From Halichondria panicea (taxonomy: Eukaryota > Porifera > Demospongiae > Suberitida > Halichondriidae), in NCBI RefSeq assembly GCF_963675165.1, contig NC_087384.1, positions 607,001 through 671,000 on the forward strand: 64,000 bases of DNA, written 5' to 3'. Position numbers and translations under genes: made by a program. The first letter of the stretch is position 1, and every line of letters begins with the position of its first letter. A model generated the notes under the pieces. That model was not told the origin of the DNA, made no database searches, and saw only the letters and a list, made by a program, of their open reading frames with translations. This document shows, in pieces, positions 1 to 64,000 of this stretch.

Positions 1-232
1 TCAACAGGGCAGTATCGAACTTGTCCAGACATGACTCCAACGAGGATTGTATCCCGGCAACACTTCTCTCACTTGCTCCAGTCACTGAAGATGTTTGGAG
101 TTCTCCTAAATCAACTGAGCTCTCTTGCAAGATACTCAGTCCCGCGGTGTTCACTAGGGCACACTTGACTCTGCTGGTACCAACGTCTATTCCCAGCACA
201 CACTCCATCTTGCTGTCTGTAGCTGTCTGCAT
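1..232 (-). CDS. SHPK: Sedoheptulokinase-like FGGY sugar kinase, N-terminal exon (cut by window edge)
   Basis: On the minus strand a frame opens at ATG 232 and stays open to the window edge, giving about 77 residues. Residues 13-21 read LGIDVGTSR followed by VKCALV, the phosphate-binding strand-turn that begins the actin-like ATPase fold of FGGY carbohydrate kinases; the spacing and the following variable stretch resemble animal sedoheptulokinase, which phosphorylates sedoheptulose in the cytosol and feeds the pentose phosphate pathway. A second ATG at 208 is an alternative start. The gene is head-to-head with the DUF4291 gene, with only 198 bp between start codons, so both probably share a promoter. 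The FGGY assignment is firm; the substrate is inferred from an N-terminal fragment and another FGGY kinase (xylulokinase-like, for example) is possible. Confidence 0.72.
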   Translation of the reverse strand, partial: MQTATDSKMECVLGIDVGTSRVKCALVNTAGLSILQESSVDLGELQTSSVTGASERSVAGIQSSLESCLDKFDTALL

Positions 233-430
233 GGCCGGAAATTGAATAGGGGGAGGGGCTGGTTGCACCATGTTTCTGCAATTTTACTACTGTACAACCA
301 CTTACTTGGTGCCGGTGGTGCAACATAGCTGTATCATTCCTCACCAAAGGTAAAAGTGCTTGAGCGTGTTCTAGTAGCCATTATCCAATCCTTGTATATC
401 TCAGGAATAAGGTAGCTGTGTTGTGTGACC
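233..430. promoter_or_regulatory. Divergent promoter region between SHPK-like and DUF4291 genes
   Basis: Only 198 bp separate the two divergent start codons (232 minus, 431 plus), so the regulatory sequence and both 5' leaders must lie here. No TATA box is evident. The assignment rests on gene arrangement alone. Confidence 0.5.
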
Positions 431-1540
431 ATGGCATCAGCCCCCAGGCCCAGCAAGACGTGGAGAGTGCAATCGTACCTGGAACAACGAGACAGAGAAT
501 GGCCTCACGAGGGGAAACATGTTCTGGCACAGTACGATGAGGAGACTGTGGTAGTCTATCAGGCTTACTGTCCGGAGATAGCAGATTACGCTGTCAAGCA
601 TCAATGGTAAATGGTATTAACTAACTTTAATACGGTGTATTAGCAAGACATTTAATTGCTAATGTATCTACTACACATCCACGTTTATAACAGTATAGCC
701 GTTTAAAAACTCACAACTTTAACAGCTACCAACTAGTTACTAGTTTGTGGTTTATATATTTAGCTAGCTACACAGTTATACTGCATACTGTACATACACC
801 CACATAGTATTCTAACTACCCCGCCCACCCCCCCCCCACACACACACACACACACAGCTTTGGTGGTGGTAAATTCTCGTACAGTCGTATGTCGTGGATC
901 AAGACCAACTTCCTGTGGATGATGTACAGAGCTGGCTGGGCCACCAAGAGTCGTCAGGACAGGATACTGGCTGTGTGGCTCAAGAGGGAAGGATTCGATC
1001 AGATACTCTCCTTAGCTCTGACCGGACATGATGAAAAGGAGAAAGGGGCTAAAAGATCACCAGTACGACTCCAATGGGACCCAGACCACACCCCCTCTGG
1101 TACTTGTGAGCAAAGGAGGGCTATTCAACTTGGCCTGAGGGATGAGGTACAAAATAATAATATCTCTAGTGGCTAATTTAGACTAGATCTATGCCTCTGT
1201 TTTAATATAGCTCAGTGTCTATGGCATGTTTAAGCCTCAAATTTGTACTAGTATGTCGTTTCTTCTTAATTATTGTGAATTGATACACACACTTGTGATA
1301 GTGTTTACTGTTAAATTGTTTCATTCATTGCTGCTGGTTATTTGACTACATGCATAGGTGCTGGCATCATATGGCAAAGAGTGGATTGTACAGATCAAAG
1401 ATGTGACTGAGTTTGTGAACGAACAGTACGAACATGTGAAGAAGAACCAACTGAGTGAACTGAAGGTTGCCGAGGAGAGGGTCTATCCTGTCACCAACAC
1501 AGAGACAGCTGCTCAAATATATGTGGACACTCTCAAATAA
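431..1540 (+). CDS. DUF4291 family protein
   Basis: Three exons are read: 431-606, 858-1146 and 1358-1540, about 215 residues. All joins keep frame (CAATG joined to CTTTGG; GATGAG joined to GTGCTG). Family hallmarks are clear: WRVQSYLEQ near the N terminus, WPHEGKHVLAQYDEETVVVY, YCPEIADYAV, then RMSWIKTNFLWMMYRAGW and a C-terminal EWIVQIKDVTEFV. DUF4291 is widespread in bacteria and scattered in eukaryotes; its biochemical role is not settled to my knowledge, so no function is given. An in-frame GTG lies two codons upstream, but the ATG at 431 gives the usual family N terminus. Intron 1 ends in a (CA)n tract directly before the acceptor. The gene is divergent from the SHPK-like gene. Confidence 0.88.
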
Positions 1541-1570
1541 ATTATATGAACACATACCCAAAAATTTGAA

Positions 1571-2054
1571 CTAGCGAGTGCCTGTTGAATAATAATCATT
1601 TCTTGGAAATTGTGATAGTTTTTGTTCCAGTGCACTTTCATAACGTTTCCTCCTGTTTTCTTTGTATACCTCCAATCTTCGTGTCTCTTGTTCTTCATCT
1701 GAGCAGGCTGCTGACCATCGATCTGTGCTAAAGTGATCGGGTTGTCGTCGGCAACACACTGCTTTGTCGGGTGAACTCCCGGGTATCGTCTTAGTTACCG
1801 ATATATCCATTTTTAAGGGAACAGAATCATGTAACTGAGTGTAACAGGACGTGTTCCTTGTATCTACTGTACTGGTGGCAGTTGAGCTTGTAATAAGAGG
1901 TGTGGCTTGAGGGATGAGGGGTGTGGTCGGTCCGCTACCCGTCTCCATCAGGGCTGAACTACTCGTTTGGTCAGTACTCATTATATCAGACGAAGAGCAA
2001 TCAAACCTGTGTGTGTGTGTGAGTGTGTGTAGGTGTGGGTGGGTGTGTGTGTGT

Positions 2055-2096
<42 letters not shown>

Positions 2097-2480
2097 GGAG
2101 AGCATAATTATAGTGTACTAGCATAACTACCCAATCAATTAATTAATTTCTTGATTTGAATGACATGATTTGATTGACAGTAGATTTATCACTTACCTTC
2201 CTTGCTTCATGGCTGGCTTGCCCAGGCTACTACCGCTACTGTGTATCTCACTGGAGATCACTCTAGCTGCCAGTAAAGGTGAAAAAGGATTACCTACAGT
2301 ATAGAGCAGATTCATGAACACGATAACCTTTTAATATATAATACCTTTTCCAGTCTCTCCTTTCAACTGCTTCTTTTTCCTTTTCTTGCCAGTGGCAGGT
2401 GATGCAATAGTAGGGGACTGGTTTTTGCTCGCTCCTTTCTTCGTGGTGACTTTAGGAGAACACTTTCCTCTCATGCTCAT
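1571..2480 (-). CDS. LIAT1: LIAT1-like small basic protein
   Basis: Minus-strand exons 2345-2480, 2197-2293 and 1571-2006 join in frame to about 222 residues. The N-terminal part is lysine-rich (KKRKKKQLKGETGK), the middle is Ser/Thr-rich and apparently disordered, and the C terminus carries DEEQETRRLEVYKENRRKRY followed by ESALEQKL. That lysine tract plus a late E-R-x-x-x-Y-K-x-N-R-R-K-R-Y block resembles LIAT1, the ligand of the arginyltransferase ATE1, whose conserved C-terminal block is similar. The match is recalled from the motif, not searched; an unrelated basic protein is possible. The gene ends about 30 bp from the 3' end of the convergent DUF4291 gene. A (GT)n tract fills intron 2. 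Confidence 0.5.
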
Positions 2481-2763
2481 TCTATCATGTCACTTCTCAC
2501 ACTCACTCGGCTAGGCTTCACTGCACAGATAGTGGGAGGGGCTGGTGTGAGTTTCATATAGCCTCGATTCCAAGCCGCAAAAAAAGAGAAATCGAGGCTA
2601 TAACAATTCTTGAATGAGTAAATGCAAAATAGGAGTGCAAAAATAACAGTAACAATAACAACGTTAAGTGTAGTGCACATTAAGACATACAAACACACAC
2701 ATTAATGACAGCAACTAGTCTATGACAGCAGTCAGTTTAATATATAGGGTAATCATAAGAGTA

Positions 2764-4048
2764 CTAGCGATACACAACTCTTGGCTGTGCTGCAGGTATA
2801 TTGATGACAGTCACAGTATTGTTTGTCTGCTGCTGGCAAATGGGTTGAGGGGGGCGATAATACTGCTGTGGAGGGGGGCGGTAATATTGCTGTGGAGGGG
2901 GCGGTCTCTGGGGGTAGCTCTGGTACGCTGCCCTCGGAGGGTAGTTCTGAGGTCTGGGGGGCGGCTGTCGATACTGCGGTCCAGGGGGTCGATTGTATTG
3001 CGGCCTTGGGGGTTGGTTGTATTGAGGCCTTGGAGGTTGGTTGTATTGCGGCCTCGGAGGCTGTTGCTGTGGCCTCGGAGGAGGTGGTCTAGTTTGATAG
3101 CTGTATGCACCTTGATAGCCAGGTCCACCCGACGGTGGAGGTGGGGTGTATCCGATAGGCATAGTACCACCGTAGCGAGCAGGATCAGGCATTGGGGGGC
3201 CGGATTGCGCAGGAGGTGGGCTGGTATACTGTTGAGCATGGGGATTCGTACTTGGCACTGCGTTCGGTGGTGGACCATTTTGTGTAGGGCCAGTATATTG
3301 AGGGGGAGCATTGGCATAGTGACTAGGATCAGGCATCGTAGGAGCAGTTGGAGCATTACCTTGAGGGGGGGTGTTTGTACACGACGGTGGCTGGCCATTA
3401 GGAGGGATAAATTCACTCGATTCCAGAGGTGGCTGCTTGTGTTCGGGAGAGGTAGGCGTGTAGAAGGGGGGAGGGGAAGTGAGTTTATCCTCGAGTTTGA
3501 CTTGAGCTTCTTCTCCGTACGTTGCCGGGGGATACTTTTTCTCGTTTGTACCAGCTCTCGCTGTTTCGATAGCGCCTATCCATGCCCTGGAGAGATGAGA
3601 TGTAAACATAGATGGTGTAATGAACAGTTCACACCTGATTAACCCCAGAAGGCTTTGTATATGCAAACAACCAGGACAACCATAACAAGTTAGGTATCTT
3701 ATTAGTCACAAAATCCCAAAAATAACAAAAATAAATCCTAAATTTGGTCTATCAATGACTCGGCAATTTCAGGCCTTTCAGGTGATGCTCACATTTCACA
3801 TAAATGATCAGCTATAATAGTAAGCATATGTTAGTTTGTGTGTGATAGGCTTCTGCTAGTCTACAGTCTGAACAGGGATGTGCCCACACTGGTCGGTGGT
3901 GGTTGGCAACAACAACATCACTGCCTCTTTGACCTAGCTTACCACATAATATAATGGGAATAGGCTATAAAACTGTGATTGGAAATAGCCACCATTTCAA
4001 ATATTCTGGGCACATCACTGCAGTCAGTCCTGTAACTACCCTCCTCAC

Positions 4049-4102
<54 letters not shown>

Positions 4103-4892
4103 GGCTCTCCCCGTCCTTCTCACAGCAGCAGGTGTACGTCCGATCTCCGGTCACTATAGCAAATGAATTCCCCCCGACCACACACGTGGGCAGCTTCCGC
4201 TCAGCACTGCCCACCTCCTGCCAGGGGGCCACTCTGAGAGCATCGATGACGTCTATCCTGCCCTTTTCTGACTTTCCTTCAGCCTCGTAGTAATAAAGGA
4301 ATCCATTGGGCTTGAGGACAAACCATCGCTTCTTCCAGCTCTTGACAGATTTGCCTACAAGGTCGAGACAAAAAGCTCAGTACTCTTATTATAGTAGAAT
4401 CTGCATATACGTACATGTAACTAGCTACGCTACACACATGTGCATGTACATGTAACTAGCTACGCTACATACATGTGCATGTACATGTAACTAGCTACGC
4501 TACATACATGTGCATGTACATGTAACTAGCTACGCTACACACATGTGCATGTACATGTAACTAGCTACGCTACACACATGTACATGTACATGTAACTAGC
4601 TACGCTACATACATGTACATGTACATGTATAATGGGTTTTGAATGCATAGTTAATTGCAAATGACACTTTCCAAGCTTGATGGTGTTTCTAACTGTGAAG
4701 CATGCTTTAATTAGTGCAGTCAAAACTCACTATCTGGTCTTGCATCATTAATTTAATATAAATTATGGTTCAAATGATTAAAATTTTAATTATGACACTC
4801 TTATATAAAATAATTATGACACACTCTTAGCTCTATAGATTATACCCTTACTTACCACATTTATACATGTAGCCACTCTTGACTTCAGCCAT
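2764..4892 (-). CDS. PH-domain protein with long proline-rich tail (PLEKHB/evectin-like layout)
   Basis: Minus-strand exons 4856-4892, 4102-4354 and 2764-3586 give about 370 residues. Residues 1-105 form a pleckstrin-homology domain: it opens with VKSGYMYKCGKSVKSWKKRW, continues FVLKPNGFLYYYE, and ends with the invariant tryptophan in AWIGAIETARAG. PH domains bind phosphoinositides or proteins at membranes. The rest is low-complexity and rich in proline, tyrosine and glutamine, with tandem PPRPQYNQ-type repeats and PPPPQQYYRPP, suited to SH3/WW binding. An N-terminal PH domain at the very start of a short protein with a Pro/Tyr tail recalls PLEKHB (evectin) proteins, but no C-terminal membrane anchor is visible. 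The gene is divergent from PITP. The long plus-strand frame over the same bases is a mirror of the repeat coding. Confidence 0.78.
4411..4628. repeat. 35-bp minisatellite, about 6 copies
   Basis: A 35-bp unit beginning GTACATGTAACTAGCTACGC is repeated head-to-tail about six times in intron 1 of the PH-domain gene. The copies differ mainly at one or two positions (cacacatg versus catacatg; gtgcat versus gtacat). No coding capacity is evident. Confidence 0.9.
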
Positions 4893-5185
4893 TGTACTGT
4901 AGCTGTATGAGCATCAAGAACAGAAGCGGCTTCTTGTTAGTTGATCAACTGTGTCCATATCATATCCGGGAATGAATACACGTACGTACACAACAGATAA
5001 CCTATAGATGGGCGTGTGTTTGTGGTAGACTCTATTAGGTGTGTCTTCACCTTCACGTGACAACCGGATATATCGGGTAAAGCCATACCCTTTGCTGACT
5101 CATACAGTCTCTTTAGAGTTCTATTAAAAGTGAATTAAGTACACGCACGTTCAGTTCTAACACAAGTGGAAGAGACAGAGTCACC
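4893..5185. promoter_or_regulatory. Divergent promoter region between PH-domain gene and PITP
   Basis: The two start codons (4892 minus, 5186 plus) face away from each other across 293 bp. The stretch includes a CACGTGAC E-box-like site near 5054. The promoter role is inferred from arrangement. Confidence 0.45.
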
Positions 5186-8100
5186 ATGCTCATCAGGGAA
5201 TTGTGAGTGTGTCTGTTTGTTTATAGATCTGAGCTTGTGTATTGCATATTGTTTTATGTTGTGGGTGGATTAAATATTTAATTAATATGAACGTGTGGCT
5301 TGTCTTTTTTAATATGATCGCTATGGTTTTTCCTCCCTGTAGTCGAGTCGTCATGCCCCTTACTCTGGAGGAGGTACGAATTATCATCAATACAACTCTG
5401 TTTTCCTACTTTAATAAATATTTACTCACTATTAACACGTACGTACACACACACACAGTTCCAGGTGGGACAACTTTACTCTGTAGCGGAGGCAAGTAAA
5501 AACGAGACAGGTGGTGGTGAAGGAGTGGAGATCATAAAGAACGAGCCGTGCGATCATCCGGAACTCGGAAAGGGTCAATTCACTCACAAGATCTATCATC
5601 TAGCGAGGTAACAACATTACACACGTTATAAGATACTTCGTATCCACTGTATTTTTTTCCCCGTGTAAAGTTAAAAAGCGTCTTTATGCATTTATACAAT
5701 CACATACCGTATAACTCGATTTGGTGGATTTTACCAAAGGTAGCCAAATTTAAAACCGTCAAATTAAGATTAAGTTTTCCGGTGGACACAACGTCATTGC
5801 TGTAGTAGCCACGCCTGAGGCGCCAAATTAAAAACCACTAATTAACCTCTAATTCGTTCAAATAGCTCATCTGCCAAATAATATTATAATATATATATAC
5901 CTTCCAAATTTTCCAGTTATACGGTATGTGTATGAGTTGTGTGGTATTTGTATTAGGCGGTTTATAAAGTTAGGTTGTGTAATTCTGCAGAACTTTGTCA
6001 GGATGTTTTCATTTGTATCCTGTTTTGTAGGGGTTGGTTGATTGCACATGTATTGAGTCTGGGGTTGGTTTGTACCCTGAGGCAATACTGAGTCTGCGTA
6101 CAGCATGCAGTAGCCAGAGTTACCTGACCCTGTGACCATAGAAACGATTGTTCACAGACCAACTGAAACTCCACAATATTATACCCAGTACACAACACTG
6201 TCTGGGTGGGTGTATTCACAGTGTGGTTTGTCTGTTCCCCACAGCAAAGTGCCCAAAGTAATTCGTGTATTGGCCCCCAAAGGAGCTCTGGAGATCCACG
6301 AAGAAGCCTGGAACTGCTACCCTTATTGTAAAACTGTTATTTCAGTGAGTCCTCACCAATGCAGTGTGTGTTACAAATTGTCTTAGATCTCTATACAAAT
6401 TAAAGTTGTTAGTCTTTTGAATATCGAGACCAATTATTATAATTATATATTAAGTGGGTCTAATGTTAGCTACTCTCTACTTTCTCAGAACCCCGACTAT
6501 ATGAAGGATGGTTTTCACATCACTATCCTAACACTCCATGCTGAGAATGACAAGGGGGAGCAAGCTAACGTAAGTGCAGCTGCTCCTGGGCATGACTTAT
6601 GTATGTGTACCTTTAATGTTGTACTATCTACCAAACTGACCTGCCGATCACTTCTCAGGTCCACAACCTGCCGAAAGCCAAGCTTGATAAGAGAGACGTG
6701 GTTCATGTGGACATTGTCAACGATCATGTTTCTTCTTCAGTAAGTGAACATACTAAATACAATCGATGTTTGTTTTCCTAAAATGACTCGTGTTTGGTAG
6801 ATTTAGCTTTAAAGGCGTATAACTTGATTTTGGAAGGTCCAATTTCAATGCTTTAAACAGTTTTTAGTAGCTAAAATGAGGCCTATATAATCAGGCTCTG
6901 GGAAAACCAGACATTTGGAGCAGAATTTGATATTGAGCTATAGCTAAATTTGTACCTACAGCGTAAAATCTCAAAGAAAATGTTATTGGTGTATAAGTAT
7001 CTACAGTCCTTCTACTACCTCTTCCTTCTACTACCTCTCTGTAAAATCTGATGCTCTACGTCCAACTCTTTCCATCGAAACGCTTTGTCCAAATTTTCGC
7101 TATTACCTTATTGAGCAATCTTTTAGAGGCGTTTTTCTCGACACTACATTTTACGGCTTCGAGTTTCTAACACGCATAACTCGGGTATGAAACTAGGTAT
7201 GTGAACACTAAGCATATCATTGTGTAGGCGATGCTCTGTTCTATCACTTGGTACGTTAATCACCAAAATTTTAGCCTGCTCCAAATGTCTGGTTTTCCCA
7301 GAGCCTGTCATTATAGAATCACTATGGTATGATTAACTCTTGATAAGGAATTCTTATTGGATTGATGATATGCTGAATGTTGAAAGTCAAAGATTTGTTT
7401 CTAGTCAAACCCATCATTTCCATACACCTAATAGGACTACAAGCCAGAATGGGATCCTGCCAAGTTCCACTCTGAGAAGACGGGTCGTGGTCCACTGGGT
7501 TCGGACTGGAAGGAAACCACTCAGCCACTCATGTGCGCCTACAAGCTGGTGGAATGCGAGTTCAAGTGGTTTGGCCTTCAGAGCACAGTGGAGAGCAGAA
7601 TACAGAAGGTGTGTGTGTTGGGGGGGGGAGGGGAGGGTACTGATTGCTATGTGTAGCTATTCAGTCTACATTAAGACTCCAAATTTGGCTTCAAATCATT
7701 TATTTGCGGTTATGTGTCATAGTGAGTTGTTGTTGTTTTGTAACAATCATGTTCCTTTTTGTTCACTAGTGTCAATAGTACACACTTCCTGCCAATAGCC
7801 TAATTAAGCTGAAGAATGTGTATATCCTCATTATTATGTAATCATATGATAGATCACACCCACTCGTCACTCATTTCATGTATACAGTACTGTTTATCAG
7901 CTGACTGTTACCACGCCCCTCTTTCCCCCACAGGTGTATCCTCGTCTGTTTCGTAACTTCCACCGTCAGGTCTTCTGCTGGCTGGACCAGTGGCATGGAA
8001 TGACAATGGATGACATTCGCGAGTACGAGGCTCAAGCCAAGGCCGAACTGGACAGGGTAACAGTGCTTATTGATAGTTGCCGTGCATACTTAGCATTGCT

Positions 8101-8346
8101 CAGACTAATAATTTTGGCCTTCACAATTTGTTACCACCTTCTAAAATGATTTGTAGTTCTAAGTGTTAGTACACAAGCTAAGAAAAAAATCATATTTATG
8201 GCAACTTTAGCATAATTGGCTTTTGTTTTGTGGACCTGGATAGACAATAATTGAAGCATTCATTTTCTGATGTGTTACTGAGTGTGTGTTTCTCTCGTGT
8301 GCAGGCTCGTACTGAAGGTGAGGTCAGGGGGACTAGTGAACAATAA
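5186..8346 (+). CDS. PITPNA/PITPNB-like: Class I phosphatidylinositol transfer protein (PITP alpha/beta type)
   Basis: Nine exons: 5186-5202, 5343-5373, 5459-5607, 6245-6344, 6489-6569, 6659-6739, 7435-7608, 7934-8056 and 8305-8346, about 265 residues, equal to the vertebrate family length (about 270). Diagnostic blocks are [20 protein letters not shown] near the N terminus, [10 protein letters not shown], the [11 protein letters not shown] block, [33 protein letters not shown] and [20 protein letters not shown]. Class I PITPs exchange phosphatidylinositol and phosphatidylcholine between membranes and supply PI to kinases. The last exon encodes only 14 residues ([13 protein letters not shown] and stop) and is duplicated at 9348-9389. 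Intron 3 and intron 6 carry MITE-like elements. Confidence 0.95.
5701..5930. mobile_element. MITE-like element, TACCGTATA family (copy 1)
   Basis: It is bounded by a perfect 16-bp inverted repeat, CACATACCGTATAACT at the left and its reverse complement at the right. It lies in PITP intron 3 and has no coding capacity. The outer core TACCGTATA recurs at the ends of the elements at 41996 and 51828. Confidence 0.75.
6892..7307. mobile_element. MITE-like element with about 32-bp terminal inverted repeats
   Basis: The left arm CAGGCTCTGGGAAAACCAGA, continuing to gcag, is matched by its reverse complement at 7276-7307, almost perfectly over about 32 bp. The element fills much of PITP intron 6 and is non-coding. 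A clean target-site duplication is not visible; the flanks themselves are similar (ataat / attat). Confidence 0.75.
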
Positions 8347-8930
8347 CTAAATATTTATGATTGTATTCGATCAGTAGCTATTTAAATATACTGTACCTTT
8401 TAAAACAATTCTTGTTCAATGTTTTGCTTGTTGATAACTAACTACGACATGTTATTATTATTTAAATATTATGCTTGTGCAATGTTTCCTGATGAACAGG
8501 TTTAGTTTTCTTTGAAATGTGAACACATGGACGTAATGCACTTATAATATATAAGAGTAGTAAATGATATCAAGAGTTCATTGAACTCTTGATGAATGAA
8601 CTCTTGATGATATGCATGACTGTACATGTATATATGGCTTGGTTGTCTCAGTACGTGACTTTGATGTGGTTGATGGCCATAATTGTTAGAGGAAATGACT
8701 AAAATGGATTAAAGTACGTGTGTTACGTGAGTGTGCGTGCGGGGAGTGTGTTAGCCTAAAAAAGTATAGGAATTTGGCAGCTATTGTGTTGTTATATAAT
8801 TCCCAATTAGCCATAAAGCATTTTCATTTATAGCAGAGACCATACAACACTGCACTGCTCAAAACAAACGATTATAGACAGTTAGAAAGTTAACAAAGTT
8901 GTGGTTACAATTAGTATTGTTTTTGTTGCC

Positions 8931-9200
8931 ATGGAGGATGCTTTTCGTAAGACAGTTGTGAACATTTCCCATGCTCTGAGTAGCTATGACTTGGAGCAGA
9001 TCGTTTATCTCTTTGCCATCCCTGAACAAGACGGAAAAAACACTCCACTCTCAGTATTGAAGAGGCTTGAAAGAGACGGCAAATTCTCTGCTACTAAGCC
9101 AGAGGGGCTGGACAAGCTGCTTCAAGATATTCATCGCAGTGACCTTAGTGGTCGAATAAGTGACTATTGTAGTCGATTCAGACATTGTAGAAGTTGTTAG
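8931..9200 (+). pseudogene. Truncated DED gene, left copy of the duplication (DED locus A)
   Basis: ATG at 8931 opens an 89-codon frame nearly identical to the start of the next gene. It holds the whole DED, including VLKRLERDGKFSATKPEGL and the closing IHRSDLSG with the RxDL motif. Coding similarity stops after SRFRHC, where the frame runs into duplicated PITP intron sequence and a TAG. The helical middle and tyrosine tail of its sister are absent. It may be dead, or may produce a DED-only decoy of the kind known for viral and cellular FLIP proteins; the sequence cannot decide. Its upstream sequence is like that of the intact gene, so it could be transcribed. Confidence 0.75.
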
Positions 9201-9347
9201 TACACAAGCTAAGAAAAAATCATATTTATGGCAAGTTTAGGGTAATAGCAATTATTGGCTTTTGTTTTGTGGACCTGGATAGATAATAATTGAAGCATTC
9301 ATTTTCTGATGTGTTACTGAGTGCATGTGTGTTTCTCTCGTGTGTAG

Positions 9348-9389
9348 GCTCGTACTGAAGGTGAGGTCAGGGGGACCAGTGAACAATAA
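9348..9389 (+). pseudogene. Duplicate of PITP terminal exon
   Basis: The acceptor tgtgtag and the 14-codon terminal exon of PITP are repeated, with one silent change (ACT to ACC), because of the tandem duplication. It could serve as an alternative last exon giving the same protein with a different 3' end, or be inert. Confidence 0.8.
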
Positions 9390-9946
9390 CTATGATTGGA
9401 TTCAATCAGTAGCTATTTAAATATACTGTACCTTTTAAAACAATTCTTGTTCAATGTTTTGCTTGTTGATAACTAACTACGACATGTTATTATTATTATT
9501 TAAATATTATGCTTGTGCAATGTTTCCTGATGAACAGGTTTAGTTTTCTTTGAAATGTGAACACATGGACGTAATGCACTTATAATAATTATATAAGAGT
9601 AGTAAATGATATGCATGACTGTACATGTATTATAATTATGGCTTTAATTGTCTCAGTATTTGACTTGATGTGCATGGTTGAGGACTACGATTGTTAGTGG
9701 AAATGACTAAAATGGAAGTTAAAGTACGTATGTTACGTGAGTGTGCGTGCGGGGAGTGTGTTAGCCTAAAAAAGTAAGGAATTTGGCAGCCATTGTGATG
9801 TTGCATAATGCCCTATTATAGGTAGTCCATAAAGCATTTTCATTTATAACAGACCATACAACACTGCACTGCTGAAACAAACAGTTATAGATATAATTAG
9901 AAAGTCAACAAAGTTGTATTACAGTGTTAGTATTGTTTTAGTTGCC

Positions 9947-12189
9947 ATGGAGGTAGCTTTTCGTATTACAGTTGTGAACATCTCCCATGCTCTGAGTAGC
10001 TCTGACTTGGAGAAGATCGTTTATCTCTTTGCCATCCCTGAACAAGACGGAAAAAACACTTCACTCTCAGTATTGAAGAGGCTTGAAAGAGACGGCAAAT
10101 TCTCTGCTACTAAGCCAGAGGGGCTGGACAAGTTGCTTCAAGATATTCATCGCAGCGACCTCAGTGGTCAAGTAAGTGATTATTGTAGTCGATTCAGACA
10201 TTGTAAAAGTTATTGTTGCGGCTTGAGTCAATGTCGGCGTGTTGTTGAGCTAACGGAACTGTGTGTACAAGAGGCTGATAACACTAGGAAAAGAATATTA
10301 GATCTTCAGCAAAAGTTGGAGAAGTTCTCAGAAAATCAGCGAAACACGCCCTCCACAGATAAGTTTTATAGAGAAATGGGAGATCACTTTAGAGTGGTTC
10401 AAAGCGACTTTAACAAGTTCCTAATTTCACCACTTCAAGACTTGCAACAGTTGGTGGGATTGTCGGACAACATCGCAGGCTCTGTAGGAAAAGAAGGTTA
10501 GTTATCAGAAGCTCCGGATTATTTACATGCATGATCTCATACAATACAAGATGCATGCTCATAGAGCATTCACCCCGTGCGTTGAGCAGCGGCAAAACAG
10601 ATACAATAACTTTTAGCGTAATGACCTTATTACAAAATGTTCATTATGGAGAATGATCGTGAATCTATAAAGCAACGATTAGATTGATTATTTTTGCCTT
10701 CAAAGATCACCTACAAGTTTTAAGTATAACTAATTTTTCTTAGTAGGTAAAGCAGTCCATGAAATTTAGTGTTTAGTTCGATCAAACAGCTCATTTTGTG
10801 TCCACGCACACACCAATCACTCTATCACTCTATCCCTCCTGCGCACGCACGGGGTAAATATTATAATACTTAGTAAGTATAATAGTGTGTGCAGAACTCT
10901 GTTGTCGTACTGCTTCGTCAGCATAATTATAGAGCATAGATTTAATGATTATAGTGAAAGCTATACCAGCATGTGTATATTCATGCACCCACAACCCACA
11001 ACAAGATATATAGTGTGTGTAGAGCTATATACCTTGTTTAGTATAATTATACAGCGAGCATTACTAAAGCTGCCAGCTAGCATGTTTGTTTACCCACAAC
11101 AAAGGCACACCTATACAGTAAACAGCACAAACACCATTAATAGCGTTGCTTATCTAATTCCCTAACTATACACAAACAATTAGGAGACGAGCCAACTACA
11201 GCTGGAGTAAACCCCTCTACCAAATCCACCATCACTGTTAAACCCACCTCGAGCCAATGGGAGGCGGGGCAAACGGAAGATTATGACATTTTGGAGCCGA
11301 TTGGTTCACAGGACAACTTTGGAGGGAAATCACTCGCCACTCGAATACCAATTCCAACTAGAGCAACTAAAGTATCATCTGGTGAGAGAAAAAGCATAAT
11401 TTAAATAACACAATTTTAGAGCACAGCTGTGTTAAGTGTTAAGTCCATTTTTAGCTAATTACCCATTACTTAATCCAAAACAGTGGCATGCTTTGTGCGC
11501 TTTATCCACGAGTTGATAATGAGACTTGCTATACATGTCTAGTTTATAATGAACATGGACTTATCCATCTCCTGACAATAATCACTATCACCATAATTAT
11601 CATATCTATACCATCACCATTGCCCTCAGGTCACAGCTCTCCCAGTAGCAGTCCAGTGCAGCTCAGACATAGGACGCCGTTGAGTAGTCCCCAGAGGGGG
11701 CGTAGCAGAGACTACGAGTCAGGGGGTAGTCCCCAAAGGGGGCGTAGCAGAGATTCCTCTTCCCTCACCAGCTCAACTGATGACAGTGGATTTGCTGAGT
11801 TGAAATTACTTCACGGTCGTTATAGCGCAGGCAAGTGACTTGACTATGTGGCACACCTGCAATGAGGTTGTGTATATACTCAGTGACTGTATAATTATAG
11901 ATCCAGGAAACATGCAGAGTACAATATATACAATTATACAATGCATGTATAATGACTTTGAAGTACGTTTCCATTATGCCCTACAGGTAGTCGCCCTCGT
12001 AATGACAGCCTCCGCCACACTTGGAGAGAGTCTCGGGAGTACACCTCCCTGGACCTAGCCACTTGCATCAATCGTAAGTCACACCACACACAGAGTATAA
12101 TCATGTAGTGGTGTTCATCTCGTAATTTCTTACCCACTGCAGAAAGTTCAGACTACATGAACATTCATTCAAAAACTCCAAAAAAATGA
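9947..12189 (+). CDS. DED protein with tyrosine-motif tail (DED locus B)
   Basis: Exons 9947-10496, 11184-11381, 11630-11830, 11987-12073 and 12143-12189, about 361 residues, all joined in phase 1. Residues 1-80 are a death effector domain: ISHALSSSDLEKIVYLF, then VLKRLERDGKFSATKPEGL, then IHRSDLSG, whose R-S-D-L is the conserved DED charge motif. Residues 100-180 are helical, probably coiled coil, with LQDLQQLVGLSDNI. The rest is disordered and carries EDYDILEP, a duplicated SSPQRGRSRD segment, REYTSLDLA and the C-terminal DYMNIHSKTPKK. YTSL and YMNI are plausible SH2-docking sites (YxN fits GRB2-type SH2). Intron 3 starts with GC (gcaagt), a rare but functional donor. The product is inferred to be a cytosolic adaptor; partners are unknown. 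Confidence 0.8.
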
Positions 12190-12568
12190 CGAACAGTTTT
12201 CTTATTCATTCCATACCGTACCAGCACACTCCCTGTTTGTTTGTCTGTCTCACATATTTGGTAAACAACATTCCCTTATAAATTATGTCATATGAAAGCA
12301 ATTTTAATGAGCTCAGACTTATTAGCTGAGGTCCTAGTGCGTTGCCAAATAATTACCTGACATAGCTTGGCAATTGCAGTTGGGATGGCTATGCAAAACG
12401 TACGCCTTCTTCTCACTGCAGCGTGCCATCAAATGCATGCCAACAAAGTTAATGGAAGCGGAAATTCTCAGAAAGAAATTCCTCCCGTATTTTCTCTGCA
12501 CAAAGAACTAGATCTAGCTGCACATGCGCAATAGACAGTAGCTGTAGAATAGAAGAAACAGAGAAAAG

Positions 12569-15498
12569 ATGGATGTATCTCCCGAGTCTAATGCAAGGTT
12601 CATAGCATTCAGACAGCTGGTGTTCCGTTGCTCTGAGCAGCTCAGTAGCAACGAACTGCATGCCCTGGTCTACGTATGGCTGTACTCTGAGAAAGAGAGC
12701 TACAAAGATGCCTCAGGGATCAGTATTTTCTCAAAACTCGAGGCTACTGGAAAGTTTAGTCCATGGAATCCAGAGGGCCTCCTTGAAATGCTGAAAGAAA
12801 TTAAGCGGAATGATCTCTGCAGTGAAGTCAAAGATTTTATGAAAATAAAGTGGCCGAAAGTAGTAAAAAAAGGAACAAAAAATGTGGTGTGTACGACTGA
12901 TGAAGATCTCCAAGCGACGTTCGAAGTGGTGGTATCCCAGGCAACAGTGCTGATGCAACAAATTGAGGCGTTTGAGATAGTTCTTTTACAGGAGAAAGAC
13001 GCAAGAGAGAAAGCAAGGAAGGTCATCACAGAAGCAGCACAGACGGCAAAGACACTGTCTGACAGATTGCTAAGAGCTCAGAGTGAGCTATATGACGCCA
13101 ACAATACTGATCACGACCAGTATGTGGACCTGGACAACTACAGACCCCAGAGACGTAAGGAGTGTAAGGCAGTGTATATACTTTGGCTCAATTTGTTTTG
13201 ACCATTACAATTATTCTGCATGTAAAGGTGATGTCTACATATCAGTGCTTGCCAAGAGACTAGTGGGCCAGCAATATTCCATTCACATATATAATAGGCT
13301 GACAATACCCTTAGGCTGTGGCTGTTGGCACTCAAACCATCATTGAGTGTATGAGTTATATGCACAACTGTATATGCATTACCAATACCATATACACATG
13401 CACAGTTGTGTTTATAGTGTCTTCTAATCCAATCTCCCATGATCACAGCAAGGAACAAGTTTAATCAACTTTTAATGGTTTACAGTTTCATTTTGGAATA
13501 CATATTGTAACAAACTAATGACAGAAGTTTTCCCAAATGTTTATTAGAGCTAGTATAGAAAGCTGCTGATTTTACTAGATTGACAAACACTAACAAACAA
13601 TCCTTTGTTTACAATTCCTTGTTTGGAGCTGTTATCTTAAAGACAAGTTATATAGAAGCCTATAGATACTTGTTTACTGTTGTATAAAGTGAGTTTGATA
13701 TGATAATCATTATTCCCACTGCAGCCAGAGCGTCATCCCTTACTGCGAGTGTCAGCCAACAATGTCTCCCCACCCCCCCCACCAGCCTCACACCAACACA
13801 CACCACCTTCACACGAATCACACCCTCCCAAACCACCCCCATTGATGCAGATATGGGCGAGTACATCGATATGTCAAGTTTGAAGCTCGGAAAGAATAAA
13901 AAAAATAATGGAGTCTTGCCTACCAATACAAACTTAGCAAGTTTAGCTAACTGCTATAGCGATTCGGCAACCTCAAAGAAAGGCATGACTACAGTAGGAT
14001 TGTCCACTGCAGTGGCAACAGTATCCCCCTCATCTAAAGCCCCCACCCACTCAGCTACTCCTTGCAATGAGTACAGTGTTCCCACCAGCAGCGCAGGGAG
14101 CTCAAGGTACAACTCAAGGCATAACTCAATCGATGCAAACATGTATCTCAGTCCCTTAATGCAAGAAGAAGGAGCACTCTACTGCAACTTAGAGGAGATA
14201 CAAGCAGCGGTGATGACAGCACCCCCCTCGTCTAAAGCCCCCACCCACTCAGCTATCCCCTGCAATGAGTACAGTGTTCCTACCAGCAGCGCAGGGAGCT
14301 CAAGGAATAACTCATTCGATGCAGACATGCATCTTAGTCCCTTAATGCAAGAAGAAGAAGGAGCACTTTACTGCAACTTAGAGGAAATGCAAGCGAAGCT
14401 CCTACAAAAATTATCGAAACAAAGCTTTGACAGTACTCAGAACAGTGACCCTGCAATGCCCCCTGCTAATATCAATGGCCTACCCCCTCGAGACATTCAA
14501 CGTTCTAAACTCCACACCTCTATGTCACTCCCCGTAACCACAGAAAGAAGCCCCCCAGGGAAAATAAACTCACTGAGTAGCGTGGAAGAAGTACCACCCT
14601 CAAGCAGTAATGATTCTGGCGATGCACTAAGCCAGAAAGATAGTGATCATGCACCCAGTGTGGTGGGGAACAAACCAAGCATTGCCCCCAAGCCTCGTAT
14701 CAAACCGAAACCAGGTAAGTTTATGTATAAATGCAATTATGATAATTATGCATGGTGTATACATGTGTATAAAATACCCAGCATTATATTTTTGAACGGC
14801 CATTTTGTTAATTGGTCCAATAACTTATGAAAGCTTACAATGAGCTCAATATCTGAAAATCAAAGGGCCTGCTTTTGAAATAGCTTGGTCTTTTCAAAAT
14901 TGGTGAACTTACACCAGAACTCTAGTTATAGAGCCGACTCTTACCCTCGCTAATATTGACGTCATTCACATGTTGTATTGACTCTACAGCTAAATGTTCT
15001 AACTGTATTCCTTATATAGACATGCAACCCAGACGGTCATCAGTGGGTCACATGACCCACATGCGAGTGCGGTCAAGGCTAGTGTCCAAATCCGTCAGGT
15101 GTACGTCTGTACTCGGTTGTGCGAAGAACCCAGTGCTAGCCAATCAGGAAACACCTGTCATGCCATGTGATGAGGAAGGTGAAAGAGAGCTTGAAACTGG
15201 AGGTGGGTTGGTTATTGCAATAAACATCGAATGATCATCTATTTTGCAGAATTTCATTACTACACTCACCTACAAGCACCAGAACAAAAAAGTAAGTGGA
15301 AATACAAGCTATTTTACAAGTCCTGTGGAAAGCACACTTGCAATATTAGCCTAAAATCCATGGCAGGCCTTTGTAATTCGAGGCTATTGCAATAATTATG
15401 CCAGACAACACAGGTACTTAACTGATTTCACTACTGGTTTTTCCCATAACTACACAGATGACTCTGACAGGATGTATGCAGTTGTACGTCATCATTGA
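12569..15498 (+). CDS. DED protein with long tyrosine-motif tail and internal duplication (DED locus C)
   Basis: Exons 12569-13154, 13725-14714, 14990-15202, 15250-15291 and 15458-15498, about 624 residues. The DED (about 12-95) has LVFRCSEQLSSNELHALVY, KLEATGKFSPWNPEGLLEML and IKRNDLCS (RxDL). Residues 110-185 look coiled coil (ATVLMQQIEAFEIVLLQEKD). The 330-codon exon 2 is Ser/Thr/Pro-rich, holds GEYIDMSSLK, and contains a direct duplication of about 65 residues, each copy including NEYSVPTSSAGSSR and GALYCNLEE. Further tyrosine sites are PYIDM (YxxM, PI3K-type), YYTHL and the C-terminal MYAVVRHH; IAPKPRIKPKPG is a likely SH3 ligand. Exon 3 could begin at 14990 or at a second in-frame acceptor near 15019; the first has the better pyrimidine tract and keeps YIDM. 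Confidence 0.78.
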
Positions 15499-15733
15499 GC
15501 ACACCCTACATACTGAAACTGTATTCATTAACCACATTAATAATTTATTGGTCGCCATAAATATGTTAGCTTAACAGTCTATGATTTCCTGGGGAATTTT
15601 TTTTATAATCACAAGTGAGCAAATATGGAGTGATCATTGAATTCATATGTTATCAGTGGTTTTATGACGTCAATTTATGCCACAACTTGCAGTAGTTTCT
15701 TTATCTGATTAGTGAAAGTTAGTTGTCTTAGCC

Positions 15734-16966
15734 ATGGCTACAAGAATACCTTCTAGAAAGCTTAAAGTAGACTTTGGTTGGTTGCTAGATAGGGTAACTG
15801 AAGGGTTAGATATATCAGAATGCCAAAGAATAGCTAGGGCAGAAGATCTCCCAAAGTCTAAGATCTCAGACAGCGAAGAGTTTCGTATAAATCTTCTCAG
15901 CCTTTTGCGAGAGAGAAGAAGATTTGGCCCATTGGAACTTGATGGTCTAATTGAGATACTACTTAACATTAAACGGGAGAATTTGATCGATGAAGTGGAG
16001 CAGTACAAAAGTGAGCAACGCTATAAAGAGGAACGGGAGCAATACAAGATTCAGAAAGGGAAATCGTATAGGCCTCAATCTGAGGAAATTGAAGAGATTG
16101 GTCACCAAATCGCTACAATAAGGTCTAAAATGCTCTTAATGCTGAAAGCAGTTCTAGAAGCAGAAGAAAATTTTGAAAAGTACAAAACAGGTGAAAAGAC
16201 AATCGAGGAAGTGAGAAAATCTCTTGATAAATGCTTAGAGAGACGCGCTATGAAATCTACCTGGTCCGATTCTAGCATTTGCTCTAGTACTGGCACACAT
16301 TCTCCCATAGAAGAAGGTGCGGTCCCCCTATCTGTTTTTAAGTAGCTGCATGTTTAATGTAGGAATTCTTTAATTTCAGATCATTACTCTGTGCTACCTG
16401 GACCAACAGAGGAGACAGAACGTGACAAAGCACAGCTCCCCCCAGACACTACACCCCCAAATCCTATTAAGAGTCACAAGCAACCTTTAAAGCCTGTACG
16501 CTACAAGCGTAGACCTATTTCGATAGCACAGGGAATAGAAAGCACACCAATCCCCCCACATCAGGCCGAGCCCTTAGGCAATACAGATAGCGATCTTACA
16601 GGTGGCACAGGAGACAGTGGGATGGGGACTGGAGAGTCGTCGGACAGGAATACATGGATTGAGAACTCCGCAGAGAAAATAGGTAACATGTAATGAACAG
16701 TACTATAGCTATCTTTCAAACCAAACAAATTTATAGCACAAGAGTTGAAGACATCATCACCAAGACCACCTGCAGTGAAACCAAGACCACCAAAGAAAGG
16801 TCAATACACACCTTTAATAGGCAGAAATGAGCCGCAAGGAGGCTATACCAAACTGATAAAAGCGGACAGTCTGGATGGTAAGTAACCCGGACTATAATTA
16901 TCTTTTATCGTTCTCTTTTTCACAGGTTTGATGTCGGAGCTAAAAAAGAGACAAGACAATTTATAG
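15734..16966 (+). CDS. DED-like protein with YxxL tail (DED locus D)
   Basis: Exons 15734-16316, 16380-16682, 16737-16877 and 16926-16966, about 356 residues. It is the most diverged member: residues 10-95 fit the DED pattern (FGWLLDRVTEGLDISECQRI, LLRERRRFGPLELDGLIEIL, then IKRENLIDEV in place of the usual RxDL). A highly charged helical segment follows, with EEIGHQIATIRSKMLLMLKA. The tail is proline-rich and holds HYSVLPG, QYTPLIG, GYTKLIK (YxxL class) and SSPRPPAVKPRPPKK, a strong SH3-ligand type. All introns are phase 1, as in its neighbours, supporting common descent. It ends with KKRQDNL rather than a C-terminal tyrosine motif. Confidence 0.72.
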
Positions 16967-17443
16967 TACATTGTGTTTGCACGGTTATATACAATGCACA
17001 AGAAAATGTTGTAACTATTGTCAGTGTAACATTATTATTAAGCAGTCACGAGTCAGTTGCATTAAACTAACATCAGAGAATATGCATAGTTAACAAAATT
17101 AGTAACACTATAAACACTGATTGTTCACGCACAATGCTTGTTTACACACGTAACTATGGATATACCAGAGCCATTTAAATGACCACACATGCATGCAAGT
17201 ATAATAGCTTTATATTGGCAGCATTCTACCTCTTTCCATTACGTTTGTACACACATATATATAAATTATATATATAATTATATAGTTGTTACTGTACACT
17301 ATCAATGAAATGTCAATTTATTCAAACCGCTGTAAGCAAAATAATACATGTACATGCACATAATTGTGCATCTTCAGATATTGCAATAATAATATTGTAG
17401 TTTTTGTGTATGTGGATTGCACGCAACTTAAGTGTTAGCACTG
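16967..17443. other. Intergenic, no gene seen
   Basis: The 477 bp between two convergent DED genes (D plus, E minus) are AT-rich, with short AT repeats near 17260-17285. No exon or element end was recognised; both 3' untranslated regions must fall here. Confidence 0.5.
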
Positions 17444-18856
17444 TCATGGTCTCCTTACAACGTCAGTGTACAGAGAGTCCTCATCTTCAGCTACTTGCTG
17501 CTTTAACAATGCCATGTATCTGCTCTCTTGTGGTTTGGTGATATACATAGGGTTTTCCATCATATCATCGTTTTCCAGCCCTGAGGGCAAAAATCCAGTA
17601 TACATTCAAAATAAAGTCATTATTCTATACACAATGAATAGTGGTAGTGCATGTGCTAACTGCTATTATGTGTCAGACAATGTAATGGTGACACCTGCAT
17701 GCATGTGCTATAAGTATAGTAGAGCTTAGTCTACGAGCTCAATAAGACACCGTGTGCTAAACCATGCATGCACTAAGTATAGTTGGCTAAGTGATATGTC
17801 TCACCTTGTGGCTGGGGGTTTCCAGGAAGCCATTCCCTCAGCTTTCCCTCTCCACTTCCAATCCCGCTGTCTGTGTGTCTCACCATTCCAACAGTTGTTC
17901 TCGTCCAATTGACAACTTCAACATAGCTTTTCTCGTCCAATTCAGTCTGATCGACAGCTTCATAATAATTCACCTCTTCTACTCCATTGGATGATTCAAC
18001 GACATTATCGTATGCAGGTTGCTCGCTTTCATACGAGGGGTCGACAGCATTGTCATAGAAACCCTCCTCCTCTTGTAAAAACATGTGTGCCTTGCAGGAA
18101 GAGTCTAAAAGGGGGCGGTTTCTGATGGGAATTTGGTCGTACGTATCATATGCCTGACCCAAGGTAGGCATAGGAACAATATCATCGTACTGTTCTCCAT
18201 CATCTTGTCTGTGACCCAAGGTTGACATAGGAACAATCTCATCGTATTGTTCTCCATCGTCTTGTCTGTGACTCAAGGTTGACATAGGAATAATCTCATC
18301 GTACTGTTCTCCATCGTCTTGTCTGTGACTCAAGGTTGGCATAGGAACAATCTCATCGTATTGTTCTCCATCGTCTTGTCTGTGACCAAAGGTTGGCATA
18401 AGAACAATCTCATCGTACTGTTCTCCATTGTCTTGTCTGTGACCCAAGGTTGGCATAGGAACAATCTCATCGTATTGTTCTCCATCGTCTTGTCTGTGAC
18501 TCAAGGTTGACATAGGAATAATCTCATCGTACTGTTCTCCATCGTCTTGTCTGTGACTCAAGGTTGGCATAGGAACAATCTCATCGTATTGTTCTCCATC
18601 GTCTTGTCTGTGACCAAAGGTTGGCATAAGAACAATCTCATCGTATTGTTCTCCATCGTCTTGTCTGTGACCAAAGGTTGGCATAAGAACAATCTCATCG
18701 TACTGTTCTCCATCGTCTTGTCTGTGAATGACAGTAGCTCCAAAACCAACAGACAGGCTCTGTGATAGTGACTTCTTGACTGGTGGTAAGAGTGGCTTCT
18801 TGTCTGTGTGTAGATGTTTATATATAGGTGTGTGTGTGCATGCATGTGCGTGTGTG

Positions 18857-18897
<41 letters not shown>

Positions 18898-19667
18898 ATG
18901 TACACTTACAGGTCCGGAGTTTAGGTTGCATAAGTGTTTCAGCTTTCTTTTTGTTCCCTGCAAATTCATGAGTGTGTAATGGAAATTTGATATACAGCTT
19001 TATACCTTTGTCTCGGCTTGATGTGGAGCTGTGCTGAGTGCTCACATGATCAGGTAATGTAACACCAGCATCAGCAGCTGCCTTTCTCATGGCTTGACAA
19101 ACGGATACCACAGCCTGCTCATCTTTGGACAACATGAATATGGCCTTCTTGACTTGAGGGATGACTGCTGCTAGCTTATCTCTGGGTACTTGTTGTTGCA
19201 TAAGCTCACGAAGGACGGTCATCAAGTTACTGGCATGGGTCATAGCCAGGGCAAACATATCCTCAAGGTTGTCTTGAGGATTCTCTATTGTTACTGACTG
19301 TATTGGCTGTTTAACTGCTGCTTTCCCTTCCTCTTTTGACTTTTTTTTTTATTTTCTTTGCGGGTTTTACAAAGAGATGGTTCTGCTTGTACTTATTCAC
19401 CTCCGCTATCAAATTATCTCTGGATAGTCGCTTGAGTAGGCCAGCGAAGCCGTCAGGATTCTTGGGACTGAAGACGCCCTTGGCTTCCAACTTGTGTAAG
19501 AAGTGGACCCTCATGTCCTGTAGTCCAGTGGAGCCTGGGGGCAGCTCCAGGATGAATCCTTCTTCATAGGAGAGTCGTGACATCTCATCCTCCGTCAATT
19601 TCTGGGCTACTTTCATCAGCATGCTCCTGAACTCTTTGGCAAGCTCTGCTGGTGCCACATTTGCCAT
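17444..19667 (-). CDS. DED protein with ten tandem YDEI units (DED locus E; frame interrupted in the linker)
   Basis: Minus-strand exons 19006-19667, 18910-18957, 17805-18803 and 17444-17580, about 615 residues if the frame is continuous. The DED (about 5-95) has LMKVAQKLTEDEMSRLSYEE, HKLEAKGVFSPKNPDGF and LSRDNLIAEV. A second helical domain begins MFALAMTHASNLMTVLREL. Exon 3 encodes ten 19-residue units of the form HRQDDGEQYDEIVPMPTLG, then YDTYDQIP, FYDNAVDP, AYDNVVESS and SYVEVV. The last exon has NPMYITKP, RYMALL and C-terminal DSLYTDVVRRP. YDEI resembles the YEEI ligand preferred by Src-family SH2 domains. The frame is off by one base at the A10 run near 19341-19350, between the two domains: A9 would restore it. 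A homopolymer error, an allele or true decay cannot be told apart here. Paralogues at 20371 and 22956 have the same exon plan. Confidence 0.75.
18157..18726 (-). repeat. In-frame 57-bp tandem repeat, 10 units, encoding YDEI motifs
   Basis: Exactly 570 bp, ten units of 57 bp (19 codons), each carrying QYDEI or QYDDI. Units fall into sub-types (VLMPTFG, VPMPTLS, IPMSTLS, VPMPTLG) that recur in order, so blocks of several units were duplicated together. The paralogues F and G each hold a single equivalent unit (ENYDEIVSMSTLG; NDYSEVVSMTTLG). Confidence 0.95.
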
Positions 19668-19866
19668 GAGTAATGGTAACTTAACTGGATGAAGGAGGTA
19701 GCTGATAATATTTTTTGAGTAAAATAATAGCTGTCTAATAAACTGAGTGGCATAACGAGTGATGGTGTGATGACAATAATTATAACAATATTCATTGCTC
19801 TTATTATATGTATTTGGGCAATGTTCAGCCATTCATGGAAACGCTTACAATGGGCCATTCTTGTAG
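19668..19866 (-). promoter_or_regulatory. Conserved upstream region of DED locus E
   Basis: Read on the minus strand, the ~200 bp before the start codon match the ~220 bp upstream of DED locus G: both contain catgaatggctga, attgcccaaatacatataat, agcaatgaatat and, just before the ATG, tattatcagc/tcacctccttcatccag. The conserved order through non-coding DNA suggests a duplicated promoter and leader that is still maintained, or a recent duplication. Confidence 0.65.
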
Positions 19867-20370
19867 TAAACCTGGCTGTTGCATAATACTTTGAGCTAAA
19901 GCTGATGCATGAGCTAAAGATGCTCATGAATATTTATATCTGTAGTCAATTACAAATAAAGAATAAAGAATGCAATGAATTAAGCATACGTGTGTGTTAT
20001 TGATTCGTAACTAAGGATGTCAATAACAACACAGCTGCAGTACTTTGTTTATGTGATTAGTCAAATTACTTTAGCCATGCTTCATTAATTTTATCTGACC
20101 ACACAGGTATATAGCTTTAAGGACACAATACTGGCAGCACTCCGCTGCTATACTTCACACACTACATGTACATGTAGTTGTACCATCATAGAAATGTCAA
20201 CAATTCAACTATGTCAACAATAAAAACTTGAACGAGCAAATAATAATGAGTGCACTGGTAAAAATGCATAATTATGCTATATATACTTGTAATAAAAACA
20301 TTTGTGCTCAAAAGCATGACTGTGCTGTTATGTTATACATGCATGCAAGCAACTTAAAATGTTAGCACTG

Positions 20371-22373
<2,003 letters not shown>

Positions 22374-22955
22374 ACCAGATACTATACTTTCCCGCAGCTT
22401 TATAGGAGACACGTTTGGTACTAAATTCCTAGCTATGGAGTACAGTTCCTATAGCTAGAGTACAAATTGAGTAACAGAGAATGGTACAGTAAGATCTTCA
22501 GGATTGTACACTCCTCTATCTTGATGGAATAAATATGGTGTGTGGTATGATTTATTGAAATAATCATTGAGGTGTGTATTGTATTCATATCTGTAGGCAT
22601 GGAGGAGGCTTAAATAAATAATTCATAGTTACAGTTGTTTACAATGATTTAGAGCTGTGGGCTATTTGAAATTATCTCACAAGTAGATCTATAGCATTAT
22701 GCAGCAGACATGCAGGTCTACTCTAGCTACAAGAATGGCACATTGTGAACATTTCCATATGAATGGCTGACACATTGCCCAAATACATATAATAGGAGCA
22801 ATGAATATCATTATTATTGCCTTCATCTCTCACTATTCCACAATTAAGATACTAACTCTAGTCTAGGACATCACTCAGCCAGCTATAGAATAATCATCTT
22901 ATCTTACCCTATAAGATATTATCAGTCACCTCCTTCATCCAGTGAACCATTAATC
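22374..22955. promoter_or_regulatory. Divergent region between DED loci F and G
   Basis: 582 bp separate head-to-head DED genes F (minus) and G (plus). The part nearest G (about 22734-22955) is the conserved upstream block shared with locus E. The part nearest F does not resemble it, so F appears to have lost or swapped its original promoter at the inversion point. Confidence 0.55.
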
Positions 22956-24437
22956 ATGGCAAATGTGGCACCAGCAGAGCTTGCCAAAGAGTTTAGGAGC
23001 ATGCTAATGAAAGTTGCCCAGAAATTGACAGAGGATGAGATGTCACAAATGTCCTATGAAGAAGGGTTCACTCTGGAGCTGCCCCCAGGCTCCACTGGAC
23101 TACAGGACATGAGGGTCCACTTCTTACTCAAACTAGAAGCCAAGGGCGTCTTCAGTCCCAAGAATCCTGATGGTTTCGCTGGTGTACTCAAGCGACTATC
23201 CAGAGAAGATTTGATTGTGGAGGTGAATAAGTACAAGCAGAATCATCTACGAGGCAACAAGAAATTGTTTAAGAGTAAATCAAAAGATGTAATGGTGAAA
23301 AAGCCATCGGAAGCAAAGCAGTCAATAACGACGACAGAATATCCTCAAGACAACCTTGAGGATATGTTTGCACTGGCCATGACCCACGCCAGCAACTTGA
23401 TGTCAGTGTTGGAGGAACTTCGTGACCTTATGCAACAACCCATACCCAGAGATAGGCTAGCGGCAGTCACTCCTCAAGTCAAGGAGGCCATTGTCATGCT
23501 GTCCAAAGAGGAACAGACTGTGGTATCTGTCTGTGAGAGCTTAAAGAAAGTCTCCGCCGAGACGAAAACCAGTGTGAATACAAGCAATCAGAGCAGCCCA
23601 AAGCCCCTCAAGGGTGTTCACAGTACATGTAAGTTGAAAGCATTTCACAATAATCAAGTTGTTCAAATACATTTTTCGTTAAATGCAGTTGGCAGAAAAA
23701 AGTCTTCAGAAACTCTGAGCCCTATGTCTATAGTCTGTAAGTCATTATGTGCATGATGTATCTGTGCATGTAAAGGTTTTACCACCATCATAGATAAGAA
23801 GAAAACGACACCCCCCTCACCAACTTCAACAACTGAGCCATTTGCCATAGGTCCAAAATCCCCACTTACCCCTCAAAACCCCGAAAACGATTATAGTGAG
23901 GTTGTTTCTATGACTACACTTGGAGAAGGCTACGGAAACTATGACCAGATCCCAGCTACAAAACATGCCCAGCTTAAGGCTGACGTTATATACGACGTTG
24001 TAGCCAATTATTGTCCAGAAGAAAGCAGTCCAACTACACAGACGGAGGAGGCTAATAAGGATATATCACTTTTAGGTGAGGCAAGCTCTGGTGGTAGCAA
24101 AACCAGTGACAAATTAGCCTCGGAGAGTGGGGGGCCAGAGAAGAAGGATCAGTTGCCAATAACAAAGAAACCATCAGGTGATCAAACACTATCTGTATCT
24201 GTGTATAAAAAAATTATAATGCCTGATTGACTATTTACCCTGATTGACTATTTACTGCACCTTTCAGATCCTACGCCCGTGAAGATGGAGGAGCTGATAA
24301 GTCCTGCTCAGGCAAACAAGAAGAGGCAGCCTTACATGGAACTATTGATCATGGAAGATGAAGAGAAAGATGCTGATGATGCTGATTATACTGACCTAAT
24401 CAAGCTGCCTGAAATAGTATCTAAGACTAATTTGTGA
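22956..24437 (+). CDS. DED protein with tyrosine-motif tail, intact member (DED locus G)
   Basis: Exons 22956-23628, 23689-23736, 23794-24177 and 24268-24437, about 424 residues with no interruption. The DED spans about residues 5-95: LMKVAQKLTEDEMSQMSYEE, LKLEAKGVFSPKNPDGF and LSREDLIVEV (RxDL). A basic linker leads to a helical domain from about 130 to 210: MFALAMTHASNLMSVLEELR, IPRDRLAAVTPQVKEAIVML, EEQTVVSVCESL. The tail has DYSEVVSM, GNYDQIP, IYDVV, PYMELL and DYTDLIK. Exon sizes and phases equal those of E and F, but the gene lies inverted. It shares its upstream sequence with E. As the intact copy, it shows that the linkers of E and F should be read through. Confidence 0.82.
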
Positions 24438-24486
24438 AACTACTATCTTCCATGTATTGTTGTGTGATTGTCAGCACTACATGGGA

Positions 24487-24660
24487 CTGCGCATGCGCTA
24501 GTCTCACGAGACTGCAGGGAAGAGTCAAAGGTGCGGCTACTAAGAGAGAATTGTGCGCATGCGCAGCTTCAGAGTTATAGAAATGATTACGTCAGAGAGT
24601 TTCAGAATTGTGCGCGTGCGCAGCTTTAGAGTTATAGAAATGATTACGTCAGAGAGTTTT
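24487..24660 (+). promoter_or_regulatory. Duplicated NRF1-like plus CRE/ATF-like module upstream of DED locus H
   Basis: A 57-bp segment is directly repeated (about 24546-24602 and 24603-24660). Each copy holds a GC palindrome like the NRF1 site (TGCGCATGCGCA at 24554; TGCGCGTGCGCA at 24611) and a CRE/ATF-type TTACGTCA (24587 and 24644). A third TGCGCATGCGC sits at 24488. The module ends about 100 bp before the start codon at 24762. Factor identity is inferred from the consensus only. Confidence 0.65.
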
Positions 24661-24761
24661 CAGGGAAATATTCCTTAGATCAGATAGCACAAAAAGGAAC
24701 GAGCTAGAGCTAAAATGTAGAACTGAGCACCAGAGCACCAGAGCAAGTAGAGTCTAGAAAC

Positions 24762-26102
24762 ATGGCTTCTGACTACGTGGCTTCGCAAGCGTTCAGGGTG
24801 TTTATGCTCCAAGAGATTTGCCAGCACCTGACTCCCAGCGATGTTGAAAGCCTTCTCTACACAAATCAGCTACCCATGCCAGATCTCACTGAGAGTGGCA
24901 CAAAAGTTATGATGAAGCTGGAAATGCGAGACATGTTCTCAGTATCCAACATAACTCCCTTAGCAGACATGATGAGAAACATACACAGAAATGATTTGGC
25001 TAAGAAGGTAGAAAAGTTTCAGAAGTTGAAAAGTAAAAAAGAACATAAAAAAAAGGAGCATGCAGTGGATGCTCGCATGTTTCAGAAATGCTATATCACA
25101 GCAAGTATACAGACTATTAAATTGCAAACAAAGATCCTTTTGGAGCAGATTGAAGAGCTAAAAAGCACTGCTTCGAAAATGGGCTGTACAGAAGTGGAAA
25201 AAGTTATCAGAGACGCTATCGAAATCATTGAAGTACAGTTCCAGGAGAAGCTTCAACTTGCCTCCAGTAAACTTCCCCAACTGAGACAAGACAGTGTCGA
25301 TTCCCTAGACAGTCCCCCCTCCAGCCTGTCCAGTAGCGAGGGTGTTCTGGACGTGCGGTCTCCAACGGGAACACTCGAGAGAGGACCTAGACCTCGTTCA
25401 GGTGCCGTATCCAAGACAAGGTCATTACCAAGAGGTAAGTATTACGTTACAATATTAAATAGACTGTGATCGTGAAATTATTATTTTTACACAGACTTTA
25501 CTACTGCACCGAAGAAACCCTTGCTACCTCCAAGCATCTCCACGCAAGTACAGGATTTGCAACCAGACGATCACGATTATGAATATGTGACTCCTGGAAG
25601 TTTCTCACCTGTACAAAGCGAGCAGCTCCATTACAGCTCCACAGACATTGCCCCCTCAAGTAGACAAGATGAAAGCAGAGGACATTTAGTCACCGGTCGA
25701 GATAGTCCAGCACAGCCATCAAGACTAAAGCCTACTGTTGCCCCCAAGCCATCAAAACTGCAAAGCTCTACCACCACCTCGACTAGTGACTACACAGGTG
25801 GTAGTGCAGACACCAGCACAGGTGATAGTGGGTTCGTAGACTCCAAGAAGTTCAGGAAGGAACGTCCTCCTCCACATCTATTACCAAGACACAACTACAC
25901 ACCTCTTAAAGCTGAGCAGAGAGACACTGTTGATTGTTATGCAACACCTGAACCTCAAGGTAAACACATAAATTACAATGATTGCGACTATTTGCATTTG
26001 TTTTGGCTTTGAGATGTTTTCATTTCTCACATACATGTAGATGCTGAGTATGATGAAGTGGGCCATGGCAAAGAAGATTTGTATGTGAACATTGCAAGAT
26101 AA
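24762..26102 (+). CDS. DED-like protein with tyrosine-motif tail (DED locus H)
   Basis: Exons 24762-25434, 25495-25959 and 26041-26102, about 400 residues. Residues 8-90 are DED-like: FMLQEICQHLTPSDVESLLY, MMKLEMRDMFSVSNITPLAD and IHRNDLAKKV (RxDL). A lysine-rich linker (KLKSKKEHKKKEH) and a helical segment (SIQTIKLQTKILLEQIEEL) follow. The tail is Ser/Pro-rich with DYEYVTPG, LHYSSTD, VAPKPSKL (SH3-type), NYTPLK, EYDEVGH and a C-terminal DLYVNIAR, a YxN[IV] ending like that of locus F. Three phase-1-joined exons match the cluster's general plan. The gene closes the DED cluster; beyond it lies about 1.9 kb without a clear gene. Confidence 0.78.
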
Positions 26103-27997
26103 ACATGCACTTCTGTTATAATGATGTATGTCTACCTAAGTAAGTAATTCGTGTTTATTTCACACCATTAATTTATTGATTGAGTATACGTGTTACGTAA
26201 CAGCTGAATAGGTCAAATACCGGGGAGACTACCAAAAATTAAATGTGATCAACCTCCGCTATATGGTTGCTAAACTACTATAGTCTGACAGACAATTAAG
26301 ATAGAGATTTTTTACACTAAGCAGTTTTTCCCACACACACACATGCATGTACTGAGATGGTTGACGTATACAAACAACAGGGAGCTCCATATATGGTTAT
26401 GCAACTAGATGAGGTGGTTGACCCGTGTCATGTACACTTCCACGGCATCCTAAGAGTGTTCATTACAGAACCACCACTGAGGCTACTGAAGCCACTCACG
26501 AAAGTTCTACTGAAAGGCCTTCTCTCCCCCTTTTACACTATTCCCAATGTGAGCTTATGCAACGTGAGGTCAAGGTGAGGTCAAGGAGGCCTTGTGGGGG
26601 AGGGGGAGCAATGTGAGGTCAAGGGGGGTCTTGTGGGGGGACCAGTACTAACACCCCACCCTCAATACAGTATTATTATGCCCGGTGCAACATTGCAGCT
26701 ATTATAACCAAGAGTTCTCCGTAACACACAATATATACATGCATGCACATGTACTACTCTATCAAACCAAACTATTGTTAGTCCAGGCTCCCCCACAATT
26801 CCTGCTACTGCTTGTGTGGTATACTGCATTAATTACAGCTTAATGAGGTGTCATTCTGAAATGCTAAATCAGATTAGTGAACAACTTCGGTTCCAGGGTG
26901 GCCTAGCACGAACACTATTGGGGTTAAACCCGTTTGTCGAGCACTATAGCGATTGTTTGTGGTACCATGTAGTGTATTATCTTGGTAAACAATCACACAT
27001 GTGTGTAATTATTCAGTGTGTTTTACATGTGTATAAAACACACTGAATAATTATGACTACGTATATAGAGAATAAGATGTTAACAGGATATTTATATCCT
27101 GTTAAACACTTAATAAGTGATTAACAGGATGTGATTAGTTACCAATCCTGCCAAATTTACAGTCACATACGCTGCACGTAATTATATCCTGCACGTGTAT
27201 ATACATTATAATTTATTGAGCCCCAAAAAAGAGCATTTAAACAAACCTGTTCCTAACACAGATACCTGTAGCTGCTTATAAATCACATGCAACTACGGTT
27301 TTGTTACTGTACAAAATGTTGACCATGCATGCGCCAACTATGCCTCGAAGGAATTTCAATTGTCAATTAAACTACAGATACCAGTTGCTTATGGCAGTAA
27401 CTATAGTAAGTGTAGCGACTAAACAAACTTATTGGATTACTGTTCAAACGATCTAACTATGCATGCAGAAGCAGTCCCCATGTACAAAAAGCCAGCAAAG
27501 CACTGCAACACATAATTTATTGTTTTTCCTATTGTATACAGCGTTATATTATTATTATTATAGCGGTATGCAAGCAAAGCAATGCTAGCATACCAACACT
27601 TAAATAAACCTTAAAAAAGTGTGTTCGGTGAGAGACGGTTACTTTCAGTTTGTGGCGTTGTCAGGAAGAAAGAAGGATCGAGGTATTTCGTCAACACTGT
27701 ATAGCAAATTAGGTAAAGCAAAAATATGTATACTGTCCAACCTTTGCTTGTAAATGTCTTGTAGTTGGTCTTGTAGATACAAAGGGGAAATCCCTCGCAT
27801 GGGAAAACCCCTCCATGCTCCCTAGCAGGCCATGCGCCACGTGGCTTTGTAAGAGTGAAGCTATGCTGAGAAACTGCAGGCTGCTACTAAGATTCTGGAC
27901 TAGTGCATTGAGCAAAGAGGAGTGGAGGCAACTGAAGGACATAACTGGTTCAAGATTAACCCCCTGGAGAGGTTGCCAGACTAGACTAATCACCACT
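26103..27997. other. Intergenic region with two short perfect hairpins, no convincing gene
   Basis: About 1.9 kb. Short frames near 26357-26616 show no family signature and overlap a G-rich direct repeat of gtgaggtcaagg. Hairpins: arms of about 20 bp at 27006-27054 (aattattcagtgtgtttta and its complement) and 27079-27106 (gttaacaggatat, 2-bp loop, complement). The last ~180 bp before 27998 is an open frame that may be an upstream extension of TRMT2A. Confidence 0.5.
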
Positions 27998-30900
27998 ATG
28001 GACACAGTTTCAGAGGAACAACAAAGTGTCATACAGCACACTGATACTTTACCATCAGTGGCTGGAGGGGTGGAAGAATCATGTGACCCGAAGAGCAAGT
28101 CATGTGATGGAGTTGCGTCTACGTCTGGGATACAAGACAATACACACGCCCGGCGTTATGCCACCGAGGAAGGTTACGAGTATCTGCAAAGAGGTCACTC
28201 GACTGAGATATTTAAGATCATTATCTCTAACGTGCCACCAAAAATCGGATACTCAGTAAGTAATTTTATCGTCCTGGAACTAGTAAATCTAGTCAGTAAT
28301 TTATTAGGCACTGAAGAGCAACCTGAAGGCGCTCAACCCTGCCAAGATAAAGAAGCCACCCACGGCAACCACATGTTTTGTTAATTTCCGCAGTGAGGAA
28401 GAGCGTCAGGTGGGCAAACAATACACCCCCTCCACCACATGGCAATACCGTACCTTCAGATCGTTAAATAGAGCATCTTTGAGCGACCATAACTTTGGTT
28501 CAGTTGGTCCAATAACGTTAATTTTATGATTTTCTGAAAGCTTAGAGAAAGGTCTTTCAGATGGTGTGTTAAAATCAAAATTCTATTTTTGGCCTGTTTT
28601 TGACAAAAGACCATGGGCTATAGCCCACAATCTTTTTCTGAAAATAGGAAATTATAGGCCATTCCAAAGTTGAAATTTGAGCATACCATATGAACGGGCT
28701 CCTTCTAAGCTTTCAGAAAAGCATTAAATCGTTGATTTTGGAACAATAGAACTCTAGTTACAGAGCTAACTCTAGCCCAGGGAAAGAACAACCATCCATG
28801 TAAGTTAAACCTTTTTTCCTGTACCTGCAGGTTGCACTGAAAGCACTCAATGGTGCTGTGTGGAAGAAGAGGACAATCAGTGCCAAGGTGCATGGCCCAT
28901 CATCAATCAGCATGACATAATTATTTGAAATCCTATAATCCTGTTTATAATCCACACTGCAGAAATTGCTGGGTACTGCATTCATGCATGGTGAAATTAT
29001 ATTTGTCGAAATGAGCCTGTTTCTTGAGTGCTCGTAACTTGAGTTAGGATTGTGCAATTAAAATGTGTATTTTGTAGCCCTTTTAAAGTGATGTGTTTAG
29101 ATAAGCTATTGCTTTCAGATCGACTATTCCCTATGTCCCTATATGATCTGTGCAGGTGGCTGCTCCAATGATGGACCCACTGTACCGCAAGAGGAAAGAG
29201 AGGTCAGATGACCCAGAGAGTCTCGCCAAGAGAGCCAGACTCGCTGCCATGACATTAGAAGAACGGTACTGCTAAGTCCACGTACACTACAGTAGCCATA
29301 ACCACCACAAGTTTGTTAGCTCACATAATTATTATGTACAGCAGTGTCCAATTGTTTTCTAGTGAAACGTTTATATCCTCCAATTGCCCCCCCCCCCCCA
29401 GACTAGCTGAGGTGGTTACCCCACTGTTGGCCACACCCTATCAGGAGCAGCTATCTAGTAAAGAGGATAAAGTGAGGAACTTTCTCCGCAGTATAGCCCG
29501 GGACCTGTGCGCCAGGAAGGCACAGCCGGTGAGTCACATGACTAATCACATGGCTCGTATCACCATGGTAACAAGATTAGGATAAGTGGATTGTGGAACA
29601 TGTAGAGAAGAATGACGGACTTCTGTGTCGACTGGAACCAATCAGATCGTCTGTAAGTTATATAGGGGCTACGACAACAATTAAACGATTACGTACATCG
29701 TCCGCACACGCACAGCCTATCCAATCAGGTTATCGAAACAAGTGTGAGTTCACGGTTGGCATGGATACGGAGACATCTCGACCGGTGGTTGGTTTTCGAC
29801 TCAGTTCGTACGAGGCTGGAGACTTCACCGTGGTAACAGCACAGTCGTGCATCCACATCCCACAGCGTATGAAGGACATCGCCTCGGTATGTGTGCAGGG
29901 AAATATTCCACTAACTCTATAATTATTATGATTACTGATTATGTATTTCTCGTAGCTGTTTGAGCAGTACTTTGTGACCTCTGACCTCAAACCGTTTGAT
30001 AGCAGAAACGACTCGGGGTAAGATAGACCTCCAGCATGGAATGTGTTTACCCACCCCCCCCCACACACACACACACACACCACACACACACTCTTCACAC
30101 CACACACACACACACACTCCACACAGTCACTGGAGACAAGTGGCTGTTCGGTGCTACACTAGTGGGGAGTCCATGGTGGTTGTTACATTCCACCCACAGT
30201 CCCTCTCTCCGGTGAGATATCCGATAAGCTATCTCCATGGTAGTACATGTTGTTATGGCAGGAGGAGATGGCAGCTGAGAAAAAGAAGCTGATTGAATAT
30301 TTCAGCGGTAGTGAAGGAGAGAAAGTGACTCCTTTGTCTCTTTATGTTCAAGAATTGGGTAGAAGGTACGTGGGCGTGTTGGTGTGTTCATCAATTTATT
30401 ATCACTTATATGTTACAGGGAAGTAAATTGGAAGCCAACTTACGAGCATCTGCTTGGACCCAAGGTGAGCTCATTGCAGGGAGAGACAACCCCCCAGGCA
30501 GCATGTACCCTAAGACCACACCCACTAATACCCCCCACAGCATGTACACGAGGACCTCCTGGGGCTCAGGTTTCGTATATCTCCGGATGCATTCTTCCAA
30601 GTCAACTCCCCTGGTGCTGAGGTACTCTACTCAAGGGTGGGTGAGCTGTGTGCCTCCAACACCAGTCACCCCATTGTATACGGTAGGTCATGTGATTTAT
30701 TACACAATCATTAACCTCCCCACCCCCAGATATCTGCTGTGGCACTGGAACCATAGGTCTCTATCTTGCTAAGGTAAGGCCATGCAAAGTCAATTTGTAG
30801 TTTCTCAGGCCCTCGCGCTTGGAAATTGGCAGCTTTACAAAAAAGTTAAATATCACGTGACCACAAATTAAAGGCACTAAAAGAAAAGAAAAGGATAAAT

Positions 30901-33116
30901 TTGTATGGTTTTTTGGTCATGAATATAATTATGACTAAAATTAATAAGTAAAAATTATGCACTTCCGCTTATTGAGGAAGTTAGGGGTGTGTTTTCAATT
31001 AAAATTCTATGAATATCATTATCATTAATATTTATCAAATGCCTCAATCCGCTTGCTATTTTAGGAATAATAGCCTGAGAAACTACAAATTGACTTTGCT
31101 TGGCCTAATTTCTATTGTGAGCCGTTTTGGTGTCTATCTTTGAGAGCACATAATTTGTGTCAGATTGTCCAATTTCAATATAGCTATGTACAGCTATGTT
31201 TCTTTACAGTGGTACCATGTGCTGTTTTAACCCCTTAGTCACTGTCGGCTCAGAAGGTGTTGGGAGTGGAGATGATAGAGCAGGCAGTAGAAGATGCAAG
31301 GGTTAATGCACAAACTAACGGTAATAACCCTATACACACACACACGGTCACATGACTACAACACACCCCCTCCCTAGGTGTGGCTAATACTGAGTTCATA
31401 TGCGGCAAGGCTGAGGATGTTATGCCGAACATGGCTCATCCATTGGGGTCAGAGGTCATAGGGGTCGTGGACCCTCCAAGAGCAGGACTACGTGAGCCCC
31501 ATTCCATTCCAATATAAACCCCCATAACTCGTTCCACAGATGCTAAGGTGGTGGACACAATACGTAAGTGTGCCTCTTTAAAGCGTTTGGTATATGTATC
31601 TTGTCACATGGAGGGAGCACGGAGGAACCTCGTCAAGTGAGTCACAGCTGTTGTCACGGTTGAGAGTATATTCAGCATTTTAATTCAGCTACACGCTTGA
31701 GCATGTTCACATAGCTATAGCAACCCTGTTCTAGTCCCACTCTTACTGCCCATTATCCTTACATTACTCTGCTGTGTATGTACATGTAGTCAAGCTAGTC
31801 AGAAAACCTAGTTGTTGCTTAATGTTGACGATGTGTTGAGCATCATAATTTATCCATCAGTGTGCTAATTAGCAAAAACTTGTACTCCTTATACCCTACA
31901 CACAGTAAACTCATAATTATGCCTCGGTGCGCATGCGCAAGCGAGGTATACGGTAGTGTGTTTGTGTTTGTGTGTCTGTGTGCGTGTGTAGACTGCTACA
32001 GCTGCTCAAGAATGAATCAAGTGCAAGTAAGAGTTTCTATAGGCTTCTAGTCATGTTTACTTGGATTTTAATTCGTGGATTTGCAAAATAATGCTTCGTT
32101 CTCGAGTTATGCCTAGTTTTGCTTACTTGGAATGCCATTGCAGCCTTTTCAGAAGAGTCTGTAGCAAAACTTGTTCACTGAGTGTTATTACTCTACTTGT
32201 AGTTAGCTCTGCACTAGAACGCTAGCTATTGGTAGCTGCAAGAGTGAGCAGAGAGCTGCAAGGCTCTGCTGACTTGCAGCCATTAATTTTAGACTTGAAC
32301 TTTTGGCATCGATCGTTTTTAACAACAATCATGGTTGATCATTACCCACTATTCGCATGCAGCAAAATTAAAGATGTTCATCATGATAATTATAATCAAT
32401 GTGTGTATAAAAGCTAGCTAGTAGTAGTTTTATGTTATGTAGCTTTGGCACCTCCACCGAGGCATCAGCACCCGCGGTGCTTTCATTATTATTATAGTAC
32501 CGGTATGTACACAGTATATACAACATTTGTAGCTATGAATTTTTTAATTATTTGTATCACATGTTTTGTCTCTCCTCCCCCTTACAGCCTGTGCAGACGA
32601 GCGTCCAATCAGTTTAAAGGACTGCCATTCCGTCCTGTTAGTGCCACGCCCATCGACCTCTTCCCCCACACCCCACACTGCGAGGTCGTGTGGCTGTTGG
32701 AGAGAATCTCTCGAGATGACCTGAAATCCAGGAACCAAGAGGTTATGTCCCTCGAAAAGGATGGCATAAAATCCGAGAACCAAGAGGTTACATCTCCTAA
32801 AACCGATGGCATGAAATCCGAGAACCAAGAGGTTACATCTCCTGAAACGGATGACATGAAATCGGAGAACCAAGAGGTTACATCTCCTGAAACCGATGGC
32901 ATGAAATCCGAGAACCAAGAGGTTACATCTCCTGAAACGGATGGCATGAAATCGGAGAACCAAGAGGTTACATCTCCTGAAACCGATGGTATGAAATCCG
33001 AGAACCAAGAGGTTACATCTCCTGAAACTGATGGCATGAAATCTGGGAACCAAGTCGTTAAAAGTTCTACAGAAACTGTTAGCACTGATGTCACTGAATT
33101 GGAAACACTGTCATGA
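27998..33116 (+). CDS. TRMT2A: tRNA (uracil-5-)-methyltransferase homolog A
   Basis: Seventeen exons: 27998-28255, 28308-28409, 28831-28887, 29156-29265, 29402-29528, 29581-29652, 29716-29886, 29956-30017, 30127-30211, 30262-30365, 30419-30464, 30541-30682, 30730-30773, 31239-31320, 31378-31491, 31540-31636, 32588-33116. The product makes 5-methyluridine in tRNA using SAM. Seen: an RRM-like N-terminal part (TEIFKIIISNVPPKIGYS ... TCFVNFRSEEERQ), YRNKCEF, PDAFFQVNSPGAEVLY, SAM-binding motif DICCGTGTIGLYLAK, VDPPRAGL, and the catalytic cysteine in LVYVSCHMEGARRNL, where relatives usually have SCNP. The C terminus (GLPFRPVSATPIDLFPHTPH) is followed by a species-specific 45-bp repeat. The frame is open upstream to 27815, and the extra 61 residues (MLPSRPCATW...) are basic and could be a mitochondrial leader; 27998 is chosen by likeness to the cytosolic/nuclear family. 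Confidence 0.93.
28450..28770. repeat. Dispersed repeat (cgttgatt/gaaagcttagaaag family), copy in TRMT2A intron 2
   Basis: The sequence around tttctgaaagcttagagaaaggtctttcag and agaactctagttacagagct recurs in related form at about 14780-14935, 44330-44770 (several degenerate copies) and 45720-45810. There are no coding features and element ends are not clear. Confidence 0.6.
30778..31105. mobile_element. MITE, PIF/Harbinger-like by target site
   Basis: The 33-bp terminal inverted repeats (left GGCCATGCAAAGTCAATTTG..., right its complement with one mismatch) are flanked by TAA on both sides (30775-30777 and 31106-31108). A 3-bp TWA duplication is typical of PIF/Harbinger elements. It is 328 bp, AT-rich and non-coding, in TRMT2A intron 13. 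Confidence 0.8.
31919..32280. repeat. Dispersed repeat, copy 1 (pair with 53778)
   Basis: About 360 bp in TRMT2A intron 16, similar to 53778-54150: both start with a cgaggcata / tgcctcggtgcgcatgcgca-like head, then share ttctataggcttctag, gatttatggatttt, gttatggctagttt and gcgctagctatt. Divergence is substantial (about 25-30 % by eye). No frame is conserved. Confidence 0.7.
32724..33060 (+). repeat. In-frame 45-bp repeat at the TRMT2A C terminus, about 8 units
   Basis: Units at 32724, 32769, 32814, 32859, 32904, 32949, 32994 and 33039 encode KSENQEVTSPETDGM with small changes. They add about 115 acidic/polar, probably disordered residues after the methyltransferase fold. The mirror frames on the minus strand are repeat artefacts. 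Confidence 0.95.
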
Positions 33117-33818
33117 AAAATTGAAAGTTTATATAATTATACAAAAAGGATGAATATTGATTAAAAACACGAACAGTTTAAAACACGAACAGTACTATAC
33201 AGCTACATGTATAAAATAAGTGCTCTTGTTTGTATTATATACTCCTGTGTTGCTGTTGTTGTTAATGATAAGGATCAGTTACTTCACGTTTGAGGTATCA
33301 GTGACACCTGTTGATAATCTGAATCTGCAGGGAATATAAAACTATGATTGCAATGTGTAGTACTAAATGATTGACTATTCAATAACAAGTAAGTGCATGG
33401 TGACGTACAATGACTATACACTAGCTAGTAGTAGTCTCATGAGTCAGCCACTCCTCTCAGGGAGGAACATCTGAGCACTCTTTACGTGAAGTCATAGCAC
33501 AATTGACGTCACTGTACAAGCTAATTAACACATTAAAAATCTGATTATTTTAATCACATTCGCTATCTCTACTAAGCCACACCACTGCTTGCTGCTCAAC
33601 CAAGTTTCATTATTTGCTGCCTCCTATTCAATACGTGTGAGCAATCTCATTGGTCACGTTGGAATTCCACCGTGGCCCACGACCTCATGTAAAGAGTGCC
33701 CAGACTTAGGAAGGGCGGCTGATTCATGAGATTAAGCTAGTAGGTGCACGGAGGGTGTGCATTGTAGCTTATGCTAACAGCTTTGTGATCATAACCCTAT
33801 ACAGAAGGTATGATAAAT
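33117..33818. mobile_element. Intergenic with an imperfect long inverted repeat (about 33418-33742)
   Basis: Between two convergent genes. Left arm tagtagtctcatgagtcagcc ... gagcactctttacgtgaagtca and right arm tgacctcatgtaaagagtgc ... ggctgattcatgagattaagctagtag pair over about 65 bp with mismatches, as in an aged MITE of about 325 bp. No gene is seen. Confidence 0.6.
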
Positions 33819-33914
33819 TCACTTACAATTCTCCAACGTTTGGTTGGATAGTGACATATAACAGTCTTCTGACTCCACGTATCCACCTGCACGTGGGGGA
33901 GGGGGAGGGGTTAG

Positions 33915-33971
<57 letters not shown>

Positions 33972-36246
33972 CATACTTGATTCTTGATTGATCGTGTGCA
34001 CATTAACGACAGCGTATGCTTCTACTGGTGAGTCGTCATCGTCAGAGACGTCATGTTGTGGATCAGCATAGATATCATCATCAATCCTGTTCTTCGTCAA
34101 GAGCGGCATGTACTCTGCACTCTGGGAGGTGTGTAGTCGTGGACGAGGTCCATTGTAGTCGTTATTAACTGTGGGGGAGGATTGTAAATCTATCACCACA
34201 GCGTTCAAGATTATACAATAAATGAAGCATAATTATAGCACTGGCAATATCCTATGTACATGTTGTACATGTATATAATTATAATGTCGGCAATAATCAT
34301 AGGCTAAGGCTTCAACAGTTACACTTATAACCACAGGGCTTTGATTGACTGATGTTAGGTATAAAAGCCAATCAGACCACGTGTGGGAGGAGGGGGAGGA
34401 GTTAAAACAACAACGTACACAACACACACACACACACACAACACACACACACACACATACTTGATTTCTGGTCCTCAGAAACGTCGTGTTGTGGATCAGC
34501 ATAGATATCATCATCAATCCTGTTCTTCGTCAAGAGCGGCATGTACTCTGCACTCTGAGAGGTGGGTAGTCGTGGACAAGGTCCATTGTAGTCGTTATTA
34601 ACTGTGGGGGAGGATTGTAAATCTATCACCACAGCGTTCAAGATCATAGCTACCCTGCCCTGGTATGCAGACTTCCTTTATAAACACAGGGTTATGATGT
34701 TAGCTAAAGCCATACAGTACAGGCCACCATATAATATTATGTTGCCAGCTTTGTTATAATAACTGTCCCGCAAGAAACGCTGTGAGAGTCATACAATAAC
34801 TAAAACACTAAGTAATGTTAGTAATGTTGTTTTAACTAAGCAATCGGTAACTCTCGCTTGTTGACACTAAAGGCGCCTGACTTTAATGACTATCTATAAT
34901 GGCCCTGACTTTAATGGGGCTTCCTTATGAGTAAACTATTCCTCAGGAAATGATTAGGCTTCTTATATGGGATTGCACACAGGATAGTTCAGGCCACCAT
35001 AAACCATATCAAGTTACATTCGATTCCACATCATACTAACATACACCACTGCTCATGCATACATAACACAACTGTTTACATTCCAAGCACTTTGACCCTT
35101 TCTAGTCGGTAGGGACACACACACACACACATCCACACACACACACATCCACCCACACACCCACTCACCGTACGCATCCGTGTCGTTATAACGAGACAGC
35201 TCCAGATCGAGACTCTCCAAATGTCTCGATGCTCCCACGAGGTCAAAACGAGGTTTCAGATGGACGTAGCTGTAATCATCGTCACCACCGCTAGCGTTAT
35301 CATTATCCAATATCTCAGTGTACAATGAATAGGGCACAACTTTCTCAGGAGGAGGGAGACGGGGGAGAGGGCCTAGTCTCCCCTGCTGTATCTTAGTGTT
35401 CTTAGCAGGTAACTTAGTTCTAGGACTGCTTGTAGAAGATGTTTGCTGCGTACTTTTATGATTTTGCTGTTTTTTATTTTCTGTTGATTTATGAGCTCCA
35501 TTACTTGGTGGTTTAATATACCTTGGGTTTTGACTGTATGCTTCCGACAATTCCACATTTTTCTTTCGAACATTAGCGGGTAATCGAGGAGCCACGTTGA
35601 GATAGAGCGATTCACGCTTGCTTTCATTCTTCACAATTTTGCAATCAGGACTAGAAGTTTTCCTTTCCATACCCTTCTTTTTCTTATGAGGACGAGGGCC
35701 TGTATGGAAGTGATGATCTGCGGATGCTGACAAGCCAGCTCTTGCTTTGTTCTGGTCTGCGACAGGATTTGCCAAACTGCTCCGAGGTCGAGGTGGACTG
35801 CTTTTTGCATTAATACTCTTGTCTGTGGGGGCCATTGCAAAACTGCTCCTGGGTCGAGGTGGGATGCTCTTCGGTGGAGGGGGCATCATCGGTGGTATTT
35901 TACGACCTTCTTGAGAATTCTTGCTTATAACTATTACGGTATCATTTATAATCTTCACAGGTGGTGGTGGTCTGAGAGGAGGAGCTGAGACCCTTTTCTC
36001 CACTCTTGGATGGTGAGCTTGCAGTCCATTGTTCTTGTCTTGTTCTGTACTCTTCGCACGAGCTAGTTTTATATTAGGACGAGGTGGTGGTCTGGGGGGA
36101 CTAGGCTTCTTCATGGGAAGTACAGGAGAGTTTGGCTCCGAATGACTTTTGACTTGTTCCAAAGAGAGTTGTTTGAGCCTCTTCTTATGTCTAGGTGGAG
36201 CTATAGGAGCTCTACTGACTGCCATTGACTGGTTTGCACTCTCCAT
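33819..36246 (-). CDS. Proline/tyrosine-rich scaffold-like protein with a duplicated exon
   Basis: Minus-strand exons 35169-36246, 34461-34601, 33977-34168 and 33819-33886, about 492 residues, all joined in phase 1 like the DED genes. No folded domain is recognised. The first 200 residues are rich in SH3-type proline motifs (KKPSPPRPPPRPNIK, PPRPRSSFAMAP, PPRPRSSLANP). The rest carries many tyrosine sites: ESLYLNVAP, YSLYTEIL, DYSYVHLKP, EYMPLL and DIYADP (each twice, in the duplicated exons), AYAVVNV and CYMSLS near the C terminus. This is the composition of an adaptor such as LAT/DOK/GAB tails, and SLYLNV resembles DSLYSNIV of the DED cluster. Localisation and partners are unknown. A 5' leader intron may end just before the ATG (tttgtag). 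Confidence 0.72.
33885..34650. repeat. Tandem duplication containing exons 2 and 3 of the scaffold-like gene
   Basis: About 33890-34210 and 34375-34650 are copies: a cacgtg...gggaggagg run, a (CA)n tract, catacttgat, and an exon beginning GTTAATAACGACTAC-equivalent on the minus strand, nearly identical over ~140 bp including the acceptor. The copies differ at the 3' end of the exon, where exon 3 is longer (adds DDDDSPVEAYAVVNVHTIN). Confidence 0.88.
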
Positions 36247-36429
36247 AATTATCCTACAAACAAACAATTGGACTTGCTTTTAACGCTTTAATTAATACAA
36301 ACTAAAACACAAGTTTGTGGTCAAATTGTGAGCCTCGATTATACCCGCGGTTTCATATCAAGGTTACAACATTAATTACACTCTTCAATAATAATTTTGT
36401 TTATACTTATAAAACATCTGTCTATGTGG

Positions 36430-39400
36430 TTAACCGTCTATGTGTCCTCCTAATTGTTTAATGGTTGCCCTAAGAGTCTGTAACTTGGCAGTGGCCACTT
36501 CTAGAGTGTCCCTGAAGGACATGTTGTAGCTGCTTAGAGCTACACCACATGCCTTGGCTGCTCCCTCCCTCCAGGCCTGCAGGGGAAGCAAAAAAACGAA
36601 ACTGAAATTAAATGCATATAATTGTCACAAAAAAAAAACATTAAAAATTTTAGAAAATAAATTTGCTTTGACCAACCACAAACTAATGGGTAACATAGCT
36701 ACAAGTGTATTGGATTTGTTTACCATTTGTGCAGTTGTATGTATGCCCTCGGGGAATACATACAATTGCACGAGGGTACAAATCCAACACACACTAAGAT
36801 ATCCTCCCCATGGAACAACTGTTTACACGTACACTTTTCATTGCTTGATCCAAACACGCAAGTAAACGTACTCAAAGAGCCTATAAATAATATTCATAGA
36901 AAGAGGAAATCATGCACCACTGCACGCACAACAAGTGACTGTCAATCATTCATGCCCAAGTAAGGTGGCGTGTCTAATTAGATTGATTCTTGTCTAATTA
37001 GATTGATTCTCCTCCAGATGGTCATATAATTATGACAACAGTTTCCTATTACTATAATAATCTATTACTAGAATGTTGTTTTGCGACCATCAAACATTTC
37101 CAAACTTTTGCGATAGTCGATCAATTCGCAACAATAAAATCCGTAAAACCTATAGTAAATACACACGATCCTTGCCAGAACGCAGATCACAAAGGGTCAA
37201 ATTTTCTGCTGATTTGGCTCATTCACAAAGGTTTTTCACCCACTAGTAGTACGGTACACACCTTAAGATAAGGGTCTTGGTTATCTGGGGACTGAGTGTA
37301 GGTTGCCCCGGTGAGTGCTGTGGCAGAGTGAGAGAGATAGAGATCCCTCAGCTGTTGGATGAGAGCTTCCTCGTCTTGGCCTGGAGGAGAGGGGAAGGGC
37401 TGGAACGATAGTGAGGTGGAGCTAAGCAGCAACATGAGTTCCTTCATGAAGTCTACTAGTTCATCAGAGGCAGGGTGACGAGGCTGTAGGAGCTGTGTGT
37501 GTGTGTGTGTGTGGGGGCGTGTGTGTGTGTGTGTGGTGAGGGTGTGGGGGAGGTTGAATTCTTGCAAAGTAAGTACTCATTATCTACATTATCATTATCT
37601 AAAATGATATTGCAAGAACAATTAATAAATGCAGCGATTAATTTTTATCACTTAATTACCTGCTCTGCAGCTTTCTTTTTCCTTTTCTTTTTTCCTCCAG
37701 TGAAGGTTGGGGCTATAAACTCGGCACATATGGTGCACAATAAGGACAATATACCCACCGTCTGTAGGGAATGATCACATGACTCAACATACACATCACA
37801 TGATCTGCACACTGTCACCTGTAAGAACAAGACGTACTCCTCGAGATCAATCCTACTACGAGTGATGATGTCATAGGGGTGCTCCGCGTCTAACGGTGAC
37901 GTTATCACAATACCTTCGTCTCCTATTAATCAGAAAGTAATATTGAAATTACAGTAAATTTAGCGTCAACTCACCACCACCACCACCATCCTCTTGTAGG
38001 GAGGGGGCCGCTATTCGAATCATAGCCTCCCTCAAATCAGGGCTAATACACTTTATACGAGACTTGATGGCTGCATGGAGAGACGAACACTTACAATAAT
38101 CACGTGACAATCACATGACACGTACCCTGAAGCCTCATAAGTATGCTCTCTAGTTTCTCCCTCAGGCTAGTTGATCCAGAGAGGAGCTCGTACACTGTCG
38201 TGAGCATGAGACAGAGGACCCCACCGTGACCCTCCGTGTGGAACAGGTAGCCGAGGCATGGCGGGGGGGATTGGATAGGGTGCTGGGGGGGGGGGGTATT
38301 CTTATATAAAGCACACAAATACCACTTTACAAACACCAACTCAGCTATCCACTTAGCAGCGGGGTTAGGGACATTAGCTAAATACACCACTGCATGTAAG
38401 AGCAGTGTACATACAACACAGCAGGCGTCCCTATACTGTGGGTAATAGTGTACAGCACATGCCTATACTGTAGGTAATAGTGTATAGCACATGCCTATAC
38501 TGTAGGTAATAGTGTACAGCACATGCCTATACTGTAGGTAATAGTGTGCAGCAGTGTACAGCACATGCCTATACTGTAGGTAATAGTGTACAGCACATGC
38601 CTATACTGTAGGTAATAGTGTGCAGCAGTGTACAGCACATGCCTACACTGTAGGTAATAGTGTGCAGCAGTGTACAGCACATGCCTACACTGTAGGTAAT
38701 AGTGTACAGCACATGCCTATACTGTAGGTAATAGTGTACAGCACATGCCTATACTGTAGGTAATAGTGTACAGCACATGCCTATACTGTAGGTAATAGTG
38801 TACAGCACATGCCTATACTGTAGGTAATAGTGTGCAGCAGTGTACAGCACATGCCTATACTGTAGGTAATAGTGTACAGCAGTGTACAGCACATGCCTAT
38901 ACTGTAGGTAATAGTGTGCAGCAGTGTACAGCACATGCCTATACTGTAGGTAATAGTGTACAGCACATGCCTATACTGAACTGAACTAACTTCTAAAGTA
39001 TGATAGCACACTAAACAAGCTACTCCTAAGCATCCACTCCTAGATACAGTGTACGGGTGGGTAATACTGTTTAGCCTATAGCCTATAGATAATCGTACTG
39101 TATCCCTAGATACTGTAACCTATAGATACAGTAGCCAATAGACACTCACCAGCTGATGCTTTGCCCTCTGCTTGAGCAGCATGGTACCAACATGTTGGTC
39201 CACACTCTCCAGCGTACTGCACAGCTCATCAATCTGCTGTCTCAGCATTTTAGGCATCAACTTCTCGTCTTTTGCTGCCTCCTCTGACGTCAGACACGAG
39301 AGTGCAGAGTGCAGACACTTGAGGAGACAAATCCTTGTCCGTAACCACAAGCACTCGAGGTCAAAGGTTATCTTTATCTCGACATCAGAAAGACGTCTAT

Positions 39401-42400
39401 AGGAGGTAAATGAGATGTAATCTACGAGTAAAGGGGCGTGGCTACTCACGTGGAGGGTGGGCTCCAGTCCTCCAACACAGAGAGGTCTCTACTGTCCACT
39501 AGTCTGCTACAATAGTCTGCACAAGAATTATTAGAATTATTATAACAGTTAAAAAACATGAATACCGTATAGTGCTAGAAGTAATCAATTTTAATGAAAG
39601 CATTTTAGTTTGTATTATGCATAAAATTAATTTCTAGCACTACCGTACATAATTATTATGTATAAATGGAGGTCTGCAAGTGATCCTCTGAGGGTAGACT
39701 GACTACTAGATGGTACCTCTGAGGCTGGAGGTGGTGTAGGGCATTCCTTTACTCCATTCCTTCTGGAAGAATTTAACTGCTTCAGAATAGCTGCAAACAC
39801 ACACACACACATTGAATATGCTTTTTAATTCCTACATGTACAGTACACACATACATAATACAACTCTTCTACAAGAGACAAATGTTATAAATTTTGCATT
39901 GCCCCTCAATAATTATATGGCATTTACTCAACCGGTTTATATACAAGAGGACGATATCAGCCAGCTTGTGGCTACCCCAGGCGAGGCTCTGGCACATTAC
40001 ACATGCTGTGCATGTACACACTGACTGTTACAGTGTTCTCCTTCACCTGTGTACAGTTGTGTGCAGCTCCAGTGTGTTCATGTCCACCATTGTGCAAGCA
40101 AAGTTGAAGGAGTGAGAGAGGCGGTCCCGCATCTCAATCATCTCGGGGATCTAAAGGGTTAAACACGCAGGGGGTTAAACACACAAGGGGTTAATCTTTC
40201 CCGCAGGCCACATGATGCATGTGAAATACCTTGTGAAACATTCCATTCTTGAAACACTGAATCACATACTCTGAAACCTGACAACAAACAACAAAAACAG
40301 TCATTATTAGTACAAGCTCCAGTGAGTACAATGAAGTCACCATTTATGTTTACCTATAGAGCTTGTAAGTACAAAATATACAATCTTTTGTTTTCATAGC
40401 TACATGTAGGGCTTCTTGCTGCACGTGCTCTGACACTAATAGATTCTCGAGGGACTTGGTAAACCTACCTCTTTAGAACTGGAGAAGAAGAACCTGAATG
40501 CACTGCGGTAGAGCTGGCCTGCAAACCCGAACGTGCCCATGGCTTGGAGGTAGCGACTGGGGATGTGCCTGTAGTGGGGTGTGTGTGTGGAGCAGAAGAG
40601 TGGGTGTGGTGTGTGTGTGGGTGGTGTAGTGGGTGTGGGTGTGTGTGAGGTATAGGAGTTGATCCATACTTATATATAATTATAGTTGTAAACTCAGACA
40701 GTCGCTTACTTCAACAAAAGGTATGTACCTATCATAATTATAATTACAAGCCTATACTCTTGAGCATACGCACAGGAAATTAGGGGGAGCTGTAGAACTA
40801 AGCAATGCAATCCCGTGGTTGTGTGCAGGAGGACATATGATACTACTGAAACGTGAGCCATGGAAGACAAATTAATTTCAGGTAATTAACACCACTTTAC
40901 ACATGCTTATGCTCACCCTAGTGTGACTGTTTGTACGTGCTTGATACCGATGTTGTTATAGAGATCTGTGATGGCCTCAGACACACCCAGATGTCCATAG
41001 AGCTTCATGAGCAGGAGCACCACCTGTGTGTTGTGGTTGACCACACCCTCTAGCATGATCACACCCTCCCACACGTGGCGAACATCTCCTACACAACACA
41101 CACACACACGGACATGACAAGAATGCTATCTACACATCACACCTCCTATTTGGTCAACTGTTTTCACACACAAAGCATAATTTTATATAATAGTTAGACA
41201 CTGTTTAGGAAGTTTCTACATGATTTAGAAGCCCAAAGGGCTGGTTGTAGTATCCCGAACGCAGTGAGGGTTCTACTAGCCCTGAGGACTTCTAAATCAT
41301 GTGGAAACTTCTTAAACAGTGTCTAAGCATTAGATCATAGCAACCATGAGTATTTAGCCAATCAGAATTGAATGTTCTTATCTAATCTTTGCTACATGAT
41401 TTTCTATTGAAGTACATGATTTTCTAAATTGGATAGAACATTTCCTCTAACCAATCAGATTGCAGTATTTATGACAAACATGATCTAAGTATAATTATGT
41501 CTATTCTGAAAGCCTGACAAAACGTGCAATTGATTGACTGTATGAGGTTCAATATGTTACTCGTAAAATTATACAAACAACCACCATGTTGGTTGGTTTA
41601 CTCATGAAAACTGGAGCACTTCTGTACTTTACATAACTAAGCAGCATAGAGAAACAACAACATGCAATGCAATGCAAAACTATCTACAAACAACACTACG
41701 AGTGTTTATCACACGTTACCTACTGCCATAACAAATATCTTTACTTCACAAAAATATCTCACAAAACAACTTTTGCCCATAATTGTAAGTCCCTAATTTT
41801 CCTCTTAGAATAGAGGATTGCACTACACAAACTGTGTGCTCCCTACATAGCTAGCTATACAAACAGTGCAGACCTTATCGGGCGAATTACTCTACATTCA
41901 ACAGGAAAGCCAAAACATGAATCTGTCTGTATATACACCACATTAGATTAGATGACATAACACATACTGTTCATAAACCTACCCTCCCTCTCATATACCG
42001 TATAGCGGGTATATGTACTGATTAAGCATGTACCGCGAACATTTATACCTACGAATTGCAGAAAGGCTGCTATTCCGCGAAAATTAAATCCGCGAAAGTT
42101 TTTACTTGCTATACGGTACTAACCTGTCTCGTGGTATAGCTCAATCTTGAGATGTACTGCCAGTATGATGTAGTAGTCGGCTGGTTGACAAGACGTGTCT
42201 CTAAACTCCACACCCAGTCTAAGCCCTGCTCTGAAGTGATGCAGGCACATGGCAACCAACTCTTGCTTATGTTGCAATGGTAACTCATGCAGTCCAACGT
42301 GGCGTTGCAGCTGGAGGAGACTGATGTGTCGACGCATACGACACAGCTGTAGAGGTATGGGAGGGGGGGGGGGGGCAGTATAATTATGATTATAAAAACT

Positions 42401-42888
42401 CACCACACAATTCAAGTTTCCTAACAAGCAGCCAACTGCAGTTACAAGAATTGAAATAATTTTATCTCTCAAAGGAGAGAAAGGGTTGTACAGAAGGCAC
42501 ATGTGATCTATAATTGTACTCCCCACAACAAATGAGACAAACAGGAGTTACAAGGTTTGAGGAAGGAGTAGTAGACATTAAAATTGGCTGGCAATACTTA
42601 TCTTAAAAAATTAAGGACTACCCCCTCCACACCCACACACACCCACGTACACGTACACACTCCCACACCACACACATTCTCTTTGATCTTGTCCGGGGGG
42701 CAATCAAAGTCAATTGGCTCTCCTCTCGTTTGGTCGTCCACCTCTCGTAGGAATCTCTCCACGTGGTCCCCCGGGAGACCCCCCAGGGTGACGTACTTGA
42801 CCAGGTCATCGTACACACAGTTCTTGGTGCCAAACAATCGGAAATAGTCCATCAGATGTTCGTACGGTGAACCTGAGTGATGTGTGTG

Positions 42889-42936
<48 letters not shown>

Positions 42937-45900
42937 AGGGGGGGGGGGTATTGACAGCTAGTACATAGAACCACGCATTAATCATTTTCATTCACATGCA
43001 GTGTTGTTTGCTACAGTCTACCAACACAGACCTGATCAGTATTGACACCATACACATACACACAGGACAACCTTACCATTCACACTACTCACCCAGTTCT
43101 ATGTCTATCTTCTCCTTGGTCTGGGTCACAGCTCGGACTAGCTCCAGGCGTCCTAATAAGGGACCACGAACAACCAACTCTTTATCGTCAAATTTCTTCA
43201 ACTCAGCAGCTGCAAGACGTTCCATTAGATCTCGTACTTCTATGAGTGGTCTGAGCCATCCCTTAATTGGCTCTTGATTAGCAGGGGCTTCCCCATCTTG
43301 AGAGGGGGAGTCCCCTTCTTTCCCGTCCTTTGGCTCTTGATTAATAGGGGCTTCCCCTTCTTTCCCGTTCTTTGGCTCTTGATTAGCAGGAGAATCCCCT
43401 TCTTTAGTGTCTCTATTCTGTGACTGGTCATCTTTAGAGCTTTCCTCGACAGTTTCTTTGCGTAGTTTCAAACTCCTCTCAAGCTGACCGTGAATATACG
43501 CTGTGATGGTGACCCACGAGTCAGGGTTGATCTCTAACATGGCGACAAGTTTCTCAGCAGCTGCCTCCCATAGCCCCTGGTCCTGTAGTGATGCCACTAT
43601 CAGAGTGTCTATCTCCCAGGGGTCCCTGAGTGGTTCACCTGGAGGGGGGGGGGAGGGGGTTTGCAGTACATAAGCTATACAGTATATGTTGAGTACATTA
43701 CTGCAATACACACACATTTTTGGTTTTTGAGAAAGGTAAAATTATGTTTTTGGTTACCGGTTTTCCCCTGCAGTAGTTCCAGCACTCTGTCTTTTGCTCC
43801 TAGCTTAGTGAGTACCATCAGGTAGAGTCTGACCTCTGTGTACGGGTAGGAGGAGGAGGGGGTAATCACACCATACATGTATGGCAGAGCAACCACGTAC
43901 ATACAGTATTGAAACAGTAGAGACCGATGCTACCAAGGTACAGTGCTACATGCAGCTAGCTGCACATTATTAACACAAGTACTACTTCAGATGGTATTCA
44001 ATGCCCGATAATACGTCAATTCTCCCCCCCCCCCACACACACACACACCCACACCCACACACACACTCGTACCTGCTTCTGCATCCACCTTATGCTCCTT
44101 GAAGTACTTGCTAATCAATTTGTCCGCTAGCGGGAAGTACATGCTTTTAGCCAGCTCAGCACTTCCTGTCTCCGTTGCCTGTGGGGTGGGAGGTATTGAA
44201 TGTAGAGAAAGCTCCTCACTTGAACACCAACCAACTGGCATGTTAAATGAGAACCATACCTACTATCCTAAAAATAAAGGAATGATATTTTGTGATAACC
44301 TCTACAATGGGCTAGAATTCATGGTGGTACCAAATTGGGTTTATCTCTCCAATATGAACTTTGACTCTTTCAGAAAATCATAAAATCGTTGAAATTGGAT
44401 CCACGAAATTTAGGTTATGCCAGCTGAAAGACTCCCCGAACCATTGATAATACTATGAGTAGTTGCATGAACATCAAATCGTTTCAACAGCCATAACTTT
44501 AGCACCGTTGATCCAATGTCAACTTTTTTTGATTTTATGAAAGCTTAGAAAGATACCTTTCAATTGGTGTGTTTAAATCCAAAATTTCGTCTGGGACTTG
44601 ATTTGTTATTTTTTGGCCTTGGACCATGGGCTATCCATGGTGTGGCCAAATTGGCAAATATTTTTATCGCTACTTTGATGACACCAGTTGAAAGATCTCT
44701 TTCTAAGCTTTCAGAAAATCAATAAATGGTTGAAATTGGATCAACAGAATTCAAGTTATGCCAGCCGAAAGAGTCCCAAACATTGATTTAATGTTAATTG
44801 GGGCGAGCGAAGCGAGTCCCTTCCTAGTGATGAACGTTGCAATTTTGTCTGTGTGTGTGTCTGTGTGTGTGTCATGGACCGGCACGATATTTGTTTTTTG
44901 TACTCGTGACCCTTTACCAAATTTTACGTGAAAGCTGCGCATGGGCACAAGAGCTAGCTACACTCAGGAACGAAGGGTCAGACAAGACACAGAGACTCTT
45001 GAGGCTACAAGCACGCCTACAGCAGGTCAGAGCAGCTCAGATGGGGACCTTCTGAGCCTAAGATCATACAGGCATGCCTGCAGGAGGTCACAGCAGCTTA
45101 CTTGCCATGTTTCACTTCCAAGTCTTGTGTTCTTGTGATAATAAACCTGCTAGCTCAACAGGACAAAACAGAGATCGAGGCCAGTCACTAGGACAGGTCA
45201 GAGCAGGTCAGAGCAGCTCAGTGGAGACTTTTGAAGTTGCACAGGCACCTTTAGACAATACAGCACTACGGCAGGTCAGACCAGCTCAGATGAAAACTTC
45301 TGAGGCCACACAGGCACGCTTACAACAGGTCAGAGTAGCTTTAAGGATTGTTTACACTGACAGTATACTATAGCCTTGTAATTTGGGTCCAGCAAAAAGT
45401 CCTTGCTTAGTTTGTACAGCCAGCTCTTTCGTGCTGAACTTTCACTCATAGATATAATTATGTTTCACTCTTAGTAAGTCAACTTCATGTTACACCATGC
45501 ACAGTCAAAGACAACAATCCTACACCACTCTGACAGAATAATTGTCACGGGTATACAGCTGGCACAGGAAAGTCGTATCTACATGGACTACTCAGTTATT
45601 CACAATCACTGTTCATTTCATTCGATTCATATAAACAATAATTATACTTAAAATTACCACATTGTACCAAATGTCTGTACAACAAATACAAAATTGCTCG
45701 CTCGCCCCCTGAACATCTTTAAACTTTAGTATCGCTGATCCACATTCAATAATTTTCTGAAAGCTTAGAAAGAGATCTTAAACATGATGCGTTTATTGAA
45801 TTTTATTGGGGACATAGCCATAATCCATGGTAGGGCCATAATACAACTAAATTTCTACAGGTTATGTACAGAGTAAGCAAACGCTTCGAAACTGTTAACA

Positions 45901-47316
45901 CCTTCCCTTACATGCAAGCACATTATAAATTAAATGCATGAGCTCACACTAAGCTCACACTAAATAACAATTGTTATAAGACAATAACTGGTCTCACTAT
46001 AATGACATAAGATACGTGAAACAAGCTCCAACTGCTACCCAGAATGTCATAATATTACCAACCTGCATTAGAACACTCATGACTCTCCAGCACTGATAGG
46101 GCCCATTTGTAGGGTATGCTTTGCAGAGCTGGGCTGCCACTTGCTGTTGTTTGGCACAGTCTCCCACTCGAACGTAGGCCATGAAGAGATGGGTGAGTAT
46201 CTCCTGGTTCTTAGGGTAGTGCTTGGCTGCATCAGCGTACACTTCAGCTATCTTCTGAACTGTACAAGAGAGGAGGCGACACAATAGCAGGAGCAAAATT
46301 GTAAAGGATATATACCAAAGCTCTGAACATCCCTATTGTTAATCTAGAGCTAGTTTTAGGGAGTCCTTTAATTTGTGACTGGCTAAAATCCATCATCTCA
46401 CTAAGTCTATAGCTTTTGCTTCCCACAGGCAACTCACTACCACACCCCCATCCATACACACATGTACTCCCCCACCCCCACACACATGTACTCCCCTACC
46501 CCCACACAGTACTCACAATCTCCTATCTCCCTATAGAAGAGGGTGAGTGCCTGCAGTGTGGCCTGTTCCCCAGGGTGACTGGAGAGCACCGTCCTCACCA
46601 GCTCATGAGCCTCCTCTTCACGGCTCAACCTCACCAGAGCTATGGCCTTCAATATCTGAAAACAAGACAAGAACATTAGTAGGTCAAAACTCCCAGTAGT
46701 GTATTTCAATAATTCCCTTATATAAGTATTTCTGCTTGAGTACCATTCATGGTATTACATGGTGTGTACAATAATTATGAGCTCTTGGTACAGTATAATT
46801 TACTTCAATAATAAGTAATAAGGAATTCAATAAAGTGAAGAAATGTATTGTCTATTGGCAACGCTCTGGTTTGTTTCAGCTCACCTTGGCACATTTGAGG
46901 TCAGACTGTTTCTTGAGAATCTTGTCGGCAATCTGCAATGCCTTCTTGTGTTGACCATAGTCCAATGCATCTGTGTATAGGGATTTCCCCCATTAGGTTA
47001 GTTGGTTTCAATATGAATTGTGTTGTCCTGGTGGACTAATCCTTTCTTGTAACAAGCATTGCAACACTGATTACAATGGATCGTACAAAAACACTAGACA
47101 TAAAACCAACAAACTATGTGTTTGAAAGGCGACGCCCTCTCGCTCAGCAGTAGAGTGTGTGTGTGTGTGTGCAAAGCTTATACTCAATTAGACACATTCA
47201 AAACCGATAACCCCAGGTGTGAACTTGAGTATTACACAGTATGCCTCACCGTAGAGCGGTCTCAGTCGTCTCTCAGTCACTTCCAACTGGGCCTGACTAG
47301 AAGCCCCCTCAGCCAT
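36430..47316 (-). CDS. NAA25: NatB N-terminal acetyltransferase auxiliary subunit
   Basis: About 22 minus-strand exons: 47250-47316, 46885-46970, 46517-46655, 46063-46259, 44073-44178, 43758-43835, 43093-43638, 42676-42872, 42124-42346, 40917-41088, 40469-40568, 40230-40277, 40047-40150, 39717-39790, 39450-39516, 39150-39396, 38126-38282, 37975-38070, 37819-37922, 37660-37761, 37262-37492, 36430-36576. NAA25 (Mdm20) is the TPR scaffold anchoring catalytic NAA20 at the ribosome to acetylate Met-Asp/Glu/Asn/Gln starts. Seen: ERRLRPLYDALDYGQHKKAL, LQALTLFYREIGD, HLFMAYVRVGDCAKQQQ, DYYIILAVHLKIELYHETGD, YRSALRFFFSSSKEVSEYVI and FKNGMFHKIPEMIEMRDRLS, all in human NAA25 order. Exon 7 carries a family-foreign acidic insert repeating NQEPKxGKEGxxP. 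A 57-bp in-frame stretch at 37762-37818 is taken as intron because removing it restores the alignment. Confidence 0.93.
36703..36796. repeat. Hairpin-forming inverted repeat in NAA25 intron 21
   Basis: Arms read gtgtattggatttgt-taccatttgtgcagttgtatgta and its complement tacatacaattgcacgagggtacaaatccaacacac, separated by a short tgccctcgggga loop. It may be a small MITE remnant. Confidence 0.6.
38427..38985. repeat. Minisatellite of 32/43-bp units in NAA25 intron 16
   Basis: About 16 head-to-tail copies of a 32-bp unit (gtgtacagcacatgcctata + ctgtaggtaata); some units carry an extra gtgcagca block making 43 bp. The copies are nearly identical, so homogenisation is recent. The intron containing it runs 38283-39149. 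Apparent ORFs in it are artefacts. Confidence 0.93.
41194..41326. mobile_element. Small MITE-like palindrome in NAA25 intron 9
   Basis: 133 bp with terminal arms TTAGACACTGTTTAGGAAGT... and complement ending cagtgtctaa, pairing over about 45 bp with few mismatches. It is non-coding; the flanks are AT-rich and the target duplication is unclear. Confidence 0.75.
41996..42118. mobile_element. MITE-like element, TACCGTATA family (copy 2)
   Basis: 123 bp bounded by TACCGTATAGC and its complement GCTATACGGTA. The interior contains ccgcgaa / ttcgcgg-type inverted bits also found in the copy at 51828. It sits directly before NAA25 exon 9. Confidence 0.75.
44270..45810. repeat. Repeat-rich large intron 4 of NAA25
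   Basis: Three or more degenerate copies of the gaaagcttagaaag dispersed repeat (about 44330-44800 and 45720-45810), a gcgagcgaagcgagtccc stretch near 44802, and a degenerate tandem array at about 44940-45350 whose units share caggtcagagcagctcag. Frames read through the array (QVRAAQM-type) have no start, splice or family support. Confidence 0.6.
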
Positions 47317-47516
47317 CTTGCCACGAGGGTCAAACACACACATGCGCAGGAGTGGTCTGGTCTGAGTGTGAGTGTTCTAGCCTCGAGAATTAGAAAAATA
47401 TCGGCCTGGGAACGAATCGCACCAAGTGTGCTTAGCGTAGAATAAAGAAAAATGTGCATTATTTGGAATATTTTTCTACACAAGATCAAGAGACAGTCTT
47501 GTGCTAAGTCGATCTA
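47317..47516. promoter_or_regulatory. Divergent promoter region between NAA25 and RWDD4
   Basis: 200 bp separate the two head-to-head start codons (47316 minus, 47517 plus). No TATA element is evident. The assignment is by arrangement. Confidence 0.5.
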
Positions 47517-49083
47517 ATGGCTTGTGCAGAGTTACAAGAGGTGAGTTACAAGCTCCAAGCCCTAGTTGAGTAACTAGTACAACTGTCATACGTCCTTGTA
47601 TATACTACACACTGACAGGAGGAGAGAGAAGTTCTCATATCAATCTATGAATCAGACGAATGTTTCAGCCAAGTCGACGACACCACATACACATACAAAG
47701 TAAGATGATCAATAAATGCACAGACAGATATGTGTATAGATGCATACATATAGGTCGGTGATAGTGGCAGTCCGACATCGTTCCTGTTACAGATCTCGTG
47801 GAGTGACTCTTACCCCGGTACCCTCCCAGACATCTCATTGGACGCCTTCTACAACAAGCATCTGTAAGCCACCCTCACTATCGTATCAACCATGCACACT
47901 AACCATCACAGGAGCCAAAGGTCTAAGGAAGCCATTGTGGCTGCATTGAAAAAAGAGGTATACATAAACATGCACTGTAATAGTACTAAGCCATTGGATG
48001 AGTTATTGCAGGCTAAGGATATGATGGACTCTGCTATGACTTATACACTGTTTGAGTTTGCTAAAGAGAATGGTGATGATATAGCGGTTGTCCCACTTGC
48101 TCCTACACAAGTAAGTATGATACGTACGGTTGACACACACGCACACACACACACACACACACACATATGCACACGCACACACACGCACACACACACAATC
48201 TTTCTTCTATCTATGCATGCACACACAGCCCTCTAAAGCGTCTGTCCAGCCCGTAAAGGTGAAGAAAGAAAAGAAAGAAATCCTGACCAAATCAGCCAAG
48301 AGGAGATTGGCAGGCAGACTGAGTAAGTAGCCTACAGTGGAACCTCCATAAAACGGACACCATTGGGGACCAGCCTTTTGGCCGTTATAGAGAGGTGGTC
48401 TTCCTTGGGAGGTTTCGATTTCCAGCTATGTATTTTCTACGAGTCATTTCTTGCTGCAAATGAATCTTGGGGCTTTGCTAACTGCTTCTTTAGCTCATAC
48501 AAGCTTTGAAAAGGCTGTAGAGACAAGCTACAGCCAGGTTTTCACAATTGTGCAAAATAATGCTATCTCAGCAATAATTTTCCGCTAATTCTGGGTGTGG
48601 CTGTCCGTTCTGGGAGGTTATTTTCCATTGCTAAAGCTAGTTGGGGACTAGAAAGCTGCTCGTTGTACGGAGTAGAGAGGTGGTCGCTTTTGAGAGGTTG
48701 CTTTACATTGAAGTCATTGTAGTTTCAATCCGGACCTGAGCTCTTGGCCGTTATATAGCGTGTGGTTGCTATTCGGAGGTGGTCGTTAATGGAGGTTCCA
48801 CTGTATAATTATATATAGTTATACCTCACTACACCCACTCCACACACCCACTCCACACAGACACAGACGGTGAGCTACCCAGAGGATGGAACTGGGTGGA
48901 CATTGTTAAAGTGAGCCTATTGTGAGATTAACTTGATCCCCTCATTTATTCTCTACATGTGCACTACTGCAACCCATGGATGGTCCTCCAGCATGTAAGT
49001 TCACCATTACTGTTGTGTAAAAGTATCATCGATTTTTCTTTTCTCTGCAGCTGAGCAGGACTGGAGGTCAGAGCACCACTTGA
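47517..49083 (+). CDS. RWDD4: RWD domain-containing protein 4, with a 3-nt microexon
   Basis: Exons 47517-47540, 47619-47699, 47754-47863, 47912-47957, 48012-48110, 48229-48322, 48861-48910, 48992-48994 and 49051-49083, about 179 residues. The RWD fold fills residues 5-115: EEREVLISIYESDECFSQ, FLLQISWSDSYPGTLPDISL and AMTYTLFEFAKENGDD. A lysine-rich segment (VKKEKKEILTKSAKRRLAG) leads to the diagnostic C terminus [20 protein letters not shown], matching vertebrate RWDD4. The histidine of VKHLS is encoded by a lone CAT at 48992-48994 between a perfect acceptor (cctccag) and donor (gtaagt); skipping it would delete only that residue. The function of RWDD4 is poorly known; RWD domains mediate protein-protein contacts. 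A Tc1/mariner-type MITE lies in intron 6. Confidence 0.92.
48335..48803. mobile_element. MITE, Tc1/mariner-like target site
   Basis: 469 bp with terminal CAGTGGAACCTCCAT and its complement ATGGAGGTTCCACTG, flanked by TA on both sides (48333-48334, 48804-48805). It has no coding capacity. The interior has several further gtggtc..gaggt motifs in both orientations. Confidence 0.85.
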
Positions 49084-49209
49084 ACTTTTTATTTATACTC
49101 TCAATCAGTTTGTGCTAAAGTACATGTCATCAGTCAATGCTCATGATAAATTTTGCATTTATAAAACTTTTGCATTATAAAACACATAGCTATTAATAAT
49201 GGGAGAAGT

Positions 49210-49679
49210 TTAATCAAACAGTCCAAAGCCCATATCGTCATCAGACTCATCCTCAGATTCTTCCTTCTTCTTTTCTTCCTTTTTCTCCTCAGCTGGAGCA
49301 TCTCCTGAGGCATCACCACTGGACACAGCTACAGCTCCTCCTGTACGTGTGGCAAAAGAATCAGTTTAATAAAGCATTTGAGCCGTTTTGTATCGGGGGG
49401 GGGGGCTTTACGTACCTGATGGCATTGAGGCAAGTTTGCCCATTCCGTCAGCAATCACTTCGTTAATGTCCTTGCCATCAAGCTCAGACATCAACTGCAC
49501 AAAATCAATGTTAAAATAATTATAGCAAATAGTATTGATATTGTTGGGTGACATACTTTGCCGAGCTTCTCATTATCAACGTCAATTCCCACACTGTCGA
49601 GGATTGAAACAATCTTCTCTTTACTGGGAGCTCCTTCTTGGCCCAAAGAGGCAAGTAAATAGGCAGCCACGTAACGCAT
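49210..49679 (-). CDS. RPLP2: 60S acidic ribosomal stalk protein P2
   Basis: Minus-strand exons 49557-49679, 49416-49494 and 49210-49340, about 110 residues, the usual family length. It starts [20 protein letters not shown], continues [20 protein letters not shown], then a hinge rich in Ala/Gly/Ser and the universal stalk tail [12 protein letters not shown]2 pairs with P1 on P0 in the large-subunit stalk and recruits elongation factors. An untranslated first exon may lie upstream, as is common for ribosomal protein genes; a splice-like ttacttatc near 49950 hints at it. The gene is convergent with RWDD4. Confidence 0.97.
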
Positions 49680-50010
49680 TGTCTGAGAGGGGAAACAGTG
49701 TGGAAATTACATGTGGGGGGAAATAATCTTTCAATGAAATAATTATAAATAATGTTACAAAAATATTGCAATGAAAGTAGTAGTCTATCTATCAATAGAT
49801 AAATAAATGTACCTAGGACTCATGCGCTTAAAACATAGTTGTATTGTTCGCTAGGATACTGGCGCTACCTCTGAATGGTGAAAGGAACTCACTTTAAGTC
49901 TCTGGGACACGAAACGACCAAGCAACCTTCAGTAAAAAATGTCGGAAAGATAAGTAAGACTACACGTGTTCGCAACTTCTTCACGTGATCCAAATTGAGA
50001 CTACAAAAAC

Positions 50011-50611
50011 CAGAGGAGGTACGACATAGGTTGACCTTTTTGCTAATGAGTTACTCCCGTATTGCATTCCTGCAGCATGACAGGATGTCACGCCCACATT
50101 TACCTAGAGGAGGTGTGGCCTTGGGTCATAATTTATCATCAAGTTTCACGGAGGAATTGTGAGTGTACGGAGAAAGAAGAGAATATACGGAAGCACAACA
50201 CCAAAACTTGCTCTCCTAGCTAGCTAAAAGACTACAAACTATCATAGTACTCCACAGTAGTTATAAATAATGCCTAGCTATATCCTGTGACATAAGAAAA
50301 TGAATAGCATAGTCATTGTTGAAGAAATAAGCTATAAACTTACAGTGTAAGAATTTGTTGCGCTTTCTATGGCTCCTGTGTTAATGTAACACTTATAGTA
50401 GATACTAAGATTGATAAACTAGTAGAAAATGCCTCTTGGAGAGACTCCAGAAGAGATAAACACAAAGAACAGTAAAATAGCGCTGACGGTGCATAAAATA
50501 CCTGCTGAGTCAACACAAATATCATGTGGGCGTGACATCCTGTCATGCTGCAGGAATGCAATACGGGAGTAACTCATTAGCAAAAGGTCAACCTATGTCG
50601 TACCTCCTCTG
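50011..50611. mobile_element. Foldback DNA element with 9-bp target duplication, CAGAGGAGGTA family (copy 2)
   Basis: 601 bp with terminal inverted repeats of about 85 bp: CAGAGGAGGTACGACATAGG... and its complement ending CCTCCTCTG. It is flanked by a perfect direct repeat TACAAAAAC (50002-50010 and 50612-50620). A 9-bp duplication and long arms suggest a Mutator-like (MULE) non-autonomous element. The interior is AT-rich with no transposase. It lies between RPLP2 and MED21; the right end is only about 38 bp upstream of the MED21 start codon. Confidence 0.85.
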
Positions 50612-50649
50612 TACAAAAACAACAAAAAGAGAGGTGTGGCTAAATAAAG

Positions 50650-51491
50650 ATGGCGGATCGATTGACACAGCTACAAGATGCAGTAAATCAGGTAAGCTAA
50701 TGAAATGTATCCCTGTACCTTATAATTACAGTAACTCTACACAGCTATCAGACAACTTTTGTAACAGCATTGGCATCCTGCAAGACACTGGCAATGCTGA
50801 GCAGAGCAGTGGGACCTCTGACCAGAAGAAAACCGGACAAGAAGGTAGCTATCATATTATTATTTTGTGGGTCTGGAAAAGAAAAAACGCTTCGAGCCGC
50901 CTATGATACATAAATTAACGCATAGGTTCTAGTCATTACAGTAAACCTAACATCTCAATTTAAACAATTTGATTCAGTCCCTGTGTATAAACATAGCCTT
51001 CCTATTATAGCTGTGTATTTCTTTCATGCATCGCTATACAATGTACATGTCAATCCTTTCATTAGTAAAATTAATAGAACTTGCAATGTTTTTTTTCCTC
51101 TCCTATAGAGAACTGTGTGCTATTCTCTGGGCTCATCTCGCGCACTGTGCAGGACATAGATGTGCTCATTGACTCCCTGCCCAGTCACCAGTACACACAG
51201 GAGCGGCAAATGGAGTCTCTTCATCAACTGGAGACAGAGAATAAACAGAGTGCAGAGAAACTGGCTAGAGCCGTAGAGGAGGGAGGTGGGTGGTCACATG
51301 ACTTAGTATTTATATAGTCTTAATTGAGGGGAAACCTAGCTGTGAACTGTGTCTCTTCAAATGTTAATTGGTTATAGCTTCAGTTATCTGTATAATTATA
51401 GTATATTATTGCAGAACTGCTGTTGTCTAAAGTGAGGGATGCACTGAAGGAGATCACTGACTTTCAGCTAGGCATTGATTCTCAGAGATAA
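50650..51491 (+). CDS. MED21: Mediator complex subunit 21
   Basis: Exons 50650-50691, 50745-50844, 51109-51285 and 51415-51491, about 131 residues. It starts MADRLTQLQDAVNQLSDNFC, identical to vertebrate MED21 over the first 13 residues, then NSIGILQDTG, and has the conserved SRTVQDIDVLIDSLPS, then a coiled coil (MESLHQLETENKQSAEKLAR). MED21 (Srb7) forms the hinge of the Mediator middle module with MED7 and bridges activators to RNA polymerase II. The gene is slightly shorter than the human protein at the C terminus. Degraded copies of exon 4 and part of exon 3 occur at 62.4 and 63.8 kb. Confidence 0.96.
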
Positions 51492-51558
51492 TAGAACATT
51501 ATTTTCTTACAAAACTATATAGTTCATGCAATGTTTCAATATACATTTTATGAACGAA

Positions 51559-51708
51559 TTAATTATTGTTCTGACTCTTAAATGTAGTCATATAGTCCCC
51601 TGTGCTTATCTGTATCTCCTCGAGGTGATGAACTCCATAACCGGGGTTGGGGTGTGTCCTTATATTGTTTGTGTTACGCTCTTGTGTAGAGGGTAGCTCA
51701 TATACCGG
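51559..51708 (-). other. Possible terminal exon of a tyrosine-motif tail (sister of 62557-62691)
   Basis: On the minus strand, after an acceptor (caacacag), 50 codons are open to a TAA: PVYELPSTQERNTNN ... HPNPGYGVHHLEEIQ ... GDYMTTFKSQ. The same frame is open in the duplicate at 62557-62691, with mostly third-position changes and two indels of 3 and 12 bp before a late 2-bp change, suggesting past coding constraint. No upstream exon was found in the 1.1 kb before TPC1, so it may be an orphan fragment. VYEL and DYM are tyrosine-signalling-like motifs. Confidence 0.4.
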
Positions 51709-51827
51709 CTGTGTTGCTGCTATTTAACCTACTACAACATTATAGGAACTCAGTATTTCCCCTATACAACTGTCAGTATATCACTCTACAGTAATGTTGT
51801 GTCTGTCGTCACGGGAACGTAATTTTA

Positions 51828-52065
51828 TACCGTATAGCGCGAAATTTTCGAGGGGCTTAATTTTCGCGGATTTCGTGGGTTGGAATTCTACACAAAAATT
51901 AAGTCCACGAAAAGTGTTCGTTAATAAGAATTACCTGCTATCATGCAAATATTTAAAGGCGTGGCTTCCGGTAAGCAGTCATTCCGCGAACATTGTGCAA
52001 CGAAATGGCTTTTAGAGGCCAATCCACGAAATATAAGTGCCTCGAAAATTTCGCGCTATACGGTA
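51828..52065. mobile_element. MITE-like element, TACCGTATA family (copy 3)
   Basis: 238 bp with arms TACCGTATAGCGCGAAATTT, continuing tcgagg, and their complement at the right end; internal aaattaagtccacgaa-type inverted segments also pair. It lies between MED21 and TPC1. Confidence 0.82.
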
Positions 52066-52872
52066 TGCAGATTTGGACAGCTGGTGCACAGCGGAGGAAA
52101 CTTGAAACTGAGACAGCAGCTCCTGTCAGCTAATCGATTGGTTGGAGTGGGCATTGCTATAATATCGTCAAAGTCGAGAATGTAACAATTGCAGAGCATT
52201 CACTGCCTGCATAGAGTGAATTTATACAATAGAAAATGTTTGTATGCATTTACTACTACACCAGAAAGCTGTTAGACTTTATTGAATTAATTGCAACAAC
52301 AACTTACTGCAAGCAGCAATATGATACTTGCACTCAATAAAGACTCCATTATAGCTTTAGTCCTACTATAGCTCTTCCAGTATATATAATCATACACTTC
52401 TGTTGGTTCATTGGCACCAATATCAATTTACTTCCTTTTGTAGATAAATTGAAACACAAACCATTCTGCATAATTTGTGCTTAGTGGCAGAGTCTAGATC
52501 TACAAGTACAAGCACAAACAATGGGCAGAAAACTTACTGAAGCAAAGTTAAGATCTATCAGACCCACCTGGTTGGTGTCTACCCAATGGTGACTCTATGG
52601 CTGAACTCTAGCAGTCTCCTGGAGCTAGCTTGCAGCTCTTGCATACACAGTTCTATTGTGAAAGAGAGCACATTCCTGATTCTCCACCTGAGACCCTCCC
52701 CCTATTCAGATCTGCATTTTAATATCTAGGGGGGAGGGTCTATATACAGACTATATAATTCATAGAAAATGAATACTGCTTTTGCCTTGGTGATCCATGA
52801 TGCAGTGGATTTCACATGCACAAGTAATGAATACTCGACGAGACACCCTTCAAACTATTGCAAGCTGGAGCC

Positions 52873-55800
52873 ATGGCTATGTCAGGTTCCCAGTATAATG
52901 AGGTAGAAGAGTTGGAGTTATCAGCAGATCACAAACTACCCCCCAAGGACGAGAGTGACAATTCTAAAGAAAAGGCTCCATTGTTGAGCGCATATGCTAT
53001 TAATGGAGGGGAGTACGGGACGATTCTACCTCAGGGTAAGTCTTTCACTTGACCCTCCACCCCAGGTACGTAGAGGGTCATGCAGGGAGAGGTATTTAAA
53101 TCGGTGAATTATTATCATAACGTTTATAGATAATGATGTTGTTTTGGACGAGAAGGATATAAAAAAACAACAACACAAGGTGAGCTGCCAGTCATAGTGT
53201 AGGGAGTAGGGGGGGGGGGTTGGCCAGAGAGATCTTATAAAATAAACCCCTTTCTGATTGAAAATTGAAACTCATGTAGGGCTGTTCAAAGATTAAATAC
53301 TCATTGTTGCTGTAATTCAAATCGGCTTTGAGCAACCATATTACTGTTGGTTTACTTAGGAACTATGATAGTCACCCACACCACATGCACACATACACCC
53401 ACACGTACACCCACACCACAGGATGCAGCCGTGTACGTGAGAGAGGGTGAAGACAACGATAAATTCTACCAGCACCCTCGGGGCACATGGTCCACGCGTG
53501 CGTACCAGGTCCTCCACTGCACAGTGTACCATGTGTTCAACCTCGGTGTGTGTACTGTACTACTGTTCCTAGCACTCATGGAGCACCCCTATCTGGGGGA
53601 AGAGGCTAACTTGCCTCAGGGCACCCTCGTTGCCATTGTTGTGGTGAGTGGGGGGGGCTAGGTTTGTGCTAAACGGCTGTTCTACACTGTATTTATTTTA
53701 TACGCATATGTAGTCGAAAAAGCCTACTTGAAAACGTAAATGCAACAACTTCAAAATGCAAACAATATTTAGAATTATTATGTCTCGAGGCATAGCCGCA
53801 CGAGGGATACGGTAAAGCTGATTGTACTGTGTGTGTGTCTGTTCCAGCTGTGACTGCTCAACGATTGCAATACGACGAAAACTAACAGCTTCTATAGGCT
53901 TCTAGCCACGTTCTCTTGAATATTGATTTATGGATTTTCAAACTAAAGCTTTGTTCTCCAGTTATGGCTAGTTTTATTTACAGTGAAGGCTGTTGCAGTC
54001 TCTTCAAAATCTTTCGTAGCATCATCTGTTTGCACAAAGTTTCTATTCAACTTATAGTTAGCCTTGCACTAAAGCGCTAGCTTTTTGTTAGCTATAAGAG
54101 TCAGAAAAGAGCTGTAAAGCTATATAGCTATACTGTAGTAGCCATTTGTGAACTTGACCTCTTTGCAAACACATCCCTTATTCCTGTAGATCATTCTGGC
54201 AGAATCAATATACTTCTTTTTTCTTGAGGACCTGGAGAATCCATTTTGAACCCCAGATCCTGGCAGAATCAATTTACTTCTTTTTCTTTAGGGCTTGGTA
54301 AGCAATAAAACACTACACAATGATACTAGATAAGTGATTAATAATACTCTATTCAAAGATCATTCATCAAGTTGTGTCAACAATTGCAGTTATATAAATA
54401 CTTTTTGAGCGAAAGCAAAACATGGTGAGAGGCATTAGCATAGTGCAGCTTGCACCACTCGTTTACACAGCTTCCAAGAGAATAATTATACGTACATACA
54501 AGTCAATTTTAAGCTGTACGCAGATCTGGATACTGTATTAGAATGTTTTGCAAGCACATGTGCTCTTGCAAGCGTTGATCACTTAATTTGCAAAAATAGA
54601 ATAAGACTAGTACTGGTAATAACACATGATCCTTGCCAGAGCAATGGTCAGATTTTCTGCTGATTTAGCTCATTTGCAAAGGTTTTTTTCACTCCCAAAA
54701 TATTTTAGTAATACATATTATTAATTAATCAAAACACCTTATTATGTAACGACTACTCTATTTTTGTATAGGTACACGCTCTGCTGGAGATCTTACTGCT
54801 GTTCCTCCTCTGGCTGGACATGTTGCTCAGACTCGTCTGGTTAAAGCCAAAGAACTTCTTCACTCACAAAAGAACTATACTCATTGTAAGTTGAAAAATT
54901 AAAGCCTCGAACATTTTGTTTCTGTTGTAACTGAAATGTACCTGATAATCAAATGGATAAATTACGCCTTGATCCACCCACTTAATTGATAACCAGCAGT
55001 GCAAATTTAGTGCATGTGGGCATCTGCACATGTGTATACAATAAACATACCTGTGTCCATGGTAACAGCTGTTAATTATGCATTAAGGGACACGCCCATT
55101 TTTAGATGAAATTGCCAAGTTGGATAATTGATGTTTTGGATAACTAGATAATCGAGATTTATAATTGCACCTATGATAAAGAGCTCCCTGCAAGTTACAA
55201 AATACATCCTGTACTCCATATTACTATTACCATTGCCCCCTGTTGGTGTAGCTTGTTGTGCTGGTGGTGATGAGTGTGGAGGCCATAGTAGTGCTGGTAC
55301 GACAACAAAATCACTTCCGGATCACCCGAGCACTGAGACCAATCTTTCTAGTGGACACTTACCTCATGCACGGAGTCCGAAGGTATGTCTGCACTCCACC
55401 CCCTCATTCACATCACCACCACCTCCACATACATACACCACCCACACACACAGAGTCCTGCGCCAGATATTCCAATGTATTCGGCCCATCTTGGACGTGA
55501 TACTTCTCCTCATCCTATCTCTAGTGGTCTTCTCTCTACTAGGTCAGTCCCTCAGTCACACGCTAAGCCAGTGTTTAACTAACACACACACACACTCACA
55601 CACATACAGGCTTTCTTATCTTTGCTGAGCTGGACGTTACGGTAAGATCTCCATCTGTCTTCCTCTGTGTGTGTGTGTATAATTGCCCTCTTTCTCTCCT
55701 CAGTACTTTGCGAGCTTCAAGAGAACTCTGGTCAGCTTCTTCATCGGTTCAACCACTTCAAAGTGAGTCCACAAATACTACACTTCATATTACCTCTCTT

Positions 55801-58800
55801 CCTATAGCCACCCGGATATCTGGTTAGAGGCATACATTCGACAACCAGCCTCCGCTCTGTTCTTTATCCTCTACATTATCGTCATGGTCTACTTCATCTC
55901 CAATGTGGTCAGTAAAGCTTTGTAAGACGTGTGATCATTATACAGTGAAGTTAGAATGTATTGTGGTGTTCTATACAAAAGTCAAACAAAGTCTCCATAG
56001 CATGTGTTTGGACCTGTATTAGCAGGCTGCTTCTTTTTACAGCCACTGCATGTTGGTCTAGTTGCCCAGGGTGACTGTTATAAAGGCAGATTAGTACAAA
56101 TAAGTTAACATTTCTTGCAAGGGAAAAGTTTAGGTTTAGGTGCATGGGAAAAAAACTACATCTATATATATGACCATGGGGCTCATTGACTGCGAGAGGC
56201 GGCATGCAACTCATTGCAGAAAATACTACCTGTAAATTTTAGTCACCTTAAGGTATATCACATAAAAATGGATGATTGGGTCCCGAAAGCAATCGCTGAT
56301 GTAAGCATACCATACATAGCGCTACCAGTCTATTTTCAGACTTAACATGTTTACTGTACGTTGCTATTTTTAAACTGCCACCCACGTGCAAAGTTTGACA
56401 GCATACTGGGCCTTTCGCATGAATTTTACTTAAGTTGCTTACTCTCTCCGGCCTGCCTATACAGTGGTCGATAAGCCCTTGGTACGATCTATAGCCGTGT
56501 ACTAGCTTATACAATTGCGGTAAAAGCCGGTGCAGTAATAATTCTATTCGTGTCTCAATAGTGGAATGTGAATGGGACAAGCTTGTTTTGTAGTATGGAA
56601 TTATCTAGTTAATCGCACGCTCATGTTGCTATTTTTTATGATGTCGTATTTTTGACAGCTGCTTGCCATGGTCTACAGCAGCTTCGGTGAAGCTAACAAG
56701 AAAAAGTTCAGAAAACTGTTTTTGCACAAGAGGTATATGTAACAGAGTTATACTGTACAGTGATTCAATTTTGAATTTTAAAATCTCTCGGGCCTAATAT
56801 TGAACTGTATACTACTATGAAAATACTCTACATAATTATGTGAATAATTATGACTGATCAAAGCTATGATCAAGTGGTTTTATGGTTAGGTTCTAGCCTT
56901 TTCTGCTGCATACACCTTGTATGCATGGATAGATGCATGTGGATAGACCCCTGCTGGCCAGGGGATAATCCGGATTTGTACACCGTGTAGTATTTTATGG
57001 TTTTCCTTTGATGTTTATTACGCACCATCATGCATGATATGTACTAGCTATGTTTCTACCATATCAGTGGCGGATCCAGGAAAAATGAAAAGGGGGTTCC
57101 AAAGTACGAGCGCGCAGCGCGAAATTTTTTAGGGTTACGCCCACTTCTGGTCACACGTGACTAGGGAAAATCCCATACTCAGCCAGGGGAAGTCCCATAA
57201 TAGACTTGCGTAGAGCTAACTAGCCTAGCCACGAACAGTCAACTAGCTAACCTGAACACTCCTTTGGCAGTTGATGCATCAGAACAACAGGTACATCATT
57301 GAATCAAATTACAATAGCTACAAAACTGCTAGCTGGAGCTGTAGTAAAGCCACAATAGCTTAGACTGAAAGGGGGGATCCGTGGCACCCTGGGATCTCCC
57401 CCTGGATCCGCCACTGCATATACACATCCTACTTTAATTTATACTCTATCATATAGGAATGCTCTTCGTCATGCCTACGATGTCCTGGCCACCTCCCCCC
57501 CTGATGGTATCAAGTTCCATGACTTCCTACTCTTCATGCATAAGTATAGACCACGTATACGTGAGTATAACTAGCTGCATGATTTTATGCATGCAATACA
57601 TTTTACAGACTGACAACACTATTATTTTTATGCAATTCAACCTTACATGTATAACAACCTTACATGGATGTTTAAGACCTCGCCCAGTTTATATGTTCAT
57701 GTGCAGTTAGCTCACTACCTCGTGCCGAGATCTCTGCTTTGCTATACTGGCTAACTATCTGAGTAAAACCCCACCCATTTGCCCAATCCTCCCTTGGTTT
57801 CTATAATCTTCTCTGTCATTACAACATGACTGAGCCGAGGCTATGAGACTGGTGGCTAGGTCACGTCTTTACCCCCAAGTACTTAATTAGTGGAGCAATA
57901 TAAATGCCTAATTATTATCCAATTAATTAATTAGAGGGACTGCCTAACCATCATCAGTTATGGTCCAGTTTATCCTCCAAAGAGCGTTGCGGTAATGGGT
58001 ATATAATATATGTAGTTGTACTTTATGCACTGCCTTACATTCTTTGTACCCAGTAGTTAGGGCAAAGTGCAAGGCATGTACTTTGCATATGTGTTTCTCA
58101 GAGTATCAAGATTAATCTAAAAATGATTTTTTTGCTTGCTGAAACAATTTTAGCTTTTTCTAAGAAAAACTAAAAAAAGAAAAGTGAATTAGACCAGTTA
58201 TTATATATAACTACGTAATATTTACAATAGTAACCCTATCCCGGCCCCACACAGCTGAGTGGAAGGTCATGTGTATATTCAAGGCCCTACATATGTACGA
58301 TGAAGGAGATACCTCTCCTAGTAATGACGAAGGGGGTACCTCTCCCAGTGATGACGAAGGGGGTACCTCTCCTCGTAATGACGAAGGGGGCACCTCTCCC
58401 AGTGATGATAAAGGGGGTACCTCTCCTAGTAATGACGAAGGGGGTACCTCTCCCAGTAATGACGAAGGGGGTACCTCTCCCAGTAATGACGAAGGGGGTA
58501 CCTCTCCTAGTAATGACGAAGGGGGTATCTCTCCTAGTAATGACGAAGGGGGTACCTCTCCCAGTGATGACAAAGGGGGTACCTCTCCTAGTAATGACGA
58601 AGGGGGTACCTCTCCCAGTAATGACGAGGGGGTCAAGGACCTCAGTCTGGAGCAGTTCTATGGCTTCTATGAAGTCATAAACCTTAAGTGGAAGCAGGTA
58701 TGTTGTTTTGATTCTATAACTCGATCGTTACATGGTGACAGGTATCCTCGAAGAAGGAGGAGCTAACTTGGTTTGAGCACTGTCACCCTGTCATCAAAAC

Positions 58801-58848
58801 CCCTGCAAATTGTAAGTAGAATGATAGAGCCACGCACACGCACACACA

Positions 58849-58905
<57 letters not shown>

Positions 58906-61892
58906 CACACACACTAGCATATAGAAAATCCACATTGTCAGAACCAAGCTTAGATCTTACGCTGATTGTACATGTAGCTACAAGCCACACTGAAAACGCC
59001 TAACATAAGATGATACCGATATGGGAATCACATGAGCCTAAAATAATTGCCATGATACAAATAATCTACAAAAAGAGACAGAAAAAGCCTCCAAAATAAA
59101 AGAAACTAACGTTGTAATGTGGGTTATATTTTGCTTATCTATATTCTTATGACTACTACATGTACCCAATGATTTTGAAGTACTTTCTGAACAAAATTAA
59201 TGTAAAAAAATTTTTTTTACACACACACACACACACACACAAAGTTGTGTACGATATGGTCGAGAATAACAAGTGGTTTTTCAAGTATGCGATCAGTAAG
59301 TGTACACCTCCTCCCCTCTGATTATAGTAAACAATTAGTTATCCCCTCTGTGCAGATACAGTAGTGATGGCTAACCTCATCTTTCTGGTTGCCTATACTC
59401 TCTACATTGATGGTAAGTTACTTATAATGGTCATACAGTTGTTGTATCAGTGATATAGTCATGTGATATGCACTACAGAGACAGACATTAGCAATCGTTT
59501 CTGCGTTTTAAACAAAGTGGTGGCTGTCTCCCTCGGCTTTGTTTGCAGTGAGTCCTCACAATAATTATTAATATCATCTTAAATGCATTTTCTGCTACAC
59601 AACATTTTGATTGTGACATTGTGCTATGGTTTAAATTCCATTGTATTGCAGTTTATGTTCTGGAGATTATTCTAAAGATATTTGGAATGGGCCCGTACAA
59701 CTACTTCAGGAAGCCACGAAACATGTATGTTAAATTACCATTGTAAAATAATATCCACCCTCTCTTTATCCACACCCTCTCAGAGTGGACTTTCTGGTCA
59801 TCTTGACGAGCTTTGTGCTGCTGATCCTGGAGGCTGTTAGCCCCGCTCACTCTGTACTGGCCGTTTTCCGTCCTGTCAAATTTATTCGGCTCCTTCATCT
59901 GAAACGCCGTTACCATGGCATCAGCAAAATCCTCTACTCGCTCAGTCAACGACTCATTAGTGTGGGACTTCTTCTACTCATTGTTTATTACGCTTTTGCC
60001 ATAATTGGAATGGAGTTTTTCAGCGAGGCAGTTTTTGAAGGTTGCTGGTAAGTTTGGATGGGAGGAAACTTTCCTTATTAGTGCGTTTTTTCCATAGCAA
60101 CGAGAGCATGTACGGCGTGGGTGAGTACTATAGCGGGAACAACTCAACCTTCACAGCGAAAGTATACTACGTCCTCAACTTTGACAATATCTTCAGGAGC
60201 TATGGTAAGTGTGTGGGCGGTTTATTTTATATACTCTAATTGGCTTGAAGAAGTCTTCTAGAATTATTTAGAAGGTGTATATATGAATAGCATCAGTGTT
60301 AAGTATGATTATATTGGTCTCTCTATGTTGGTATAGTGTAGGCACAATTAATTAAGCTATACCACACATAGCTGCTATGTAGCATACCTGTTTTTATTCT
60401 TACAACCTCATGCCTCTGCAGTGACTCTGTTTGTGCTCATGGTGATCAACAACTGGTACATTATCATGGTAAGTGATACCCCCCTCCCCCCAGTAGTAGT
60501 CATGTGATCACTACAGGAGGGCTTTGCCTCCACCTTCTTCCTCAATGATTGGTTGGTACGAATCTACTTCATGAGTTTCTACCTCTTCACTCTGGTAACT
60601 ATATATACATTGAGATCTGTACCTGTTGTGTAATTTAACTAACACAGAAAACTAGCAATTTCTCATTGAAATTGAACCATCCAAAAATGGTTTGCATTGA
60701 ACTGTATGTACCTCCCTGTGCTTATGTCCTGTGTGTAGGTGGTGCTCCAAGTGGTCCTCACATTCATTGTGGATGCATTTATGTTAAAAATCGAGGCCAG
60801 AGAAAACTTCAGAAAACAGTGCCTCAAGCATCCTTACAAGCCCTGCACCTGCCACAGTAATCATGCTCTGTGTAGAATGTACAGTATACAGTGTAAAGCC
60901 TTTGCTTTAAGTACCAGTAACTCCAAATTAATGATCAGATTCTATAGATGTTAGCAACGTTTTACATACATTTGGAATGTCACAGATTCTGAAGCTCTAT
61001 ATCACTTGGTGTGCTCAGACCATATTTTGTTTTAGGGCCAAAAGCGTTAAAGAACCAAGGGCTAACCAAACTTGCATACATTTTGTTGATAGATGGCTAA
61101 CTTAGGAGCCTGCATCTTTAGTTTATAAGAAAAATAGGCGTCTGCTATAGATTTCAAGTTTAGATAAAATACTTGTACTAGCCAAACCTTACTTGCAATA
61201 CACTACATACACAGAAAATGAAGATAAGAAAGTGGCCAATATCAAGCTGATCAAGGCGGACATTGACAAGCTGCGCTACGAGGTGATGCACAGCGATCAA
61301 ACTGAAGGTGTGAGCTCCCTCAACAAGTGGATCAGACATTGGAGGAGAGTGAACCTGGACAGTCTAACGGTGGGTCACATTTGTCTATCTGAGACAGTAC
61401 ACTGCATGTGAGGTACTGTATTTCCACTACCCTCATTACTTATACAACCACCTTTAAAAATAGGATAATGATTGAGTGTTACTGCGTGTTTATGCAGGAT
61501 ATCCATAACTTGGCCTGCACTGGACGCAAAGATTTGCACTTGTTCATGCACAGGGATGATCTAGCGGTGAGTGTGAATTAATACACATGTACGCACCTTA
61601 TGATACAGACACTAAAAACTATATACCAGTCCTTGTAAGGTAAATTGTCTGTTTACATTGTACAGTACCACCATAATTATATATACTCATTTTCCACATG
61701 CACCCATATGCATACATACACCACCTGCAGCAATGGATCAATGATGAGAAGGAGGAGGTAAAAGCAAAGAAAGAGGCGGAGGCGGAGGTGAAGGCGAAGA
61801 CGAAGGCAGAGGAATGGAAAACCAACTTGAAATACCTTTTCAAGTGTCTACGCAATATTGTGAAGTATTGTCTACTTTATATTGTGGAATGA
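52873..61892 (+). CDS. TPCN1: Two-pore channel, TPC1 type
   Basis: Twenty-five exons, first 52873-53035 and last 61731-61892, others including 53422-53643, 54772-54885, 55252-55382, 55808-55907, 58255-58697, 59784-60047, 60422-60468, 60517-60594 and 61215-61369; about 966 residues against about 816 in human TPC1. Two six-helix repeats: S1 region YREGEDND-like start ([18 protein letters not shown]), S4-[21 protein letters not shown], pore [21 protein letters not shown]-type linker ([13 protein letters not shown]), S4-[28 protein letters not shown], pore [14 protein letters not shown]. TPCs are endolysosomal Na+/Ca2+ channels gated by PI(3,5)P2, NAADP and, in TPC1, voltage; the S4-II arginines suggest voltage sensing. 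An acidic N terminus holds KAPLLSAY, a likely dileucine sorting signal. A repeat insert expands the I-II linker, and the C terminus is a charged helix. Confidence 0.93.
53778..54150. repeat. Dispersed repeat, copy 2 (pair with 31919)
   Basis: Located in TPC1 intron 3. It is similar along its length to the TRMT2A intron copy, from cgaggcata through ttctataggcttctag to gcgctagct and agagctgtaaagct. Two short direct repeats of ctggcagaatcaat follow at about 54196 and 54259. Confidence 0.7.
57065..57416. mobile_element. MITE with CAGTGGCGGATCCAGG ends
   Basis: 352 bp, inverted ends CAGTGGCGGATCCAGG / CCTGGATCCGCCACTG, flanked by CATAT on both sides (57060-57064 and 57417-57421). Ends of this kind are common in animal genomes. 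The 5-bp duplication does not fit the usual hAT 8 bp, so the superfamily is left open. It lies in TPC1 intron 10. Confidence 0.85.
58299..58640 (+). repeat. In-frame 27-bp repeat in the TPC1 inter-repeat linker, about 13 units
   Basis: Units of 27 bp encode GTSPSNDEG or GTSPSDDEG. The array sits inside exon 12, exactly between [10 protein letters not shown] and the conserved [18 protein letters not shown], where vertebrate TPC1 has only a few residues. It adds about 115 acidic, Ser/Thr-rich residues to the cytosolic linker. Confidence 0.95.
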
Positions 61893-62281
61893 AGGACAAC
61901 TAGTTTTTTAACTGTTACTTTTTAAGGTGTTACAGATACTTATATATTCTCTTCTTTGGGTATACCACGCAACAACTGCATGGCTTTCTTTCAGTAGCTG
62001 TGTTCATATGTTTAGTTAACTAGTTAACAGTTTTTATTGTTATTGTTGTGCATGCCATGGTTGTACACAAGGCCATATGAAGGTAGAACCTGTAACTGCT
62101 ATATAATTATAGTGAAAGAGATGTTGTTCAATGAACTTGTGAATAGTAGCCACTGGGAGAGCTTGGAGGGAGAGAGAGAAGTAGAAAGTATGTCAACAAA
62201 GGTATAGCCTTGACAACCAATTCTCCCTGGCATGGAAAATGTGATCAATATATTTACCTAGAAGTTATTGATTGTCATTGT
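61893..62281. other. Intergenic, nothing recognised
   Basis: About 390 bp after the TPC1 stop. AT-rich; no exon, element end or repeat relationship was seen. Confidence 0.4.
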
Positions 62282-62715
62282 GGGCACATGAGTGACTTAA
62301 TTAAGGGGAAACCTATAATTATAATTATAGCTGGGAACTCAATTGTTAACTTACCTTACATACATAATATTTTATACAAAAAAGATTTTATCTCCAAATC
62401 AATTCAATTTAATTGCAGAACTGCTGTAAATCTGAAAGAGATCACTGCATGAGACTTTCATCTAGGCATTGAATCTCAGAGAAATAGACATTATTTTCTT
62501 ACAAAACTATAATGCGTGTATATAATTATAGTCATTTATTTATGTTGTTTTGACTCTTAAATGTATTCATAGTCCCCTATGCTTATCTCCTTGAAGTGGT
62601 GAACTCCGTAACCGAGGTTGGGGTGTGTCTTTATCTCTCCACTTTTATTGTTTGTGTTGCGCTCTTGCATAGAGGGTAGCTCGTGTATCGGCTAAGTTGC
62701 TGTCATTCTACCTTA
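62282..62715 (+). pseudogene. Degraded duplicate of MED21 intron 3-exon 4 and 3' flank
   Basis: Matches about 51293-51724: aattaaggggaaacct, then gcagaactgctgt, gagatcactg, ctaggcattgaatctcagag, cattattttcttacaaaacta and the flank through gggtagctcgtgtatcggct. The exon 4 copy has lost bases and cannot encode the MED21 end, while the flanking minus-strand tail exon stays open. Confidence 0.8.
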
Positions 62716-63920
62716 TAATAACATGAGTTGTGCAGTATATAACCATAAACAGTTTTAGCTTGATTAAGGTGCGTGTGTATTTACCTGATTGATTTCAACA
62801 CTTTCTACGTAATAGCCAAACAATTACGCAACCAAAGGCAGCCAGTATGAGTGCCGCTGTAAATCCAATAGTAACACCTAATCCAAGTCCGAGTCCAAAA
62901 CCAGCTGAGAATGTATATTGGTTTACATGTAGATAGTAGTACACAATCAAATTAATACTGCAGTATACACTTCACACAATTTTTGACCTGCATGTTTTTA
63001 TATGTCACCCCTCGTATACATAGTATAGCTATATAATTATAGCTATTACAGTGAGATGAATAACTGCATTACTCTACAATATCTGTGTGTGGTGAGATGT
63101 CCTCAGGCAGAGTGCAGTCCGAGGCTGGGTCTTGGAAACCAGGCAGGCACACCACCCCGGCCCTCTCTATTCCCACACGTGCAGTGACCAAACAGATCAT
63201 CTCTGGCACGACAGGAGGTGTCAGTCGTACAAGTCATTATGTCAGGATAGGTCACCAACAGCCTCAGGGGAAATGTGGCTAGTCCATTAGCGCCAGTTAG
63301 CTGAATCTGTTGCAGCACTCCAGATGACTGATCGGCCACTAGTTCTTGTTCAATTTTTTCTGCTCGCCTACACTTCTAGCTATGTATGGGCACTGCTTTT
63401 TTCTCCCGACTGCATGTGTGTGGGTGGCGGATGTTGAGTATATGTGAGTGAGTGGGTGTATGTTTGGGGTAAGATGAAGTTCTTGAGTTCAGGAATATGG
63501 TCGTCCATTGCATTGATCAACGTCTCCAGCTTGATTGCGTCTCTCATTGAAATCTGTCAGAGCTAAAAGTGTATAGATGACAGAATTTTAGAGGCTACAA
63601 AATACCTTTTTTGTAATTGTTTATCGGAGTAGCCACGTGAGATCCAACATCTTGCAGCAAACTTTGAATCTATATATAGTTGTGCGTATACTGGTGAACA
63701 GTCGACAACAACATATAGTAGTGTGTTTGCATTATTATTGAGTGTCAGGCTGGCAGCAGGAGAACCAAAAGTGAGGTCTACTATCTCCTCCAAACCCAGA
63801 CAATGTTCTCGAGCCAACCAATCAGCAAACGGAGTCTTCATCAACTGGAGACAGAGAACAAATACAGTGCAGAGAAACTGGAGTTTTTTACCGGCTTCTC
63901 TTATACATGCAAGCACGGGG
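62557..63920 (-). other. Unrecognised membrane-protein-like gene or its remains (exon pieces on the minus strand)
   Basis: Pieces in minus-strand order: an open stretch at about 63563-63916 (ending its conserved-looking part with NTLLYVVVDCSPVYAQLYID); a piece near 63470-63550 (RDAIKLETLINAMDDHIPEL); a Cys-rich piece at 63103-63339 (MTCTTDTSCRARDDLFGHCT) in which an overlapping frame reads GVVCLPGFQDPASDCTLPED, EGF-like in style; a likely transmembrane exon at 62785-62904 (GVTIGFTAALILAAFGCVIV then WLLRRKC, stop); and a tail exon at 62557-62691 (PIHELPSMQERNTNN ... GDYEYI). I could not join the transmembrane and tail exons in one frame with ordinary GT-AG signals, so this may be a decayed gene, alternative tails, or a misread. 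No family is assigned. Confidence 0.35.
63835..63888 (+). pseudogene. Fragment of MED21 exon 3
   Basis: About 50 bp, gagtcttcatcaactggaga...cagtgcagagaaactgg, match MED21 exon 3 (51211-51265) with a small deletion and few changes. It lies out of order relative to the exon 4 copy 1.4 kb upstream, so it comes from a separate event or a later rearrangement. Confidence 0.75.
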
Positions 63921-64000
63921 ATAGGTGGGGATTAGACCAGTCACCTGATCTAATACCCCTACCTTTGGGCATGTTATTTGGTCTAATCCCCTGGTAGCCC

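Follow-up and report, generated by a model that had tools for sequence, protein, structure and literature searches.

Eight adjacent loci (A–H) of the sponge Halichondria panicea carry an N-terminal DED that in seven of them leads into a tail with tyrosine motifs, an architecture that suggests a direct wire from death-fold assembly to tyrosine-kinase signalling. Judged from the sequences, the chance that they form a lineage-specific family of docking adaptors, which would work like BCAP or Dof but with a DED, appears about even. The loci lie within the window, i. e., the 64,000 nucleotides of NC_087384.1 analysed here, and span 8931..26102, from the ATG of A to the last base of H's stop codon. 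The initial annotation had described them as neighbours sharing an N-terminal DED, all but A with a helical segment and a tail, and the gene models bear this out, with A ending at the DED. The cluster is composed as follows (bit scores refer to the Pfam DED profile, PF01335):

A, 8931..9200, plus strand: one exon, 89 amino acids, DED only with the stop directly after it; the DED is a near-copy of that of B; 44.0 bits.
B, 9947..12190, plus strand: five exons (9947-10496, 11184-11381, 11630-11830 with a GC donor, 11987-12073, 12143-12190); DED, helical segment and tail with DSG and a C-terminal YTSL/YMNI pair; 40.8 bits.
C, 12569..15498, plus strand: five exons (12569-13154, 13725-14714, 15020-15202 with a possible alternative start at 14990, 15250-15291, 15458-15498); DED, helical segment and tail with DSG and a YTHL/YAVV pair; 45.2 bits.
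D, 15734..16966, plus strand: four exons (15734-16316, 16380-16682, 16737-16877, 16926-16966); tail with DSG and a YTPL/YTKL pair; lowest DED score, 24.2 bits.
E, 17444..19667, minus strand: DED exon from 19667, helical segment, tail exons to 17444; tail with a YDEI repeat array, DSG and a YMAL/YTDV pair; 32.7 bits.
Tandem repeat of E, 18155..18727, minus strand: 57-bp unit, 10.1 copies, 93% matches; codes for nine YDEI and one YDDI.
F, 20371..22373, minus strand: DED exon from 22373, helical segment, tail exons with DSG and a YMAL/YSNI pair; 28.6 bits.
G, 22956..24437, plus strand: four exons (22956-23628, 23689-23736, 23794-24177, 24268-24437); equivalent of E and F with an intact frame, without DSG, YMEL/YTDL pair 14 residues apart; 32.8 bits.
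H, 24762..26102, plus strand: three exons (24762-25434, 25495-25959, 26041-26102); DED, helical hairpin and tail with DSG and a YDEV/YVNI pair; 42.9 bits.

Identity of the DED is supported by the Pfam profile, by sequence comparison with solved structures and by the predicted fold. All eight loci match PF01335; A, B, C, and H (40.8-45.2 bits) exceed its cut-off of 35.9 bits, and D, E, F, and G fall below it (24.2-32.8 bits, E values of 3.9e-5 to 8.5e-8). Structure prediction, proposed beforehand as a check, returned a death fold for both H and G, whose models match solved DED structures; the closest fold match of the H model is PEA-15, and the closest sequence match among solved structures is c-FLIP DED2. 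RxDL is a hallmark of the DED superfamily. The end motifs listed in the initial annotation were all recovered, namely RSDL (A, B), RNDL (C, H), RENL (D), RDNL (E), and REDL (F, G), so that RxDL itself is present in six of the eight loci, with N in place of D in D and E. Neither a second DED, Death, or caspase domain nor a DBB, TIR, or ankyrin match was found by the Pfam scan in the scanned exons of the cluster genes, which comprised exon 1 of all eight (as far as the break in E and F), exon 2 of C, exon 4 of E, and ten further tail exons, and excluded the short last exons and exons 2-3 of E and F. Death, caspase, or second-DED domains do occur at other loci of the genome, which include FADD-like and DED-caspase loci. 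NCBIfam gave no match for the four proteins searched, and an apparent DUF7557 in exon 4 of E (54.5 bits, cut-off 25) was dismissed as a repeat artefact, its score being summed over repeats of which no single stretch passes.

In B–H, exons bounded by splice sites lead from the DED into the predicted helical segment and on into the tail, and the frame is open through the whole model in B, C, D, G, and H. The initial annotation did not note that E and F lack an open frame from DED to tail: both shift frame within the linker, E at ten consecutive A, where the assembly may be in error. These broken linker frames leave B, C, D, G, and H as the cluster's intact genes with tails; A is a DED-only gene. 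The first intron is conjectural in the models of E and F, and the latter stops one base before the stop codon. Among in-frame GT-AG candidates for a linker intron, those used in the models score 7.7 (E, 73 nt) and 8.4 (F, 74 nt) and the best ones 11.7 (E, 103 nt) and 8.7 (F, 146 nt), which is no better than the highest-scoring spurious candidates in the unbroken genes G (8.7), H (11.5), C (13.6), and D (8.7); the single candidate in the relative L020 scores 6.1.

For the helical segment, a hairpin is predicted in the models of H and G. A single homologous domain common to all members is not supported, as Z scores against shuffles are high within subfamilies only (E–G 45.4, H–L010 15.4, D–L020 7.9), while the segment of C shows weak ties to E, G, H, and L010 (2.5-3.0) and that of B is tied to none (at most 1.6). 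A protein search with exon 1 of C retrieved residues 22-174 of H (E value 9.3e-7), a match for which the DED alone may account, and the structure matches of the G hairpin were mixed helical bundles of no one family. Related members also lie outside the window; an exon of the H tail matches only itself and L013. In a tree of 27 of the 32 exon matches (omitting a split FADD-like pair on C7, two C9 fragments, and C12:4286168), a clean single clade was not recovered: two label changes are needed because L019, which has a different C-terminus, is nested inside (enclosing branch 83/77); one label change sufficed in just 1% of bootstrap trees. Among five cathepsin-like frames examined, one (L040) has Ser replacing the catalytic Cys, as in silicateins, which is a slight hint of a demosponge.

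The tails were described as arrays of phosphotyrosine-type motifs, and this stands for two of the motif classes. Across six non-redundant tails (B, C, D, F, G, H), 28 of the 49 tyrosines lie in Yxx[LIVM] versus 8.3 in composition shuffles (0/2000 shuffles reach 28), YxN occurs seven times versus 2.0 expected (3/2000 as high), and an acidic residue precedes Tyr 34 times versus 19.1 expected. By contrast, the enrichment of Y[DE][DE] is due to E only (2 vs 0.9 without it; one YDEI-type unit of its repeat recurs in F), YxxM appears just once in all cluster tails (YIDM in C), and the SH3-type proline motifs fared poorly (6 vs 3.0 expected, 153/2000 shuffles as high). The disorder ascribed to the tails agrees with their make-up and, for the first part within exon 1, which is the sole part modelled, with a pLDDT below 50. 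Tyrosine motifs also occur in non-DED frames neighbouring the cluster.

Near the C-terminus of B–H, the last two YxxPhi motifs stand 7-14 residues apart and form an ITAM-like pair, in which V often replaces L/I. The strict form, Yxx[LI] x(6-12) Yxx[LI], is found in B, D, and F among the six non-redundant tails (and in E) and does not exceed block shuffles (288/2000 as high), a relaxed form is found in all six (16/2000), and the pair is not kept in the four outside members. Neither this spacing nor the DSG motif described next, nor the relatives elsewhere in the genome, figured in the initial annotation. A DSG motif is present in nine of 11 tails (absent from G and L009), and eight contain DSG.{2,3}[ST], the β-TrCP degron pattern, versus 0.4 in shuffles, although these counts are not independent and common descent accounts for much of them. 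The ligase is present in the genome (β-TrCP_D match at C2:261735).

An adaptor leading from death-fold assembly to tyrosine-kinase/SH2 signalling, as initially proposed, is the interpretation that best fits the enriched motifs, with putative phosphorylation and binding. In such an adaptor, the DED would join or build assemblies with itself, FADD, or DED-caspases, with the hairpin conceivably acting as spacer or dimeriser; assembly would cluster the tails, which could then be phosphorylated by tyrosine kinases and dock SH2 proteins, until phosphorylation of DSG would allow β-TrCP to clear the protein, terminating the signal. The genes have multiplied in tandem and onto other contigs, their tails diverging through motif gain and loss and repeat expansion. 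We propose more tentatively, and with doubts outweighing confidence, that DED assembly directly creates a docking platform dense in phosphotyrosines, its timing set by an IκB-like β-TrCP degron, and that these DED-ITAM-like adaptors represent an independent solution for coupling innate assembly to SH2 proteins where BCAP, Dof, and BANK may be absent. The suggested role in allorecognition or immunity is a guess.

Several observations argue against docking adaptors. YxxPhi motifs per 150 residues number 2-3 in B, C, and D, which is unremarkable when compared with 246 frames from the region and the loci, and acid-preceded motifs reach 4 also in two adjoining non-DED frames and one caspase frame. 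The weak SH3-type motifs, the strict ITAM form at the level of block shuffles, the outside members that do not keep the pair, the shared descent behind the DSG counts, and the failure to find one helical domain in all members count against it as well. Furthermore, frames are broken in E, F, L009, and L020, and ω of the L009–L010 tail is 0.97 (0.44-3.01). Together with the linker introns of E and F that score no better than controls, the latter results would also fit a cluster that is partly or mostly decaying, with these four loci as pseudogenes and A as a fragment. We regard this as improbable, as the models of B, C, D, G, and H contain no break in frame, the ten-A run leaves room for an assembly error in E, and ω of E–F as well as its intervals are below 1 for DED, helical segment, and tail, values that reflect the time since the split and not the present alone. 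For A–B, ω is 0.43 with an interval spanning 1 (0.12-1.53).

Somewhat less improbable, albeit still unlikely, are FLIP- or PEA-15-like regulators whose DED caps or titrates FADD/caspase assemblies, the tail merely tuning them or governing turnover and A being the extreme case. The top matches of the domain (c-FLIP DED2 by sequence, PEA-15 by fold for H), the DED-only A, the FADD-like and DED-caspase loci in the genome, and the DED-only products that the post-DED breaks in E, F, and L020 could yield are all in line with such regulators, which however leave unexplained why YxxPhi motifs are enriched and sit C-terminally, as well as the purifying selection on the E–F tail. Lastly, YxxPhi is an AP-2 sorting motif as well, and the tails might be read by AP-2 μ or another partner, with the DED as anchor of a membrane complex. 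This seems very unlikely: acidic residues before Tyr and YxN, both enriched here, suit kinases and SH2 domains better, and a transmembrane helix was not noticed on looking through the models by eye.

DED proteins act as switches of death and inflammation and docking and ITAM tails as kinase switches, and the two are combined here in a single duplicated gene family. If the docking-adaptor proposal is true, a single simple protein would allow joint tests of death-fold assembly and SH2 recruitment. The search of open-licence papers turned up no DED protein with a tyrosine-motif tail of this kind, and the family can be called undescribed within that scope.

With PEA-15, c-FLIP, FADD, and caspase-8, the family shares the DED by profile, sequence, and fold, but it has a long tyrosine-motif tail instead of a second DED, Death, or caspase domain. 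The β-TrCP substrates IκB, β-catenin, and CDC25A carry DSG degrons, and 8/11 of the sponge tails have the corresponding sequence pattern, a putative degron; B lacks the second site, and G and L009 lack DSG. The ITAM adaptors FcRγ, CD3ζ, and DAP12 are transmembrane proteins and resemble B–H in the two closely spaced C-terminal YxxPhi motifs, whereas in B–H a DED precedes the pair, V frequently takes the place of L/I, and the four outside members do not keep it. BCAP combines TIR domains, proline-rich regions, and tyrosine motifs (PMC6937578). If our reading is right, the sponge family would resemble BCAP, BANK, and Dof in placing an assembly domain before SH2-recruiting tyrosine motifs, but with the DED replacing TIR/DBB; DBB, TIR, and ankyrin matches are absent from the scanned exons. 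Since PMC7260276 could identify Grb2, Crkl, Sos, and Shp2 but neither Dof, BANK, nor BCAP in the sponge Amphimedon, a docking adaptor of different make is a plausible find in a sponge.

The pairing of a DED with a tail, i.e. a C-terminal region rich in tyrosine motifs, which the initial annotation had described for a cluster of adjacent loci (A–H, 8931–26102), is confirmed with corrections. In the six non-redundant tails (B, C, D, F, G, and H; 1459 residues, 49 Tyr), the motif Yxx[LIVM], hereafter YxxPhi, occurs 28 times as compared to 8.3 in composition shuffles (0/2000 as high), and Yxx[LI] 19 times against 4.8 (0/2000). An acidic residue precedes Tyr by one to three places in 34 cases (19.1 when shuffled; 0/2000), and YxN is likewise enriched (7 vs 2.0; 3/2000). 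The SH3-type motifs of the same description are weak (6 vs 3.0; 153/2000), while a DSG motif had been missed. When the YxxPhi motifs were kept and their positions dealt anew in 2000 rounds, the placement also stood out: the final motif lies at most 20 residues from the C-terminus in 6/6 tails (2.4 expected; 3/2000), and all six contain a pair spaced by 6–12 residues (16/2000). The strict ITAM form, found in three of the six, was not significant (288/2000).

Predicted exon number and spacing of the last two YxxPhi motifs (residues)
A, + strand: single exon, stop codon directly after the DED
B, + strand: 5 exons; spacing 11
C, + strand: 5 exons; spacing 12
D, + strand: 4 exons; spacing 9
E, − strand: 5 exons; spacing 12
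F, − strand: 5 exons; spacing 12
G, + strand: 4 exons; spacing 14
H, + strand: 3 exons; spacing 7
L013, outside the cluster, contig C1: spacing 28
L010, outside, contig C15: spacing 50
L009, outside, contig C15: spacing 51
L020, outside, contig C8: spacing 98

The models of A–H, on contig C8 of a genome of 131 Mb in 39 contigs, were hand-built from the DNA, then translated by script, and are DNA-based predictions only. They use AG acceptors and GT donors (one GC donor in B) and phase 1 introns throughout, except for the first intron of E, which is conjectural, as is that of F.

In plain YxxPhi density, B, C, and D have tails that do not stand out among 246 frames of at least 100 residues from the window and 10-kb loci, and among the best 25 of these frames acid-preceded motifs also reach four in two neighbouring frames (33.8–36.3 kb) and a caspase frame; tyrosine motifs may therefore be common in signalling proteins of this genome. 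The neighbouring frames carry, for example, EYMPL, EAYAVV, SLYLNV, SLYTEI, and DYSYVHL, gave no Pfam domain above its cut-off, and are perhaps exons of another docking adaptor adjoining the cluster:
35056–36279, − strand: open frame, Pro-rich
33822–34232, − strand: second open frame

Across all eleven tails (B–H, L013, L010, L009, and L020), which are related and hence not independent, DSG occurs in nine (1.3 in shuffles) and the β-TrCP pattern DSG.{2,3}[ST] in eight (0.4; 0/2000); the latter is found in 4/6 non-redundant tails (0.3; 1/2000). The DSG block is among the better-kept tail parts (TGDSGF in H and L010; TGGTGDSG in D and L020), and the genome holds a beta-TrCP_D match at C2:261735.

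A two-helix hairpin is predicted between DED and tail in H (residues 101–139 and 142–179) and G (132–160 and 165–209). This helical segment is alike in sequence only within subfamilies, C bridging them weakly and B showing no link, which does not establish a common origin across all genes.

The DED profile matched 32 exons in the genome, and four loci outside the cluster are, by their frames, of the same make as its genes (L013 shares 89% identity with H in exon 1). A tree of 27 DEDs groups these four and the eight of the cluster with L019, another DED locus (support 83/77), with two label changes (0/500 shuffles as low). Among further loci, L024 and L026 encode DED-DED frames with caspase frames downstream, L011 is FADD-like with DED and Death exons, and L025 has a triple-DED frame. 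SH2 gave 74 exon matches, and one locus with SH2 and SH3 exons is nearest to PLC-gamma. By eye, L012 (2196–2840) and L019 (reverse strand, frame 3293–3931) have similar C-terminal stretches, each preceded by a long middle part; that of L012 gave no Pfam match at E 0.01. L021 and L022 are close copies with a DED-like half-match; in L021 a frame further downstream contains a P-loop and matches Roc weakly (E 0.0061, below cut-off), and the locus may encode a DED protein resembling NLRs or ROCO proteins. One more exon in the window belongs to a channel gene:
59752–60048, + strand: exon matching Ion_trans (ion-transport channels) at 41.0 bits

Purifying selection is indicated for the DED of E-F, E-G, F-G, H-L013, and D-L020 (omega 0.14–0.34, intervals below 1) and for the helical segment (0.19–0.43, intervals below 1); the DED of A-B gave 0.43 with an interval that includes 1 (0.12–1.53). 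Tail values are 0.49 (0.29–0.81) for E-F, 0.54 (0.32–1.01) for H-L013, and 0.97 (0.44–3.01) for L009-L010; helical segment plus tail of D-L020 gave 0.26 (0.19–0.48) at a dS of 2.2, near saturation, and dS is saturated for the tails of E-G and F-G. Several frames are broken: by a frame change in the linker of E at a run of ten A, in that of F (by eye ~25 nt shorter than G), and in L009 where the helical segment ends, and in L020 by an in-frame linker stop. For E and F, the candidate introns in these linkers scored no better than controls, and the breaks may be an assembly artefact, signs of recent decay, or a way of yielding DED-only products. Repeats were also seen in E and F:
21288–21592, intron of F: (CA/GT)n repeat, ~152 copies
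18828–18896, E, same place: shorter, impure (CA/GT)n repeat
20660–20790, intron of F: palindromic (by eye, ~20780–20720 inverted again at ~20700–20640), possibly a small hairpin-type insertion

The initial annotation had proposed an adaptor family linking death-fold assembly to SH2 signalling. This interpretation is partly supported by the DED with enriched, C-terminally placed tyrosine motifs. On the most likely reading of the parts observed (DED, predicted hairpin, tyrosine motifs, and DSG motif), DED assembly would cluster the tails, which kinases could then phosphorylate, allowing SH2 proteins to dock, and a putative phosphodegron would end the signal. The pairing is of real interest because it is testable.

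Earlier work reports many DED proteins in transcriptomes of two haplosclerid sponges (PMC4704026), seven in Dysidea avara (PMC12909245), and assays of sponge FADD and CASP8 death folds (PMC13012725); the open-licence literature searched showed no protein joining a DED to a tail of tyrosine motifs. DBB, TIR, and ankyrin had no match in the exons scanned (exon 1 of all eight genes, in E and F up to the frame break, exon 2 of C, exon 4 of E, and ten further tail exons), which places these genes outside the BCAP family; according to PMC7260276, that family was not identified in Amphimedon. By analogy, BCAP would be their nearest working counterpart: it has TIR domains and proline-rich regions, and SH2 domains of p85, GRB2, CRKL, and PLC-gamma2 bind its phosphotyrosine motifs (PMC6937578).
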